Below, one piece after another: positions 1-64,000 of a DNA stretch of 64,000 nt (the first letter of the stretch is position 1; every line of letters begins with the position of its first letter). The stretch is from Pasteurella multocida subsp. multocida OH4807 (lineage in GTDB: Bacteria; Pseudomonadota; Gammaproteobacteria; Enterobacterales; Pasteurellaceae): the NCBI GenBank assembly GCA_000973525.1, contig CP004391.1:186001-250000 (forward strand), written 5' to 3'. The position numbers and the translations under genes are program-made. The notes beneath the pieces are model-generated. The model did not search any database, was not told the origin of the DNA, and worked only from the letters and a program-made list of their open reading frames with translations.

Positions 1-325
1 AAGCAGTGTGAGCCTCATCAGATAATTCCTGATTTTGGATACGTACACGCTCGTTATAACGAATTAAATGCGGTGAAGAATATACACCGACACGATAGCC
101 AGCATTCAACAAAATTGTTTCAAGCAAGCGACAAGTTGTACCTTTGCCATTTGTACCGCCAACAGTAATCACAAAAGGCGCTGGTGTTAATAAATCTAAT
201 GCATCTGCGACGGATTTAATGCGATCTAGCCCCAAATCAATGGCTTTAAAATGGCTGTTTTCTAAATAAGAAAGCCACTGCGCGAGTGGCGAAGTGGCTG
301 TTAATAACGTGTTTGAATTATGCAT
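1..325 (-). CDS. folC: Folylpolyglutamate/dihydrofolate synthase FolC, N-terminal part (cut by window edge)
   Basis: FolC ligates dihydropteroate to glutamate and adds further glutamates to folates in the cytoplasm. Reading the minus strand from the ATG at 325 gives an N-terminus with the Mur-ligase-type P-loop [11 protein letters not shown] at about residues 54-64, then SSPHL and RYNERVRI, both typical of FolC. The C-terminal two thirds lie outside the window. The start overlaps the end of accD by 8 bp, so the two genes are probably translationally coupled, as in the accD-folC arrangement known from enterobacteria. Confidence 0.93.
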
Positions 326-1226
326 TTGTTTCTTGAGTGTCTTCAACCAATAATTCAGGTTCAACAAACGGTGATGGTTTATTGCTTAATTTGCTTAATA
401 TACTTGCTAAGGTATGGCGCATATCACCACGTTTCACAATCATATCAATAGCCCCTTTTTCTAATAAGAACTCACTGCGCTGGAAACCTTCTGGTAATTT
501 TTCACGCACTGTTTGCTCAATCACACGAGGACCTGCAAAACCAATCAATGCTTTTGGTTCAGCAATATTAATATCGCCAAGCATTGCGAAACTAGCAGAA
601 ACCCCTCCCAATGTAGGATCTGTCAAGACTGAAATAAAGGGTACGCCTTTTTCACGCATTTTGGCTAATACCGCACTGGTTTTTGCCATTTGCATTAACG
701 AAAATAATGCTTCTTGCATACGTGCGCCACCACTTGCTGAGAAACACACAAATGGACAGTTTAGCTCAAGAGCTTTTTCTGCAGCTTGTACAAATTTTGA
801 GCCAACAACAGACCCCATCGAGCCGCCCATAAAGCTAAAGTTTGAGGCTGCCGCCACAATAGGCATGCCATAAAGTGTGCCTTGCATCACGATAAGAGCA
901 TCTTTCTCACCTGTCTCTTTTTGAGCAGCAGAGATACGGTCTTTATATTTCTTTAAGTCTTTAAATTTAAGAATATCTTTAGGCTCTAGATCTGCGGCTA
1001 GTTCATGGACACTATCTTTATCCAATAAGGCTAACAGACGTTCTCTTGCATCAATGCGCATATGATGACCGCATTTTGGACACACTTCTAAATGACGCTT
1101 TAATTCATCACGATACAACACTTGTTCACAAGAAGTACATTTGGTCCAAACGCCCTCAGGTACATTAGACTTACGAGACCCTGTCGAAGTCGTATTTTTA
1201 CTAAAAATTCGATCAATCCAGCTCAT
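318..1226 (-). CDS. accD: Acetyl-CoA carboxylase carboxyltransferase subunit beta
   Basis: AccD is the beta subunit of the carboxyltransferase that moves CO2 from biotin-carboxyl carrier protein to acetyl-CoA, making malonyl-CoA for fatty acid synthesis. The 302-residue protein has the N-terminal four-cysteine zinc ribbon (C30, C33, C49, C52) and the crotonase-fold core with [11 protein letters not shown] and SGGARMQE, the usual acyl-CoA-binding and oxyanion segments. The length is normal for the family. It precedes folC on the same strand with an 8-bp overlap. Confidence 0.97.
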
Positions 1227-1309
1227 TTTAAACCTTTTTATTTAACGAAAAATTGAATGTATTACACCATAATTTGAGCAAATATGCCAGAAATAAAGGT
1301 CTGATCTGG

Positions 1310-2107
1310 CTACCATAATTTATCTTCTATGAACAACGGTCCTAAGGCATTTTGAGGAATAGCAAACCGTTCAGGATACACCACATTAACTAAATAAAGC
1401 CCCTCTGCTTTTGCTGTTGGTGCGGCTAAAGTGCGGTCTTTTTGTGCCAACAACCAACTCATCCACTCTACTGGCTGATTTCCCGCCCCAACTTCAATCA
1501 AACTACCGACAATATTGCGTACCATATGATGCACGAACGCATTCGCTTGAATATCAATAATAATATATTCGCCACGACGAATGACCTGTAAATGATGAAC
1601 ATGGCGGAATGGCGTATTTGATTGACATTGTGCTGCACGAAAAGAAGAAAAGTCATGTTCACCTAAAAGTGCCTGACCAGCCTGATGCATTAATTGGTGC
1701 TCAAGGGCTAAATGACAATGTGTAATGCCTTCAGGTAAAATCGCTGAACGTAATTTATTGCAATATAAAATATAGCGATAGCGACGGGCAGTAGCACTGA
1801 AACGCGCATGAAAATCATCTTCTACAATTTTCGCCCAACTCACCGAAATATCATCGGGCAAATTCGCATTCACGCCAAAACTCCATGCTTTTTCAGGACG
1901 GTTTGCATTCGTTTCAAAATGAATGACTTGCCCCGTGGCATGTACCCCTGAATCCGTACGACCTGCACAAAAAATTTGACAAGTTTCATTTGCAACAAAA
2001 GAAATTGCTTGTTCTAATTCTTGCTGTACACTTGCAACACGTTCTTGTCGCTGCCACCCAAAATATTGCTTCCCGTTATATTGAATACCTAATGCAATTT
2101 TCATCAT
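1310..2107 (-). CDS. truA: tRNA pseudouridine(38-40) synthase TruA
   Basis: TruA converts uridines 38-40 of the tRNA anticodon arm to pseudouridine. The catalytic motif [15 protein letters not shown] is present with the nucleophilic aspartate at about residue 52, and the C-terminal half has the family signature [11 protein letters not shown]. Length is 265 residues. Two ATG codons lie side by side at the start (2107 or 2104). It sits upstream of accD-folC on the same strand, with an 83-bp gap to accD. Confidence 0.96.
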
Positions 2108-2270
2108 CTTTAACTGGTTTTTATTCGATTACAAACGCGTTATTATAGAGCAGATTTCTATCAGCAGTAAGTAGAAAATCACTTCCCTCTTTTCAAAAAT
2201 GCTTGAGGTCGAAGAACATATACAATGTGCGGTTTGGGTTTCTAACGTTTTACCCATTAAGGAGAAAAAA

Positions 2271-3113
2271 ATGAAAGTTGGTTTAGTATTAGAAGGTGGC
2301 GCAATGCGCGCAATGTTTACAGCGGGCGTACTAGATGTTTTCCTTGATGAAAAAATTCATGTCGACGGTATTATTGCAGTATCTGCTGGCGTATTATTTG
2401 GCGTAAACTTTCCAGCCAAACAACGCGGTCGCGCACTTCGTTACAATTTAAAATATCTCAATGATAAACGCTATATGGGATTACAAAGCCTACTCCGTAC
2501 TGGAAATATCGTGAATAAAGATTTTGCGTTTTATGAAGTGCCTTTTACATTAGACCCCTTTGATATCGATACCTTTCTCGCTTCAAAAACAGATTGTTAC
2601 GCTACATTAACAAATATCGAAACAGGTGAAGCTGAATACATTAAATTGGGTAATGTATTCGAACAAATGGAAGTTTTAAGAGCAACCTCTGCGATGCCTT
2701 TTGTTTCAAAAATTGTCGAAGTAAATGGGAAAAAATATTTAGATGGCGGAATAGCAGAAAGTATTCCACTAAAAAAATGTCAAGAATTAGGCTATGATAA
2801 AATCATTGTCGTACTGACTCGCCCATTGGATTATCGCAAAAAACCTACACCATCTTGGGTATTTAACACTTTTTACCGTCGTTATCCTAAATTAGTAGAA
2901 AAATTGTCACACCGTTACAAAAATTACAATGATACTGTTGAACAGATTATTAAGTTAAGTGAACACAATGAAATTTTTGTTATCCGTCCATCAAAAACAT
3001 TACCAATTAAACGAATTGAAAAAGATCCTGCTAAAATCCAAGCGATGTATGATTTGGGCGTTCAAGATGCACAACAGAATATAGCCGCTTTAAATGCTTT
3101 TTTAGCAAAATAG
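2271..3113 (+). CDS. Patatin-like phospholipase family protein (YjjU-like)
   Basis: A 280-residue patatin-fold hydrolase. The oxyanion loop LEGGAMR is at residues 7-13, the nucleophile serine is S38, and the dyad aspartate lies in YLDGGIAESIPL. I chose the ATG at 2271 over the longer frame (from 2199) because AAGGAG sits just before it and the conserved domain starts at once. Enterobacterial YjjU is the closest relative I recognise; its physiological lipid substrate is not firmly known. Oddity: the usual GxSxG reads AVSAG, with Ala at the first glycine. A DNA-uptake-like word lies upstream of the start. Confidence 0.85.
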   Translation: MKVGLVLEGGAMRAMFTAGVLDVFLDEKIHVDGIIAVSAGVLFGVNFPAKQRGRALRYNLKYLNDKRYMGLQSLLRTGNIVNKDFAFYEVPFTLDPFDIDTFLASKTDCYATLTNIETGEAEYIKLGNVFEQMEVLRATSAMPFVSKIVEVNGKKYLDGGIAESIPLKKCQELGYDKIIVVLTRPLDYRKKPTPSWVFNTFYRRYPKLVEKLSHRYKNYNDTVEQIIKLSEHNEIFVIRPSKTLPIKRIEKDPAKIQAMYDLGVQDAQQNIAALNAFLAK

Positions 3114-3478
3114 TTACAATAAAACAGTGAGCTTTTTATTGTATTTTCTGCAAATAGTATCTGAATACTAGCTGTTCTAATGATAAATTTTATAGTGATG
3201 CACTAGTTTAGTGTTATTTCTTCTCGGATGGACCTTTATCGAATTATTTTATTCATTAACCCTACTTCATTAAAAATAAAAATTTTGATAATTATTATTC
3301 TTAATAGATATTTCTTTTATGATGTAATTAGCTATAATAATTATAGCTAAGGCTAAGCCAGTGATGTGATACCACCAGAGCTGTTTTTACAATCTCGGTG
3401 TAACAATCTCTGTATTTCTTTGCTATTCATGAAAAATAATTCCTTTTCTTGAAGATTGTTTTTTAGTTTGTTGATAAG
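3114..3478. other. Gene-poor stretch at the left side of prophage 1
   Basis: No full-length gene. It contains a near-perfect inverted repeat with 10-bp arms (TTAGCTATAA, 3328-3337, and its complement, 3341-3350, loop TAA) and a short minus-strand remnant at 3353-3430. The host/prophage junction must lie here, because host yjjU-like sequence ends at 3113 and phage regulators begin at 3479. I could not see a direct repeat with the rplY side that would define att sites. Confidence 0.5.
3353..3430 (-). pseudogene. Possible fragment of a YdaS/Cro-like regulator
   Basis: Downstream of the Cro-like gene, a 25-codon frame starts with an ATG preceded by AAAAGGAA and reads MNSKEIQRLLHRDCKNSSGG, resembling the start of small phage Cro/YdaS-type helix-turn-helix proteins, then stops early. 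It may be a truncated gene at the prophage edge. Similarity is by eye only and short. Confidence 0.25.
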
Positions 3479-3685
3479 TTAGTTTTGAACAGGGAAAACA
3501 TCATCAAGAGAGCAAGCAACGCCATTTTTATTTAGTGCAAAAACGATCTTTCTTGCTGTTTTCAAATCTGGCGTTCTTCTTCCTGATTCGTAATGCCCTA
3601 ACGCACCTTGTGTAAGGTTTATTTGTTGAGCAAATTCTCCCTGAGTTAAATTTGTCGCTTTTCTATACTCATAAATTTTGTTCAT
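3479..3685 (-). CDS. Cro-like helix-turn-helix repressor
   Basis: A 68-residue XRE/Cro-type DNA-binding protein. The helix-turn-helix spans LTQGEFAQQINLTQGALGHY at about residues 11-30. I prefer the ATG at 3685, which has an AAGGAG ribosome-binding site, over the longer reading from 3721. It is divergent from the CI-like gene at 3823, and the 137 bp between them hold three copies of an AATACA-N3-TGTATT type operator. Together they form a lambdoid-style genetic switch. The second-helix residues of this protein and CI are similar, consistent with shared operators. Confidence 0.8.
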   Translation of the reverse strand: MNKIYEYRKATNLTQGEFAQQINLTQGALGHYESGRRTPDLKTARKIVFALNKNGVACSLDDVFPVQN

Positions 3686-3714
3686 AAAAAACTCCTTATA
3701 AATATCAATCCAAT

Positions 3715-3787
3715 AATACATTACGTATTTTAAATATTCAACATAAAAATACCAAATGTATTTTGAATAAATAATACAAAGTGTAAT
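3715..3787. promoter_or_regulatory. Operator cluster between Cro-like and CI-like genes
   Basis: Three near-palindromic 15-bp sites: AATACATTACGTATT (3715-3729), AATACCAAATGTATT (3748-3762) and AATACAAAGTGTAAT (3773-3787). They fit the consensus AATACA-N3-TGTATT. The same motif occurs three more times at 6210-6279. Position and symmetry suggest CI/Cro operators; binding is inferred. Confidence 0.7.
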
Positions 3788-3822
3788 AATTTGTTAAATT
3801 TATAAAGAGAGGTATTGGCTCT

Positions 3823-4458
3823 ATGAAAAAGCAGTGGAATGAGTTTGTTAGAGATCGAATGTCCGAGAAGAATCTCAAGCAAGAAGATATTGCTGAGGCG
3901 ATAGAAAGAACACAGGGTGCAGTTGGACACTGGTTAACAGGACGCAGATCTCCTAACTTTATAGAAGTAGCTAAAATGCTTAATGCTACTGGGGCTGATC
4001 AGGTTATTCTCAATTCAGATGGAACGATAGAAGACATAGAGTTTATAGGAATGCCAAAAAAAGGATTAGTTAAGGTCATTGGAGAAGCAACGATGGGAAC
4101 AGACGGAAGCGTTGACATTGAAGAAGTTCACATTGGCTATATAGATATTTTCACTACTGATCCAAAAGCATTTTGTTTACGCGTAAAAGGCTCAAGCATG
4201 GAACCGAGAATACATAGTGGCGAATTTGTTCTAGTTGAGCCTCAATCCCCTTTTAGTAACGGTGATGATGTTTTCATTCGTACAAAAGATGGTAAAAATA
4301 TGATTAAGATCCTTGATTACCAGAAAGATGGTGAATATAGATTCTCAAGTATTAACAACGATCATAAACCATTTAATCTAGCTATAGATGAGGTTGAGCT
4401 AGTGTATTATGTTGCGGGTATTTTAAAAAAATCTAGATTTGTTGATCTTGAACCATAA
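3823..4458 (+). CDS. CI-like prophage repressor (XRE HTH plus S24 peptidase domain)
   Basis: A 211-residue LexA/CI-type repressor. The N-terminal helix-turn-helix lies around residues 18-50 (LKQEDIAEAIERTQGAVGHW), followed by an S24 self-cleavage domain with serine S125 in VKGSSMEPRIHSGEF and the catalytic lysine K162 in NMIKILDY. Such repressors keep the prophage silent and self-cleave when RecA filaments form. An AGAGAGG ribosome-binding site precedes the ATG. It is divergent from the Cro-like gene across three operator-like repeats. The full catalytic pair is present, so this repressor could still be functional although the prophage is decayed. Confidence 0.9.
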   Translation: MKKQWNEFVRDRMSEKNLKQEDIAEAIERTQGAVGHWLTGRRSPNFIEVAKMLNATGADQVILNSDGTIEDIEFIGMPKKGLVKVIGEATMGTDGSVDIEEVHIGYIDIFTTDPKAFCLRVKGSSMEPRIHSGEFVLVEPQSPFSNGDDVFIRTKDGKNMIKILDYQKDGEYRFSSINNDHKPFNLAIDEVELVYYVAGILKKSRFVDLEP

Positions 4459-4620
4459 CATCTTGATGGTTGATAGCAAAGTCTTCTGGTGGTCTGTGCT
4501 TTGTGATTAATATATTCAAAAAATGCAAGATTTGTATGTTGAATAGGTTGATATTTTAGAAATTTACAATAAAACAATTGCCATTTATAAAAAAAATGAT
4601 AACCTACTAGGTAAATAAAT

Positions 4621-4962
4621 ATGGATATAATTTTCAAATCTCGAAAATTAGAAAAGGAATTAAACTCTGAAATCTACATTTTAAAGAGATACGGAACAGT
4701 CTGCGGAAAAAAGATTAAGCTCGCAATGACCGCACTTAGGGCAGCGCCAAGTTTGCAGACATTTTTTCCACCATACAGCAAGCCTTATCGTTGCCACGAA
4801 CTTTTAGGTGACCGCAAGGGGCAAATAAGCATAGATGCACAACACCCCTATAGAGTCTTGTTTGAAGCAAATCATAATCCGTTGCCGACCCTTGATGCAG
4901 GTGGGCTAGATTGGTCAAAAGTTACATCTATTCGGATCTTATCAATAACAGATACACATTAG
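4621..4962 (+). CDS. higB: HigB/RelE-superfamily toxin
   Basis: A 113-residue basic protein with HigB-like features: YRCHELLGDRKGQISIDAQHPYRVLFE, where the core strands and the Arg residues of RelE/HigB ribosome-dependent mRNA nucleases lie. It ends 12 bp before an antitoxin-type gene, giving the toxin-first order typical of hig loci. It would be a translation-dependent mRNA interferase neutralised by the downstream protein. Location just right of the CI repressor suggests an addiction or defence cargo of the prophage. Confidence 0.75.
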   Translation: MDIIFKSRKLEKELNSEIYILKRYGTVCGKKIKLAMTALRAAPSLQTFFPPYSKPYRCHELLGDRKGQISIDAQHPYRVLFEANHNPLPTLDAGGLDWSKVTSIRILSITDTH

Positions 4963-4974
4963 AGAGACACAAAG

Positions 4975-6060
4975 ATGAGCGAAAATCAATACTACCCTGA
5001 CTATGCAGTTCTGCCTGGTGAAGTGTTGGAATTTGAGCTAGATGGTTTAGAAATAAGCCAAAAAGAACTCAGCAATAAAACCGGCATTTCTACCAAGCAC
5101 ATTAGCAATATTATCAATGGCAAATCTCCGATTACACCTGAAACAGCAATTGCGCTCGAGCGAGTGTTGGGTAAGCCTGCGCGTTATTGGCTAAACTTGG
5201 AAACTCTATATCAAGAGGCACTAGCTCGTATTGCAGATAAAAAAGAGCTAGAACGACATGCAGAATGGGTAAAACAGTTCCCAAATTATATTCTGCAAAA
5301 ATTAGGTTTTACCCAAAAACACACTGATATTTCAAGTAAAGTTGATACTTTGCTGCGTTTCTTTGGCGTGGCAAGTCCTGCTGATTACGAAACTGTTTGG
5401 GGACAAATTGGTGTTCAATACCGGCAAGATAAGCGCACTACAATCTGTCAGCACAGTAGCTCTGCTTGGTTAAGAGCGGGGGAGATTAAGGCGAGTGAAA
5501 TAATATGTCAGCCTTACTCAGAGTCAGGTTTTAAGCAAGCGCTAGAAAAAATTAAAGCGCTCACTAAAGAAACAGAACCAAGTCATTTCATACCTGAACT
5601 CATCAATATTTGTGCAAGTGTTGGTGTAGCTGTTGTATTTGTACCTTGCTTTCCTAACACAGGGATTAGTGGAGCAACTCGTTGGCTGTCATCGGATAAA
5701 GCTATAATTCAGTTGAGTTTGCGCTATAAAACGAACGATCATTTATGGTTTACTTTCTTTCATGAAGCAGGACATATTTTATTGCACGGCAAAAAAACAC
5801 TACATTTGGAATTTAATAGTAAGACAGTTCTTGCTGATGAAGAGACTGAAGCGAATGATTTTGCCCAAAAGTATTTAATTCCTCGACCTATATGGCGGAA
5901 TCTAATTCAAAAAGTAGCTGTTACCGAGCAGCATATCCGAGCTGCTGCTGAAGAAATCGGCATTGCCGAGGGTATTATTGTCGGACAGTTACAGCACTAT
6001 AAAAAATTACGCTATGATCAGCTTAATCATTTAAAAGTACGTTACACTTGGCAGCACTAA
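4975..6060 (+). CDS. higA: HigA-type antitoxin fused to ImmA/IrrE metallopeptidase
   Basis: A 361-residue fusion. The XRE helix-turn-helix is at about residues 26-62 (ISQKELSNKTGISTKHISN), as in HigA antitoxins. The C-terminal half is an ImmA/IrrE (COG2856-type) zinc peptidase with HEAGH at residues 263-267 and a downstream acidic segment DEETEANDFA that likely supplies the third zinc ligand. Family members act as antitoxins and transcription repressors, and ImmA domains cleave phage repressors. The fusion could therefore link addiction to repressor turnover, which is inference. It is the second gene of a toxin-antitoxin operon and is followed by a strong terminator. Confidence 0.85.
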   Translation: MSENQYYPDYAVLPGEVLEFELDGLEISQKELSNKTGISTKHISNIINGKSPITPETAIALERVLGKPARYWLNLETLYQEALARIADKKELERHAEWVKQFPNYILQKLGFTQKHTDISSKVDTLLRFFGVASPADYETVWGQIGVQYRQDKRTTICQHSSSAWLRAGEIKASEIICQPYSESGFKQALEKIKALTKETEPSHFIPELINICASVGVAVVFVPCFPNTGISGATRWLSSDKAIIQLSLRYKTNDHLWFTFFHEAGHILLHGKKTLHLEFNSKTVLADEETEANDFAQKYLIPRPIWRNLIQKVAVTEQHIRAAAEEIGIAEGIIVGQLQHYKKLRYDQLNHLKVRYTWQH

Positions 6061-6078
6061 TACCCATTTCAATTACAA

Positions 6079-6102
6079 AGCCCCTCGCGCAGGGGTTTTT
6101 TC
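6079..6102 (+). terminator. Rho-independent terminator after the higBA-like operon
   Basis: CCCC-TCGCGCA-GGGG stem-loop at 6081-6095 followed by a run of six T. Confidence 0.8.
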
Positions 6103-6209
6103 TTTACCTAAAATTCCCATTCCCCTCTCTTTTTTTGTGACATAGCTCACAAATTCAGCAATTAATCAAAAAATTTTAAAAATATTTTTCTTTTGAAATC
6201 AAACAAATA

Positions 6210-6281
6210 AATACACTATGTATTTTTTATGCAAAAATATAATACATATTGTATTGACATAATAAATACATAATGTATTAT
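6210..6281 (+). promoter_or_regulatory. Operator-overlapped phage promoter
   Basis: TTGACA at 6254-6259, a 16-bp spacer and TATTAT at 6276-6281 form a near-consensus promoter. It is overlapped or flanked by three operator palindromes, AATACACTATGTATT (6210-6224), AATACATATTGTATT (6241-6255) and AATACATAATGTATT (6265-6279), the same motif found at the CI/Cro switch. CI or Cro very likely controls this promoter. Confidence 0.75.
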
Positions 6282-6307
6282 AAACACAACAAAACGAGAT
6301 ACATCAC

Positions 6308-6318
6308 TGCTCTTTAAA
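6308..6318 (+). promoter_or_regulatory. boxA-like antitermination element
   Basis: TGCTCTTTAAA lies about 27 bp after the -10 box of the phage promoter. It matches the boxA core (TGCTCTTTAAC) of rRNA leaders that recruits NusB-NusE. Phage early leaders carry related nut elements. No clear boxB hairpin was identified. Confidence 0.5.
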
Positions 6319-6533
6319 AATCTACACATCACAAGTTAATCAAATATAGCCTTATTGATTTGTTGTTATTGAACACATTGGGAAAAATCAAGAGAACAAA
6401 ACAGGCTGGAAACGCAATTTTGCTAACAAAGATTTATGCGAAACAGCAATAAAACTTAGACAGAAAAGCAGAGATGAGTTTTTAAATGCATCCTGTAAGC
6501 CAGCTAGGGAATTTTACATTTAATGGGGTTTAG

Positions 6534-6824
6534 ATGATGAAAATGACAGACTCGCAATTAGCAAGAGCTGTTGATATGAGAGATGCAGCACTAATTGATG
6601 CAATGTATGAAGATGACGTGTTAATTGAGCGTCAATTAGAACACTTTAAAGAACAAGTAAAACTTGGCAACACTTGCGAATTTCGTTACTTAACAGAAGA
6701 ACTATCCAGTGATGACAACTTCTGGCTAGCAATAGGAAGTGGAGCTGATTATCTCAAGATTAGAGATGATTACATCAGAAAAATTGTTGTTAAAGACAAA
6801 TATTATAAGGATGAGGAGTTATAA
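6534..6824 (+). CDS. Hypothetical phage protein (96 aa)
   Basis: I do not recognise the family. It is an acidic, mainly helical 96-residue protein with no membrane segment, beginning MMKMTDSQLARAVDMRDAAL. It is the first gene after the operator-controlled promoter and ends 2 bp before the RecT-like start, so it belongs to the phage early/recombination operon. Its start could be any of the three clustered ATGs. Confidence 0.6.
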   Translation: MMKMTDSQLARAVDMRDAALIDAMYEDDVLIERQLEHFKEQVKLGNTCEFRYLTEELSSDDNFWLAIGSGADYLKIRDDYIRKIVVKDKYYKDEEL

Positions 6825-6825
6825 A

Positions 6826-7536
6826 ATGGCACAAGTCACAACACGGCAAAATAAATTACCGAGTGTAAAAGATTTTTTCGAAAAGCCTGCAGTTAAACAA
6901 AAAATCCAAGAATTACTTAATAAAAATGCTGCAACATTCTCAACTAGCGTTCTTCAGATTGTGAATAGCGATGCACTTCTTAAAGATGCCGAACCAATGA
7001 CAATCCTCAATGCGGCTTGCATGGCTGCAACGCTCAACTTACCACTTCAAAATGGTCTAGGGTTTGCCTATATCGTCCCGTATAAAAACAATAAAACGAA
7101 GAAATACGAGGCGCAAGCCGAACCATTTGAAACGTGGGTATTTGAAGAGGTCCTACCCCAAATCAGAAAAACAGGGAAATATGAAGTTCAACCACAACAA
7201 CTTGCTTTACCTGAACCAAAACCACGTGGAATTTTACTTGATGAAGAAGCATTTTATGTTGTCGCAAAAGCAATAGCTAAATTAAATGAATCTACATTCG
7301 AGTGGGAAAAAATGATGGATTTGTTTTCAGAACTTGAAAGCCACAGAAACTATAAAACAGCATTTAATCTCGGTGTTGCTAGTTACAATCTTGCACAAAG
7401 TTCAGAGAAAATCATTATGAAAAATCTAGTGCAAATGAAAAACAAGGCATGGAAAAAAGAGATTGAAGACTTTATTTTTTCTAACCCACATCTACAAAAT
7501 CATACAGAAAATAAACTAGTTCACTACTTACGTTAA
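6826..7536 (+). pseudogene. Chimeric ORF: RecT N-terminus fused to Bro-N antirepressor C-terminal part
   Basis: A 236-residue frame that looks like a deletion fusion. Residues 1 to about 97 match the N-terminus of RecT single-strand annealing proteins (SVKDFFEKPAVKQKIQELL and ACMAATLNLPLQNGLGFAYI, then VPYKNNK). From about residue 98 the sequence becomes that of a Bro-N/antirepressor protein: FETWVFEEVLPQIRKTGKYE is the end of a Bro-N domain, and the rest resembles an antirepressor tail. The RecT DNA-binding core is missing, so annealing activity should be lost. The junction is near base 7114. Reading frame is kept, so a product may be made. I chose the ATG at 6826 after a GAGGAG site. Confidence 0.7.
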
Positions 7537-7553
7537 AACTCCCCAGAAACCGA

Positions 7554-7576
7554 CCGCACTTTATCGTGCGGTTTTT
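7554..7576 (+). terminator. Terminator after the RecT chimera
   Basis: CCGCAC-TTTATC-GTGCGG hairpin with a T6 tail; it embeds the uptake-signal core ACCGCACTT. A near-identical element follows the antirepressor at 10885. Confidence 0.7.
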
Positions 7577-7599
7577 TATTTAAGGAGAATATTAATTTT

Positions 7600-7758
7600 A
7601 TGATTCACCCCGAAAGCGAAATAGCAGAATTAAACAAGCGTGATTTAGATGCAATCGATAAAGAGATCGCATTTCACGAAAAGAAAATCCACACTCTCAA
7701 CGAAGAACGCAGAGAGTTTATTAATCGGAATGATTTAAACAAAGGAAAAGAAGAATGA
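7600..7758 (+). CDS. Small hypothetical phage protein (52 aa)
   Basis: A 52-codon frame with an AAGGAG ribosome-binding site 8-10 bp upstream. It is a highly charged, helical peptide (MIHPESEIAELNKRDLDAID at the start) that probably forms a short coiled coil. Its stop overlaps the start of the next gene (ATGA), which implies translational coupling. Function unknown. Confidence 0.55.
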   Translation: MIHPESEIAELNKRDLDAIDKEIAFHEKKIHTLNEERREFINRNDLNKGKEE

Positions 7759-8066
7759 TTAAAGAAGTGTTAGACGAAAGAAAAACAACGCACGGTGATT
7801 TTCATGAAGGCGCAATGGATTTTAAAGAGCTGATGAACGTTATTAATAGCGGTAGAAATAATATGGACTCATCGCAATATTACGCACTTACGATGATAGC
7901 TACAAAGATTGTGCGGATTGTAAATGGAAATTCGCACGAGGTTGACCATTGGCGAGATATTGTGGGTTATGCAACATTAGGTGGGCGTTTGAATATTGAA
8001 GATGAACCGTTAACTGCACAGCCTGCTGTCAACATTTTACCTGTTGTTGACTATCCACAGAATTAA
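7755..8066 (+). CDS. DUF6378-like phage protein
   Basis: A 103-residue protein with the pattern ERKTTHGDFHEGA ... LTMIATKIVRIVNGNSHEVDHWRDIVGYATLGG, which I associate with small phage proteins of the DUF6378 type; biochemical role unknown. Conserved His/Asp positions (THGDF, DHWRDI) hint at a metal-binding helical fold. It starts in an ATGA overlap with the preceding small gene. Confidence 0.6.
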   Translation: MIKEVLDERKTTHGDFHEGAMDFKELMNVINSGRNNMDSSQYYALTMIATKIVRIVNGNSHEVDHWRDIVGYATLGGRLNIEDEPLTAQPAVNILPVVDYPQN

Positions 8067-8144
8067 TTCAGTTATCAAGTAAAACTTAAATACTCAACAG
8101 CACGCAATAGCGTGTTTTTTTGTGCCAGAAAAAGGGAAATAAAC

Positions 8145-8528
8145 ATGGAATTTACAGGCAAGAAAAAATTTAAAGTTAGCACAAAAACATTTGAATCTAT
8201 TGAGATTTACGCAGTATTTGAGATAGATTTTGACTTTCCGAAAGTTAAAGAAAGAATTGTTGAAATGTCGACCTTTTGGGCTGGCTCACCCGATCCAAGT
8301 GATCCACTTATTGAGCATATTCAATTTGCTTTGAAAGAAGCTACTGTTGATATTCATTATGCAGAAAGTCGCTTATGGATACCGCCTGGTATTGAAATGA
8401 TGAACGACTACATTTGGAATAAATTAGAGGGTTTTCGTTATGGCGAATATATCGGAATTAAATTAATAGACTTCCATGCTGACGAAGTGAGCGCAGATAT
8501 TTTCGAAGTTGAAGAAATTGAGGAATAA
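8145..8528 (+). CDS. DUF2528-like phage protein
   Basis: A 127-residue acidic protein from the ATG at 8145, which follows AAAGGGAAAT; the longer reading from 8112 has no ribosome site and overlaps a leader. It resembles DUF2528 proteins found in Haemophilus and enteric prophages, whose function is unknown. The next gene (rdgC stub) starts 2 bp after its stop, so both were in one operon. Confidence 0.6.
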   Translation: MEFTGKKKFKVSTKTFESIEIYAVFEIDFDFPKVKERIVEMSTFWAGSPDPSDPLIEHIQFALKEATVDIHYAESRLWIPPGIEMMNDYIWNKLEGFRYGEYIGIKLIDFHADEVSADIFEVEEIEE

Positions 8529-8530
8529 CT

Positions 8531-8575
8531 ATGTTTTGGTTTAAAAACGTCATGATTTATCGTCTAGCAAGATGA
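8531..8575 (+). pseudogene. rdgC: RdgC stub (14 residues)
   Basis: The first 12 codons, MFWFKNVMIYRL, match the highly conserved N-terminus of RdgC, a ring-shaped DNA-binding protein carried by some phages next to recombination genes; the frame then stops (TGA at 8573). The rest of rdgC is gone, which marks a deletion endpoint near 8567. Confidence 0.6.
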
Positions 8576-8855
8576 TGTTTTCTTTATGTATCTTCTTACT
8601 TACCATCTATCTTCAGTAACTCATTGGCAACCACTTCCACAACCGCCTGAAACTGAGTGATAGCTTTTATTTGACAATAACCGTCAACTTTTTCATCAAA
8701 AAATAACACAACGTATTTAGAAAAGTTAACTTTTGTTATACTATATTTATAGTTGTCAAAACTCTTGATAAACTAGGAAGCCTTATTGATTGGTAGGAAA
8801 CTATTGATTGTTAAGGCATTTTTTGTACCTTGAACTGTTTATTTAAGGAAATTTT
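8576..8855. other. Deletion scar and promoter region before the Panacea operon
   Basis: On the minus strand, about 45 codons read VNFSKYVVLFFDEKVDGYCQ and end at a TAA near 8602, with no clear start codon: probably the C-terminal piece of a lost gene. On the plus strand, TATACT/TATATT words at 8737-8750 could be the promoter for the gene pair at 8856. The 13-bp word AGCCTTATTGATT at about 8780 also occurs at about 6350. Confidence 0.4.
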
Positions 8856-9299
8856 ATGGCTTATTCTGCAAAAGCAATCGCAAATACTGTGATTGAAATG
8901 GCTCGTGCCAGAGGTATTTTTGATGTAAGTCCAATGAAATTACAAAAATTAATTTTTTACGCTCAATCTTGGAGCTTAAAATTAAATAATGTAAAGCTAT
9001 TTAGTGATCCAATAGAAAGATGGGATTATGGTCCAGTTGTTCGCGACGTATATCACGAATTTAAAGGCTTTGGTTACCATCCAATTACATTACTTGCTAC
9101 AGATGCTCTTGGATATATTCCTGTAGTAAGACCAGATGATCTATACTCTCTTGACTTAATAGGTAGAGTTCTAGACGTCTATGGTCGATTCTCAGCGATT
9201 GAGTTATCTAATATGACTCATGCTCAAGGAACTGCTTGGAAGATGGGGAAAACGGAAACTATAATTTCTGATGAAGATCTTAAAAATGGGAAAGTTTAA
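8856..9299 (+). CDS. Panacea-domain (DUF4065) antitoxin-like protein
   Basis: A 147-residue protein of the Panacea/DUF4065 family (GepA, SocA-like). Key features are MKLQKLIFYAQSWSLKL at about residues 27-43, WDYGPVVRDVYHEF at about residues 58-71, and a C-terminal segment ending in a Ser/Asn-rich helix. Panacea domains act as chaperone-like antitoxins for diverse, unrelated toxins in two-gene systems. The gene overlaps the next ORF by one base (TAATG), a typical toxin-antitoxin coupling. Its position inside a prophage suggests addiction or superinfection exclusion. The antitoxin role is from family knowledge; the pairing is inferred. Confidence 0.8.
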   Translation: MAYSAKAIANTVIEMARARGIFDVSPMKLQKLIFYAQSWSLKLNNVKLFSDPIERWDYGPVVRDVYHEFKGFGYHPITLLATDALGYIPVVRPDDLYSLDLIGRVLDVYGRFSAIELSNMTHAQGTAWKMGKTETIISDEDLKNGKV

Positions 9300-9682
9300 T
9301 GTCTGAGAATGAACTAAACAAAATCAAGACTGGTTTTTCTACCCGTGAGATTTCTAGCCATGAAACACTAAGATCGCACCCGATCATAGAAGATGAACAA
9401 CAGGATTATAAACGAGCTCCTCAAGAGCAAAAATTACTTGAGGAAATTGAAAACCTTAAATCAACTCGTGAAATGAGAGAAAAATATGCTAATAAAGCCT
9501 ACGATTTTGCAGCATACACCATTTCCTTTTGGGCGTTTTTATTCTTGGCTTACTTTCTCAGCCCGCATGATAAAAAACCACTTAACGATACCGCTCTTGC
9601 TATTTTTACAACCGCTTGCACCATAAACATATTGGCAGCCTTTATTTCCATTATTAAAGGTCTTTTTCCTAATAAAAACTAA
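9299..9682 (+). CDS. Small membrane protein, candidate toxin partner of the Panacea antitoxin
   Basis: A 127-residue protein with a charged N-terminal half that should form a coiled coil (QEQKLLEEIENLKSTREMRE) and two C-terminal hydrophobic segments (FAAYTISFWAFLFLAYFL and AIFTTACTINILAAFISII) separated by a short polar loop. I do not recognise a named family. The start overlaps the Panacea gene stop by one base. Membrane-active toxins are a known class of Panacea partners, so this is the obvious candidate toxin; an independent phage membrane protein is the alternative. Confidence 0.6.
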   Translation: MSENELNKIKTGFSTREISSHETLRSHPIIEDEQQDYKRAPQEQKLLEEIENLKSTREMREKYANKAYDFAAYTISFWAFLFLAYFLSPHDKKPLNDTALAIFTTACTINILAAFISIIKGLFPNKN

Positions 9683-9686
9683 TTAT

Positions 9687-9716
9687 TTGACAAACCCGCT
9701 CACAACGGATTAAGAT
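9687..9716 (+). promoter_or_regulatory. Putative promoter of the C4-like RNA/antirepressor operon
   Basis: TTGACA at 9687-9692 and TAAGAT at 9711-9716 with an 18-bp spacer. It lies between the Panacea pair and the structured RNA region. Confidence 0.45.
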
Positions 9717-9743
9717 AACCGCACTACTAAATCGAGCGGCTAT

Positions 9744-9770
9744 CCGCACCCGACAGAAATGCGGTTTTTT
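9744..9770 (+). terminator. Terminator-like hairpin in the antirepressor leader
   Basis: CCGCA (9744-9748) pairs with TGCGG (9760-9764), followed by a run of T to 9770. It may attenuate transcription before the structured RNA. Confidence 0.45.
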
Positions 9771-9900
9771 TGTACCTGAATTTTAGGTATTGCCAGTTAT
9801 GGCGGGTCTAGAGAGCCTAATACAATACCCTTGTGGAAATAAGCTCCGCCGACTCGATTCGGTAGTTGAAGCCCGCCACCTACTAAATGGCGATACTACT
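9767..9900 (+). ncRNA. C4-like phage antisense RNA
   Basis: A GC-rich, highly structured island in AT-rich DNA. An outer stem pairs GTATTGCCA (9787-9795) with TGGCGATAC (9888-9896, one G-U). An inner stem pairs GGCGGG (9801-9806) with CCCGCC (9872-9877). A hairpin CCGA-CTCGAT-TCGG sits at about 9849-9862. Its loop CTCGAT is complementary to ATCGAG at 9905-9910, and TTTTTGTACCT (9767-9777) is complementary to 9909-9919; both target stretches cover the ribosome-binding site of the next gene. This matches the logic of the P1 immI C4 RNA, which silences an icd-ant operon. The family assignment is by pattern and context. Confidence 0.65.
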
Positions 9901-9920
9901 AAAAATCGAGGTACAAAAAT

Positions 9921-10139
9921 ATGTCAAATATCAATTCCTTTAGAAGTCTATCCATCGACACGATAGACGAAATCAACAAACTTACCGAACAAGCCAAATC
10001 ACTTATCCAAATTGTTTTGAATGATGGAAACGATCTCTCGTGTGGATTTGCATCATCTCAACAAGTTATTACTGGTACGCTCTGGGCAGCTTTAGATCTC
10101 GTCTCTCAAATTGACCACCACATTTCTAATGCAAAATAA
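9921..10139 (+). CDS. Small ORF in the icd position of an immI-like operon (72 aa)
   Basis: A 72-residue protein of unknown function, helical and mildly acidic. Its GAGG ribosome-binding site (9908-9911) is 9 bp from the ATG and is covered by both segments complementary to the C4-like RNA. It precedes the antirepressor, as icd does in phage P1, and translation of the two may be coupled. No motif was recognised. Confidence 0.6.
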   Translation: MSNINSFRSLSIDTIDEINKLTEQAKSLIQIVLNDGNDLSCGFASSQQVITGTLWAALDLVSQIDHHISNAK

Positions 10140-10152
10140 TAGGAATTTTTAT

Positions 10153-10875
10153 ATGAACACATTAATTACATTAAACAATGAAAATTTAACTATGAGCAGT
10201 CGTGAAATTGCGGAGCTTGTAGATGTTCGCCACGATAATGTGAGAAGAACTATTGAAACCCTCGCGGACAAAGGAGTTATAACTTTACCTCAAATTGAGG
10301 AAAAGCCAACAAAAGGGCGTCCAAGCCTAGAATATATATTTTCTGGCGAACAAGGTAAGCGAGATTCAATTATTGTTGTTGCTCAACTTTGTCCTGAGTT
10401 TACCGCTCGACTTGTTGATCGTTGGCAAGAATTAGAAAATCAAATCCGACAACCACTTGATCCAATGCAAATGCTCAATGACCCACGAACCTTACGTGGA
10501 TTGCTAGATAATTATACTGAAAAAGTTCTGGTATTAGAGCATAAAGTCGAAGAAATGAAACCGACTGTGGCAGCTTTCGATCGCATAGCTACTAAAACTG
10601 AAGGATCAATGTGTATTACTGATTCTGCTAAACACTTAGGTGTAAAACCAAAATTTCTGTTTGATTTCCTATCATCACAAAAGTGGATCTATAAACGACC
10701 TGGTAACTCTAATTGGATTGCTTACCAAGATAAACTACAACAGCTATTACTTGAACATAAAATCCATGTAGCAATGCGTGATGATGGCACAGAAAAAGTT
10801 TGTGAGCGTGTATTAATAACAGCAAAAGGGCTGACAAAACTCGCAAAAATATTTGAATTACAGCAAGCAGCATAA
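10153..10875 (+). CDS. Phage antirepressor, Rha-type N-terminus plus KilA-C/ANT domain
   Basis: A 240-residue antirepressor. Residues 1-90 match the Rha/pRha regulatory domain (MSSREIAELVDVRHDNVRRT, then GRPSLEYIFSGEQGKRDSIIVVAQL). Residues about 130-240 are an ANT/KilA-C domain (GSMCITDSAKHLGVKPKFLF, YKRPGNSNWIAYQ, VLITAKGLTKLAKIF). Such proteins inactivate phage repressors and trigger lytic growth. The ATG at 10153 follows AGGAATTTT; the longer frame from 10111 overlaps the preceding gene and is unlikely. Its position after the C4-like RNA and a small ORF repeats the immI layout of P1. Confidence 0.85.
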   Translation: MNTLITLNNENLTMSSREIAELVDVRHDNVRRTIETLADKGVITLPQIEEKPTKGRPSLEYIFSGEQGKRDSIIVVAQLCPEFTARLVDRWQELENQIRQPLDPMQMLNDPRTLRGLLDNYTEKVLVLEHKVEEMKPTVAAFDRIATKTEGSMCITDSAKHLGVKPKFLFDFLSSQKWIYKRPGNSNWIAYQDKLQQLLLEHKIHVAMRDDGTEKVCERVLITAKGLTKLAKIFELQQAA

Positions 10876-10884
10876 GAAAACCGA

Positions 10885-10906
10885 CCGCACTTTTGTGCGG
10901 TTTTTT
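10885..10906 (+). terminator. Terminator after the antirepressor
   Basis: CCGCAC-TTTT-GTGCGG stem-loop with a T6 tail, containing the uptake-signal core. Confidence 0.7.
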
Positions 10907-10922
10907 ATTTATAGGAGGATTT

Positions 10923-11174
10923 ATGGAAATTAATATTTATGATGAGTTCCTTAGCCCTTTAGAAATTTCGCATATTACAGGTTATTCACAACCTAAAAGA
11001 CAAATACAAAGACTCAATCAACTTGGGATAGCATTTATTCCACCTAATGGAAACACAAAGCACCCTATTGTTAGACGTGACTATTCAAACAAGAAAGCAC
11101 GCAAATCGAGTGTTGCTAGCGAACAAAAAGCAAGAGTAGTATGGAGATCTAATGTATTAAATCAAGGAGGTTGA
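10923..11174 (+). CDS. DUF4224 (excisionase-like) protein
   Basis: An 83-residue protein. The N-terminal motif FLSPLEISHITGYSQPKRQI with QLGIAFIPPNGNTKHPIVRR is the DUF4224 pattern of small proteins encoded directly before phage integrases; an excisionase or integrase-control role is likely but not proven for the family. It starts at the ATG after AGGAGGAT and ends 2 bp before the integrase start codon. Confidence 0.75.
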   Translation: MEINIYDEFLSPLEISHITGYSQPKRQIQRLNQLGIAFIPPNGNTKHPIVRRDYSNKKARKSSVASEQKARVVWRSNVLNQGG

Positions 11175-11175
11175 T

Positions 11176-12206
11176 ATGGGACGACCTAGAAAAAAGAATA
11201 TCAAGGATTACCTCAAGGGCTAGTTTGTAGAGTGAGAAAGAAAGCCAATGGAACAAAAGTAATGTATTACTATTACACAATGGCTGATAAAAAAGAAAAA
11301 CCTCTTGGGAAAGATAAAAAGCTAGCTGTATTAGAAGCGGCAAAACTAAACGTACAGCAGAATCAAATAAGTAATAAGATTTTATTTATTGAGGTTCTCT
11401 CACGCTATGAAAATGAAGTTGTACCGACCAAAAAGGCCAGAAATACCCGCAATTCAAATATCCAAGCAATACGTAAGTTAACCCAATTTTTTGGCGACCC
11501 CCCTATTCCACTTGAAGATATAGAGCCAATCCATATAAGAGAATATCTTGAATGGAGAAAGGATGTAAAACCGACAGCAAATATCGAAATCGGGTTGTTT
11601 AATCATATCTGGAATACAGCTAGAGAATGGGGGTATACAAATTTAATCAGTCCATCTACGGGAGTTAAAAAGTATAAAGTTCAATATAGAGATATTTATG
11701 TTGAAGATTACATTCTCGATAAAATATATGAGTGTGCTTCTGATGATATGAAGGATATTATTGATGTTGCATATTTACTAGGACAGCGCCCCATTGATGT
11801 TGTGAAGATCCATAGCTCTCATATTTACGATGGTCTATTGCATATTACACAACAAAAGACGGGAAAGAAAATCAGATTCGAGATTATCGGGAAGCTGAGT
11901 GAGATTATTAGACGAAGAATTACCGAAGAGAAACAATGGTTATTTGTAAATAAATGGGGACGAAAACTAGAAAGGAGATCACTTACAGATTATTTCAAAG
12001 AAACACGTAAAGCTGCAATGGAAAAATATCCTGAATTAGCTGATGAGATTGCCGTTGTTCAAATGAGAGATTTAAGAGCTAAAACAGCTACAGATATTTC
12101 ATTAAAAGTTGATGATGAGTTAGCAAGAAAACAACTTGGCCACTCTTCTTCAAAAACAACACAAATATATATCAGAAAAGACAAGCCCATGAAACCCATA
12201 AAATAA
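11176..12206 (+). pseudogene. int: Tyrosine phage integrase, probably inactivated by a frameshift near its start
   Basis: A strong AAGGAGG site leads to the ATG at 11176 and the typical integrase start MGRPRKKN, but this frame stops after 15 codons. The rest (GLPQGLVCRVRKKANG onward) continues in another frame to 12206; one missing base near 11203 explains it. The body has a SAM-like core-binding domain and a catalytic domain with the first Arg in GQRPIDVVK, the second Arg in MRDLRAKTA, His in QLGHSSSKTT and Tyr in IYIRKD. A 324-residue product could still start at the GTG at 11232 but would lack the N-terminal DNA-contacting segment. A sequencing error is the other explanation. Confidence 0.8.
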
Positions 12207-12239
12207 AAATGCTCATCTTAACTAAAAAGATGAGCATTT
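12207..12239 (+). terminator. Bidirectional terminator after int
   Basis: AAATGCTCATCTT pairs with AAGATGAGCATTT (12207-12219 with 12227-12239). Confidence 0.75.
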
Positions 12240-12357
12240 GTGTCACAAATTATTTCCGAAACCATTTTATAGAAAATTGATTTTGTTCACTATTTTTAGT
12301 GAAAAATCCAATGTATTTTCGGAAATAAAAAGAGGCTAAAGGCTTTTAAAACCTTGA

Positions 12358-12642
12358 TTATACTCTTTTAAAATCAATATGTACTAATTTTGGTTTAAAT
12401 GGGTGACGTTGCATTGCTTGAGCTTTAACTGCAACCTCTTTACCATCGATCACTAAAGTAATGACATCTGTATAAAATGCATCATGAACTTGTGCGTTGT
12501 TTAAATCATCGTGATTTAAAATGATTGAAACAGGCGCTTCATTCCCACCATAAACGATAGCTGGGATTTGACCATTGTGGCGCAGGCGGCGGCTCGCACC
12601 CTTACCTTGCGCTTGACGAACTTCGGCATTAAATTTAAACAT
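12358..12642 (-). CDS. rplY: 50S ribosomal protein L25
   Basis: L25 binds 5S rRNA in the large ribosomal subunit. The 94-residue reading from the ATG at 12642 ([20 protein letters not shown]) matches the short single-domain L25 of gamma-proteobacteria; the longer reading from 12708 would add a non-conserved tail. It has [16 protein letters not shown] and ends with [13 protein letters not shown]. Its 3' end borders the integrase of prophage 1, so the prophage probably integrated just downstream of rplY. Confidence 0.95.
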
Positions 12643-12887
12643 TGTTACTATTCTCATAATTAGAATTAAATAAGATAAAACCGCAGGCGACCCAACGATT
12701 TTCCACAAATTAGCTCAAAGGCTTACTTTGAGAGGCTGGATTATATTTGATTTATATTGACAAATCAAATATTAATCAGAAATTTACTTTAATTTTGCTG
12801 AGTTTTTTAGCGACTTTATGAAAAAAACAAGGTAAAATGAGGGTCATTTTTATAAAAAATCATCATGTTAACTAAGTGGCGTAATAA

Positions 12888-13499
12888 ATGGATCTTCTTA
12901 TCTCCTTTTTTTCTGACTATGGTTACTTTGCTGTACTATTTGTCTTAATCCTCTGTGGTTTTGGATTACCTATCCCAGAAGATATTACTCTTGTTTCTGG
13001 GGGGGTGATCGCGGGGCTCTATCCAGATGATATCAATGTACATATTATGTTGATTGTTAGTATGTTTGGTGTACTGGCGGGCGACTCTACCATGTATTGG
13101 TTAGGTCGTATTTATGGCGCAAAAATCCTTCGTTTCAAATTAATGCGTAAATTAATTACACTTAAAAGATTGCGCGCAGTTCGTGATAAATTTGAGAAAT
13201 ACGGTAATCGAGTATTATTTACTGCCAGATTTTTACCAGGTCTCAGAGCCGTCATCTATATGGTATCCGGAATTACAAGACGCGTTACTTATACTCGCTT
13301 TCTTCTGATTGATTTTTTTGCAGCCATTATTTCTGTTCCAATTTGGATCTATTTGGGCTTTTTTGGAGCAAAAAATTTAGATAAATTACATCATCAAATC
13401 CATCAAGGACAAACTCTTATTTATATTATTCTTGGTGTACTCGCTATTTTCTTACTTTGGCAATGGCGAAAAAGTAAAAAAGCCAAAAATGAAAGCTAA
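12888..13499 (+). CDS. DedA-family membrane protein
   Basis: A 203-residue polytopic inner-membrane protein with the DedA/VTT pattern: GFGLPIPEDITLVSGG near the N-terminus and FTARFLPGLRAVIYMVSGI, which holds the re-entrant loop and conserved Arg residues. DedA proteins are flippase-type lipid carriers and support membrane homeostasis. Four or five hydrophobic segments and a basic C-terminal tail (WRKSKKAKNES) are visible. It is convergent with bioD across a long hairpin. Confidence 0.88.
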   Translation: MDLLISFFSDYGYFAVLFVLILCGFGLPIPEDITLVSGGVIAGLYPDDINVHIMLIVSMFGVLAGDSTMYWLGRIYGAKILRFKLMRKLITLKRLRAVRDKFEKYGNRVLFTARFLPGLRAVIYMVSGITRRVTYTRFLLIDFFAAIISVPIWIYLGFFGAKNLDKLHHQIHQGQTLIYIILGVLAIFLLWQWRKSKKAKNES

Positions 13500-13513
13500 A
13501 TCAGTATAGAACA

Positions 13514-13558
13514 AAATAAAAGCGTTTTGTTAGTATCTAAAACAAAACGCTTTTATTT
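13514..13558. terminator. Bidirectional terminator between dedA-like gene and bioD
   Basis: AATAAAAGCGTTTTGTT pairs with AACAAAACGCTTTTATT around a short loop. Confidence 0.8.
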
Positions 13559-13570
13559 ACTCAATACATA

Positions 13571-14299
13571 TCACAGCACAGTTTCCATATAAGTCAGTCT
13601 GTCTAAGTTAGTAATATAATGCCCTAATTCTTGTTCTTCAGGTTTATATAAATAAGGAATTTGCCCAAGCAATGGTGCATCAATCTTTGTTTTCAAAAAA
13701 TCAATAATTTCAGCATAATGCCCTAAACAAGGGTTAATCCTATTTGCAATCCATCCTAATAACGGTAAACCTTTCTGTTTAATCGCCTCTTCAGTTAATA
13801 AAGCATGGTTAATACATCCTTCTTTAATGCCAACGACAAGTACAACAGGCATATTATGTTCTTTTACCCAGTCCGCAAAATAAGAATGACGATTCAGTGG
13901 TGTTAACCAACCACATGTACCCTCAACTAATACCGATTGATATTTTTTATTCAAACGGGCTAAGTCCACATTAATTTTTTCTATATGAACGTCATTTCTA
14001 TCATGACAAAAAGTAGGTATTGTTTGTTTAAAAGTATAGCTGTTGATTTCTTGATATGTGACATCCATTTGTGTCGATTTGATTAACGTCAACACATCCA
14101 TATTATCCTCTGACGCATAATCATTATTCAATATATCGTGACATTCTGTGTCGGGATAAAGTTCATCTTCTCGGCTAAGTGCAATGGGTTTATAACCTAC
14201 GATTTGAATATTTTTATTTTGTAATGCCTGTATTATTGCTCGACTTGCTACAGTTTTTCCCACATTTGTGTCCGTACCTGTTACAAAAAAACTACTCAT
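13571..14299 (-). CDS. bioD: Dethiobiotin synthetase
   Basis: BioD closes the ureido ring of biotin by ATP-dependent carboxylation of 7,8-diaminopelargonate. The 242-residue protein begins with the family P-loop FFVTGTDTNVGKTVASRA and has VEGTCGW at about residues 115-121, the conserved Gly-rich acidic loop. No other bio genes are next to it in this window. It is convergent with the dedA-like gene and downstream of the ROK regulator on the same strand, with a 170-bp gap. Confidence 0.93.
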   Translation of the reverse strand: MSSFFVTGTDTNVGKTVASRAIIQALQNKNIQIVGYKPIALSREDELYPDTECHDILNNDYASEDNMDVLTLIKSTQMDVTYQEINSYTFKQTIPTFCHDRNDVHIEKINVDLARLNKKYQSVLVEGTCGWLTPLNRHSYFADWVKEHNMPVVLVVGIKEGCINHALLTEEAIKQKGLPLLGWIANRINPCLGHYAEIIDFLKTKIDAPLLGQIPYLYKPEEQELGHYITNLDRLTYMETVL

Positions 14300-14469
14300 T
14301 GCGTATCCCCTTTATCTCAACCTATTCGCGATCTTAAAGGAAATCTGTCGTAGAAAAATTGAGATAACACAACTTTTTTTGAATTAATACGATCAATTCA
14401 AAAATAAATAAAAACGCACTGCTCACGCTAAAGGTAAAACAGTGCTAATTTATTAAAAATAATATTCTA

Positions 14470-15687
14470 TTAATCTTTAATAAAATATCCGAGTAAACTC
14501 CCATCATAAATACTCTGTTTAATCGCAGACGCAGCTACAACAGGTGTATTCCAATCATATTTTCCCGTAATCACTTCTACTTTAGAATTGGTCTTACCCA
14601 AGTTTTCTCGTAATTGCTGATTAACCCGATTTAAAAACAAGTCTTTTGCTAATAAGAAACTGGCGCTTAACATAATTTTCTGTGGAGAAAAAATATCCAC
14701 TAGATTCATTAAAATATAAGCCAAACTATCAGCAACATGAAATAAAATACGTTCTGCCTTTTTATCCCCCTGATTTGCAGCCTCACACAAAAAAGCAATT
14801 TTCTCCGCATTATTTGGTAAGGCATTATGTGGGAAATAGTGATCAATTAAAGGATAGATCGCTTTATGTGTAACTTGATTTTTTAATTGATACTGTTCCA
14901 TTTCATTTAAATGACAACTAATCTTCTCTTGTAATCCATTCAACCTTGGTACAATCATTTTATGAATCTGGCTTCTCGCCTGATTTTTTTGTGATAGTAA
15001 TTCACCTTTCGTTAGAACATTAAAATTAATCACATCATCTAATTGCAAAAATAAAACATTATCACAATTAATCACGCTGCCTAGGGTTGATTCAGCAAGT
15101 AGCCAGGTTTTAAAGTATTCGGTTATCAATACTGGTACGTTGAAGTAAGGAGTAAATAGTGCCTTTAAATCAAGATTTAAAGGTGTTTCCCCCAGTTTGA
15201 TTAAACGACTCGCCTCATCAAATTCCCCTCCTACAGCAACAGAAAAGGTAATTAAATGATTTAGCTTGTTTTGAGTTTCATTTAAAAACTGTTGAACATA
15301 CTTCACCAAAACCACATCAAGATTCTTCAATTCTTCTGGTGTCAGTGGGTAAATACTGTGTTTAATAGTACCACCATCTAGTTCACTTAAAATAATTTCG
15401 AACTGGTTTTCAACTAAGGTCGCACATAACGATTGCCAATAAAATGGTGACACGCACAAACCAATTGCAGGACGCCCGCGACTTTCTGTATTTTGCACTG
15501 CCCTTTCAACAATTAATTTTTCTTGAATGAGCTCTCGAGTTAAAGAGGTAATAGTCGCTGGTGCTAAACGCGACAATTTTGAGAGATCAATGCGAGAAAT
15601 TTCTTCAAATTGTTCAATTAAACGGTAAATACGTCCAAGCTGTTTTAAACGTAACGGTAATTTATCTTCTTTTCTAATCTTTGGCAT
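14470..15687 (-). CDS. ROK-family transcriptional regulator (Mlc/NagC-like) lacking the zinc motif
   Basis: A 405-residue Mlc/NagC-type repressor from the ATG at 15687, which gives the usual family length; the extension to 15768 is not conserved. A winged helix-turn-helix lies at about residues 25-60 (ISRIDLSKLSRLAPATITSL), and SRGRPAIGL links it to the ROK body. C-terminal MNLVDIFSPQKIMLSASFLL and AAASAIKQSIYDGSLLGYF match Mlc. The ROK zinc signature CxCGxxGCxE, needed in Mlc for glucose-PTS sensing, is absent from the expected region (near MIVPRLNGLQEKISCHLNE). It may be a divergent member with a changed signal or a degenerate gene. Confidence 0.8.
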   Translation of the reverse strand: MPKIRKEDKLPLRLKQLGRIYRLIEQFEEISRIDLSKLSRLAPATITSLTRELIQEKLIVERAVQNTESRGRPAIGLCVSPFYWQSLCATLVENQFEIILSELDGGTIKHSIYPLTPEELKNLDVVLVKYVQQFLNETQNKLNHLITFSVAVGGEFDEASRLIKLGETPLNLDLKALFTPYFNVPVLITEYFKTWLLAESTLGSVINCDNVLFLQLDDVINFNVLTKGELLSQKNQARSQIHKMIVPRLNGLQEKISCHLNEMEQYQLKNQVTHKAIYPLIDHYFPHNALPNNAEKIAFLCEAANQGDKKAERILFHVADSLAYILMNLVDIFSPQKIMLSASFLLAKDLFLNRVNQQLRENLGKTNSKVEVITGKYDWNTPVVAASAIKQSIYDGSLLGYFIKD

Positions 15688-15975
15688 GATCCATACCCAA
15701 TATATATGAGGTTCAATACGCTCTTCACTTATTCCCCCTCTTTGAAAAAAGAGGTCGATTAGCTTCACTGAATACTGAGGTTCTAATAAGAATAAGAAAT
15801 AATAAATTTTTTACTTATACCAGTTACGTCGATAAAAACAAGTCCTTTAATTCAATAATGAGTTCTATTTCACAAAAACAAAACGTTTAATACATTTTGG
15901 CAATTTTCCTAAGTTAAGGTAAACTATATCGGTTTATTTATTTGCAAAATTTTGTTGAAAACTGAGGTTTTTTGT

Positions 15976-17379
15976 ATGACTAAAATTGCATCTATTGTTG
16001 ATGTATTACAGGGTAAGATCGCCATCGGCGAAAACGTGACGGTCCGTGGTTGGATTCGTACTCGTCGTGATTCAAAAGCTGGGCTTTCTTTTTTAGCCAT
16101 TTATGATGGTTCTTGCTTCGATCCAATCCAAGCGATTGTTAATAATGATATTGAAAATTATGAATCAGAAGTACTACGTTTAACAACAGGTTGTTCCGTT
16201 GTTGTAACTGGTACCGTAGTTGAATCGCCAGCAGAAGGTCAAGCTGTTGAATTACAAGCAGAGAAAGTCGAAGTAACTGGTTGGGTTGAAGATCCAGAAA
16301 CTTATCCAATGGCGGCAAAACGCCACTCTATTGAGTATTTACGTGAAGTTGCGCACTTACGTCCACGCACAAATATCATCGGTGCGGTTGCACGTGTGCG
16401 CCACTGTTTAGCACAAGCAATTCATCGCTTCTTCCACGAACAAGGTTTCTACTGGGTTGCAACGCCATTAATCACAGCATCAGATACCGAAGGTGCGGGT
16501 GAAATGTTCCGCGTTTCAACCCTTGATTTAGAAAATCTACCTCGAGATGACAAAGGTGCGGTCGATTTTTCACAAGATTTCTTTGGTAAAGAATCATTCT
16601 TAACCGTATCAGGTCAATTAAACGGCGAAACTTATGCCTGTGCATTAAGCAAAATCTATACATTTGGTCCAACATTCCGTGCCGAAAACTCAAACACAAC
16701 TCGCCACCTTGCTGAGTTCTGGATGATTGAACCTGAAGTTGCATTTGCTACTTTAGCAGATAACGCAAAATTAGCGGAAGATATGTTGAAATATGTGTTC
16801 CGTGCTGTACTTGCAGAACGCAAAGATGATTTAAAATTCTTTGAAAAGCACGTTGATAAAGATGTCATTACTCGTTTAGAAAACTTTATTAACTCAGATT
16901 TTGCACAAATTGATTATACTGACGCGATTGAAGTATTATTACAATCAGGCAAACAATTTGAGTTCCCAGTATCTTGGGGGATTGACCTTTCTTCTGAACA
17001 CGAACGCTATCTTGCTGAAGAACATTTTAAATCACCAGTAGTGGTAAAAAACTATCCAAAAGACATCAAAGCATTCTATATGCGCTTAAACGATGATGGT
17101 AAAACGGTTGCAGCAATGGATGTATTAGCGCCAGGTATTGGCGAAATTATTGGTGGTTCTCAACGTGAAGAACGTTTAGACGTGCTAGACAAACGTATGT
17201 TCGAAATGGGGTTAAACCCTGAAGATTACTGGTGGTACCGCGATTTACGTCGTTATGGTACTGTACCGCATTCTGGTTTTGGTCTTGGGTTTGAACGTTT
17301 AATCGTTTATGTGACTGGAGTGCAAAACATTCGTGATGTTATCCCATTCCCACGAGCACCACGTAATGCGAACTTCTAA
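15976..17379 (+). CDS. asnS: Asparaginyl-tRNA synthetase
   Basis: AsnRS charges tRNA-Asn. The 467-residue class II synthetase starts at the ATG at 15976 ([20 protein letters not shown]). An OB-fold anticodon-binding domain ([17 protein letters not shown]) is followed by the catalytic core with motif 2 ([21 protein letters not shown]) and motif 3 ([15 protein letters not shown]). The upstream ATG at 15952 lacks a ribosome site. It ends before a strong terminator and pbpC. Confidence 0.97.
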
Positions 17380-17401
17380 TTTAAAATAGAAATATACAGA
17401 T

Positions 17402-17435
17402 AATTCCCCTTATTTTACGATAAGGGGAATTTTTT
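17402..17435 (+). terminator. asnS terminator
   Basis: AATTCCCCTTA pairs with TAAGGGGAATT, followed by T6. Confidence 0.85.
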
Positions 17436-17442
17436 AGGTCAC

Positions 17443-19797
17443 TTGATGATGAAGCTTTCCCGTAAAACTGGCATTTCTGCTGTGATTCTTACCGCACTTT
17501 TTTGTGCTCTTTGCATTTTGGTGACTCGATTACTCCCTTATCCCTCCTTAAAAGATCATTTTCCTTACTCCACTGCAGTTTATGATGAACAGCACAATCT
17601 TTTGCGTTTAACAACAGCAAAAGATGAAAAATATCGCCTATGGACTCCTATTGAAGAGATTTCCCCAAAACTAATTGATGCCGTTTTATTTCAGGAAGAT
17701 GAATGGTTTTATTGGCACTTAGGAATCAATCCTTATGGCTTAATACGGGGAGCATGGCAAACCTATATCTTAAAAAACTCACCACAAGGTGGTTCAACGA
17801 TCACTATGCAGCTCGCTCGAGTGCTCTGGCATATTGACAGTAGAACATTATCTGGAAAAATTGAGCAAATTTTACGCGCCATTCAGTTGGAAATACGTTA
17901 TTCAAAAAAAGAGATCTTAGAAGCATACTTTAACTTTGCTCCTTATGGACGTAACGTCGAAGGGGCAGGAACTGCTAGCCTTATCTATTTCAATAAACAC
18001 AATACGCAAATTAACTTAGCTGAAGCCATGACATTGGCTATTTTACCTAAAAACCCTAACGGCTATATTCGTCAAAATAATCACCAATTAAATTCTTCCT
18101 TATTTAATACTCGCAATCGCCTTTATCAACGTTGGCTTCTGACCCATCCTGATGACGTAAAATGGCAAACTGATTTTCAACTTAACTATGCGCTACGCCC
18201 TTTAGAAAAACTGCCTTTTTTTGCGCCGCACTTTGTGGATCAGCTATTACAGCAATACCCGACTAAAAACACGCTTATCAGCACATTAAACAGTAAGCAA
18301 CAACGCTTAATTGAACGTATTACCCAACGTTACTTATCACAACAATATCAATTAGGGATTCATAATGCGTCGGTTTTACTTGTGGACAATAATACGATGG
18401 AAATCAAGGCATTAGTCGGGTCAGGCAATTATTTCAATTCTTCACTTTCTGGACAAATTAATGGCACATTGACCAAACGTTCCTATGGCTCAACCCTAAA
18501 ACCGTTTATCTATGCATTAGCTTTTGACCAAGGACTTGCGCATAGCCGAACAATCTTAAAAGATTTACCTACAACATTTGGTGAATATCAACCAGAAAAT
18601 TATGAAGGTAACTTTTTAGGTCCTGTGAGTGTCACTCAAGCTTTATTACAAAGCCGTAATATTCCAGCGATTGAAGTGGCAAGCAAACTTTCTCCTGATT
18701 TATATGACTGGTTAAAACACGCCGATATCACTTTCCCTCAACCTAAATCGCATTACGGACTTTCTTTAGTATTAGGAGGCGCAGAACTAAATGTTCAACA
18801 ACTGGCAAGTTTGTATGCCATGCTTGCTAACCAAGGCAATTGGTCGCCTCTTAAAATGTTGAAAAATGCCACATTACCCGCACCTAAATCACTGCTCAGT
18901 AAAGAAAGTGCGGTCATGATTCACGATATTTTACGGCAAAATAGTCGACCAGATAGACAAAATAAAGCAATTCTCAGCCCTTTACCACTTTACTGGAAAA
19001 CAGGTACGTCAAATGGTTTACGTGATGCATGGACAGCTGGTTATTTTGGTCATTACACATTAATTGTATGGCTTGGTAACTTTAATAATAAAAGCAATCC
19101 GCATTTAATTGGACGTAACCTCGCTGCCCCACTCTTTCTTCAGCTTGCAGATAGTCTAATAGCAAGTGAACCCAACATGCGTGACATTGTCACTGATAAT
19201 GCCAATCTCAAAGAAGTTTTAGTTTGTCAAGCTGATGGTAACTTACCGAATCAATATTGCCCACAACAAGTTAAAACATGGTTTATTCCAGGGACTTCAC
19301 CTATTATGGTGAGCCAACTGCACCAAGCGTTTACTGTCTTAAAAAATACCGATATGCTAGCTTGTCAACCTTATTCCCATGAAAAAACTGAACAAAAAAT
19401 ATATGAAATGTGGTCGAGTGACTTTCAACAACTGTTTGCCCAAGCGGGAATTATGAAAAAATCTCCAATTGTCAACCCTGCCTGCCCTTATGAACAACAA
19501 AATCAAGCACTACAATATTTACATGAAAACAATCCAATCATTCGCTCACCACTTGCCAATCGAGATTACTACATCAATCCACAAGTTGAAAAAGATAGCA
19601 TAACCTTCTCTGCGACTGTTGCTGCCAATGTCAATACATTATTTTGGTTTGTTAATAATACGTTTATTGGCGAAACAAAACCCAATCGGCCTTTGCTTTG
19701 GCATCCTAAAACTGCAGGTAATTACTACGTTTCAGTGATCGATGATCAAGGAAGAGAATCTTCAATGCCTGTTAGAGTTAAACTCAAAACGTTTTAA
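17443..19797 (+). CDS. pbpC: Penicillin-binding protein 1C (bifunctional transglycosylase/transpeptidase)
   Basis: A 784-residue inner-membrane peptidoglycan synthase. After an N-terminal anchor (AVILTALFCALCILVTRLL) comes a GT51 glycosyltransferase domain with catalytic Glu in FQEDEWFYWHLGINP and GGSTITMQLAR. The transpeptidase domain has SYGSTLKP (SxxK), QSRN (SxN) and KTGTSNGLRDAW (KTG). The C-terminal 90 residues are the BiPBP_C beta-domain. In Escherichia coli pbpC follows yfhM; here yfhM is about 27 kb away at 47284. No strong ribosome-binding site is seen before the ATG at 17443; the next ATGs are at 17446 and 17449. Confidence 0.94.
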   Translation: MMMKLSRKTGISAVILTALFCALCILVTRLLPYPSLKDHFPYSTAVYDEQHNLLRLTTAKDEKYRLWTPIEEISPKLIDAVLFQEDEWFYWHLGINPYGLIRGAWQTYILKNSPQGGSTITMQLARVLWHIDSRTLSGKIEQILRAIQLEIRYSKKEILEAYFNFAPYGRNVEGAGTASLIYFNKHNTQINLAEAMTLAILPKNPNGYIRQNNHQLNSSLFNTRNRLYQRWLLTHPDDVKWQTDFQLNYALRPLEKLPFFAPHFVDQLLQQYPTKNTLISTLNSKQQRLIERITQRYLSQQYQLGIHNASVLLVDNNTMEIKALVGSGNYFNSSLSGQINGTLTKRSYGSTLKPFIYALAFDQGLAHSRTILKDLPTTFGEYQPENYEGNFLGPVSVTQALLQSRNIPAIEVASKLSPDLYDWLKHADITFPQPKSHYGLSLVLGGAELNVQQLASLYAMLANQGNWSPLKMLKNATLPAPKSLLSKESAVMIHDILRQNSRPDRQNKAILSPLPLYWKTGTSNGLRDAWTAGYFGHYTLIVWLGNFNNKSNPHLIGRNLAAPLFLQLADSLIASEPNMRDIVTDNANLKEVLVCQADGNLPNQYCPQQVKTWFIPGTSPIMVSQLHQAFTVLKNTDMLACQPYSHEKTEQKIYEMWSSDFQQLFAQAGIMKKSPIVNPACPYEQQNQALQYLHENNPIIRSPLANRDYYINPQVEKDSITFSATVAANVNTLFWFVNNTFIGETKPNRPLLWHPKTAGNYYVSVIDDQGRESSMPVRVKLKTF

Positions 19798-19856
19798 AAA
19801 CTGACCGCTCTTACTCATCAGTAATTGAATTAAAACAAGCGCTTAGCCTGTGTGAC

Positions 19857-21485
19857 TTATTCCTTTTTTAACTTTTGCTGCAATGTTTTAATTTTTTGTA
19901 ATAAATAAGAATTTTCAGATTGTTTTATTAATAAGCTTTCGTCGAGCTTCAATGCCTGTTGGTAATAATAATGTGCTTGTGCCTCATTCTTCTGTAAGCG
20001 AGCAAGATCACCTAACTCCTCATAACTATGGGATAAATCAGCTTGTATTGTCGGATTTTCTGGCGAATTTAAATACAAGGTATAGAGAATCATGAATCCA
20101 GATTGATAATGATAACTTGCATCTAAAAACTCACTTTTAGCCACTTCAATTGCACCTAATTTATAATATAAGATGCCTAAAAAACGCTGAACTTGTTGAT
20201 TTGTTGGACTATCTTCTGCAAGCTGATTAAAAATTTTAAACGCTTGTCGATAATGTTCGGCAGCTTGTTCAAATTTCTTCTGCTGGAAAACAATGTTACC
20301 TAGTTTAGAATAGGCAACACCTAAGTTACGCTTATTTTTACGGTGATTCGGATACTTAGTATCAAGCTTACGAAAAATTAAAAGCGCTTCATGTTGGTAC
20401 ATTAAGGCTTTATCTAATTGTTCTTGTTTTTGATAAATTTTACTGAGTTTTCCATAAGACAATGCCAAATCATGTTGAATTTGTAAATTATCGGGATCTT
20501 GTGTTATCTGTTTTTTATCAATTTCTAACATTTTTTTATAATAAAATAACGCCTCTTTTTGATTATTTTCAGCAAATTTAACATTACCAAGGTTCTTGTA
20601 AACTATCCCAAGATCTTGCAAAGCTCTCTGGTTATTTGGATATTTATCAACCAAATGTTCTACAACGGCGAGTTCTTGTTGATAATAAGAAAATGCCTGA
20701 ATATATTGATGCTGAGTTTCCATCAGGTTACCTAAATTATCATATGAAAGTCCTAACTCTCTTTGAACATAGTAATTATTAGGCTGATACTCATAAAGTG
20801 CTTTATCAATTTTCAACGCATTATTATAGTAAGCCAGAGCTTGTTTAGGTTGATGATTAAGATAACTGACATTACCTAATTTTTTATAGACAACACTTAG
20901 TCCTCGTTGTACATCAAAATTCTTTGGATTGTCATTCAATAACCTTTGTCTTATTTTAAAGGCAACTTGATACTTTTCTTCAGCACTCTTAAAATCTTGT
21001 TGAATTTCAGCGAGATAGCCTAAATTCTCATAGGCCGTACTTAAATCTTGCAAAGCCTCCGTATTATTTGGTGCTTTACACATTAAATGTTGAAATTCTT
21101 CAAATGCACGTTGGTAATAGAAGTTTGCTTTATCAACATTCCCAATTTCTCTAGCATGATTACCTTGATTCGTATAAGCAATTGCAATTTGTCTTAATTC
21201 CTTTGATGACGCATTTTTTTCTAAGTGCAACCTTAACTTTTCAATTTGTTCATAGATCACCGTTTGTTTCGTTGTCGGAACATATTGATCCAATACATCG
21301 CGCACATCAAAGTTAAGAAAACGAATTTCTGTTTCGATTTCTTTTAATAAAGCTTGAGATTTTTCGAGTTCCATTTGATATTTTAATGTCTGTTGTACTG
21401 CTTCTTGCTTCTTTTCAAAAGCAAACAAACCTACCCCAATAGACACAGTTAACAATCCAAAAGAAAATAAAAGGCTTGTTTTTAC
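19857..21485 (-). pseudogene. C-terminal fragment of a TIR-STAND-TPR protein: transmembrane segment plus TPR array
   Basis: This frame is the 3' part of the gene whose 5' part lies at 29669-31729; a Mu-like prophage separates them. It begins in frame right after the duplicated target GCGAG with VKTSLLFSFGLLTVSIGVGL, a transmembrane helix. A coiled coil follows (about residues 30-75), then about eight repeats of about 51 residues, each with a pattern like P-N-x(3)-Q-R-x-L-x(3)-Y-x(2)-L-G-N, as in tetratricopeptide arrays. Without its 5' half it could only be expressed from an internal start such as TTG at 21455 (532 residues). TPR arrays in STAND proteins usually act as the sensor or scaffold end. 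Confidence 0.85.
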
Positions 21486-21489
21486 TCGC
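21485..21489. repeat. Target-site duplication, right copy (Mu-like prophage)
   Basis: CTCGC here matches CTCGC at 29668-29672. Both lie directly outside the phage termini, and one copy restores the interrupted reading frame. Confidence 0.8.
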
Positions 21490-21574
21490 TATTGCACGCC
21501 ACAAAAATTGCGAAAATAAACCACCAGAATTGCGAAAAACAAAATATGTTTAAATTTCGCTTTTTTGGTGGTTC
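21490..21574. promoter_or_regulatory. Right-end MuA-type binding sites
   Basis: Two same-orientation repeats with core AATTGCGAAAA start at about 21506 and 21528, each preceded by a CCAC(C)A-type word. A third, inverted copy with GGTGGTTC lies at 21555-21574. The spacing resembles the clustered R1/R2/R3 sites of Mu. Binding is inferred. Confidence 0.6.
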
Positions 21575-21609
21575 ATATTAACAATTTAAATAGCATTTAA
21601 ACAGCGTTA

Positions 21610-22095
21610 CTACATTTTATTTCCCCCCCCCTTAGTTCGTAATATGACGGCCAGTTGATTTGGGTTAAACCGCCAACCTTCTGTACTATTAAAAATAACG
21701 TTGTAACACCACTCTGAACAGAAGAATTTACTTTTCTTCTCACAAAAACCCAATACTAAGCCAAGTACTCCTCGCCAGTCATATTTAGCACCTTTGGTTT
21801 TCTCAAAATATGCTTTCACTTGTTCTTCTGTGATGCTATCAAGCTGAATTAGATCCCATTTACCATCTTTCACATTAATTCCTTTACAGCGTACTCCTCC
21901 ATCTCTCGGCGAGCTTGTATAGCACTCATATACATCACGATAATCATAACGCTCCCAACATTCTTGTTTGTGAACAACAAGTTCACAGTGAGAATAGATG
22001 CCCTTCGTGAAAAATCGGATAAGATTATCTTGAAAGCGTTCTATTTTTGACGTAGCGTTGCCTTTATATAAAGCTAAATAGATTTTAGCCACCAT
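21610..22095 (-). CDS. Permuted papain-like amidase (YiiX/NlpC-P60-like) phage protein
   Basis: A 161-residue protein with the permuted papain-like order: His first (IYSHCELVVH, about residues 34-43), Cys later (KFFCSEWCYNVI, about residues 123-134). This is typical of YiiX/YaeF-type cysteine hydrolases. Such genes lie near tail fibre genes of Haemophilus Mu-like phages; the substrate is unknown. It overlaps the preceding tail-assembly gene by 11 bp. The last codons contain a run of nine G (21623-21631), so slippage would change the C-terminus. Confidence 0.65.
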   Translation of the reverse strand: MVAKIYLALYKGNATSKIERFQDNLIRFFTKGIYSHCELVVHKQECWERYDYRDVYECYTSSPRDGGVRCKGINVKDGKWDLIQLDSITEEQVKAYFEKTKGAKYDWRGVLGLVLGFCEKKSKFFCSEWCYNVIFNSTEGWRFNPNQLAVILRTKGGGNKM

Positions 22096-22693
22096 AAACC
22101 TCAGTCCAGCCGCTCGAATAATCGTAATCCAATGGGTTTTCGGCTTTCATCATTTCTGCTTTATGATGTAGTGCATTCGCATGATTTTGTTGCTGTGCGT
22201 GCAAAAGAGCCTTCCAAACTAAAATCAGATTTGCTTTGTTAAGCTTGATTTGCGTGTTATCAGCACAAGTCCAGTCGATTTCAATCTCACCAAGTAGATC
22301 AAAAGTTGATTTAACACTATTTAAACTGCGTTCTGCCCGTGCATCAGAATCAAACCATTTGTTAAGCTCTGGCACATAAACACCACCGTTGATTTTTTCA
22401 TCACGTAGTGCGTTAATCTTTTCACGCATTTGTTCTTGCTGAAGTTGTTTAATTTCTGTTTGTTTCTCTGATGAAATAGTCCATTTTTGACCATCACCAT
22501 CCCATTCGTGGTGCTCAGTCGGTTTTTCTTCTACGCAAACGGGATATCCATTCATATTAGCCATGATGATTTCACCCTGACTTTGCTTATTTAATAATTC
22601 ATAATAGTATGATTCATCTATCTCAATCGCATCAGAGGGGATCTGATGATGAATACCTTCGATATAAAACCCATCTTTGTATAAAACTCTCAT
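22085..22693 (-). CDS. Tail fibre assembly-type protein with DUF4376-like domain
   Basis: A 202-residue protein next to the tail fibre gene. It starts MRVLYKDGFYIEGIHHQIPS and has a C-terminal DUF4376-like region (EKINALRDEKINGGVYVPEL, then FDSDARAERSLNSV) used in tail fibre accessory proteins. It likely helps to fold or attach the fibre. Only 9 bp separate it from the fibre gene. Confidence 0.7.
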   Translation of the reverse strand: MRVLYKDGFYIEGIHHQIPSDAIEIDESYYYELLNKQSQGEIIMANMNGYPVCVEEKPTEHHEWDGDGQKWTISSEKQTEIKQLQQEQMREKINALRDEKINGGVYVPELNKWFDSDARAERSLNSVKSTFDLLGEIEIDWTCADNTQIKLNKANLILVWKALLHAQQQNHANALHHKAEMMKAENPLDYDYSSGWTEVYGG

Positions 22694-22702
22694 TCTTAAC
22701 TC

Positions 22703-23647
22703 CTATTCAGGTAAACAAATTGAATGCCAAAAGAACCCTCCACTCTTATCAGTTCCAGTGTAAGAGCATTGCTTCATATAATAAAATCGCCCTTTCTCAT
22801 ATCTTGTTATCTGCAGCCACCAGTCAAATTCAATAGAAACAGAAGAAACGATAGGCATCGCTACAACACTTAAAATTTTAGCCGATATAGGCATATTGAC
22901 TTGATATTCACGTCCCTCACTAGAGCCACCACTGCTAACTTTACCCCATTGTAAAATCAATCCATTGGGTAATTTACACCAACCATTTTCATTAAAGCTC
23001 TGTGTAAAACCTTGATTTATATAAGCTAAAACCCCCTGCTCAAAATCACTAATCTGACTATAAGTATGCGTATGACTTGCATTCGCTTTCCCTGCAATTT
23101 GATTAATGATAGTGTTTCTAAAATTCGCATCTTGCCCCAGTGCGTTGGCTAACTCTTGTAAAGTATCTAGTGCTGCTGGAGCCGAACCCACCAACGCAGC
23201 AATAGCCGCTTTCACAAACGCCGTTGTCGCAATTTGTGTATTATTTGTTGATTGATTTGCGGTTGGTGCCGTTGGCGTCCCCGTTAATGCTGGTGAAATT
23301 AAAGGTGCTTTTGCGCCTAGTGCATTAGATAACCCAGAAATATCACTCATCGCATGATTATGTTGAGTATTTGCTTTTCCGCTTATCGCAGTATTCACCT
23401 TGTTTTGCACAACCTGCTGAATAGCCAATGTCAACTGATTCAAATTAGCCTTGTCAGGATTAATTCCCCCCGCCTTTAACACCCCAAGTAACTCAGCTTG
23501 CACAATATTAAACCAATCTGCACCTGGGTAGCTTGGTGCAACGCCATTACCACCTTCAGTAAACCAACGTGGCTCATTGTGATTAAACTGTTTTGACTTT
23601 ACTTCTGGCATTGTTTGAACGCCAGAATCATTATCTAATGCGTACAT
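22703..23647 (-). CDS. Phage tail fibre protein
   Basis: A 314-residue fibre. The N-terminus resembles Mu gpS-like starts (FNHNEPRWFTEGGNGVAPSY). The middle has collagen/fibre-like repeats (ISGLSNALGAKAPLISPALT, GTPTAPTANQSTNNTQIATT) and AATAFVKAA-type helices. The C-terminal half (NENGWCKLPNGLILQWGKVS) is the gp53-like receptor-binding tip. It would recognise the host surface. Shorter than Mu gpS (about 500 residues), but the two ends look intact. Confidence 0.85.
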   Translation of the reverse strand: MYALDNDSGVQTMPEVKSKQFNHNEPRWFTEGGNGVAPSYPGADWFNIVQAELLGVLKAGGINPDKANLNQLTLAIQQVVQNKVNTAISGKANTQHNHAMSDISGLSNALGAKAPLISPALTGTPTAPTANQSTNNTQIATTAFVKAAIAALVGSAPAALDTLQELANALGQDANFRNTIINQIAGKANASHTHTYSQISDFEQGVLAYINQGFTQSFNENGWCKLPNGLILQWGKVSSGGSSEGREYQVNMPISAKILSVVAMPIVSSVSIEFDWWLQITRYEKGRFYYMKQCSYTGTDKSGGFFWHSICLPE

Positions 23648-23648
23648 A

Positions 23649-23895
23649 TCATTCCTCTTGGTAGATAAAAATCATTTCTAAATGTGAGTAACAAAAACGC
23701 TTTAAAAAGCATTCAACTTTTGAGCGTTCAAACATCACCAACTCTTGTGTTACATCATCTAAACAGCTTGCACGTCGCATAGCTTTCGATGTGGTATAAA
23801 TAAATACACGCCAGGCGTTTTCCTGTGGGTATAAAGGATAAATACAGTCACGCTCGCAATGATGGGGATAAGTGCACAGATTTAATATTTGCAAG
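23649..23895 (-). pseudogene. C-terminal fragment of Mu gp48/YmfQ-like (DUF2313) tail protein
   Basis: The frame ending at 23649 has the closing motif of YmfQ/gp48 proteins: [20 protein letters not shown] followed by [13 protein letters not shown]. The N-terminal half is absent and the sequence runs directly into the gpN-like frame upstream. It is left over after an internal deletion, and the exact junction near 23890 is uncertain. Confidence 0.55.
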
Positions 23896-25017
23896 CTGTT
23901 CACCACGTGTGCGTAAATCGCTAATCACTGCAAGTCTGAATTGTTCTAATGCTTGATAACTCCGCCAGTTTTCCGCATCTGCATTGTCTAAAATTGCTTG
24001 TTCAAGTTGTGAATCAATTTCACCAATTAATGCTTTAATGTCTGCCTTTGACTCAATTGTTTGCACTTCACTACTCAATGAATCCGTTAATGCTTCGGTC
24101 ACTGATTTTGCATATTCAACCGCAAGTGTTGAAATGATTAAACGTGCACAGCTAAATTGTGCTTTTGTCATTAAGGCTTGGGCAATTTCTTGTTGATGTA
24201 ATCCAGTTGCATTACGTTTTAAAATATCCGTTGCATTGATGTTGTTGCGTTTTGCATTGACGATTGCATCAAACATCGCTTTCGGCATTTCTGTTTTGGA
24301 TTTTGTTGCTTCAGAAATCGTGTTATGAATGACGTTTGTTGTAATCGCACGCTGATTTAATCCTTGTTTCGGGCTAATTCCTTTATATTTTTTGAATTGC
24401 ACAAGCCCTTGTAATTCTTTCCCGAGTAAACTAGGCGCACGGATTAAATTCATCATACGATTTTTCATTGATTCTGCTTTTGTTTTAATATCCCCAACGT
24501 CTGTCACAACTGAATTAATAGATTCAAATGTATTCTCAATAAACTCAACCATAAAATCGACAAGTTGAGTGAATGGGTTATCTACTAATAAATCAACAAA
24601 CTCATTAATCTCTGCGATTTGTTCAGCGAACTCATCTGATAGTGCATTAATAGCATTGGCATATTCGGTTAATGCTGAAAAACGTGTGTTTTTAGCAAGT
24701 TTTGGTGCATTTTCTTGAATATCATCCGCAAAAGTAATATCAAAACGAGTAACGCGTTGGTGTGGCGACGGATTATTTGTAAGGATTTCGGATAACAACC
24801 GTTGTTCAGCTTCTTTAATTGACTCAATCGGCATCGGGGTTTGAGAACCAAATACCAAGCGTGCATCAGCTTTGAATTGCTCAATTTGAGCTTGCGTAAC
24901 ATTCGTAAGTAGGTTAGAGCCTTTGAGTAAACTAAAACCAGCACGTCGATAACCATCTTTATCAGTTTTGTTGAACACAACAACTTGATACAGCGTTTGA
25001 TTTTGAATTTCAGACAT
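23848..25017 (-). pseudogene. Chimera: HI1506-like N-terminus fused to Mu gpN (DNA circularisation) C-terminal part
   Basis: A 389-residue frame. About the first 55 residues (YQVVVFNKTDKDGYRRAGFS, LLKGSNLLTNVTQAQIEQFK) resemble the small Mu-like head-region protein HI1506. From about residue 58 on the sequence looks like the gpN DNA-circularisation/tail protein: NLIRAPSLLGKELQGLVQFK in the middle and [20 protein letters not shown] near the end. Mu places many genes between these two, so a deletion fused them in frame. Frame is lost again at the C-terminus where it meets the gp48 fragment. Confidence 0.55.
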
Positions 25018-25089
25018 CGCATTTTTTCTCCGTTTAAATCTGTTTTAACTGTGATTTAAAGTGCGGTTAAACACACCGCACTTTCTAAA

Positions 25090-26013
25090 TTACAGATAGT
25101 CAGCAACGATAAGCTCTAAACGACCTTTAAACTCGTTATCGACCGAAGCTCCGTCTTCAACACGGAATTCACGCTCTAACAACTTAACTGCTGCTTCTTC
25201 TAACTGCGGAGGTACGACTAAATGCGTTGGTTTAATACCTAAGCGACGACCACCATCACCTTTCACCGCACGCATAGCTTTAATTGCTTTCCAAAGGTTT
25301 TCCGCAGTTAACTTACATTTCCCTGCGTGGGCCATTTGCCAGAAGCCATAACCCACGTTAGCACGGGCATCTACACCATAGGTATAAACGTCTTTAGTAA
25401 AGACTTTTTCCGCACTGTCATCTGTAATTGATGCAGGTGTCGCTGGCTTGCGCTCTTGGAAAATAATTGGTTTAAGCGAGCGAGAGCAGTCAAGTAAATA
25501 CCAAGAATCATCTTCAGTGGTTGAAGTGCTATCATCAGTGATATTGCTCACAGACTGCGGACTTGTACCATCCACATTTGCACCAACAGGGTGGTCTGTA
25601 TCAAAGAAATATTGCTTGTCATAACACGCAGTTTTGAAACCTGCTTTTAATGCACCAAACACCAATTCATCAGGTAGTTCACCTGCCGAACGTCCAAGCT
25701 CTTCAATAAGAGGGCTATAAACACCAACATTGTCATCTTCAATATCGGTGCGTTTGATTTCTACCGCATTAGCAAAACTTTTATTCTCAATAGAGTAGCC
25801 ATGTGACTGGATTGCAGTAATCGCACGATCACCCACCCATTCTTTAAGCCCTGGCATTTGACCGAGCCACGCATAGGTATTGCTTGCCGTAGTCGATTTA
25901 ACGACTGTAGCAATCTTGCTGTATTGACTTGGCGCTTTTGCTAAACCGTCTTTAAAGTTTTTACCAAAGCCCACAAAAAGCGCTTTGACGAGTTCTGGGG
26001 TTACATTTGCCAT
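25090..26013 (-). CDS. Mu gpT-like major head subunit
   Basis: A 307-residue capsid protein, about the usual length. It begins MANVTPELVKALFVGFGKNF and has YSKIATVVKSTTASNTYAWL, GQMPGLKEWVGDRA and HLVVPPQLEEAAVKLLEREF, all characteristic of the Mu gpT family. It looks complete and directly follows the protease/scaffold piece (1-bp overlap), preserving the Mu I-T order. Confidence 0.9.
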   Translation of the reverse strand: MANVTPELVKALFVGFGKNFKDGLAKAPSQYSKIATVVKSTTASNTYAWLGQMPGLKEWVGDRAITAIQSHGYSIENKSFANAVEIKRTDIEDDNVGVYSPLIEELGRSAGELPDELVFGALKAGFKTACYDKQYFFDTDHPVGANVDGTSPQSVSNITDDSTSTTEDDSWYLLDCSRSLKPIIFQERKPATPASITDDSAEKVFTKDVYTYGVDARANVGYGFWQMAHAGKCKLTAENLWKAIKAMRAVKGDGGRRLGIKPTHLVVPPQLEEAAVKLLEREFRVEDGASVDNEFKGRLELIVADYL

Positions 26014-26747
26014 TATTTAGTCTCCAATTCTTTTGCGTAATCTGCTTCAGAAATACCAAGCAATTTCGCAGCCTCTTTATCTGCAGCAGATAACACTGCT
26101 ACGCCTGATTCTTGTTTTTCAACATTTGTGGTTTGGGTTTGTTGTGCTGAAAGCACCGCAATTTGTGGGCGTTGCGACAGCATTGCGGAAAGTGCGGCAA
26201 CACCTTGCTGTTTGCCAAAGCCTTTCAAGTAATCCACTTCCGCTTCTAGCGCACGCCCTTCGTTACGTGCTTTTTCGATAACTTGGTCCACTTCCGTTTC
26301 ATTGGTTTTTGCAGAAAGCACAGCTAACTGTTGCACTGTTGCATCGTAAGTGGCTTTCGGCACATACTTGCTTAAATCAACATCTGTACTTTTCGCACTT
26401 AAGGTTGCCACCTGCTCATCAGCAGTTTTATCTGATTGCAATTTTTCGAGTGTAGATAACGCAGATTGCAGTTGTTCATCAGAAACTTCTGAATTTTCTG
26501 CGACATCTACACCGAGTTTTGCTAACAGTTTTCGCAAAATTTCAGGCATTTGATAGTCCTCTTGTTGTTGAATAGATGCCGAAAGCACCGCTAATCGTTG
26601 CATTCCCGTTACACCTGGGTCATTCGTTAGTGCTAAGTACACTGAATAAGCAAGGATAATTGCCATAAGTAGCGCACCAAAAAATTGAATAAAAGCAGTG
26701 GTTGAAAGGCGACCGTTGTCGTTAGTGATAAGTTCTTTTAATTTCAT
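26013..26747 (-). pseudogene. Chimera: DUF2644 membrane protein N-terminus fused to Mu gpI/Z protease-scaffold C-terminus
   Basis: A 244-residue frame. Residues 1-43 (MKLKELITNDNGRLSTTAFI, then FFGALLMAIILAYSVYLALT) are the start of a DUF2644-type membrane protein found after the endolysin in Haemophilus Mu-like phages. The rest carries repeated LSA-containing segments (QRLAVLSA, QLAVLSAKTN, AALSAMLSQRPQIAVLSAQ), typical of the scaffold portion of the Mu gpI protease; the peptidase domain is missing. This is a second deletion fusion. Without the protease, head maturation would fail. Confidence 0.7.
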
Positions 26748-26750
26748 TAT

Positions 26751-26888
26751 TCATCCTAAAAAATGTTCATAATTAATCACTTGCTCACTATCGAGCCATT
26801 CCCAAACATCAAAGCAAGGGCAGTCTTTAAGCCACTCATTAGGACTTATTGAACCATCACCATTAAGATCAGGTGATAAATCTCGGTG
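26751..26888 (-). pseudogene. C-terminal fragment of a T7-lysozyme-type amidase (endolysin)
   Basis: Out of frame with the transposase ORF, this stretch reads YGHRDLSPDLNGDGSISPNE then WLKDCPCFDVWEW, the C-terminal signature of T7 lysozyme-like N-acetylmuramoyl-L-alanine amidases, with the zinc-site His and Cys. It ends just before the DUF2644-type start, the natural gene order. The first part is lost at the junction with the transposase near 26888. Confidence 0.7.
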
Positions 26889-27934
26889 GCCATAGATTTA
26901 GGTACTCCGCCAGTCATCCATTTATTTGCTGCTGCACGGGTGTTATCAATAGTCACGTGGCGTGGAATACCGTATTTGTAAATCACATCCATTAGTGAGT
27001 AGCGGATGCTGTCTGTGTTTTCACTGACATCACAGCGATAACCTAGAATTTTGCGAGTGCGAATATCTTGCCAGAACCACGTTTTCGGGCGGACAATTTC
27101 GCCGTTTTTCCATTTCACAAATACGTTATGTAGATAGCCGTCACCGTTAATCCATTCCATTGCTTGAATATCAGCAACAGAACGCTGTAATGCAGGCACT
27201 AGTTTGGTAAGTGCGTTTTCGCCATAACGTTTTAATACAATGACTTCATAAGGCACTTCGTTTTCCACTTTGCGTTGAACGGTTTGACGGCTTGGAATAG
27301 TCCAACCCATTTCTTTAGCAGCACGAGTTAAACGTTCATAACAAGCAGCAATTGTTGGGCGTTCAAGGCGTAAATAATCCGCAAGGAAGTAATCCCACGC
27401 TTCAATATCAAAATCCGCTTTTTCTTTTGCTGTTTTGCCCGTTCGTTTAAGCAACACCGCAAGCCAGTCGGATTGTTCAAAATCACGCACTTTGTAGTAC
27501 CAATTTTTTAACGAGCCCACAGAGATGTCTTGTGCTTTCGCCACAAGCTCCAACGCCTCCATCAGTGGTGTTTTTGAATCAACAAAATTTTGCACCGCAA
27601 CAACAGCGAGATATTTTTTCTTGGCTTTGCTTTTTTGAACGTTGTTTGCTTTGTCGAACGGTTGCCAAATTGCAGCAGATAAATAACGTTCTGCGGTGGT
27701 TTGTTCTTGAGTAGGTAGCTCTTCAGATGAAAGTGATTTGGCAAAACGGAATTTAATCTCGTCTTGAACGTTTTTTGGTAAAGATGAAAGTGCATATTCC
27801 AAGCCACCACCTTTAACCCCTTTCTTAGGTTGTGAAACCCAGTTTTGCTGCTTTGCTAATCGATTAATATTGCTTGGGTGAATGGATAATCCACCAATTC
27901 CAGCAAGCTCTTTCGCACTAAACCATAGTTTCAT
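26846..27934 (-). pseudogene. Truncated Mu transposase A
   Basis: Mu A cuts and joins the phage ends. This frame has the N-terminal winged-helix domain (WFSAKELAGIGGLSIHPSNI) and part of the DDE core. The first catalytic Asp is in WINGDGYLHNVFVKW and the second in HVTIDNTRAAANKW. It breaks off right after WMTGGVPK, before the catalytic Glu, and runs 16 codons into endolysin DNA in the wrong frame. About half of the usual length (roughly 660-690 residues) is missing, so the element cannot transpose by itself. I prefer the ATG at 27934 (AAGGA spacing); 27943 is possible. Confidence 0.88.
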
Positions 27935-27945
27935 TTGAACCATCC

Positions 27946-28176
27946 TTAGTCTTGATAACGACTTGGCCAGATTTCACGTGGATGTTTACCAAGTGCCTCT
28001 GCAATAATCTGTTCACCGCGTGGATAGCGTTTATCAAAGGCATTTCGTAGAGTAGTTTTTGCCAATCCGTTTTTAATCCCTAATTGAGCCAATGAAATCC
28101 CTTTCTTAATCAATTCAGCGCGAATATCTGCACGATGCATATCATTATTTCTTTTCTTTTCTGTCATTTTGTGCAA
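27946..28176 (-). CDS. ner: Ner-like DNA-binding protein (Mu early regulator)
   Basis: A 76-residue helix-turn-helix protein of the Ner/Nlp/SfsB type: RADIRAELIKKGISLAQLGI, LAKTTLRNAFDKRYPRGEQI, IAEALGKHPREIWPSRY. Ner lowers early transcription and repressor synthesis in Mu. It is divergent from repressor c across a 200-bp region with palindromic operators, as in Mu. It looks intact. Confidence 0.88.
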   Translation of the reverse strand: MHKMTEKKRNNDMHRADIRAELIKKGISLAQLGIKNGLAKTTLRNAFDKRYPRGEQIIAEALGKHPREIWPSRYQD

Positions 28177-28216
28177 TCCTTAAAGATTAGTTAATCGACT
28201 ACGCTAAGATGTACTT

Positions 28217-28363
28217 AATCATCTATGATTTGAAATATATTATGAAATCCTTTTTAAATCAATAGATGATTTGATAAAAATTTACAGAATCTTTGATTTT
28301 ATTTTGTAACTTATTGATTTATTTAAACTTAATCATATAAATTTTTTTAAATCATTTTTGATT
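28217..28363. promoter_or_regulatory. Operator region between ner and repressor c
   Basis: AT-rich stretch with three palindromic AATCA-N4/5-TGATT sites: AATCATCTATGATT (28217-28230), AATCAATAGATGATT (28257-28271) and AATCATTTTTGATT (28350-28363). They sit between the divergent ner and c genes and are probably repressor or Ner binding sites. In Mu the operator also enhances transposition. Confidence 0.6.
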
Positions 28364-28377
28364 AAGAAGGGAAATTT

Positions 28378-29055
28378 ATGAAATCATCAAAAGAGTGGTA
28401 TAGTGCCAAAGAACTTGAAGGATTAGATGGTTTACCTTCACACGCTACCAACATTACAAGAAAGGCTAAAAATCAAGGTTGGATATCTAGAGATGCTAAA
28501 GGAGTTAAAGGCGGTGGTTTGGAATACCATATTTCAAGTCTGCCCCCAGAAACACTAGCTGCGTTAGGTATTAACCATATAAATTCAACAACCAATAAAC
28601 AAGCAATCTTTGAAAACACAGCTGAATACACGACAGATGATGGGTTTGAGTTCATTGAAGATTGCAGAAACGTCTTAATATCAGCTGGATATGGCGCAGA
28701 AAATACAGGCTACATACCAAGAAGAATGACTAAGATAGAGCGCTCTTGGTTAATCCAGCGCGGTTTAAAAGCAGAAAATTGTGCTCTTTTCTTGATTAGT
28801 GGTGAAAGTATGAAACCAACACTTAATGATGGTGAAGAGGTTGTTGTTGATAGATCTAAGACGATACTTAAAGAAGGCAAGATCTTTATATTCAATCATA
28901 GTGGATATATTTTAGCTAAAAAAGTTCAAGTAACATATGATGGCATTGCATTAATTAGCGATAACCCAACATATACACCAATTGTGCTGTCTAGAGATGA
29001 AGCAAACAAACTTTTAGTTATCGGACAAGTTGTTCGCAGTTATCGTGACTTTTAG
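28378..29055 (+). CDS. Mu-type repressor c with LexA-like S24 domain
   Basis: A 225-residue repressor. The N-terminal domain (WYSAKELEGLDGLPSHATNI, KGVKGGGLEYHISSLP) is the same winged-helix type as the MuA N-terminus in this remnant, so both probably bind the same operator. The C-terminal S24 domain has the catalytic Ser in LISGESMKPTL and the Lys in YILAKKVQV, so it could self-cleave on DNA damage; classical Mu c lacks such a domain. An AAGAAGGGAAATTT site precedes the ATG. Intact, hence the cell may still be immune to related phages. Confidence 0.88.
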   Translation: MKSSKEWYSAKELEGLDGLPSHATNITRKAKNQGWISRDAKGVKGGGLEYHISSLPPETLAALGINHINSTTNKQAIFENTAEYTTDDGFEFIEDCRNVLISAGYGAENTGYIPRRMTKIERSWLIQRGLKAENCALFLISGESMKPTLNDGEEVVVDRSKTILKEGKIFIFNHSGYILAKKVQVTYDGIALISDNPTYTPIVLSRDEANKLLVIGQVVRSYRDF

Positions 29056-29095
29056 AATTTAAACAGGCTTTAAACACATTTAAATGAACTGCCCA

Positions 29096-29155
29096 ATTTC
29101 TTAATTTTGGCGGTTCATTTTCTGCTTTTACCTTCATTTTTTCGCAATTCACCAC
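29096..29155. promoter_or_regulatory. Left-end MuA-type sites L2/L3 (displaced)
   Basis: On the minus strand, GAACCGCCAAAATTAAGAAA (29097-29116) is nearly the same as GAATCACCAGAATTAAGAAA at the left terminus (29642-29661). A second copy with core AATTGCGAAAA lies at 29137-29155. Subtracting the 372-bp gp27 insertion puts them about 140 and 180 bp from the terminus, close to the Mu L2 and L3 positions. Confidence 0.55.
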
Positions 29156-29172
29156 TTTCTGATTTCAAGCCA

Positions 29173-29197
29173 ATAAAAAAAGGGACTTGCTAGTCCC
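29173..29197 (-). terminator. Terminator of the gp27-like gene
   Basis: GGGACTAGCAAGTCCC hairpin (minus strand) followed by T7. It isolates the gp27-like gene from repressor c, which is convergent. Confidence 0.75.
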
Positions 29198-29204
29198 ATC
29201 ATTT

Positions 29205-29216
29205 TTATTGTTCCGA
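29205..29216. repeat. 12-bp direct repeat flanking gp27-like gene (copy 1)
   Basis: TTATTGTTCCGA, identical to 29577-29588; the two copies bracket the gp27-like gene, 372 bp apart. Confidence 0.7.
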
Positions 29217-29534
29217 TATTTCCCGAATACGGTTTAGAATTTCTTGCTTACGATATTCCAACCGCCCAAGCTCTTTATATAGTAAATCGAGATTGCTATC
29301 GCAAGCGGTTAGACTTGCATAAAGCTTAAATGAGCCTGACACGCCATTATGTCCATTAATTGCTTTTAATTCCTTGATATAACGGTGCATAGCCGTCTTT
29401 GATGTTTTATAGCCTTGTTCTTTAAACCAATCAGCCAACCGTTTCGCATCACCATAATTTGCTTCTATGATACGCTGATTCAATTCATAGATCGCCTCTT
29501 CAGGCACATCAGATAAAAATGAAACTCGTCCCAT
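29205..29534 (-). CDS. Mu gp27-like small terminase (DUF3486)
   Basis: A 109-residue protein starting at the ATG at 29534 after AAGGAG. MGRVSFLSDVPEEAIYELNQ and DWFKEQGYKTSKTAMHRYIK, followed by a C-terminal helical tail (LGRLEYRKQEILNRIREISE), match the DUF3486/Mu gp27 family, the small terminase subunit that picks phage DNA for packaging. It is in the wrong place: Mu relatives keep it in the late region before the large terminase, whereas here it stands alone between the left end and repressor c, with its own ribosome-binding site and terminator, between two 12-bp direct repeats. Confidence 0.75.
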   Translation of the reverse strand: MGRVSFLSDVPEEAIYELNQRIIEANYGDAKRLADWFKEQGYKTSKTAMHRYIKELKAINGHNGVSGSFKLYASLTACDSNLDLLYKELGRLEYRKQEILNRIREISEQ

Positions 29535-29576
29535 TTTATTCTCCTTATGCTGTTTCATTAATTCCATTTTATCCCG

Positions 29577-29588
29577 TTATTGTTCCGA
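29577..29588. repeat. 12-bp direct repeat flanking gp27-like gene (copy 2)
   Basis: TTATTGTTCCGA, second copy, 45 bp upstream of the gp27-like start on the minus strand. Confidence 0.7.
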
Positions 29589-29659
29589 ATACAAGACCCG
29601 TTTAATTTCGTAAATTACAACAAAATTCCTATTTATTTTTATTTCTTAATTCTGGTGAT

Positions 29660-31729
29660 TCATAGCACTCGCTTTAAGGCAATAGAACGTTCTTCTACCA
29701 GTTTTTTCGCTTTTTTCAACTCATTAATTTCTTGTAATAATTCTTGTTCTCGACAACTATTCAAGTACTCTCGCTGTATTGGTGTAATATAGGCTTTGAA
29801 TTTTCCTTCTTCTAAACGTGCCATGTCTTGTAAACGACAACCACGTAACCGTAACCACTCTGCCTGTTTTTGTGTACGTAGCCAAACGGTGGTTTCTGCT
29901 TGTAACATTTCAAGCAAAAATAAATCGGCAATATCTTCTTTTAACCAATCTGATAACAATCGCCATTGACGTAAAATGCTCTCATGAGCAAATTCAACCG
30001 TAATACCTTGTTCATTATGATGCCGTCCCTTCTTATCTAAAAACTGTACATTATAGTCTTTTGTTAATAAGCGACTTTCCACTAAACTATCAATAAGTGG
30101 ACGAACATCCTCAGGAAAATCAACATAATGAGCAACTTTACGGTATGGCTGGTGTGTTTTAACATCAATGCTAGCTAAATATGGAATAAAGGCACGACGT
30201 AATAACGCTAGGCGTCCTTTATTTGATTTAGGCAAGCGAGGATCTTGTTGTGCATTAGTTAATGCCTCGTCAATCGCAATCGAAACAGCACCTTGTAATC
30301 CACCTAAACCTGAATGTTGCTGTGTATTTTCATCTTGGAAAATTAAATATTCTTTTAATTCTAATTTTCCATTATTACCATAATCTAAATATAAACGTTC
30401 TAAAGTAAAGGCAAGCAATGGTAACGCATCCTTTCCACCATCTTGTTCCAAGTCTTTTAATAAGCGATCAGTTAATTGAGGATCAATCCAAAGTGGCTTT
30501 TGCGTTTTTTCTAATAACTTTGCAGGTCCCTCTATAATTTGTTGATAAGCGCCTCTCGCAATAGGCGGTAAAGAGAAAGGAAACTGGTTAATACCTTCAA
30601 GCTTTTCTGCAATTTGTAATGAAGAATAGGCATCAGTACGAATAGTCGATAACACCATGACATCAAGTTCATGACAAGTGATAAGCTCAGCTAACAATTC
30701 TAAAAACAAGTTAGTTTCTGCATTATAAGAAGTGAAAAGCTCCTCAGCTTGGTCAATTGTGATCACAAGTGTAGGCAGATGTGACGCTTGTTGAAACTCT
30801 AGTCCTGTTCGAGTTTGTTTCACCGCAGAAACAAGTAACGCTTTTAGCTCTTTATACCCCTCTTTTTTCATTACCATTGCTGAAATAGCTTGTCTTGTAG
30901 ATTGCATTTTTAAGCTATTACAAAAAAGCATCAATGCTTCAATCAAGCCTTTTTCACCGTTTAATACGGATTGATTCGGGCGTATCAAAGGCAAAACGAT
31001 AAAATCTTGTTGTAAACGGGCCAAACGAGGCAATATCCCTGCACGTAAGAAAGAAGACTTACCTGAACCAGATGCGCCTTGTATAGCAATGAAGCGAATA
31101 TTGGTGGTATCACGTAGACGCTGTAATTCCGACATTAACGCTTTAATTGCTCCATCTCGTCCAAATAACAGACCCGCATCTTCAAATTCAAGCGGTTTCA
31201 GTCCTTTATAAGGACTCGGTGGATCACTATATTGTGATAAAGGTGGCCATTGGAAAAAATCAGAATGGAGACCTGCATAAGTGAGACCTCGCTTTAAACT
31301 ATTTAATCCTATTTGACTAAACGATACCATACAGGATTGTCCTGAAGGTAATAATATGGGAATACTGACTTTAGGATGACCGATTTCTAAATTACCAATA
31401 TTCCATTTATCTAAAATAGCATAAGGGATACAGTATTGAGTTGGTGACTTGATAATTAAAGGAAAAATCGGCTTGTTTAGTACCTCTGCCATTTGGTATT
31501 CAAATAAACAATGTGATGAACTTAGCCAACTATCGGAAATAAGTAAGATCATGCCTTCACATTCATTGATAGAATTATTTAGTTTTTTTCGCCACTTTTC
31601 TCCAACTTGAATACCATTATTGGGATCTAGATCAAGAAACAGCGACCAGCCCAATTCACTCAACCAATTATATAAAGCAATCGCTTCAGCATTATCTACA
31701 CTCGAATGGCTAATAAATAATTGAGTCAT
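29660..31729 (-). pseudogene. TIR-STAND NTPase, N-terminal 687 codons of a gene split by a Mu-like prophage
   Basis: The N-terminus is a TIR domain (MTQLFISHSSVDNAEAIALY) with the likely NADase glutamate E77 in SSSHCLFEYQMAEV. Next is a STAND-type NTPase: Walker A GASGSGKSSFLRA at about 218-230, Walker B LVITIDQAEELF, then winged-helix-like segments and a coiled coil. The frame runs into phage DNA after ALKRV and stops at a TGA given by the phage end (29660). Joined to 19857-21485 it would be 1229 residues with a membrane anchor and TPR array. TIR-STAND proteins are immune effectors that deplete NAD or make nucleotide signals. The truncated form keeps both enzymatic domains and might still act. 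Confidence 0.85.
29668..29672. repeat. Target-site duplication, left copy (Mu-like prophage)
   Basis: CTCGC, matching 21485-21489. It lies in the codons AAG CGA GTG of the interrupted TIR-STAND gene. Confidence 0.8.
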
Positions 31730-31819
31730 GATTAAATTTCCTTATATAAATATATCCTATTAAGTCACATAAATAATCACTACATATCGGAACTGTAGTA
31801 AAACACGAAACAAGACTAT

Positions 31820-33655
31820 TTATTCAGTTAACTTCACTAAGTGATAATGTTGACGAACCATTGGTTGTGCTAAAATAAAGGGAATTAAGCGGATCATGCT
31901 TTCATCTTTGTGTTTTTCTTGTTCTGGAAGCCTATCAAATGGTGTGAGACTGCTATTTAACTGGCGTTTTTCATCATTTTTTTCGGCATATAACCACCCA
32001 TCTGTCAAACGTTCTTGATAAAAACGTTGATGTTCCAATTTCAATAACTGCACTAAATATTGCTGAATTGCACAATTCAGTTCAGCTATCAACAATTCAT
32101 CGAAGCGACTCTCTTTCTGATAAACTAGCTCAAAACCCAATTCTCTTAATTTAATAAAGAGATGATCCGCTGCACAGCGGCTAGAATGACGAAATCCCTC
32201 AGCTAAAGACTCACGCCAATGCCTATTTGCGGATTCAATATTTTCCAAAAAAGCATGTGCAAATTTAGGGCCAAACTCCACCGACTTAATTGAAGGAAAC
32301 TGTCGACTATGGATTGTTTGATAAGCCGTATGAATACTTAGTGACAAGACATCATGAGAGCGTTCATAAGGGTAATTTATGTTACTTTGAATAATCGAAA
32401 AATAATAAATATCCTGATTCTCTATACTATTTTTCTGAATTGCATCATTCAATTTTTCAATATCATTGAGTGCTTTTCCCGCAAAACAAGCAGTCAAACT
32501 TGATTTTACCTGAAGTGCAGTCAACCCTTGACTGACTTTATACAGCGTTTCAAAAACAACATAATCATTTTCATCCACAATATAAATGTGATTAAAATGC
32601 CCATACTGCATCATCACATCAGCCAATAATGCGGGGGAAATATGTGTTTCTCGACAAGAATAATATCTAACATATACAGGTAAAACCCCTCCCCCATAAA
32701 TATGCTTATTTTGATTTTCTTTTAATAAAACAGGATTTTCTTGTAAAAATTGCTCATATTGTTCGGCAGATTGACTAAAAATACTTAAATGAATCTCACT
32801 TATATTCAAATACACGCAATTACGCATAATGTTTAATACTAATTGAGGTGTTAAACGCCCATAACCCACAATACCAATATGCAATACACCATTTGATAGT
32901 AATGAACTATAAGGAAGGGGTGGACGTAATTGCAAAAGTAACCGTGCGGCACTATGAATTGCATTCCCCCAAATAATTTCACCATGTTGAGAGCGATATT
33001 GTTGGAAAAGTCGCTCTTGACTGGCAATACGTAACATCAATTGGTTGGTCATATTAATTAAGAGCCGCGGTTTTCTATCGCGTCGACTGAAAAATGGGAT
33101 AATCGATTTTGCTAATGCAATATTCATTTCGTCGCGTTGAGCAACAAGATAAATCACATCTGCTGATTTTAAATTTAAACTTTTTAAATCACTAAAAGCG
33201 ATCTCAGGAAAATGTAATAATCGATAATTTTGATTTGGTAATTCATCGTAGTAAGGAATGCCCTCTAAAGAAATATCAACAAATAACTTTTTTCCAGGAT
33301 AATTTATAAAAATACTTGAAATAACGGCTGATCGTGTTGTACCAATCATAACCATACGAGCAGGGCATAATTTAAGCGTTAAAAAAGTGAGTTTTTGCCC
33401 AATAATTTGTAGAAATAATTTAATTACAGCAACAATAGTAAATAATGGTAAAGCAAAACGTGCTAATTCCACTTGCCAATTTGGAACATGAATATCCCCA
33501 TTAATGACAATCAGCTTAATGCTGCTATATACTGCATCAGTAAAAGAAAGATGATATTCATGATACCCCCATACCCCAACACAAAAGAATATACTCAAAA
33601 GAAAGTAGAGTGCATAACCCTTATTTTGCGTTCTACGTTTTAATTGATTCATCAT
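31820..33655 (-). CDS. Two-TM channel-like protein with Rossmann (RCK/TrkA-N-like) domains and C-terminal RyR domain
   Basis: A 611-residue membrane protein. Two transmembrane helices (about 14-32 and 64-86) flank a segment, FTDAVYSSIKLIVINGDI, placed like a K+-channel pore loop but without the TVGYG filter. Cytoplasmic nucleotide-binding folds follow: one from about residue 99 (ARMVMIGTTRSAV), another at 258-275 (LHIGIVGYGRLTPQLVL). The C-terminus (about 537-598) is a RyR domain: LEHQRFYQERLTDGWLYAEK and SLTPFDRLPEQEKHKDESMI. It lies 90 bp upstream of the TIR-STAND gene, same strand. RyR domains are predicted sensors of small nucleotide-derived ligands, so the pair could be a signal-gated channel system. 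Confidence 0.75.
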   Translation of the reverse strand: MMNQLKRRTQNKGYALYFLLSIFFCVGVWGYHEYHLSFTDAVYSSIKLIVINGDIHVPNWQVELARFALPLFTIVAVIKLFLQIIGQKLTFLTLKLCPARMVMIGTTRSAVISSIFINYPGKKLFVDISLEGIPYYDELPNQNYRLLHFPEIAFSDLKSLNLKSADVIYLVAQRDEMNIALAKSIIPFFSRRDRKPRLLINMTNQLMLRIASQERLFQQYRSQHGEIIWGNAIHSAARLLLQLRPPLPYSSLLSNGVLHIGIVGYGRLTPQLVLNIMRNCVYLNISEIHLSIFSQSAEQYEQFLQENPVLLKENQNKHIYGGGVLPVYVRYYSCRETHISPALLADVMMQYGHFNHIYIVDENDYVVFETLYKVSQGLTALQVKSSLTACFAGKALNDIEKLNDAIQKNSIENQDIYYFSIIQSNINYPYERSHDVLSLSIHTAYQTIHSRQFPSIKSVEFGPKFAHAFLENIESANRHWRESLAEGFRHSSRCAADHLFIKLRELGFELVYQKESRFDELLIAELNCAIQQYLVQLLKLEHQRFYQERLTDGWLYAEKNDEKRQLNSSLTPFDRLPEQEKHKDESMIRLIPFILAQPMVRQHYHLVKLTE

Positions 33656-33805
33656 ATCTGATTTATATTAGAAAAAGTAACAAGTTATTGAAAAATTAGA
33701 AAGGGATTTGAAATACCCACAAAAAAATCAGGGTCGCGATTATAATCAAAAATAAGAATGAAAGACAAACAATTTATAATAAATTTAATTTATTTAATTT
33801 AATAA

Positions 33806-33841
33806 AAAAATGATTATATTTCATGAAATATAATCATTTTT
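33806..33841 (-). terminator. rsmI terminator
   Basis: Perfect inverted repeat: AAAAATGATTATATTTC (33806-33822) with its complement, ending in T5 on the strand of rsmI. Confidence 0.75.
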
Positions 33842-33852
33842 ATAGCGAAAAC

Positions 33853-34698
33853 TTAATCTAAATGCTCGAGCGCATATTGATACAAAAAGTTCTTTTTATA
33901 ATGATAAATTTCGGCCACTATTGATGCTGCTTTTTTTAGTGGTAATTCTTGGCTAATTAATTTCAATGCTTTAATTGCCTGAGGATCAATTTCATCTGCT
34001 TGTGTTAGAACTTGTCCTTCAATAATTAATACCATCTCACCTTTTGTTCTATTAGCCTCTTGCTGTAGCCATTGATGTAAATTTGTCACCGTATCGCCAA
34101 TAATTGTTTCCCAAGTTTTTGTCATTTCTCGGGCTAACACAACATAGCGCTCCGCTCCAAAGATTTTTTCTATATCGCTTAACGTATCTAAAATGCGGTG
34201 GGTAGATTCATAAAAGATTAATGTGCGCGTTTCTTGAGCAAGATCTTGTAATTTGTCACATCTTGCTTTGCTTTTCGCAGGTAAAAAACCTTCAAAACAA
34301 AAGCGGTCTGATGCGATCCCCGAAGCACAAAGTGCCGTAATCGCTGCACAAGCGCCTGGTAAAGGAACGACCTGGATACCAGCTTGACGACATTGACGAA
34401 CGAGATGAAAACCAGGATCACTAATTAATGGTGTTCCTGCATCAGAAATGAGTGCAATCGTTGTACCTTGCTGTAATTTTTCGACTAAAAGTCGCGCTTT
34501 TTGTTGTTCGTTATGATCATGTAAGGCAAAGAAAGGTTTTTTAATGCCATAGTGGCTCAGCAACAATCCACTGCGTCGAGTGTCTTCTGCTGCTACCAAA
34601 TCAACTTGCGAGAGAATCGTTAAAGCACGCTGTGTAATATCTTGTAAATTCCCTATTGGCGTGGCGACAATATATAAAATTCCTGTTAAATTATTCAT
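33853..34698 (-). CDS. rsmI: 16S rRNA (cytidine1402-2'-O)-methyltransferase
   Basis: RsmI methylates the ribose of C1402 in the decoding centre. The 281-residue tetrapyrrole-methylase-fold protein starts with [20 protein letters not shown], has [17 protein letters not shown], and [19 protein letters not shown], the SAM-site signature. It is divergent from lpoA, the usual arrangement in gamma-proteobacteria. Confidence 0.96.
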
Positions 34699-34774
34699 TT
34701 GAGACTTCTTTTATTTGCTTTTAATCAGTGAGATAAGTAAGATCGTTTCATTGTTGTTAACAAACGGAGTAATC

Positions 34775-36493
34775 ATGACTATTCTATTACAACACATTAA
34801 TTTAAAAAATCGATTAATGCCTTTTTTCTTCACTCTTTTCCTCGCAAGTTGTACGACATTATTTGATAGCGGCTCAACAAACATGCTAAAAAGTGATGCC
34901 AATGCCAGCTCTGACTTCTACATGAATAAAGTTTATCAAATGCAAAATCCACAAGAGCAACAGACTTATAAACTCTTAGCTGCTCGCGTCTTGATTACGG
35001 AAAATAAATTGCCACAAGCACAAGCATTACTCGCTGAGTTAAAGGATTTAACTGATGAGCAATTAATTGACAAATCTATTCTTGATGCACAAATTTCTGC
35101 AGTAAAACAACAAAATACCCTGGCAGAGAATCAATTGAATTTGATCAATCTTGCACAATTAAGTGCCGCTCAAACAGCTCGCTATTATGATATTGCTGCT
35201 CGAATTGCTGAGAATCGCTATGATGTAATAGAAGCAGTGAAAGCAAGAATCAAAATGGATCATTATTTATCCGATATCCCACGAAAACAGGCTAATATTG
35301 ACCGCACTTGGACCTTATTGCGCAACGCAAACAGAGGAATCATCAACAACACCTCTGCAGCAGGCGATGCGGCATTGGGGGGATGGTTAGCCTTAACCCG
35401 TACATATAATGAAAATCTCAATAATCCTGCACAATTAAGTCAAGCGATTCAACAGTGGAAGTCTTCTTATTCAACACATTCCGCTGCTTATCTCTTTCCA
35501 ACAGAGCTACAAGGATTATTCAATTTCCAACAAACTAACTTTTCACAAGTGGCACTCTTATTACCGTTAAGTGGTAATGCACAACTGATTGGCAATACAA
35601 TCAAAGCTGGATTTGATGCAGCTAAAAATAATATAGGTACACAAGTACAAGTATTTGACACAATGACCACGCCTGTAGATGCAATTCTTGAGCAAGTAAA
35701 ACAAGCAGGCATCAAAACTGTCGTCGGTCCACTTTTAAAACAAAATGTCGATACAATTTTAGCAAATCCTAGTACAGTACAAGGGCTTGATGTATTGACG
35801 TTAAACTCTACTTCAAATGAACGCACTATAGGGCAACTCTGCTATTACGGACTTTCACCTGAGGATGAAGCAGAATCAGCTGCCAATAAAATGTGGCAAG
35901 ATGGTATCCGTAATCCATTTGTGTTCGTGCCACAAAATGATCTTGGTCGTCGAACCGCCTCAGCCTTTAATGTTCGTTGGCAACAATTAGCTGCAACCGA
36001 TGCCAATATCAAATTCTACACTCTCGCCGCAGATATTCTCTATAGCTTAGAAACGAGTAATCAACAAGAACAAGGAATTTATATCGTTGCCATGAGCGAT
36101 CAATTAGCAGAGATCAAAACAAATATCGATAATAGTGGAAAACAATTGAAACTCTATGCGAGTTCACGTAGTAATTCTGCCAATAATGGACCTGAGTATC
36201 GTTTGCTCATGGATGGGTTACAATTCAGTGATATTCCATTCTTTAAAGATGTCACGTCTGCTCAGTATAAAAAAATTGAGAAATTGACAAAAGGCGATTT
36301 TTCACTCATGCGTCTTTATGCAATGGGAGCCGATGCTTGGTTGCTTATCAACCACTTTAATGAATTACGTCAACTGCCAGGTTATGATATTGATGGGTTA
36401 ACTGGGAAATTGAGTGCGGGTTCAAATTGTAACATTGAACGAGATATGACGTGGTTCCAATATCAAAATGGCGGAATCATTTCATTGAACTAA
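34775..36493 (+). CDS. lpoA: Penicillin-binding protein activator LpoA
   Basis: LpoA is an outer-membrane lipoprotein that activates PBP1A from the periplasm. The ATG at 34775 follows CGGAG; the signal peptide ends in a lipobox LASC (Cys about residue 26). The N-terminal half is helical and TPR-like, and the C-terminal half ([20 protein letters not shown]) is a type-I periplasmic-binding fold. The 572-residue length matches Haemophilus LpoA. It heads the conserved lpoA-yraN-diaA-dolP cluster; yraN starts 1 bp after the stop. Confidence 0.95.
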
Positions 36494-36494
36494 G

Positions 36495-36857
36495 ATGTTT
36501 TCAATCAAACGTCAACAAGGGGCGAGATTTGAATCCCAAGCTCGCCTCTTTTTAGAATCTAAAGGTCTGAAATTTATCGCGTCTAATCAAACGTTTAAAT
36601 GTGGGGAACTTGATTTAATCATGTTAGATCAAGATACTGTTGTCTTTATTGAGGTGAGACAACGACGCAATACGGGCTTTGGCTCTGCAATTGATAGTGT
36701 AGATTGGCATAAACAACAAAAATGGCTTAACGCCGCAACACTCTGGTTGGCTCAACAAGATCGAAGCTTAGAAGATACGGACTGTCGCTTTGACCTGATC
36801 GCTTTCGGGAAAACGGAATTAGATATTGAATGGATTAAAAATTTTCTTGATGAATGA
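36495..36857 (+). CDS. yraN: YraN family nuclease-fold protein
   Basis: A 120-residue UPF0102 protein with an endonuclease-like fold: [17 protein letters not shown], then [20 protein letters not shown] (GExDLI and ExR pattern). Function is not established. It starts one base after lpoA and overlaps diaA by 4 bp, indicating one operon. Confidence 0.93.
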
Positions 36858-37444
36858 CTATGTTAGAAAAAGTTAAAGATTTATATACAGAGAGTATTCA
36901 AACTCAAATTTCTGCTTCAAGCCTATTGCCTGAACATATTGCCCAAGCGACGCAATGCCTCGTCAATTGTTTACTGGGGGGCAATAAAGTGATTGCCTGT
37001 GGACAGGGGCGCTCCTATATTAATGCTCAGCTTTTAGTCGCGAATTTGCTCAATCGTTATGAATTATCTCGCCCTAGTTTTCCCTCTGTCTTGCTGAGTT
37101 TGGATAGTGCAATCCATGCAGCAACAATGCTTGATAACAGCACAGAGACTCTATTTCAGCGCCAATTTAATGCTGTGGCACAACCTGGGGACATTCTAGT
37201 CGCTTTTTCTCCCCTCCCCCAAAATGAAGACTTAATTACCAATGTGATTAACAGTGCTGTCAATAAAGGGATTCAGGTCGTTGTCCTTACTGGAGCAGGA
37301 AATGATCATATTCAAGGTTTTTTAACTGAAAATGACTTAGAAATATCGGTTCCTGCAGTGAAAGAAAGTCGCATTATTGAAAACCATTGCTTGATTGTGA
37401 ATCTCATTTGTGAGCTCATTGATTACAGCTTATTCTCTCACTGA
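36854..37444 (+). CDS. diaA: DnaA initiator-associating protein DiaA (SIS domain)
   Basis: DiaA binds DnaA and helps it assemble on oriC. The 196-residue SIS-domain protein reads [20 protein letters not shown] near the start and [18 protein letters not shown], a slightly altered SIS loop. Start may be the ATG at 36854 or 36860. It overlaps yraN by 4 bp (ATGA). Confidence 0.9.
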
Positions 37445-37515
37445 TAACTTGACAACAGGCAGAATTTAAACAACACTAAATCTGGTTTCGTTATACATGA
37501 CTAAGGAGAATTCAT

Positions 37516-38100
37516 ATGAATATGAATACATTGAAAAAACTTTCTTTCATTTTAGGTGCCACAATATTATTACAAGGTTGTGTTGCTGCAACAATTGCGG
37601 GCACAGCTGCTGTGGCAACAAAAGTGGCGACGGATCCAAGAACTGTCGGAACACAAGTCGATGACGAGACACTTGAAGAAAAAGTACGTATTGCAATTCA
37701 TAAAGATGAGCAAGTCAAAACAGAAGCACGCATCAATATAGTGTCTTATAGCGGACGTGTTCTCCTTATTGGTCAAGCACCAAATGGTAATCTTGCTGAA
37801 GTTGCAACTAGTCTTACTAAAGGGGTTGAAGGGGTAAATGATGTTTACAACCAAATTCGTATCCAACCTAAAATTAGTTTTGGACAAATTACCAAAGATG
37901 GCTTAACCACTACAGAAATCAAATCTAAAATGTTAGTGGATTCGCGTGTTAAATCTACGGATATTAAGGTCATTACAGAAAATGGGGAAGTCTTTTTGAT
38001 GGGGAATGTGACACAAGCCCAAGCGGATGCAGCCGCAGATGTGGCACGTAATGTGTCTGGTGTCAAAAAAGTCATCAAAGTATTTCACTACTTAAATTAA
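37516..38100 (+). CDS. dolP: BON-domain outer-membrane lipoprotein DolP
   Basis: DolP (YraP) supports outer-membrane integrity. The 194-residue lipoprotein has a signal peptide with lipobox LQGC (Cys about residue 22) and two BON domains (VRIAIHKDEQVKTEARINIV and VKSTDIKVITENGEVFLMGN). An AAGGAG site precedes the ATG. It closes the lpoA-yraN-diaA cluster and ends before an uptake-signal terminator. Confidence 0.93.
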   Translation: MNMNTLKKLSFILGATILLQGCVAATIAGTAAVATKVATDPRTVGTQVDDETLEEKVRIAIHKDEQVKTEARINIVSYSGRVLLIGQAPNGNLAEVATSLTKGVEGVNDVYNQIRIQPKISFGQITKDGLTTTEIKSKMLVDSRVKSTDIKVITENGEVFLMGNVTQAQADAAADVARNVSGVKKVIKVFHYLN

Positions 38101-38104
38101 ACCA

Positions 38105-38143
38105 AAAGTGCGGTTGAAATTGATAATATTTCAACCGCACTTT
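38105..38143. terminator. Bidirectional terminator built from inverted uptake-signal sequences
   Basis: AAAGTGCGGTTGAAAT pairs with ATTTCAACCGCACTTT. It separates the convergent dolP and ribE genes and is a typical dual-use uptake signal. Confidence 0.85.
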
Positions 38144-38164
38144 CTTTATCGAATATAAAAAAAC

Positions 38165-38782
38165 TCACTCCCCTTTTCTGCCAGCTAAGTAACGCTCAAC
38201 CGTATCCACAATTGCTTGTGTTTGGGGATCTATCTCGATATTAACTTTATCACCTATGGCACGTTTTCCAATCAATGTACGGGTTAATGTTTCAGGAATA
38301 AGATTGACACAAAATTGTTGTTCTTTCACTTCACCAATCGTCAAACTAATCCCATCTATTGCAATAAAACCTTTGGTTAAAATATATTTCATGACCTCAA
38401 GATTGGGCAGTTCAAACCAAATTTGGTAATTATTTTCTGATAAAACAATCTGTTTTACTTCTGCAGTACAATAGACATGACCAGATAAAAGATGTCCACC
38501 AATTTCACTGCCCATTTGCATCGCTCGTTCAATATTAACGTAATCCCCAACAGATAACGAACCTAAATTGGTAATGCGTAATGTTTCAGCCATTAAATCG
38601 AAACTCACTAAATCTTGATTTATTTCTGTAACGGTCAAACAAACGCCATTATTCGCAACGGAAGCACCAATTTCTAATCCTTTCAGCATTTCTTGTGGCA
38701 TTTTCACAATCTGTGTTCTAAAATTAGCCTTGTCTTGAATAGAAACAACCATTGCTGTTCCCTGAACAATACCTGTAAACAT
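38165..38782 (-). CDS. ribE: Riboflavin synthase alpha chain
   Basis: Dismutates two lumazines to riboflavin. The 205-residue protein starts [12 protein letters not shown] and shows the tandem lumazine-binding domains: GVCLTVTEI with GGHLLSGHV, and [10 protein letters not shown] with NIEIDP. Length is normal. It is divergent from norM with a short shared promoter region. Confidence 0.95.
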
Positions 38783-38838
38783 CTTCTTCTCTCTATTTAA
38801 ACTAACTATTTTATTATTATAACAAACTCGGAATTTTT

Positions 38839-40233
38839 ATGAAATTTATAGATCTTAATGCGTACAAAACGGAAGCTAAAAAATTAATTCTCATTGCCCT
38901 TCCTATATTGATGGCACAAATTGCTCAAAACTCGATGGGCTTAGTGGATACGATTATGGCAGGACGTGTCAGTTCAGCAGATATGGCAGCAATTTCAGTT
39001 GGTGCATCAATTTGGTTTCCATTAGTACTTTTTGGACATGGTTTATTATTAGCCCTTCCCCCAACGATTTCTTACTTGAACGGTTCGGGAAAACGCCATC
39101 ACATTGCCCATCAAGTACGCCAAGGCATTTGGATCATTTTATTTAGTTGCCTACCATTAGGTTTACTTATCTATTATAGTTATTATGTCTTTGATTATAT
39201 GCAGGTCGAGGCACACCTTAAAGATATCACGATTGGTTATTTGCACACGATGCTCTGGGGGCTGCCTGCTTATCTCTTAATGATCAATTTCCGCTGTTTA
39301 AATGATGGAATTGCAAAAACAAAACCAGCAATGGTGATTACTTTTCTTGGTTTAATCTTAAATATTCCTCTTAACTATATTTTTATTTATGGCAAGCTCG
39401 GTGCACCTGCTTTAGGTGCAGTAGGATGTGGTATCGCCACTGCAATTGTCAATTGGTTTATGTGTATTCTTATGATTGCTTATTGTAAACATGCACGTAA
39501 TCAACGCGATCTCAATGTCTTCGAAAACCTTATTGAAAAGCCTAACGTGGCGACGCTGAAAAAATTACTAAACTTAGGTTTTCCTATCGCAGTTGCCTTA
39601 TTTTGTGAAGTCGCTTTATTTGCCTTAACCGCACTGCTGCTATCCCCATTAGGGACAAATATTGTTGCTAGCCATCAAATTGCACTCAATACGAGCTCAT
39701 TCTTATTTATGTTGCCGATGTCATTAGGGATGGCGACTACGATTTTAGTTGGTCAACGTTTGGGGGAAGGTGAAACAGATAAAGCGAAAAAAGTCTGTTA
39801 TTCTGCCCTAATTGTTGGTTTATCCATTGCCTTTATCACTGCTGCAATTACGGTCATTTTTCGTGTTGAGATCGCACAAATCTTCGTAAAAGATGTTCAA
39901 GTCATCGCAATGGCTAGTACATTATTGCTATTAGCTGCACTGTATCAATTCTCAGATACCGTACAAGTTGTGGCAGGAGGCGCTTTACGCGGCTACAAAG
40001 ATACTAAAGCTATCCTATACATTACACTATTTTGTTATTGGGGAGTGGGTATGCCGATTGGTTATACATTAGCTCGTACCAATTTGCTCATGCCAGCCCT
40101 AGGTGCGGAAGGCTTTTGGATAGGCTTCGTCGTCAGTTTGACCATTGCAGCAGTTTTCCTCATGTTAAGAATGAATAAAATTCACGCTAAACCAGACGAT
40201 GTCCTGTTTGCTCAATTAGAGAAATTGAAATAA
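38839..40233 (+). CDS. norM: MATE-family multidrug efflux protein NorM
   Basis: A 464-residue, 12-TM cation-coupled drug exporter. Characteristic MATE segments: [20 protein letters not shown] near the N-terminus, [20 protein letters not shown] and [19 protein letters not shown]. It ends with a one-base overlap (TAATG) into the truncated oxidoreductase. Confidence 0.93.
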
Positions 40234-40622
40234 TGAAAAAAATAATTAATGTAGGGATTGCCGGCTTTGGTATGTCAGCAAAAACATTTCATGCCCCCTT
40301 TCTCGATCTTGATCCTCATTTTCAGATTAAAAAAGTATTTGAAAGAACAACTGAGGTTGCAAAAACCATTTATCCTTATGTTGAGGTTGTGCATGATTTT
40401 AACGCATTATTAACACCAGATATTGATCTGGTGATTATTACTACGCCTAATCAAACACACTATACATTAGCCAAAAATGCTATTCTTGCCGGAAAACATG
40501 TTGTAGTAGAAAAACCCCTCGCAATTACAGCACAACACGCATTGGAACTTGATCAGTTAGCCCAAACTCATCATGTTGTTTTATCCGTCTATTTTGTTGA
40601 GCCAACATCTCTCCATCTATGA
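40233..40622 (+). pseudogene. Gfo/Idh/MocA oxidoreductase, N-terminal fragment
   Basis: The first 120 residues are a clear NAD(P)-binding Rossmann domain: GIAGFGMSAKTFHAPFLDLD and HYTLAKNAILAGKHVVVEKP, with the catalytic EKP motif. After VLSVY the sequence leaves the family and ends in 9 foreign residues taken from DNA shared with the integrase remnant. The C-terminal substrate domain (normally over 200 residues) is missing. The start overlaps norM by one base, so it was part of a norM operon. Confidence 0.85.
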
Positions 40623-41227
40623 TTTGCTGTAATGGTAGGTTTTAAATCGTGAACAGGTAAACCGTCTCTTAAAACTTCATCAATCGGCTCGATGGTAACC
40701 GCATAAAGTGATAATACGCCTTTCCCCTCTTTATCTAAATGTTTCACACTCTCAATCAATAAAGTAGGTGTGATTGCCGTGATAGGAATATTGCCTAGCT
40801 TGCTAAAAATATGTTTTTCTAAGCGTAACCAGTTTTTTTCCATTGTTAGCTGTTCAACTTCTAATGCTCGTTTAGCTTTCCATCTTTCTGCCACACTATA
40901 AAAGGTGTTAGCTAGTTTCTGCTGTTCTTCAAGGGCGATTTGTTGGCGGTGGATTTGTGGATCGATATTTTGAGCAAGCAAAGCAAGATATTCATCACGT
41001 TGCTTTCTTGCTTGAGCCAAAGAAATATCAGGGTATTTGCCTATACCTAATAAAGCACGTTTTTTAGGTTCTGTGAAAGGTTTATAGTAGCTAAATCGCC
41101 ACAATTTCGAACCGCTAAACTTTACAAGGAGGTATAGCCCTTTTCCGTCAGCTAAGGTGTAATCTTTATCTTTGGCTTTTGCTCTATCTACTTCTGTGTT
41201 GGTAAGTGGTTTAGTTATACGAGCCAT
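40589..41227 (-). pseudogene. P4-type tyrosine integrase, truncated (N-terminal and SAM-like domains only)
   Basis: It starts with MARITKPLTNTEVDRAKAKD and the DUF4102 pattern (YTLADGKGLYLLVKFSGSKL, LLGIGKYPDISLAQARKQRD), then a SAM-like core-binding domain (YSVAERWKAKRALEVEQLTM). The catalytic domain with the R-H-R-Y residues is absent. The last 35 residues do not resemble an integrase and run into the oxidoreductase. It lies about 300 bp past the 3' end of tRNA-Val(GAC), the classic position of an island integrase, so this is the scar of a lost island. Confidence 0.85.
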
Positions 41228-41392
41228 TGGGATAGCCTATTTTTAGTTATACGTTTTAATTTCAGGTGAACAATGTTATATAACTAAAAACAAAAATAAT
41301 TATGAACAAAGCCTTAAGTAGCAAGGGTTCTGATGATTTTAGCTATACGAATTTTTTGAAATATGTCACCGTATAGCTAAGTGTATAACTAA
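41211..41392. repeat. Six copies of TTAGYTATACG-like repeat
   Basis: Direct copies at 41211-41221, 41243-41253 and 41339-41349; inverted copies at about 41278-41287, 41370-41380 and 41383-41392. They lie between tRNA-Val and the integrase start, the first inside its opening codons. They look like integrase arm-type sites or int-promoter operators. The rest of this interval (41228-41524) holds no gene. Confidence 0.55.
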
Positions 41393-41488
41393 ATTTAGCG
41401 GTTGTAAACGTACGGGAACGTAAGAGAAAATAAGAAAGCGAAAGATAAGATTTAATAAAATCAAATAGTTAGTTTATTAAAACGCAAT

Positions 41489-41520
41489 AAAAAATCCCTC
41501 GTCGTAAGACAAGGGATTGG
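41489..41520 (-). terminator. tRNA-Val terminator
   Basis: AATCCCT pairs with AGGGATT around a 12-base loop, followed by T6 on the minus strand, directly behind the tRNA 3' end. Confidence 0.75.
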
Positions 41521-41524
41521 AAAA

Positions 41525-41601
41525 TGGTGCGACTAGCTGGACTCGAACCAGTGACCCCCACCATGTCAAGGTGGTGCTCTAACCAACTGAGCTATAGTCG
41601 C
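41525..41601 (-). tRNA. tRNA-Val(GAC)
   Basis: A 77-nt cloverleaf including the encoded CCA. The acceptor stem pairs GCGACTA with TAGTCGC. D arm AGCTCAGTTGGTTAGAGC; anticodon loop CTTGACA gives anticodon GAC (Val); T arm GGTTCGAGTCC. It was the likely integration site of the island whose integrase remnant is at 40589-41227. Confidence 0.95.
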
Positions 41602-41845
41602 ATCGTGAAAAGCAGCGCTATCATATAAAGTTTTAAAATATAAAACAAGTTTTTTTTACGTTCGGCTTTTTAATTGTTAAAAAAACCATCACATACCCTT
41701 AACTAAAACGGGGAATTTCGAATTTGTGATCTCGATCTAATTTTATTTTCAGCGTATAATATGCCCAGTTTTTTCTTGCAACCTTGAATGACATTAAGAA
41801 AGCAAGAAACGGTATTTTACAACTTATTTATTTACGGAGCAGGTA

Positions 41846-43285
41846 ATGTCTAGAAGATTAAGAAGAACAAAGATCGTATGTACAATGGGTCCATCAACAG
41901 AACGTGGTAATAATCTTGAGAAAATTATCATGGCAGGTGCTAACGTTGTACGTATGAACTTTTCTCATGGCACACCAGAAGACCATATCGGTCGCGCTGA
42001 AAAAGTACGTGAAATTGCAAAAAAACTTGGTAAAACAGTTGCAATTTTAGGGGACTTACAAGGTCCTAAAATTCGTGTTTCAACATTTAAAGATGGCAAA
42101 ATTTTCTTAAATATTGGTGATAAATTTGTTCTTGACGCAGAATTACCTAAAGGAGAAGGCACACAAGAAGGCGTAGGTCTAGACTATAAAACCTTACCAC
42201 AAGATGTAGTGCCTGGAGATATTCTATTATTGGACGATGGTCGTGTTCAGTTAAAAGTATTAGCAACAGAAGGTGCAAAAGTATTCACTGAAGTGACTGT
42301 TGGAGGACCTTTATCAAACAATAAAGGTATCAATAAATTAGGTGGTGGTTTATCAGCTGATGCGTTAACTGAGAAAGACAAAAATGATATTTTATTGGCT
42401 GCAAAAATTGGAGTGGATTATTTAGCAGTTTCATTCCCTCGTTCAAGTGCTGACTTAAACTATGCACGTGAATTAGCCCAAGCAGCAGGTTTAAATGCCA
42501 AAATTGTTGCGAAAGTTGAACGTGCAGAAACAGTAGCAACAACAGAAGCAATGGATGATATTATTTTAGCATCTGATGTAATTATGGTTGCACGTGGTGA
42601 CCTAGGCGTTGAAATCGGTGACCCTGAACTTGTTGGTGTACAGAAAAAATTAATTCGTCGTGCACGCCAATTAAATCGTGTTGTTATTACTGCAACACAA
42701 ATGATGGAATCCATGATCAGCAACCCAATGCCTACTCGTGCAGAAGTCATGGACGTTGCAAATGCAGTGTTAGATGGTACTGATGCAGTGATGCTTTCTG
42801 CTGAAACAGCTGCGGGTCAATATCCAGCCGAGACAGTTTCAACCATGGCTAAAGTATGTTTAGGTGCAGAAAAAATGCCTAGTATTAATGTTTCTCGTCA
42901 CCGTATGGATGTGCAGTTTGATACAATTGAAGAGTCTGTTGCTTTATCCGCAATGTATGCGGCTAACCATATGAAAGGTGTTGCTGCGATTATTGCAATG
43001 ACACATACTGGTCGTACTGCGCTGTTAATGTCACGCATTAGTTCTGGTTTGCCAATTTTCGCGTTATCACGTAATCAAAGTGCATTAAATCTTTGTGCAT
43101 TATATCGTGGTGTGACACCGATTTACTTTGATGAGGTTAGCCGTAATTCAAAAGGTGCTGCAGCTGCAATTCAATTATTAAAAGAAAAAGGCTTCTTAGT
43201 TTCTGGCGATCTAGTCTTATTAACTCAAGGTGATGAAATATTAGCAAGTGGTACCAATACTTGCCGTACACTTGTTGTTGAATAA
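41846..43285 (+). CDS. pyk: Pyruvate kinase
   Basis: Converts phosphoenolpyruvate and ADP to pyruvate and ATP, the last step of glycolysis. The 479-residue enzyme begins [20 protein letters not shown] and has [19 protein letters not shown] (catalytic Lys), [12 protein letters not shown] and TATQMMESM. The RR-LRRTK start and length match the PykA type. A GGAGCAGGT site precedes the ATG. It stands alone between tRNA-Val and a terminator. Confidence 0.96.
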
Positions 43286-43301
43286 TAACTAGTTGTAAAA
43301 A

Positions 43302-43328
43302 AAGCGGGGAATCTTCCCCGCTTTTTGT
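43302..43328 (+). terminator. pyk terminator
   Basis: AAAGCGGGGAA-TC-TTCCCCGCTTT with T tail. Confidence 0.85.
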
Positions 43329-43412
43329 TTCTGTTTTTACCTTCTCTTTATTTTTCTGACAATCTCATCCTGTATTTTGACGATAACTTCTCTATTTACC
43401 CCAATTAATTCT

Positions 43413-43751
43413 TTATTTTTGTTCATTAAATGCTTCAAGTGCACGTAATGAATACGTGTATGCAGCACCTGCATTAAGAGCGATAGCTGTAGCAAGTGCC
43501 GCAGCAACTTCTTCCTCCGTTGCTCCAGCTTTTACAGCCTCAGCTGCATGTACACCGATACAACTTTCACAGCGTGTTGTCACAGCCACCGCTAACGCAA
43601 TCAGTTCACGTGTCTTTGCATCTAAAACATTATTTTCTCCAGCCGCTGTATTTAATGCGCTATAAGCCTGTAACATTTTGGGGTATTTTTGTCCTAATGC
43701 GCCAAATGATTTTTTTACATGTGATACATCACTTTTCCAATCTGCAAACAT
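43413..43751 (-). CDS. AhpD-like carboxymuconolactone decarboxylase family protein
   Basis: A 112-residue all-helical protein with the redox CxxC motif in TRCESCIGVHAAEAVKAGAT, typical of AhpD-like alkylhydroperoxidases. The motif and downstream His suggest peroxidase or thiol-disulfide activity; the in vivo substrate is unknown. It has its own ribosome site and stands alone. Confidence 0.88.
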   Translation of the reverse strand: MFADWKSDVSHVKKSFGALGQKYPKMLQAYSALNTAAGENNVLDAKTRELIALAVAVTTRCESCIGVHAAEAVKAGATEEEVAAALATAIALNAGAAYTYSLRALEAFNEQK

Positions 43752-44035
43752 CTTTTACTCCTATAATCTAACTGAAAAAACTTATTCGAAATTATATAGC
43801 CTATTTTAGAACGATTCTAGCGTAAATAGAGAAAGTTATTCTGTGATTTATTTACTCTTTCGATTAAATATAAACTAAGATCACATTTTTCATTTTATCT
43901 AGGTGTTATTTTTGTTGAATTTATGTACAATCAAAATATGCTTTTATTTATATCAATGATATGAATGTCGATTAAAGCAATGACTGCTCTAACTAGAGCA
44001 AGTGGGCTGATTCTATATGATATAGGAGAAACGAG

Positions 44036-44728
44036 ATGAAAAAGCTATTTTTATTAACATGCACTATATTCGTTTTAACGGCTTGTAAAACTGAGATCGA
44101 AAAAAATGTCTCTCTCAACTCTCTCTTGAACGACGCAATGAAAACCGAACATGCAACGTTAAATGTCCAAATCACATCTTGTCATAGTCACGAGGACTCA
44201 AGAAAACCATCAGAAGATCTAGTTAAAATACAGAAAAAAATCCCAACAGTTTTTACTAAAGCAACGTACAAAGAATGTTTTTCTAAACAATTTAATACCT
44301 TTGCAAGTTTTGAAATCCCAATTGATATAGGGAAATTAAAAAATGAATCAGAATTTAAAAATGACGTCAGTATCTATAGCTACAAAAATCGTCAATTAAA
44401 TGTCAGAACCACAGCGAAGTTAGCTAAAAATATCCGTAACTTTGTTGAAAATGAATTTATCAATGAGCTCGATTTCAATATCTTAATTAGTTTAAAAAAT
44501 GATACAAAAAACAGCCATACATTTAATGTCTACTCTGCTTATATTGATGATAACCCAACAGCAATTAATTATTTAACCTTAGATGCTGGCGAAGAAATGA
44601 AAATTAAGCTTTCAAATACTTCTGCCGATTCTTTGTGGGTATATGATGATGGTGGCGATACAACGGTTCTGAGTTCACCTTTTGAATTGGATGAGATTTT
44701 AGATGCACTTTATAGCCCATCAAAATAA
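44036..44728 (+). CDS. Hypothetical lipoprotein (230 aa)
   Basis: The N-terminus has a clear signal peptide and lipobox LTAC (Cys about residue 18). The body resembles small DUF7424-type lipoproteins but I am not sure; function unknown. It is rich in Asn, Lys and Ser and has a C-terminal beta-rich part (NSHTFNVYSAYIDDNPTAIN, then DAGEEMKIKLSNTSADSLWV). An AGGAG site precedes the ATG, and a strong terminator follows, so it is a single-gene unit. Base composition is more AT-rich than the neighbours, which suggests transfer. Confidence 0.75.
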   Translation: MKKLFLLTCTIFVLTACKTEIEKNVSLNSLLNDAMKTEHATLNVQITSCHSHEDSRKPSEDLVKIQKKIPTVFTKATYKECFSKQFNTFASFEIPIDIGKLKNESEFKNDVSIYSYKNRQLNVRTTAKLAKNIRNFVENEFINELDFNILISLKNDTKNSHTFNVYSAYIDDNPTAINYLTLDAGEEMKIKLSNTSADSLWVYDDGGDTTVLSSPFELDEILDALYSPSK

Positions 44729-44734
44729 GAATTA

Positions 44735-44767
44735 AAAAATCCCCTAAGCACTCTTAGGGGATTTTTT
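44735..44767. terminator. Bidirectional terminator between lipoprotein gene and csp
   Basis: AAAAAATCCCCTAAG pairs with CTTAGGGGATTTTTT. Confidence 0.85.
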
Positions 44768-44787
44768 ATCTACAGATGCTCAATCGA

Positions 44788-44997
44788 TTAAAGTACTTTA
44801 ACATCAATTGCAGCTGGACCACGTTGAGAGTCTTGTACGCTATACTCAACACGATCACCTTCATTTAAAGTTCTATAGTTAGAACCGACGATACCAGAAA
44901 AGTGAACGAATAAATCTTTACCACCATCTGCTGGAGTAATGAAACCAAAGCCTTTATCAGAATTGAACCATTTTACTGTGCCATTTAATTTAGACAT
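44788..44997 (-). CDS. cspD: Cold-shock domain protein
   Basis: A 69-residue single CSD protein, a small RNA chaperone. RNP1 is KGFGFITP and RNP2 is LFVHFSGI. Naming as CspD follows Haemophilus usage and is tentative. An AGAGGAAG site precedes the ATG. Confidence 0.9.
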
Positions 44998-45341
44998 ATT
45001 GTCTTCCTCTTATAAATTGAAATTTAAAATATCATGCTTGAAACAAGCGTAGTGCTAATAACTGTTACTTAAATAGAGAGAAGTAAAAGTGCTTTTCAAG
45101 TAACAAATAACGCTTGTAAATGAGGAAGAACTGTACTAACTAACTTATATAAAGACGGGTCTAGCAGCAAGCATTAGAACACGTTGCTCTAATTAAAGCA
45201 AATAATATTTAAAATTATTTTTCATAGGGTTAAAAACAGCCTACCTATAAAGGTGCATTTTTCTCCAATGCATTGCTTTTCTGAAACTTTTTCATTATCC
45301 TACTTTTTGAGTCAACTATTAAAAATAGTAAAGGGTAAATT
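44998..45341 (-). other. Intergenic region holding csp leader and tehB promoter
   Basis: No gene seen. The csp transcript probably starts inside this AT-rich stretch, leaving a long 5' untranslated leader as in cspA-type mRNAs, whose structure senses temperature. The tehB ribosome site is weak. Confidence 0.4.
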
Positions 45342-46202
45342 ATGAAAAATGAACTAATTTGTTATAAAAAAATGCCAGTTTGGACAGCAACCTCCTTACC
45401 GCAAATGTTTCAAGAAAAGCATAATACTAAAGTAGGCACTTGGGGAAAACTCACTGTGCTCAAGGGGCAGTTGAAGTTTTATCTGCTAACTGAAGATGGT
45501 GATGTTGTCAGTGAGCATATTTTTACGCCAGACAGTGAAATTCCTCTCGTTGAACCTCAGCTTTGGCATAAAGTTGAGCCACTTTCTGATGACTTAGAAT
45601 GTTATCTTGAATTTCATTGTAAAAAAGAAGATTACTTCAGTAAAAAATACAATATGACCCCTACTCACTCGGAAGTCAAAAGTGCGGTCGAAATTTTAAA
45701 TCCTTGCAAAGTGCTTGATTTAGGCTGTGGTCAAGGTCGTAATTCTCTATTTTTAAGTTTACTTGGTTATGATGTGACTTCTTGGGATCATAATGAAAAT
45801 AGCATTCAATTCTTAACTGACACGGCTCAAAAAGAAAACCTGTCAATTAAGAGTGCAATTTATGATATTAATTCGGCAAATATTCAAGAAAATTACGATT
45901 TCATTCTGTCAACTGTTGTCTTTATGTTCTTAAATCGTGAACGTATTCCACAAATTATTGAGAATATGCAAAATCACACTAATGCTGGTGGCTACAATTT
46001 AATCGTCGCAGCAATGAGCACAGACGATGTGCCTTGTCCGATACCTTTTTCGTTTACTTTTAAAGAAGGTGAATTGAAACAATATTATCAGGATTGGGAA
46101 TTGATTAAATACAATGAAGAAATGGGCGAATTACACAAAACCGATGAAAATGGCAATCGCATAAAAATGAAATTTGTCACAATGCTCGCAAAGAAAAAAT
46201 AA
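45342..46202 (+). CDS. tehB: TehB-type SAM-dependent methyltransferase (tellurite resistance)
   Basis: A 286-residue protein like Haemophilus TehB: an N-terminal cupin-like TehB_N domain (residues 1-90, MPVWTATSLPQMFQEKHNTK) is fused to a class I methyltransferase (VLDLGCGQGRNSLFLSLLGY at about 123-142). It likely methylates tellurite or another chalcogen oxyanion and aids resistance to oxidants. No tehA is seen in this window. Confidence 0.9.
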   Translation: MKNELICYKKMPVWTATSLPQMFQEKHNTKVGTWGKLTVLKGQLKFYLLTEDGDVVSEHIFTPDSEIPLVEPQLWHKVEPLSDDLECYLEFHCKKEDYFSKKYNMTPTHSEVKSAVEILNPCKVLDLGCGQGRNSLFLSLLGYDVTSWDHNENSIQFLTDTAQKENLSIKSAIYDINSANIQENYDFILSTVVFMFLNRERIPQIIENMQNHTNAGGYNLIVAAMSTDDVPCPIPFSFTFKEGELKQYYQDWELIKYNEEMGELHKTDENGNRIKMKFVTMLAKKK

Positions 46203-46211
46203 AACTGAAAT

Positions 46212-46250
46212 AAAAAAGACCGCACTTTAAATTACAGTGCGGTCTTTTTT
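46212..46250. terminator. Bidirectional uptake-signal terminator between tehB and dapD
   Basis: AAAAAAGACCGCACT pairs with AGTGCGGTCTTTTTT. Confidence 0.85.
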
Positions 46251-46279
46251 CCATAAATTTCTAAGATAACTGAGTAATC

Positions 46280-47104
46280 TTATTCATCAATGCTGCGTAA
46301 TAATTCGTTGATGCCCACTTTACCACGTGTTTTTTCATCGACTTTTTTCACAATGACTGCACAGTATAAGCTGTATTTACCACATTTAGACGGAAGACTA
46401 CCAGAAACAACAACAGAACCCGCTGGAACACGACCATAAGTAATTTCACCCGTTTCACGATCGTAAATTTTGGTAGATTGACCGATAAACACGCCCATTG
46501 AGATCACAGAACCTTCTTCAACGATCACGCCTTCTACGATTTCAGAACGCGCACCGATAAAACAGTTGTCTTCGATAATTGTTGGATTGGCTTGTAATGG
46601 CTCTAACACACCACCAATACCAACACCGCCTGATAAATGCACATTTTTACCAATTTGTGCACAAGAACCGACAGTTGCCCACGTATCAACCATTGTCCCT
46701 TCATCAACCCGGGCACCGATATTCACATAAGATGGCATTAATACGGTGTTTTTAGCAATGTATGCACCTTTACGCACTGCCGCTGGTGGCACAACACGGA
46801 ACCCTTCCTGTTGGAAACGTGCCGTATCATAGTCTGCAAATTTCATTGCAACTTTATCGTAATAATTGGTTTCTGCCCCTGCAATCACTTCATTGTCATT
46901 AATACGGAAAGATAATAACACCGCTTTTTTCAACCATTGATGTGTTACCCATTCGCCATCTATTTTTTCTGCAACACGGTATTTTCCACTGTCTAATCCT
47001 TCGATGACTTCTTCAATTGCTGCTCGTGTTTGTGCGTCTACTGTTTTTGGCGTAATTTCTGCGCGTTTCTCAAAAGCGGTTTCAATAATATTTTGTAATG
47101 ACAT
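46280..47104 (-). CDS. dapD: Tetrahydrodipicolinate N-succinyltransferase
   Basis: Adds succinyl to tetrahydrodipicolinate in lysine/diaminopimelate synthesis. The 274-residue protein has an N-terminal helical domain and a left-handed beta-helix made of hexapeptide repeats ([45 protein letters not shown]-like turns). Length is typical. Confidence 0.96.
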
Positions 47105-47283
47105 GTTCTTTTCCTTGATCGGTTAAATGATTCTTCTATTTTTATCATATTTCACTTGAAAACTCACCTGTTAATTTAAAAGGTAACCTTTTATTTTGTA
47201 TAAAAAATAATGTTCAAAGATTGCTCAAATCAAGACATTTCAGGTAAAATCAAATGGTCTACTCTCTAAGTGAGGATCCCGTT

Positions 47284-50200
47284 ATGAAAATACGATCTTT
47301 CGTCTCTCTCTTCAGCTTACTCACCATGATTTTTACGCTCTCTGGTTGTTGGGAGGAAAAAAAAGAAGATGCCAATGCCATTAGCTTTGAGCTCAATCCA
47401 ATTGAAGTAACCAACTATTCAGAAACACCAAAAGAAGTTTACCCATTAGTCATTTCTTTTTCTGGTCCAGCTGCACCCATCAGTGCGGTTAATCAAGAAG
47501 TGACTCAAGGTATTACGCTTGAACCTGCATTAAAAGGAAAATGGTTCTGGCACACCGACACAACACTTTCCTTCAAACCTGAACAAGATTGGCCAGCTGG
47601 GCAAACCTATCAAATTAAAATTGATCCCAAAATACTTAATCCGCAGCATACTTATGTCAAAGCTTTACAAAATGTCCAAACAATTACGACTCCCACTTTT
47701 CGTGCTGAAATAACTGAACAACAGTTCTATCAAGATCCTAGTCAAGCTCATATTCGCCATGCGATTATTGGAGTATCCTTTACTCATCCTGTTGATCGTC
47801 AAAAATTTGAAAACGCGATTCAAGTGAATTTAGTGCGTAAAAATAGCGACGGCACACAACATATTATTTCACCGCTTCATTTCAAAGTCCGCTATGCAAA
47901 CAACGATACGGCTGCATGGATCCAGTCAGATAGTGTTAATCTTGCACAAAGTGATAACCAATATATTGAGACAAAAATTACTAAAAATCTAACCGCACTT
48001 TTAGGACAAAATCCTCTAGAAAATGAGCTTGTCGCGGATGTCAAAGTTCCCACAAAATTTAGCCTTGGTTTTTCAACAGGTATTTTAATTGCGCAAAATG
48101 AAAAACATGAGGCAGAACAAATCTTACACTTAAATTTTACTCATTTGGTCAAAGGTAGTGAGGTGGAAAAACATGTTTCAGCCTATCTGCTACCTGAATT
48201 TGCACCTGACAATTCAACGTATTGGCGCTACAGCCAGATTACACAGGAGGTTGTCGATAAAGCACGTCAAGTCACATTAACACGCTTACCTACCGAAACG
48301 GCTTATGCCAATGGACAAAGTTTTAAATTAGCGATTCCAGCAAAACGTTGTCTCTATCTCTATGTTGATAACAAAATTTCTGCCCTAGGGGGTTACCAAT
48401 TTAAAACACCTTTAGGCGATTTAATTTGTGCACCAGAATATCCAAAACATGTTAGTTTTGTAGGTAAAGGGTCGATACTGTCCTCTGTAGGTGATAAAAA
48501 AGTTACGATTAGTGCTCGTAACTTTGATGAAATTAAATTAGAAGTCGGTCGTATTCAAGAAGAACAATTACGCCATTTAATTTCACTTAATCAAGGTGAT
48601 TTTCAACATCCTAATTTAGGCGAATTGAAAATTGATCACATTGCCGATTTCACAACAAAAACCTATAAAATCAACAATAAAAGACCACAAGAACCCAATT
48701 ATTTTGGCATTGATTTAACGACAATCATGAAACAACGTAGTAAACCAACGGGTGTCTATTGGTTAAAAGTCAGTGGAGAAACCAACACTGCACAAAATCA
48801 CTTACGTGATACTTCACAATACGAAGACTGGCGTAACGATGCGAACAACCAATTTAGTGATTACCGTTTAGTTGTTCTAACTGATTTAGGTATTATTGCG
48901 AAAAAAGCCATAGATGGTTCACAAATGGTCTTCGTTCAATCGATTAGTACAGGCGAAGCTGTTGAAGGTGCCTCCGTATCAGTCATTAGCCGCAATGGTT
49001 CGATTATCAAAACTGATTTTTCTGATGAAAACGGCGTTGTTCATTTTTCATCATTAGATCATTTTAAACAAGAACTCGCTCCTGTCATGTACATTGTATC
49101 AATAGAAGACCAATTGTCTTTCTTACCTATTGATAAATTTGATCGCAGTCTTGATTACTCACGTTTTGATGTGGGGGGCATTTATGCGGATCAAGACATG
49201 GCTAGCTTAAAATCCTATTTATTCAATGATCGCGGTATCTATCGTCCAAACGAAACAATCCATACTGGGATGATTACGAAATCACAAGATTGGAAAGTTG
49301 CATTAAATAATGTGCCTCTCCAATTCATCATCACGTCACCCAGTGAAAGAACGATGCTTAAACAAACCATTCGATTAGATAAGAGCGGTTTCAATTCTGT
49401 CAGTTTTACGTTACCTGAAAATGCGGAAACAGGAGAATGGTTTGCGCAGTTATTAGTAGGTGAAAAGACTAATCAAAAAGAAGTGGGCTCTATGACGTTC
49501 CAAGTTCAAGAGTTTCAACCTGATAGTTTAAAAATTCATACTACTTTTAATCAACCCGTCATCGAAGGATGGATTGCGCCACAAGATTTAGTTGCTACAG
49601 TACAGTTATCAAACCTGTTTGGTACCCCCGCTCAACATCGTCGAGTTAATGCTGAGCTCGCGCTATATCCTGTGTTACCAAAATTTAGTCAATACGAACA
49701 TTATCAATTTTTCGATAACCAACGGAATAAATCCGCCATTTTATATGAAACAAGCTTAAGTGAGCAAATAACTGATAAGGAAGGAAAAGCCACTTTTCCA
49801 ATTGATCTCAGCCAATATGCCGAAAATACAGCACAAATGCTATTCTTTACTGCTGATGGGTTTGAAAATGACAGTGGTCGCGCTGTATCGACAGTCAAAT
49901 CAGTCATGGTGTCTGCTCAGCCATGGCTCGTAGGTTATCGAAGCGAGGTTGATTTGGCTTATTTGAAACCTCAGATTCCATCCAATATTCACTTAATTGC
50001 TGTCAATCCAACGTTACAACAAGTGGCAGTAGACAACTTGAAGGCCACATTGTTTGAACGAAAATATGTTTCGGTGTTAACTCAACAGGCTTCTGGTGCT
50101 TATAAATATGAATCAAAGCTGATCGAAAATGAAATTGAACAGCGTTCTATTCAACTTGCACAAAGTGGCTTAAATTTTGACCTCAATACAGAAAAAAGTG

Positions 50201-53007
50201 GGGATTTCGTTTTAGTATTAAGCAACGAATACGATCAAGAAGTGAACCGTATTCACTATACGGTGATCGGGAATAAAAATCTCATGGTTGCAATGGATAA
50301 AAATACGGAGTTGAAATTACGTTTAAATAAAAAGCAATTCCAACCTAATGAGGAAATTGAAATCGCAATTCAAGCACCATATACTGGTAGCGGCTTAATT
50401 ACGATTGAACGTGATCGCGTCTATGCACATAAATGGTTCAAAGCAACGACGAACACTTCTGTACAACGGATTACTCTGCCAGCTAACTTTGAAGGAAATG
50501 GCTATATTAACGTGCAATTCTCTCGCGATATCCACTCAAATGATATTTTCACTAGCCCGTTAAGTTATGGCATTGCACCATTTACAGTGAATGTTGATAA
50601 TCGTCGTTTAGACTTGAGCTTAACTGCACCAAAACACGTGAAATCAGGCGAAGTGATTGAATTTAAACTGCAAAGTAATAAACCAAGTAAAGCGATCATC
50701 TTTGCAGTCAATGAAGGGATTTTACAAGTCGCCAATTATAAGTTCAATGACCCATTAACATTCTTCTTCCCGAAAAATGCGTTACAAGTACAAACCTCCC
50801 AAATTCTTGATTTGATTTTACCTGAATTTAGTAAAGTGATGCAGTTCGCACAAACTGGGGGAGATACCGATATGGAGATGGACATCGCGATGAAAATGGC
50901 GATGGCTAATACGAACCCATTCAAGCGTAAAACGGATAAACCTGTTGCTTATTGGTCTAACATCATCGAAGTAGAAGGCGAAAAAACAGTCACCTACCAA
51001 GTTCCAGAAGCATTTAATGGTAAATTAAAAGTCATGGCGATTGCAGTCAGTCAAACGGGTAACCAAGTTGGTCATGCTGAAACCGCTACAACTGTACGTA
51101 ATGATCTGGTCCTGTCCCCCACTGTTCCGCTTACTTTAACGCCAGGGGATCAATCTGATGTGAGTGTTACCATCGCAAATAATACAGATAAAACCCAGAA
51201 AGTGAGCTTAAATGTCAGCGTCGCTCCTCAACTTAGCTTGGTGGGTGAAACTGAAAAAACGATTGAGATTGCACCAATGTCAGAAGGCATTGTGCATTTT
51301 GCAATTAACGCTACGGAACAATTAGGCGCAAGTTCGATCCGTTTCACGGCGTCTTATAAGAACAATCAACAACAAATGGTACAAGTAGTTCGTCATGTCA
51401 ACCTTTCTGTACGCCCAATTATGCCAAAACAATTTGTGACACAGTTGGGTAAGGTTGATGCGGGTAAACATGTTGAGAGTAAATTACCAATGATATTGTT
51501 CCCACAATATCGCCAGCAATCTGCGTTATTCTCCCCTGCACCACTGGTTTTAGCACAAGGTGTCTCTGCATATCTGACCCAGTATGATAATTACTGTACA
51601 GAGCAAATGATCAGTGCAGCAATACCAACATTATTATTTGCTAATAACCCTGCTTATCAACCATTATTAAAAGCACTGACAAATACAACAAACAGCTTAA
51701 CACAAAGCTCAGAGCAAACCATTCGCCAAGCATTAGAAAAAGTCTTTACTTTACTGCCAAATCGTCAAACTGAAGAAGGCTACTACGGTGTTTGGAATAA
51801 TATTGAACAAGGGGACCTCTTCCTGACCGCCTATGTTGCGCATTTCTTAATTGAAGCACAACAACGAAATATTACTTTGCCACAAGCTTGGTTTGGTCAA
51901 GATGGATTGTTTAATACTACAATCAGCGCACTAGAGGCACAAAGCATGCCACAAGAAGGTGATAGTATCAGTGAATTACGTCAACGTGCTTATTCTGCCT
52001 ATTTATTAACACGATTAGGTCAAGTGCCATCTAATGCCTTGATGACTATTCGAACTCAACTAGAACAGAATTTTAGCGCACAAGATTGGCAATCTGATAC
52101 ACTTGCTGCCTGGTTAGCTGCTGCCTATCACAGGCTCAAACAAGAAAATGAAGCTAATCAGCTCATTGAGTATAGTGTTAAACAGCTTAGTACCCCTCGT
52201 CCAGAACAATGGTTGTACCGAGATTATAGTGACCCGTTGATCCAAGACAGCACGATGTTGTATGTCATTGCGCGTTATTTCCCAACACGTCTCACTCACG
52301 TCGGCGATAACGCGTTGACACGCATCACTCAAGATCTTAATCAACAACGCTATAATACGCTATCCTCTGCGATGGTACTGCTTGCACTTGATGCTTATGC
52401 TCAACAACATCAAGCCGCGTTGTCAAGCTTACAAATTCAACAAAATGGGCAAGACGTCAGTCAACATAATTCACTATTCCGTTTTGTTGATTTGAATAAA
52501 GAGACTGCGGATGTAACCTTTGTAAATAAAGGTACTCAACCTGCTTGGTATGTATTAAATCAAGAAGGCTATCCAGAAAAAGCCCCAGATAAAGCTTATA
52601 CAAATGGTTTAGAAATACACCGCACTTATACGGATAAAGAGGGAAATAAACTGGGTTCAGTGAAACTAGGTGACAGGATTTATGTCACGATTAACGTGCG
52701 TTCAACAACTGACTATTTAAGTGATGTCATTATTACGGATCTCTACCCAGCTGGCTTCGAAGTCATCTGGCAAGCTGAAGTAGAAAGTGGGTCGAATGAC
52801 AGTTGGTCACCACAACACACTGAAATACGCGAAGATCGTATCCTTAATTATAGTAGTGTGGAAGGAACATTACAGACTTTAAAATACCAACTCAAAGCCA
52901 TAAATGTAGGAACATTCCACATACCGCCAGTTTATGCTGAAAGTATGTACGATCGTAGCATTAAATCTTACTCAGCAAGTGAAGGAAAAATAACTGTCAC
53001 AAAATAA
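47284..53007 (+). CDS. yfhM: Bacterial alpha-2-macroglobulin lipoprotein
   Basis: A 1907-residue periplasm-facing protease trap. The ATG at 47284 starts a signal peptide ending in lipobox LSGC (Cys at about residue 22). The alpha-2-macroglobulin domains follow, with a thioester motif CTEQ (in YDNYCTEQMISAAIP at about residue 1442) and a C-terminal receptor-like beta domain (DLYPAGFEVIWQ). It likely traps and blocks attacking proteases. In Escherichia coli the gene precedes pbpC; here the two are 27 kb apart. It is longer than the enteric protein (about 1650 residues). Confidence 0.93.
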   Translation: MKIRSFVSLFSLLTMIFTLSGCWEEKKEDANAISFELNPIEVTNYSETPKEVYPLVISFSGPAAPISAVNQEVTQGITLEPALKGKWFWHTDTTLSFKPEQDWPAGQTYQIKIDPKILNPQHTYVKALQNVQTITTPTFRAEITEQQFYQDPSQAHIRHAIIGVSFTHPVDRQKFENAIQVNLVRKNSDGTQHIISPLHFKVRYANNDTAAWIQSDSVNLAQSDNQYIETKITKNLTALLGQNPLENELVADVKVPTKFSLGFSTGILIAQNEKHEAEQILHLNFTHLVKGSEVEKHVSAYLLPEFAPDNSTYWRYSQITQEVVDKARQVTLTRLPTETAYANGQSFKLAIPAKRCLYLYVDNKISALGGYQFKTPLGDLICAPEYPKHVSFVGKGSILSSVGDKKVTISARNFDEIKLEVGRIQEEQLRHLISLNQGDFQHPNLGELKIDHIADFTTKTYKINNKRPQEPNYFGIDLTTIMKQRSKPTGVYWLKVSGETNTAQNHLRDTSQYEDWRNDANNQFSDYRLVVLTDLGIIAKKAIDGSQMVFVQSISTGEAVEGASVSVISRNGSIIKTDFSDENGVVHFSSLDHFKQELAPVMYIVSIEDQLSFLPIDKFDRSLDYSRFDVGGIYADQDMASLKSYLFNDRGIYRPNETIHTGMITKSQDWKVALNNVPLQFIITSPSERTMLKQTIRLDKSGFNSVSFTLPENAETGEWFAQLLVGEKTNQKEVGSMTFQVQEFQPDSLKIHTTFNQPVIEGWIAPQDLVATVQLSNLFGTPAQHRRVNAELALYPVLPKFSQYEHYQFFDNQRNKSAILYETSLSEQITDKEGKATFPIDLSQYAENTAQMLFFTADGFENDSGRAVSTVKSVMVSAQPWLVGYRSEVDLAYLKPQIPSNIHLIAVNPTLQQVAVDNLKATLFERKYVSVLTQQASGAYKYESKLIENEIEQRSIQLAQSGLNFDLNTEKSGDFVLVLSNEYDQEVNRIHYTVIGNKNLMVAMDKNTELKLRLNKKQFQPNEEIEIAIQAPYTGSGLITIERDRVYAHKWFKATTNTSVQRITLPANFEGNGYINVQFSRDIHSNDIFTSPLSYGIAPFTVNVDNRRLDLSLTAPKHVKSGEVIEFKLQSNKPSKAIIFAVNEGILQVANYKFNDPLTFFFPKNALQVQTSQILDLILPEFSKVMQFAQTGGDTDMEMDIAMKMAMANTNPFKRKTDKPVAYWSNIIEVEGEKTVTYQVPEAFNGKLKVMAIAVSQTGNQVGHAETATTVRNDLVLSPTVPLTLTPGDQSDVSVTIANNTDKTQKVSLNVSVAPQLSLVGETEKTIEIAPMSEGIVHFAINATEQLGASSIRFTASYKNNQQQMVQVVRHVNLSVRPIMPKQFVTQLGKVDAGKHVESKLPMILFPQYRQQSALFSPAPLVLAQGVSAYLTQYDNYCTEQMISAAIPTLLFANNPAYQPLLKALTNTTNSLTQSSEQTIRQALEKVFTLLPNRQTEEGYYGVWNNIEQGDLFLTAYVAHFLIEAQQRNITLPQAWFGQDGLFNTTISALEAQSMPQEGDSISELRQRAYSAYLLTRLGQVPSNALMTIRTQLEQNFSAQDWQSDTLAAWLAAAYHRLKQENEANQLIEYSVKQLSTPRPEQWLYRDYSDPLIQDSTMLYVIARYFPTRLTHVGDNALTRITQDLNQQRYNTLSSAMVLLALDAYAQQHQAALSSLQIQQNGQDVSQHNSLFRFVDLNKETADVTFVNKGTQPAWYVLNQEGYPEKAPDKAYTNGLEIHRTYTDKEGNKLGSVKLGDRIYVTINVRSTTDYLSDVIITDLYPAGFEVIWQAEVESGSNDSWSPQHTEIREDRILNYSSVEGTLQTLKYQLKAINVGTFHIPPVYAESMYDRSIKSYSASEGKITVTK

Positions 53008-53027
53008 TAGCCCTACCTAAATACAAT

Positions 53028-53055
53028 ACGCCCACCGTTTCAAAACGATGGGCGT
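53028..53055 (+). terminator. Terminator after yfhM
   Basis: ACGCCCACCGTTT pairs (one mismatch) with AAACGATGGGCGT. Confidence 0.6.
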
Positions 53056-53108
53056 TGCTTTACGCAATGAGATTTTTTACTACTATCGTGTTCTTCTTAT
53101 TCTGAGCG

Positions 53109-54083
<975 letters not shown>

Positions 54084-54115
54084 CTAATCCTCGCCGCACT
54101 TACACAGAAGAAAAA

Positions 54116-55159
54116 CTATTTTTTATAACGCTTACTTAATTCAGAATAACGCTTCACCGCTTTGCGAATTTTACCTGTTTTCGCACGGCGACGAGGCTGT
54201 GTCACGTCCAGTTTCGTTTCCACCTCTGGTGGCAGCCCAACTAGCTCCCTTAGATAATTCACATTGGTCAAATCCATTTCTTGCCAACCGCCTCGAGGTA
54301 ACGATTTCATCAATGAAATATTGCCATAACGAGTACGAATCAAGCGACTGACTTGAACCCCCTGCGATTCCCACAAACGACGAACTTCTCGATTTCGTCC
54401 TTCCATCAAGGTCACATCAAACCATTGGTTCATCCCAACTCCCCCCGCAAATTTAATTTCTTTAAAATTCGCAGGACCGTCTTCTAATTGCACCCCTTTT
54501 TTCAAGCGATGTAACATCGCATCGTCAACCTGTCCAAAAACACGCACAGAATACTCACGTTCTACTTCTCGACTTGGGTGCATTAAGCGATTCGCTAACT
54601 CACCATCTGTTGTAAACAAAAGTAGCCCTGATGTATTAATATCTAAACGCCCGACAGCAATCCAACGAGCCCCAGTTAAACGCGGTAAACGATCAAAAAC
54701 GGTTGCTCGCCCTTCTGGATCGTGGCGAGTACATAACTCCCCTTCGGGTTTGTAATACATCAAAATACGGCATACTTCTTTTTGTGCGGGTTTTAAATTA
54801 ATAATATGTCCATCAATACGGATCTTTAGTCCCGCATGCACATTCACTCGGTCGCCAAGCGTCGCAATTTTACCGTCAACACTCACACGATTTTCAGCAA
54901 TCATTGTTTCAATTTCACGACGTGAACCTTGTCCTGCTCTCGCCAACACTTTTTGTAGTTTTTCACCCACTACATTTACTTTTGGCGCAGATGAAGCAGA
55001 TGAACTTAGTGTAGTCAATTTTTCAACACTAAGTGGTTTAACCTTTTCCGTGCCTTTACGATTGGAATGAGAAACCATTTTGGGATTCGCCTTATTTCTT
55101 GTGGCAGGCTTTTCAACGTGCGGCTGATTTTGACGAGAATTTGTCTTCGTAAACTTCAT
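54116..55159 (-). CDS. rluB: 23S rRNA pseudouridine2605 synthase RluB
   Basis: A 347-residue protein. After a basic N-terminal tail comes an S4 domain ([20 protein letters not shown]), then the RsuA/RluB catalytic core ([20 protein letters not shown], with catalytic Asp in RLD). The C-terminal tail is again basic ([20 protein letters not shown]). It precedes cysB on the same strand and follows yciO. Confidence 0.94.
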
Positions 55160-55211
55160 ATTTCCTCTAATTTGTCGCTTTCACAAGCGTCTATTTCTAA
55201 AACAACATACA

Positions 55212-55835
55212 CTAGACAAAAGGTGTAATATCACCACTGCCCTCGCGTACAATGACTGGCGTTGCTTCAGTTAAATCAACGACAGTTGTGGGATCTTGTC
55301 CAAGATAACCACCATGAATAATTAACTCTACATGACGTTCTAAACGTTCACGGATTTCTTCTGGATCAGACTGAGTGACATGCTCTTCGCCTGGTAACAT
55401 GAGTGAACAAGACAAAATTGGCTCACCTAATGCTTTTAATAAATCGAGTGCAATCTGATTATCAGGCACACGAATACCAATTGTCTTCCGCTTTGACGTC
55501 ATTAAACGTCGTGGTAATTCTTTCGTGGCAGTTAAAATAAAAGTATAACGTCCAGGTGTATTATTTTTTATTAAACGATAAGCACTATTCGTCACTAACG
55601 AATACGTGGATAATTCAGAAAGATCGCTACACACTAATGTAAAATTATGCCCTTCTGGTAACTGACGAATTTGTACAATGCGATCCATAGCGTGCTTGTT
55701 CCCAATCATACAACCTAACGCGTATCCTGAATCTGTCGGATAAACAATCACACCACCATCACGTAAAATGTCAACTGCTTGATTAATTAACCGCACTTGT
55801 GGATTTTCTGGGTGAATATAAAAAAACTGGCTCAT
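55212..55835 (-). CDS. yciO: YciO/Sua5-family protein
   Basis: A 207-residue YrdC/Sua5-like protein starting MSQFFYIHPENPQVRLINQA, matching enteric YciO almost word for word; the ATG at 55835 is preferred to the one at 55844. It has the RNA/nucleotide-binding fold with YPTDSGYALGC and KNNTPGRYTFILTAT. Function is not established; a tRNA-threonylcarbamoylation side role is suspected from the family. Confidence 0.92.
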   Translation of the reverse strand: MSQFFYIHPENPQVRLINQAVDILRDGGVIVYPTDSGYALGCMIGNKHAMDRIVQIRQLPEGHNFTLVCSDLSELSTYSLVTNSAYRLIKNNTPGRYTFILTATKELPRRLMTSKRKTIGIRVPDNQIALDLLKALGEPILSCSLMLPGEEHVTQSDPEEIRERLERHVELIIHGGYLGQDPTTVVDLTEATPVIVREGSGDITPFV

Positions 55836-55914
55836 CGTTCTCATGTCCTTGGCAATAATATTATTTATTATACACTTTGTTAGGTTAATCCTATAACGAT
55901 TTGATGCAAAAAAT

Positions 55915-55949
55915 AAAAAAGACGGTTTAACATACTAAACCGTCTTTTT
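55915..55949 (-). terminator. tyrA terminator
   Basis: GACGGTTTA pairs with TAAACCGTC with A/T runs on both sides; it lies behind aroG-tyrA. Confidence 0.8.
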
Positions 55950-55955
55950 CTGCTC

Positions 55956-57080
55956 TTATCTTTGCCTATAGTCATTTGCCTGTTGTAAAAGTTGTCGACT
56001 TTCTTTAAGAAATTGCTGCGAATACTCACCAAACCATTGTTTAACTTGATTAAAACTGTCAATAAACCCTTGTTTATTATCTTGTTTAAAAAAAGCTAAA
56101 CTTTCTTCATAGCTCTGTTTAAGACTTTCAATCACCGCTAAATTTTCAGGCTTATCCATAATGATATCTGCATATAGCTCTGCATCTTGAGCAAATAAAC
56201 GCCCAATCATCGCTAATTCTAAACGATAAATGGGAGAAGAAAGCGCTAACAAACGGGCTAACTCCACAGGCTGCTTTGAAAGGTGTAATCCGTTAGCAAA
56301 CGTCGAAAAATGGCGTAGTGCTTGTACGTAAGTCATGCTGTGATCGTGCTCATCTGCATCAACCGAATAACAAATTGCGCCCCACATTTGCATTTGTTCA
56401 ATGAGCCATTGATAACGTTCTGAAAAACGACCATCACAGCGAACAATAACTTGTTTGGCCATGCTTGCAATATCAGGACCAAACATAGGATGTAGTCCTA
56501 CAACTGCCCCATTGTGCACATTCAGCATTGCCGTTAAAGGCGCACGTTTTACTGAAGTCAAATCCGCTAACAACATATTTTCCGTTAAAAAAGGTTGTAA
56601 ACGTGTGATCGTTTCAACGGTTTTCGCAATAGGCACAGAGACAATGACCACATCAGTTTCTTTCAAAATATTTGCCGCACATTGCCAATCTTCTTGTTCT
56701 AATACCTCAACTTTATAGCCTGATAACATAAAATAACGAGCGAACAAACTCCCTAATTTTCCTCGTCCTCCCACAATAACAATTTTTCTTATCGCGGGGT
56801 TAACCGTTTTAAAACCGAACTGATTCTCTCGTGTATAAGACTCTCGCATAACACGCCGCAATACATCTTCGATTAAATCAGCAGATATGCCTAAGGCTTC
56901 TGCTTCCTCACGTCTATGTTTTAACATCTCGGCTTCGCGTTCAGGCACATAAATAGGCAAGCCATGTTTATGTTTGACCTCCCCCACTTGTTTAACTAAA
57001 TCAAGCCGAGTTGCTAATAATTGCAATAATTCACGATCCACGTGATCGATTTGAGCCCTTAATTCTTTCAGTGCATCCAC
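55956..57080 (-). CDS. tyrA: Chorismate mutase/prephenate dehydrogenase
   Basis: Bifunctional enzyme of tyrosine synthesis, 374 residues. The N-terminal AroQ chorismate mutase ([20 protein letters not shown], then [21 protein letters not shown] segment) joins a NAD-dependent prephenate dehydrogenase ([38 protein letters not shown]). It starts 3 bp after aroG, forming an aroG-tyrA operon. Confidence 0.96.
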
Positions 57081-57083
57081 GCG

Positions 57084-58145
57084 TTATCCCTTTTTCTTAT
57101 CTCGTAATGCTGATGCCATATGACGTAACAGCATATCGGTTGTTTCCCAATCGATGCAAGCGTCAGTAATCGATACACCATATCGCATTTCACTCACAAG
57201 TTGTTCCGCACTTTGATTACCTGCATGTAAATTGCTTTCTAACATGAGACCAATGATTGACGTATTACCATCAACAATCTGTTGAACTGCATTTTTTGCC
57301 ACTTTAGGCTGAAGGCGATAATCTTTATTCGAGTTACCATGGCTGCAATCAATCATAATGCTTTTTTCCAACCCAGCTTTGTCTAACTCTTGCTCACATT
57401 GTGCGATATATTCTGCTTCATAATTCGGTGTTTTCCCACCACGTAAAATGACATGCCCATCTGGATTACCCGCAGTATGTAATAAGTTGACTTGCCCTTG
57501 TTGATTGATACCAATAAAACTATGTCCCATTGATGCCGCTTTCATTGCATTAATCGCTGTCGACAAGCTGCCATCTGTTCCATTTTTAAACCCGACTGCC
57601 ATCGACAAACCAGATGACATTTCTCGGTGTGTTTGTGATTCTGTTGTTCTTGCCCCAATCGCTGACCAACTAAATAAATCCGCCATATATTGCGGTGTAA
57701 TCGGGTCCAACGCTTCTGTCGCGAGTGGCAAGCCCATTTCAGCTAATTGTAACAACAAAGCCCTTGCAATATGTAAACCATTTTCCACATCAAATGACCC
57801 ATCTATTTTAGGATCGTTAATTAAACCTTTCCAACCCACTGTCGTTCTTGGTTTTTCAAAATAAACACGCATAACAATGTACAATTGCTCTTGCAATTCA
57901 TCAGAAAGAGCTTTTAGACGAGTAGCATACTCTAACGCGGCAACTGGATCATGAATGGAACAAGGTCCAATGACAACTAATAAACGAGGATCGCGTTTAT
58001 GAATAATATTGGCAATATCACGACGTGACTGCTCTATTTGTACACGAAGTGGAGATAATAGTGGGAGTTTTTCTTTGAGTTCTCGTGGGGTAATAAGTAC
58101 TTTTTCACTTACAATATTCACGTTATGAATACTATCTTTATTCAT
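57084..58145 (-). CDS. aroG: 3-deoxy-7-phosphoheptulonate synthase (DAHP synthase)
   Basis: Condenses phosphoenolpyruvate and erythrose 4-phosphate, the first step of aromatic synthesis. The 353-residue class I enzyme has LLVVIGPCSIHDPVAALEYA, FEKPRTTVGWKGLINDPKID, ATEALDPITPQY and DCSHGNSNKDY. Whether it is the Tyr- or Phe-sensitive form cannot be read with certainty; operon linkage with tyrA and TyrR-like boxes upstream suggest the Tyr-regulated (AroF) branch. Confidence 0.92.
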   Translation of the reverse strand: MNKDSIHNVNIVSEKVLITPRELKEKLPLLSPLRVQIEQSRRDIANIIHKRDPRLLVVIGPCSIHDPVAALEYATRLKALSDELQEQLYIVMRVYFEKPRTTVGWKGLINDPKIDGSFDVENGLHIARALLLQLAEMGLPLATEALDPITPQYMADLFSWSAIGARTTESQTHREMSSGLSMAVGFKNGTDGSLSTAINAMKAASMGHSFIGINQQGQVNLLHTAGNPDGHVILRGGKTPNYEAEYIAQCEQELDKAGLEKSIMIDCSHGNSNKDYRLQPKVAKNAVQQIVDGNTSIIGLMLESNLHAGNQSAEQLVSEMRYGVSITDACIDWETTDMLLRHMASALRDKKKG

Positions 58146-58525
58146 TTTTCTATCCTTAAATTCATTATATCAAAACTGAAGTGTAAATTTATTTTTACAA
58201 AAAATGTAATAAATAAATTACATCAAAATTAAAGATGATTCAATCATTAAATGAATTTTAGTCGAAATGTATATAGCTGCACCAAATTGTTTTAAAGTTG
58301 TTAATCGTTGTTTACGATAACGATTGATAATTCATTTCAATTACATTTTCCAAATGAGAATGGTTTTTGTTAAATTTTCCTTATAAATTAATTATTTACA
58401 TTTAAAATCAAATAAAAATTGCTTGCTAATTCTCAATAACAGCTATACAATGACCAACATTATATAGATTAAATAACAATCTATTATTCATTATTTTTTA
58501 ACATATCAGCAGAAAGGGGCGAGTT
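58146..58525. other. Divergent regulatory region aroG / ftnA
   Basis: No gene seen. Contains the TyrR-like boxes near aroG and an AT-rich promoter region for the ferritins. AT-rich patches such as AATGAGAATGG (about 58352) resemble half of a Fur box, but no full 19-bp Fur site is clear. Confidence 0.4.
58182..58222. promoter_or_regulatory. Two TyrR-type boxes upstream of aroG
   Basis: TGTAAATTTATTTTTACA (58182-58199) fits TGTAAA-N6-TTTACA exactly. A weaker copy, TGTAATAAATAAATTACA (58205-58222), lies 23 bp away, a strong/weak box arrangement known from TyrR-regulated promoters. They lie about 40-75 bp before the aroG start. Confidence 0.7.
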
Positions 58526-59011
58526 ATGCTAAGCAAAGCAATTGCTGAAAAGCTAAACGAACAAATTAATTTAGAATTTTATTCTTCAAATGTTTACTTA
58601 CAGATGAGTGCATGGTGTGCACATCACGGGTATGAAGGGGCAGCTGCATTTCTTTTACGTCATGCTGATGAAGAAATGCAACATATGCAAAAATTGTTCA
58701 ATTACGTGAGTGAAACTAGCGGTATGCCATTATTAGGTAAAATTGATGCACCTAAAAATGACTATAAAACATTAAAAGAAATTTTTGAAACAACACTAGA
58801 ACATGAAAAGTTAGTGACATCAAAAATTAATGAATTGGTAGAAGTCACGTTTGCCCATAAAGATTATTCTACATTCAATTTCCTACAATGGTATGTTGCA
58901 GAACAACACGAAGAAGAAATGTTATTCAATAGCATTATCGATAAATTTAATTTGTTAGGCGAAGATGGTCGTTCTCTTTATTTCATCGACCGTGATTTAG
59001 CGACATTATAA
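58526..59011 (+). CDS. ftnA: Ferritin (first of two)
   Basis: Bacterial non-haem ferritin subunit, 161 residues. Ferroxidase ligands are in [18 protein letters not shown] (Glu), [12 protein letters not shown] (Glu, His) and [14 protein letters not shown] (Glu), plus [14 protein letters not shown] (Gln/Glu). An AAAGGGGCGAG site precedes the ATG. The second ferritin starts 15 bp later; tandem ferritin genes are also known in Haemophilus. Confidence 0.95.
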
Positions 59012-59026
59012 GGTAGGAGAAAAAAT

Positions 59027-59527
59027 ATGTTATCGCAAAATGTCATTAATTTATTAAATGAACAAATGAACTTAGAATTCTATTCTTCTAATTTATATTT
59101 ACAAATGAGCGCGTGGTGTGAACAAAATGGGTTTAATGGGACAGCCAAATTCCTTGCAGCCCATGCCACAGAAGAAATGCAGCATATGCGTAAATTATTT
59201 ACCTACCTAAATGAAACAGGTGCGCTCGCTGTTATTGGGGAAATTGCTGCTCCAGCACATCAATATTCATCACTTAAAGATGTACTTGAAATTACCTATA
59301 AGCATGAAAAATTAATCACACAAAAGATTAATGAATTAGTTGGCAAAACTTTTGAAGAAAAAGATTACTCCGCTTTCAATTTCTTACAATGGTATGTTGC
59401 AGAACAGCATGAAGAAGAAAAACTTTTTAGCGGTATTTTAGACAAATTACACTTACTCGGTGAGGATGGTAAAGGGTTATTCTTGATCGATAAAGATCTC
59501 GGTAACCTCGTTACACCAACAAAATAA
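59027..59527 (+). CDS. ftnA2: Ferritin (second of two)
   Basis: A 166-residue paralogue of the preceding gene with the same ferroxidase residues ([63 protein letters not shown]). The two subunits may form a mixed 24-mer. A GGTAGGAG site precedes the ATG; co-transcribed with the first gene and followed by a terminator. Confidence 0.93.
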
Positions 59528-59545
59528 CACCTATTTTTCATCCTC

Positions 59546-59572
59546 AAAGGCACGTTATTACGTGCCTTTTTG
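59546..59572 (+). terminator. Ferritin operon terminator
   Basis: AAAGGCACGT-TATT-ACGTGCCTTTTT. Confidence 0.85.
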
Positions 59573-59605
59573 TCATCAAAAAAATCCTGATTGCCCTTAT
59601 AAAAA

Positions 59606-59707
59606 TTACACGTGTGTATAAGTGCGGTAAAAAAACAAAACTAGCAAAATACACAGCATAATCACAATTTGAATTAAGCGTTTTTTGGTTAATTTTTCTG
59701 CAGCCAT
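59606..59707 (-). CDS. Possible 33-residue membrane peptide
   Basis: A short minus-strand frame with AGAGAGAG before the ATG: a basic start (MAAEKLTKKRLIQ) then one hydrophobic helix (IVIMLCILLVLFFYR). It lies between the ferritins and fnr, antisense to both. No family recognised; the frame contains an uptake-signal word, so the ORF might be a chance reading. Confidence 0.4.
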   Translation of the reverse strand: MAAEKLTKKRLIQIVIMLCILLVLFFYRTYTHV

Positions 59708-59816
59708 TTTTCTCTCTCTTGCTGATATTTAGTACTTCTTAATTTTAACATTTGATGATATTATTTGAGATAGATCAAGTTTATATTATTTTATTGTGTT
59801 AATTAAGGTTTTATCT

Positions 59817-60575
59817 ATGGACACTAAAATTGGGCGTAAAGTGCAATCCGGCGGATGTGCAATTCATTGTCAAGATTGTAGTATCAGCCAGCTCTGTATT
59901 CCTTTTACGTTAAACGAACAAGAGCTCGATCAGCTTGATAATATCATCGAACGTAAAAAACCAATACAAAAATCACAGGTATTATTTAAAGCGGGCGACC
60001 AACTCACTTCTCTTTACGCAATTCGTTCTGGCACAATCAAAACTTACACAATTAGTGAAACAGGTGAAGAACAAATTACCTCTTTCCAGCTACCTGGGGA
60101 TTTAGTCGGTTTTGATGCGATCATGAATATGCAGCATCCTAGTTTTGCACAAGCATTAGAAACCTCAATGGTATGTGAAATCCCATTTGATATTTTAGAT
60201 GATCTATCTGGCAAAATGCCGAAGTTACGCCAACAAATCATGCGTTTAATGAGTAATGAAATTAAAAACGATCAAGAAATGATTTTATTGCTCTCCAAAA
60301 TGAACGCTGAAGAGCGTTTAGCTGCGTTTATTTATAATCTCTCAAGACGCTACTCGGCACGCGGATTCTCAGCTCGTGAGTTTCGCCTTACCATGACTCG
60401 TGGTGATATTGGTAATTATCTTGGATTAACGGTTGAAACGATTAGTCGTTTATTGGGTCGTTTACAAAAAATGGGTATCCTCTCTGTACAGGGTAAATAT
60501 ATTACGATTAATGATATGGTTGCGTTGATTGAATTATCTGGTACAACTAAAACCAATATCCGTATGGGCATTTAA
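59817..60575 (+). CDS. fnr: Anaerobic regulator FNR
   Basis: A 252-residue CRP/FNR regulator. Four Cys ligands for the oxygen-sensing 4Fe-4S cluster: three in [16 protein letters not shown] plus C116-type Cys in SMVCEIPFD. The helix-turn-helix carries the FNR recognition helix [12 protein letters not shown] (E-SR). The ATG at 59817 gives the usual length. It controls anaerobic metabolism; uspE follows as in other gamma-proteobacteria. Confidence 0.96.
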
Positions 60576-60578
60576 AAA

Positions 60579-60616
60579 ACACTAGTGCAATGCTATGTTG
60601 CACTAGATGCCCTTTT
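60579..60616 (+). terminator. fnr terminator
   Basis: CTAGTGCAA-TGCTATG-TTGCACTAG stem-loop before a T5 run. Confidence 0.75.
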
Positions 60617-60688
60617 TCAAATCTTACCTTGTCATTTCGTTAAATCTTTTCTATGCTATACACAACCCAATCAGTAATGGAGGTTGTG

Positions 60689-61627
60689 ATGAAGTTCAAT
60701 AATATACTTGTCGTTTTAAACCCTGAAAATGAAAAGCAATATGCCTTAGCGCGTGCTGTCCGCTTGGCTAAAGAACAAAAAAGTGAACAAAAAGTCCATA
60801 TCACCGTTTTTCTATCAGTTTATGAGCTGTCTTATGAAATGTCAGCATTACTTTCCTCTGAGGAACGAGAAGAAATGCACCAAGGTGTTATTGCACAACG
60901 AACCCTAGCTATTCAACCCTATTTAGAAAAATATGCTGATCCCAATATTGAATTTCATGCGGTTGTCGTATGGCACAGTAACGAAGCAGAAGCAATTGCA
61001 TACGAAGTGGAGCAGAACCAATACGATTTAGTAGTAAAATATACAAAAGAAGAAGAAAGTATCACATCATTGATTTTTACTCCAATGGATTGGCAACTTT
61101 TGCGTAAATGCCCTACACCATTACTCATGGTTAGAGATGGTGATTGGAAACATCAACGCCGAATTTTAATCGCAGTGAATGTTGCTGATGACGAAGAAAA
61201 AAACCACAACATCTTTAATCAGCAGCTTGTTTCTCTTGGAATTGATCTGGCTGATAACCTTGAACGAGGAAATGTCCATTTAGTCACCGCCTATCCTCCT
61301 ACGCCAATTAACATGGCAATTGATTTACCTGAATTTAATAGTGGTGAATATGAGAAAAATGTTCGCAACCAATATTTATTAAATATGAAAGCATTGCGTC
61401 AGCAGTTTGGTATTGATGACGATCATACTCATGTACGTGAAGGCTTTCCAGAAGAAGTCATTCCTCAAGTAGCAAAAGAACTGGAAGCTGAACTCGTGGT
61501 ATTAGGTACGATTGGACGAACAGGACTTTCCGCTGCCTTTTTAGGTAATACAGCAGAACATGTGATCAACAAGCTTAGTTGTAATTTATTGGCAATTAAG
61601 CCAAACAAGGCGGAAGTGATAGATTAA
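60689..61627 (+). CDS. uspE: Universal stress protein UspE
   Basis: A 312-residue tandem Usp protein: two UspA-like ATP-binding-fold domains (MKFNNILVVLNPENEKQYAL and HQRRILIAVNVADDEEKNHN), the second with GTIGRTGLSAAFLGNTAEHV. TGGAGGT precedes the ATG. UspE supports stress and motility/aggregation responses; the fnr-uspE neighbourhood is conserved. Confidence 0.93.
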   Translation: MKFNNILVVLNPENEKQYALARAVRLAKEQKSEQKVHITVFLSVYELSYEMSALLSSEEREEMHQGVIAQRTLAIQPYLEKYADPNIEFHAVVVWHSNEAEAIAYEVEQNQYDLVVKYTKEEESITSLIFTPMDWQLLRKCPTPLLMVRDGDWKHQRRILIAVNVADDEEKNHNIFNQQLVSLGIDLADNLERGNVHLVTAYPPTPINMAIDLPEFNSGEYEKNVRNQYLLNMKALRQQFGIDDDHTHVREGFPEEVIPQVAKELEAELVVLGTIGRTGLSAAFLGNTAEHVINKLSCNLLAIKPNKAEVID

Positions 61628-61660
61628 AGTGCGGTCCATTTTAATGGAAATATTATGAAA

Positions 61661-61690
61661 AAACAGCCTGTTAAGATGAACAGGCTGTTT
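61661..61690. terminator. Terminator between uspE and cybC
   Basis: AAACAGCCTG-TTAAGATGAA-CAGGCTGTTT. Confidence 0.85.
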
Positions 61691-61708
61691 TCTAATTAAA
61701 AGAGTACC

Positions 61709-62083
61709 TTATTTATATTTTTTATGGTACTCATTACGGATATCGAATAATCTCTTCGCGGTTACTTTTGCCGCCTCTAATTTACCCTCTTGTGCGAGTT
61801 TATTTGCTTCATCAATAACGCCAATAAACTCTTTCATACCTTCTTGATAGCCTTTAAAATCAACATCGTTATCAATACTAGAAGGTCTTTTCTCGCTTGA
61901 TTGGAGTGCTAATTCACGTAATGTTTTGGCTGATTGTTGGAACGCAGTAACATCCTTCGCATTTGTTAATGTCGCGACAACGCTTTTCATTTGGTTCATT
62001 TCAGCTCGAACACTCGCTTCTGTAGCTGTCGCTACGGCTAATCCTACAAAAGCAATAGAAACAAGTTGCTTTAATTTATTCAT
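61709..62083 (-). CDS. cybC: Cytochrome b562
   Basis: A 124-residue periplasmic four-helix cytochrome from the ATG at 62083. The signal peptide (MNKLKQLVSIAFVGLAVATA) ends near ASVRA. Haem ligands fit: Met in AEMNQMKSVV and His in RNEYHKKYK at the C-terminus, as in E. coli b562 (M7, H102). Electron-transfer partner unknown. Confidence 0.88.
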   Translation of the reverse strand: MNKLKQLVSIAFVGLAVATATEASVRAEMNQMKSVVATLTNAKDVTAFQQSAKTLRELALQSSEKRPSSIDNDVDFKGYQEGMKEFIGVIDEANKLAQEGKLEAAKVTAKRLFDIRNEYHKKYK

Positions 62084-62162
62084 TCTTATTCTCCCACAAA
62101 TTATAAAAAATAAGCAAACTACCAAAATATAATATTGAATGGTTTGCACATTCTAACGAATC

Positions 62163-64000
62163 TTATTTTATAACACTACAAGTTAAACAATATAAATATT
62201 GTCCTTTCGGATCATTCATTTTATTTAATAATCCGAATTGCTGGGTGACATGATGATACTCAAGCGGCATTCCGACTGTTTCAGACAAGGTTTGCTTCAC
62301 CAAAAGTTGCATATTATGTTTGATATCACGTAGTACACTATTCAACAAATTTTCATCCGTTTCAACCAACCATTCAACAGCGAAATCAGTAATTTTCTCT
62401 GACTCTTGTAATGACTGATTGACTAACTCTGCTGCTTTTGCCACCGCAATATCGAACGCCCCTATCTCGTCTACTAACTGATATTTCAGCGCTTCTTCTC
62501 CTAACCAAATTTTACCTTGTGCAACCTTATCTACCTCAGCTTTGCTTAAGCCACGCCCTTCGCTAACAATCGATAAAAACTTATCGTAGCCATGCTCAAT
62601 TTCCAGTTGGAAAACATCATTTAATTCAGTGGATATCCCACTTAGCCCAGAGATATCACTCAATGGAGAAGTTGATACGCCATCAGCAAAAATCCCGACT
62701 TTTTGAATGGTTTTCTCGAACGTTGGAAACAAGGCGAAAATACCAATAGAACCTGTGATCGTATTTTTATCTGCGACAATATAATCTGCTGGGCTTGAAA
62801 TCCAATAGCCTCCCGAAGCTGCCATCGCCCCCATAGAAACTACCACAGGTTTACCAATGTTTTGTAATTGTTTGATTTCTTGACGAATAATCTCAGCAGC
62901 AAAGGCACTACCACCAGGACTGTTTACACGTAATACTACGGCTTTTATCGCATCATCATAATATGCCTGACGCAATAAACGAGCAATAGTATCCCCACCC
63001 ACTTCATGTTCATCACTTTCCCCATCAATAATTGCGCCTTCTACATTCACAACCGCAATCTTATGTGCCCCTTCTTTCACTAAACGATCGGGTAAGACTG
63101 ACAAATATTGATCGAACTCGACTAACTTTGCATTTCCTTCTTCATCTTCACCAAACCATTCAATGAGTTTATTTTCCATGTCTAAACTGGTTGCCAAACC
63201 TGTTACGAGACCACGTTGTTGGCTATAAGCTGTTTGATTACCTTTTAATTCTCGAAGTGCCTGAATATAGGTCTTTGCATCAGGTAACACAGCATGGCTA
63301 TCAATCTGACGATTCCGTGCAACAGTTTGTTTATAATTGCTCCACATCTGCCCCAACCATTGTGCTAAATCCGCTTTTGCTTCTGGAGACATATCATCAC
63401 GTAAAAAAGGCTCAACAGCGGATTTATACGTTCCAACACGGAAAACATGAGCAGTAGTATCAAGTTTATCTAGCAGCGACTTAAAATATAAACTTTCTTG
63501 ACGTAACCCAGTTATATCAACATGACCAATCGGGTTAATATAAATTTCATCCGCATAACTGGCTAATAAATATTGTGACTGGCTCAAGCTGTCCGCAAAT
63601 GCAATAACGGGTTTATTCGATGTTTTAAATGTATTAATCGCTTGTCCAACATATTCGAGTGCAGGTAAATCCGCCCCTTCAAAGAAATTTAGATCTAAAA
63701 CAAGACCACGGATACGTTCATCCTTTGCAGCCTGTTCAACAGTATAGACCACATCAAAAGTCGAAATCTGTCTTGGAATATGTTGGTTATTTAATTCTTT
63801 TAATGCACTCTGCCAAGACATCGTTTCTTCTCGGTTATCTGCTAAATATCCATCCAAATTCAAGAGCAATGCCCCTTGATCGCCTGTTAAGATTACATTG
63901 TGTGTTTTATTAAGATTCGTAAAAATCCCTACTAATGCTGCAAATAACAGCACAAAAACCAAAAATACAATATTCATGACTACATCACGAATAAAATTGA
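62163..64000 (-). CDS. sppA: Signal peptide peptidase SppA (N-terminus cut by window edge)
   Basis: A membrane-bound serine protease that digests cleaved signal peptides. The visible part has the catalytic Lys in VGTYKSAVEPFLRDDMSPEA and the Ser in MGAMAASGGYWISS, plus RVNSPGGSAFAAEII. The frame stays open to the window end (NFIRDVV before the first in-window ATG at 63977), so the true start lies outside. Confidence 0.94.
   Translation of the reverse strand, partial: NFIRDVVMNIVFLVFVLLFAALVGIFTNLNKTHNVILTGDQGALLLNLDGYLADNREETMSWQSALKELNNQHIPRQISTFDVVYTVEQAAKDERIRGLVLDLNFFEGADLPALEYVGQAINTFKTSNKPVIAFADSLSQSQYLLASYADEIYINPIGHVDITGLRQESLYFKSLLDKLDTTAHVFRVGTYKSAVEPFLRDDMSPEAKADLAQWLGQMWSNYKQTVARNRQIDSHAVLPDAKTYIQALRELKGNQTAYSQQRGLVTGLATSLDMENKLIEWFGEDEEGNAKLVEFDQYLSVLPDRLVKEGAHKIAVVNVEGAIIDGESDEHEVGGDTIARLLRQAYYDDAIKAVVLRVNSPGGSAFAAEIIRQEIKQLQNIGKPVVVSMGAMAASGGYWISSPADYIVADKNTITGSIGIFALFPTFEKTIQKVGIFADGVSTSPLSDISGLSGISTELNDVFQLEIEHGYDKFLSIVSEGRGLSKAEVDKVAQGKIWLGEEALKYQLVDEIGAFDIAVAKAAELVNQSLQESEKITDFAVEWLVETDENLLNSVLRDIKHNMQLLVKQTLSETVGMPLEYHHVTQQFGLLNKMNDPKGQYLYCLTCSVIK

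Follow-up and report, generated by a model that had tools for sequence, protein, structure and literature searches.

Analysis of the window, the whole 64,000-nucleotide stretch at positions 186001-250000 of the single 2,079,121-base chromosome of Pasteurella multocida subsp. multocida OH4807, points to a two-gene Thoeris-like immune cassette, in which a signal made by a TIR domain would gate an RCK channel through its RyR domain; we give this reading a probability of roughly 60%. TIR domains make ADP-ribose-type signals from NAD+. In the proposed mechanism, the fast-changing TPR end of the sensor would detect the invader, the STAND NTPase would then assemble, and the TIR domains would use NAD+ to make a signal of the ADP-ribose type, probably an isomer of cADPR. 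The C-terminal tandem RyR module of a 2TM tandem-RCK channel would be the receptor; binding of the signal in the RyR pocket would move the gating ring and open a pore devoid of the classic K+ filter, which would collapse ion gradients and stop the infected cell. The domain make-up, the pairing, the fusion of the partners, the folds and the partly conserved ligand positions are results of calculation. We infer the trigger, the identity of the signal, the direction of gating, the ion and the anti-phage effect, as well as the steps from TIR product to RyR binding and from binding to pore opening. The first-pass annotation of this DNA had likewise proposed that a TIR product could gate the RyR channel; its pairing and domain claims are supported, and the gating itself keeps the conditional form in which it is put here.

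The channel-like gene and its predicted parts are the following:
31820..33655, minus strand: RyR channel-like gene, 611 aa, with a 2TM pore unit, tandem RCK-like Rossmann domains and tandem RyR
33560..33625, minus strand: TM1, residues 11-32 (AF2 helix; hydropathy in relatives)
33509..33544, minus strand: pore-helix-like segment, residues 38-49, without TVGYG filter (AF2, alignment and motif check)
33368..33478, minus strand: TM2, residues 60-96 (AF2)
32966..33355, minus strand: first RCK-like Rossmann domain, residues 101-230 (AF2 model)
32396..32887, minus strand: second RCK-like Rossmann domain, residues 257-420 (AF2 model)
32135..32362, minus strand: first RyR-like repeat, degenerate, at about residues 432-507 (related to the canonical repeat by hhalign; Foldseek alignments with Repeat12 structures cover 197-224 columns)
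31823..32074, minus strand: canonical RyR repeat, residues 528-611, holding H542, F545, N567 and D584

The AF2 model of the 611-aa protein (pLDDT 85.1, pTM 0.80) predicts the order TM1-pore helix-TM2, two RCK-like Rossmann domains and a helical C-terminus that forms the tandem RyR module, and structure comparison finds it similar to GsuK, to the gating rings of CASTOR/DMI1 and BK, and to human RyR3 Repeat12. The TM1-P-TM2 plus RCK architecture of 2TM/RCK potassium channels is present, and the protein shares the TM1-pore helix-TM2 unit and tandem RCK fold with GsuK, MthK and the gating rings of BK and CASTOR/DMI1, but differs from such channels in having no TVGYG filter and an added tandem RyR module. 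The T.G[YF]G filter motif was absent from the N-terminal part of the window protein, of 21 relatives and of 37 channel ORFs from other genomes. The AF2 model, the PF02026 match and sequence matches in the PDB bear out the first-pass description of a minus-strand, two-TM, pore-loop-like protein with Rossmann folds and a C-terminal RyR domain, and the motif check and alignment agree with its remark that the pore loop lacks the K+ filter. Among named relatives, those of Pasteurella sp. P03HT (88%) and P. oralis (71%) are the closest; in three diverged relatives (P0005-P0007) conservation is highest in the RyR part (66-69%, versus 45-47% for the Rossmann and 54-55% for the TM parts). A tblastn search with the channel against plasmids and phages gave no match.

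The PF02026 match (residues 531-589) is marginal in Pfam, because its 27.8 bits barely exceed the cut-off of 27.4, and the relatives P0003, P0004 and P0006 have no precomputed Pfam hit for RyR. Sequence matches in the PDB are firmer (RyR chimera 6uhi, 2.7e-13; bacterial RyR 3nrt, 3.5e-6), and hhalign relates the degenerate repeat to the canonical one with 96.4% probability (E 1.1e-9). With Foldseek, the RyR module within the whole-protein model matched RyR3 9l9b (prob 1.00, E 1.2e-3, rmsd 10.5 over 224 columns) and the chimera 6uhi (prob 1.00, E 1.4e-3, rmsd 8.9 over 197 columns). The RyR fold, on which the earlier interpretation depended, is thus predicted through its match to RyR Repeat12 structures. 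Tandem RyR repeats are also found in Repeat12 of animal ryanodine receptors, whose pore and overall protein differ, only the ligand-binding module being shared.

RyR genes are rare: counting the window's own, they occur in 4 of 394 genomes sampled from the order and in 8 of 398 sampled from the phylum. By scanning genome contigs with a RyR motif whose H and W were imposed, we collected at least 80 loci; an HMM of the channel without its RyR part matched 40 of 80, of which 37 were kept. L080 and L088 were dropped as weak matches with the RyR away from the end, and L090 as having RyR and channel in separate ORFs. The 36 genomes of these 37 loci yielded complete lists of 129 TIR and 49 RyR matches, in which a TIR_2 match lay within 10 kb of 13 of the 39 merged RyR loci, where the density of TIR matches predicts 0.65 (Poisson 3e-13); in this count the G854 and G864 pairs are very similar and non-independent, and the G876 TIR is weak (E 9e-4). 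Channel-type loci contributed 11 of 37, and a TIR is also near L204 and L208, two RyR loci without a channel-type ORF. As a control in the same genomes, a TIR lay within 10 kb of 1 of 96 TrkA_N loci without RyR, among the matches listed (about 150 of 255), a difference that gives a Fisher value of 2e-7.

The TIR-linked loci include a Cardiobacteriaceae genome (L226) and Diaphorobacter caeni (L218), where a TIR-WD40 gene precedes the channel gene, with a 4-bp overlap in the former and 27 bp apart in the latter. A channel is followed by a TIR-nSTAND gene in Rhodospirillales (L224), and by a TIR-NB-ARC-TPR gene and a second RyR gene in Verrucomicrobia (L200), where it is contained in two overlapping ORFs. 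At L033 and L030, TIR-nSTAND1-WD40 genes are separated from the channel by about 2 and 5 kb, respectively, and nSTAND1 genes without TIR hit lie near it at L203 and L034, the start of the latter being cut by the contig end. Finally, a single 772-aa chain from Acidimicrobiaceae (L209, the same as L078) has 2TM and matches to TIR_2, TrkA_N and RyR that all exceed their curated cut-offs. The co-occurrence of channel and TIR-STAND genes envisaged at first pass is therefore found in Pasteurellaceae and in other phyla, and in one protein as a fusion. At the other 26 of 39 RyR loci no TIR was found within 10 kb, some of the contigs ending early. RyR channels also adjoin housekeeping genes, genes for a nucleoside phosphorylase and a kinase-FGE protein, SLOG-like proteins (identified by eye) and a match to SLATT_3 that stays under its cut-off. 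Moreover, five close TIR-nSTAND1 relatives from outside Pasteurellaceae (three on plasmids, and those of G1041 and G1140) showed neither channel nor RyR in the roughly 10 kb of flanks seen. Since TIR-less RyR channels and channel-less TIR-nSTAND1 relatives exist, the partners are modular, not obligate. These cases bear on the earlier caution that the channel might pair instead with unrelated genes. Among the literature matches listed, none describes a host RyR channel paired with TIR. The recurrence of the pairing in distant bacteria suggests that an immune signal opens the channel.

The nature of this signal can be approached through the phage RyR-domain protein RyDEP (PF02026; 2026 preprint, PMC13232231), which shares with the channel the domain family, the spacing of ligand positions and the predicted ligands. 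Residues H542, F545, N567 and D584 map to RyDEP H75, W78, H100 and D117 with an exact spacing of 3, 25 and 17; H542 and D584 are kept, whereas W78 is changed to F545 and H100 to N567, two differences that speak against the proposed reading. In 62 aligned RyR rows, which include duplicates (L035 and L191, for example, are one place), the H100 position holds H in 42 and the D117 position holds D in 49, and only these two positions are free evidence because the motif scan imposed H and W for most rows. The TIR-linked channel of Diaphorobacter keeps all four ligand residues and matches RyR1 repeats at about 1e-19. Excerpts of the preprint report that phage RyR-domain proteins bind or cleave 2'/3'cADPR, which strengthens the proposed step from TIR product to RyR: six of eight homologues bind this molecule, two of them measured in the nanomolar range, and two of the eight did not bind signals (PMC13232231). 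The same excerpts make no mention of a bacterial RyR channel.

An alternative, which we consider unlikely yet worth keeping in mind, is that the RyR module senses ATP, ADP, NAD or the loss of NAD; the TIR-STAND protein would kill by draining NAD and the channel would answer the drained state. Judging from structure titles, GsuK structures contain ADP or NAD and those of TrkA contain ATP analogues; RyR3 Repeat12 structures contain ADP or ATP, and because Repeat12 also binds these two, an ordinary adenine nucleotide may be what the channel responds to. However, the genomic link with TIR is seen with RyR and not with RCK alone (13/39 versus 1/96 among the matches listed), and the 2'/3'cADPR binding by most phage homologues (PMC13232231) argues in the same direction. 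It is much less probable that the RyR module is an enzyme or a sink, as in phage RyDEP, acting as a brake that shields the host from leaky TIR activity. The RyR domain might cleave the signal, because both members of the enzymatic H/D pair of RyDEP are kept (H542 and D584), and phage homologues are described in the preprint excerpts as working as glycosidase or sponge (PMC13232231). In those excerpts, however, the RyDEP of DyoEdafos cleaved the signal but none of eight other homologues tested did. Moreover, the module is attached to a pore and a gating ring, neither of which a sink would need. RyDEP itself serves phages in counter-defence by cleaving the signal or soaking it up, whereas the RyR domain in the window is encoded by the host and forms one chain with the gating ring of a channel.

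The sensor gene is present in two parts:
29660..31729, minus strand: TIR-nSTAND1, 5' part of the sensor, 689 aa, with TIR E77 and Walker A K224 (ORF and profiles)
19857..21455, minus strand: TPR array, 3' part of the sensor, 532 aa, whose frame runs upstream into a TM segment

The 689-aa ORF scores 51.1 bits with TIR_2 and 203.9 bits with nSTAND1 (cut-off 27.1). Its Walker A is GASGSGKSS, which holds K224, and E77 sits in SSHCLFE, both where the first-pass annotation had placed them; coordinates also confirm its 90-bp spacing between the channel gene and the TIR-nSTAND1 gene, which lies downstream. Its view that a TM and TPR array continue the TIR-STAND protein was right, since in two relatives, G106 and G109, the sensor is a single uninterrupted ORF (1262 and 1261 aa, respectively) that spans both window pieces in one frame, with 82% identity to the front piece and 58-62% to the tail. 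Over four relatives, identity to the window is 50-87% for TIR and STAND and 36-62% for the TPR tail, and a TM segment lies between STAND and TPR. This TM segment and the adjacency of the two genes would also suit a STAND protein that uses this segment to touch the channel directly, in which case no signal would diffuse between them and TIR would be an assembly domain. We regard such contact as improbable: the TIR Glu is aligned in 16 of 16 TIRs, by eye and in an alignment that omits the TIR genes of L193, L201, L208, L213 and L225, and channels also pair with TIR-WD40 proteins without STAND hit (L218 and L226).

Thoeris anti-phage systems combine the TIR protein ThsB with the effector ThsA, and effectors of SIR2-SLOG, macro-TM and caspase types are known. 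The TIR-RyR pair resembles them in that a TIR protein with a conserved Glu stands beside a separate effector gene, and in that one domain of this effector belongs to a family for which binding of cADPR isomers is reported. It differs in the fusion of its sensor to STAND and TPR and in the type of its effector, a RyR-bearing RCK channel in place of those named above. Curated Thoeris models scored below cut-off (NCBIfam ThcB4, 25.7 bits versus 220) or gave a weak, partial match (PADLOC ThsB), and the channel protein had no hit to them. We therefore call the system Thoeris-like, Thoeris being the closest kind even though its curated models are not matched, and the RyR channel looks like a new kind of TIR effector. 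A 2015 article by Burroughs et al. in NAR, on nucleotide-centric conflict systems, reportedly treats TIR, SLOG and SLATT and may mention RyR.

If the proposed gating is true, a gated ion channel joins the effectors fired by TIR-made signals, and phage RyR sponges gain a clear host counterpart. There is, in our estimate, an even chance for a wider claim: that cyclic ADP-ribose made by TIR domains gates the RyR ion channels which bacterial hosts encode, and that these channels form a new effector class of TIR immunity and are the target of competing phage RyDEP sponges. The ligand module regulating animal ryanodine receptors would then already have linked ion flux to cADPR-type signals in bacteria. 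TIR-RyR channel pairs are small and recurrent, and several bacteria naturally have them intact; they offer a testable bacterial answer to an old question in calcium signalling, namely whether molecules of the cADPR type have their receptor in the RyR repeat module itself.

Within Pasteurellaceae, the channel was found in 5 of 140 genomes and the TIR-STAND protein in the same five, the other 135 having a match to neither. As four of the five share one genus, they are not five independent events; the fifth (G057) is from another genus and has the opposite gene order, with 41 bp between channel and sensor. The pair is adjacent in all five, in both gene orders and at two sites, and within the genus both genes are held by four of six genomes and neither by two. 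The site in the window is bordered by two genes:
17443..19797, plus strand: flanking gene that we take to be pbpC-like
33853..34698, minus strand: flanking gene, presumably rsmI-like

The distance between the matches to these genes is 14 kb in the window and about 6 kb in G106 and G109, but only about 55, 62 and 72 bp in G108, G110 and G107, respectively, the pair of G107 sitting about 150 kb from its empty junction. The two genes are thus gained or lost as a unit, since the same junction in relatives lacks the whole cassette. That two unrelated genes merely travel together in defence islands, as the housekeeping or other genes adjoining some RyR channels might suggest, is very improbable given the fused Acidimicrobiaceae protein and the behaviour of a two-gene cassette whose members share the same 5 of 140 genomes, in both orders and at an otherwise empty site. 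One gene is broken in three of the five family cassettes: the channel is frameshifted in G107 (possibly a sequencing error, as it is near a run of T) and in G057, and the sensor is broken in the window genome, the intact pairs being those of G106 and G109. A defence that is costly and turns over fast might be expected to show such a frequency.

The break in the window is due to a prophage:
21489..29666, no strand assigned: decayed Mu-like prophage inside the sensor gene, about 8.2 kb (profiles and edge repeats)
21484..21488, minus strand: CGAGT repeat at one prophage edge, probable target duplication
29667..29671, minus strand: CGAGT repeat at the other prophage edge
22703-23647: tail fibre
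23848-25017: FluMu_N (profile)
25090-26013: Mu-like gpT (profile, 406 bits)
26846-27943: truncated MuA-like transposase (DDE_2 positions 1-97 of 221)
28378-29055: S24 repressor (profile)
29205-29567: Gp27-like

The sensor gene is considered split because its intact relatives read through the insertion point in one frame. The first-pass annotation recognized the continuation of the sensor correctly, but its wording understates the 8.2-kb Mu-like remnant that intervenes. Because the prophage splits the sensor gene, the cassette of the window genome is probably inactive. The marks of a Mu-like prophage, gpT, MuA and a 5-bp target duplication, are all present. Both edges share AGCGAGT, in which CGAGT, in frame with the sensor gene, is probably the 5-bp Mu-type target duplication, accompanied by two chance bases. 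A megablast search with the phage stretch matched one phage record, Pasteurella phage Pmp9, over 1.9 kb at 91%.

Further features of the window:

21489-29666: decayed Mu-like prophage of about 8.2 kb, interrupting the sensor gene (TIR-nSTAND1-TM-TPR)
11232-12206 and 4975-6060: phage-type integrase and HTH/IrrE-type protein
47254-53007: bacterial alpha-2-macroglobulin, 1917 aa

The Mu-like prophage is matched at 91% over 1.9 kb by Pasteurella phage Pmp9, and the integrase and HTH/IrrE-type protein are signs of a further integrated element. The reverse of the window's gene damage was found in two Pasteurellaceae relatives, G107 (locus L027) and G057 (L028), where the sensor gene is whole and the channel gene is frameshifted.

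In other genomes, the RyR channels of loci L035, L036, L038, L212, L215, and L225 adjoin either proteins with GVTGH/GVIGHR-type motifs, called SLOG-like by eye, or a SLATT_3 match, which falls beneath its cut-off. One Acidimicrobiaceae protein (L209, 8849-11167; identical to L078) joins TIR, 2TM, TrkA_N, and RyR in a single chain, with a long insertion within its TIR domain.

A second common RyR architecture, of approximately 780-900 aa, has no channel part (L032, L050, L055, L075, L105, and others); TIR genes adjoin some of these proteins (L060, L086), and the one from L032, read by eye, appears to combine a RelA/SpoT-type synthetase, a SLOG-like region, and RyR. Finally, L031 and L037 encode small RyR proteins of 129 and 313 aa in surroundings judged phage-like by eye, possibly RyDEP-type counter-defence genes (named for a phage RyR-domain protein) carried by prophages.
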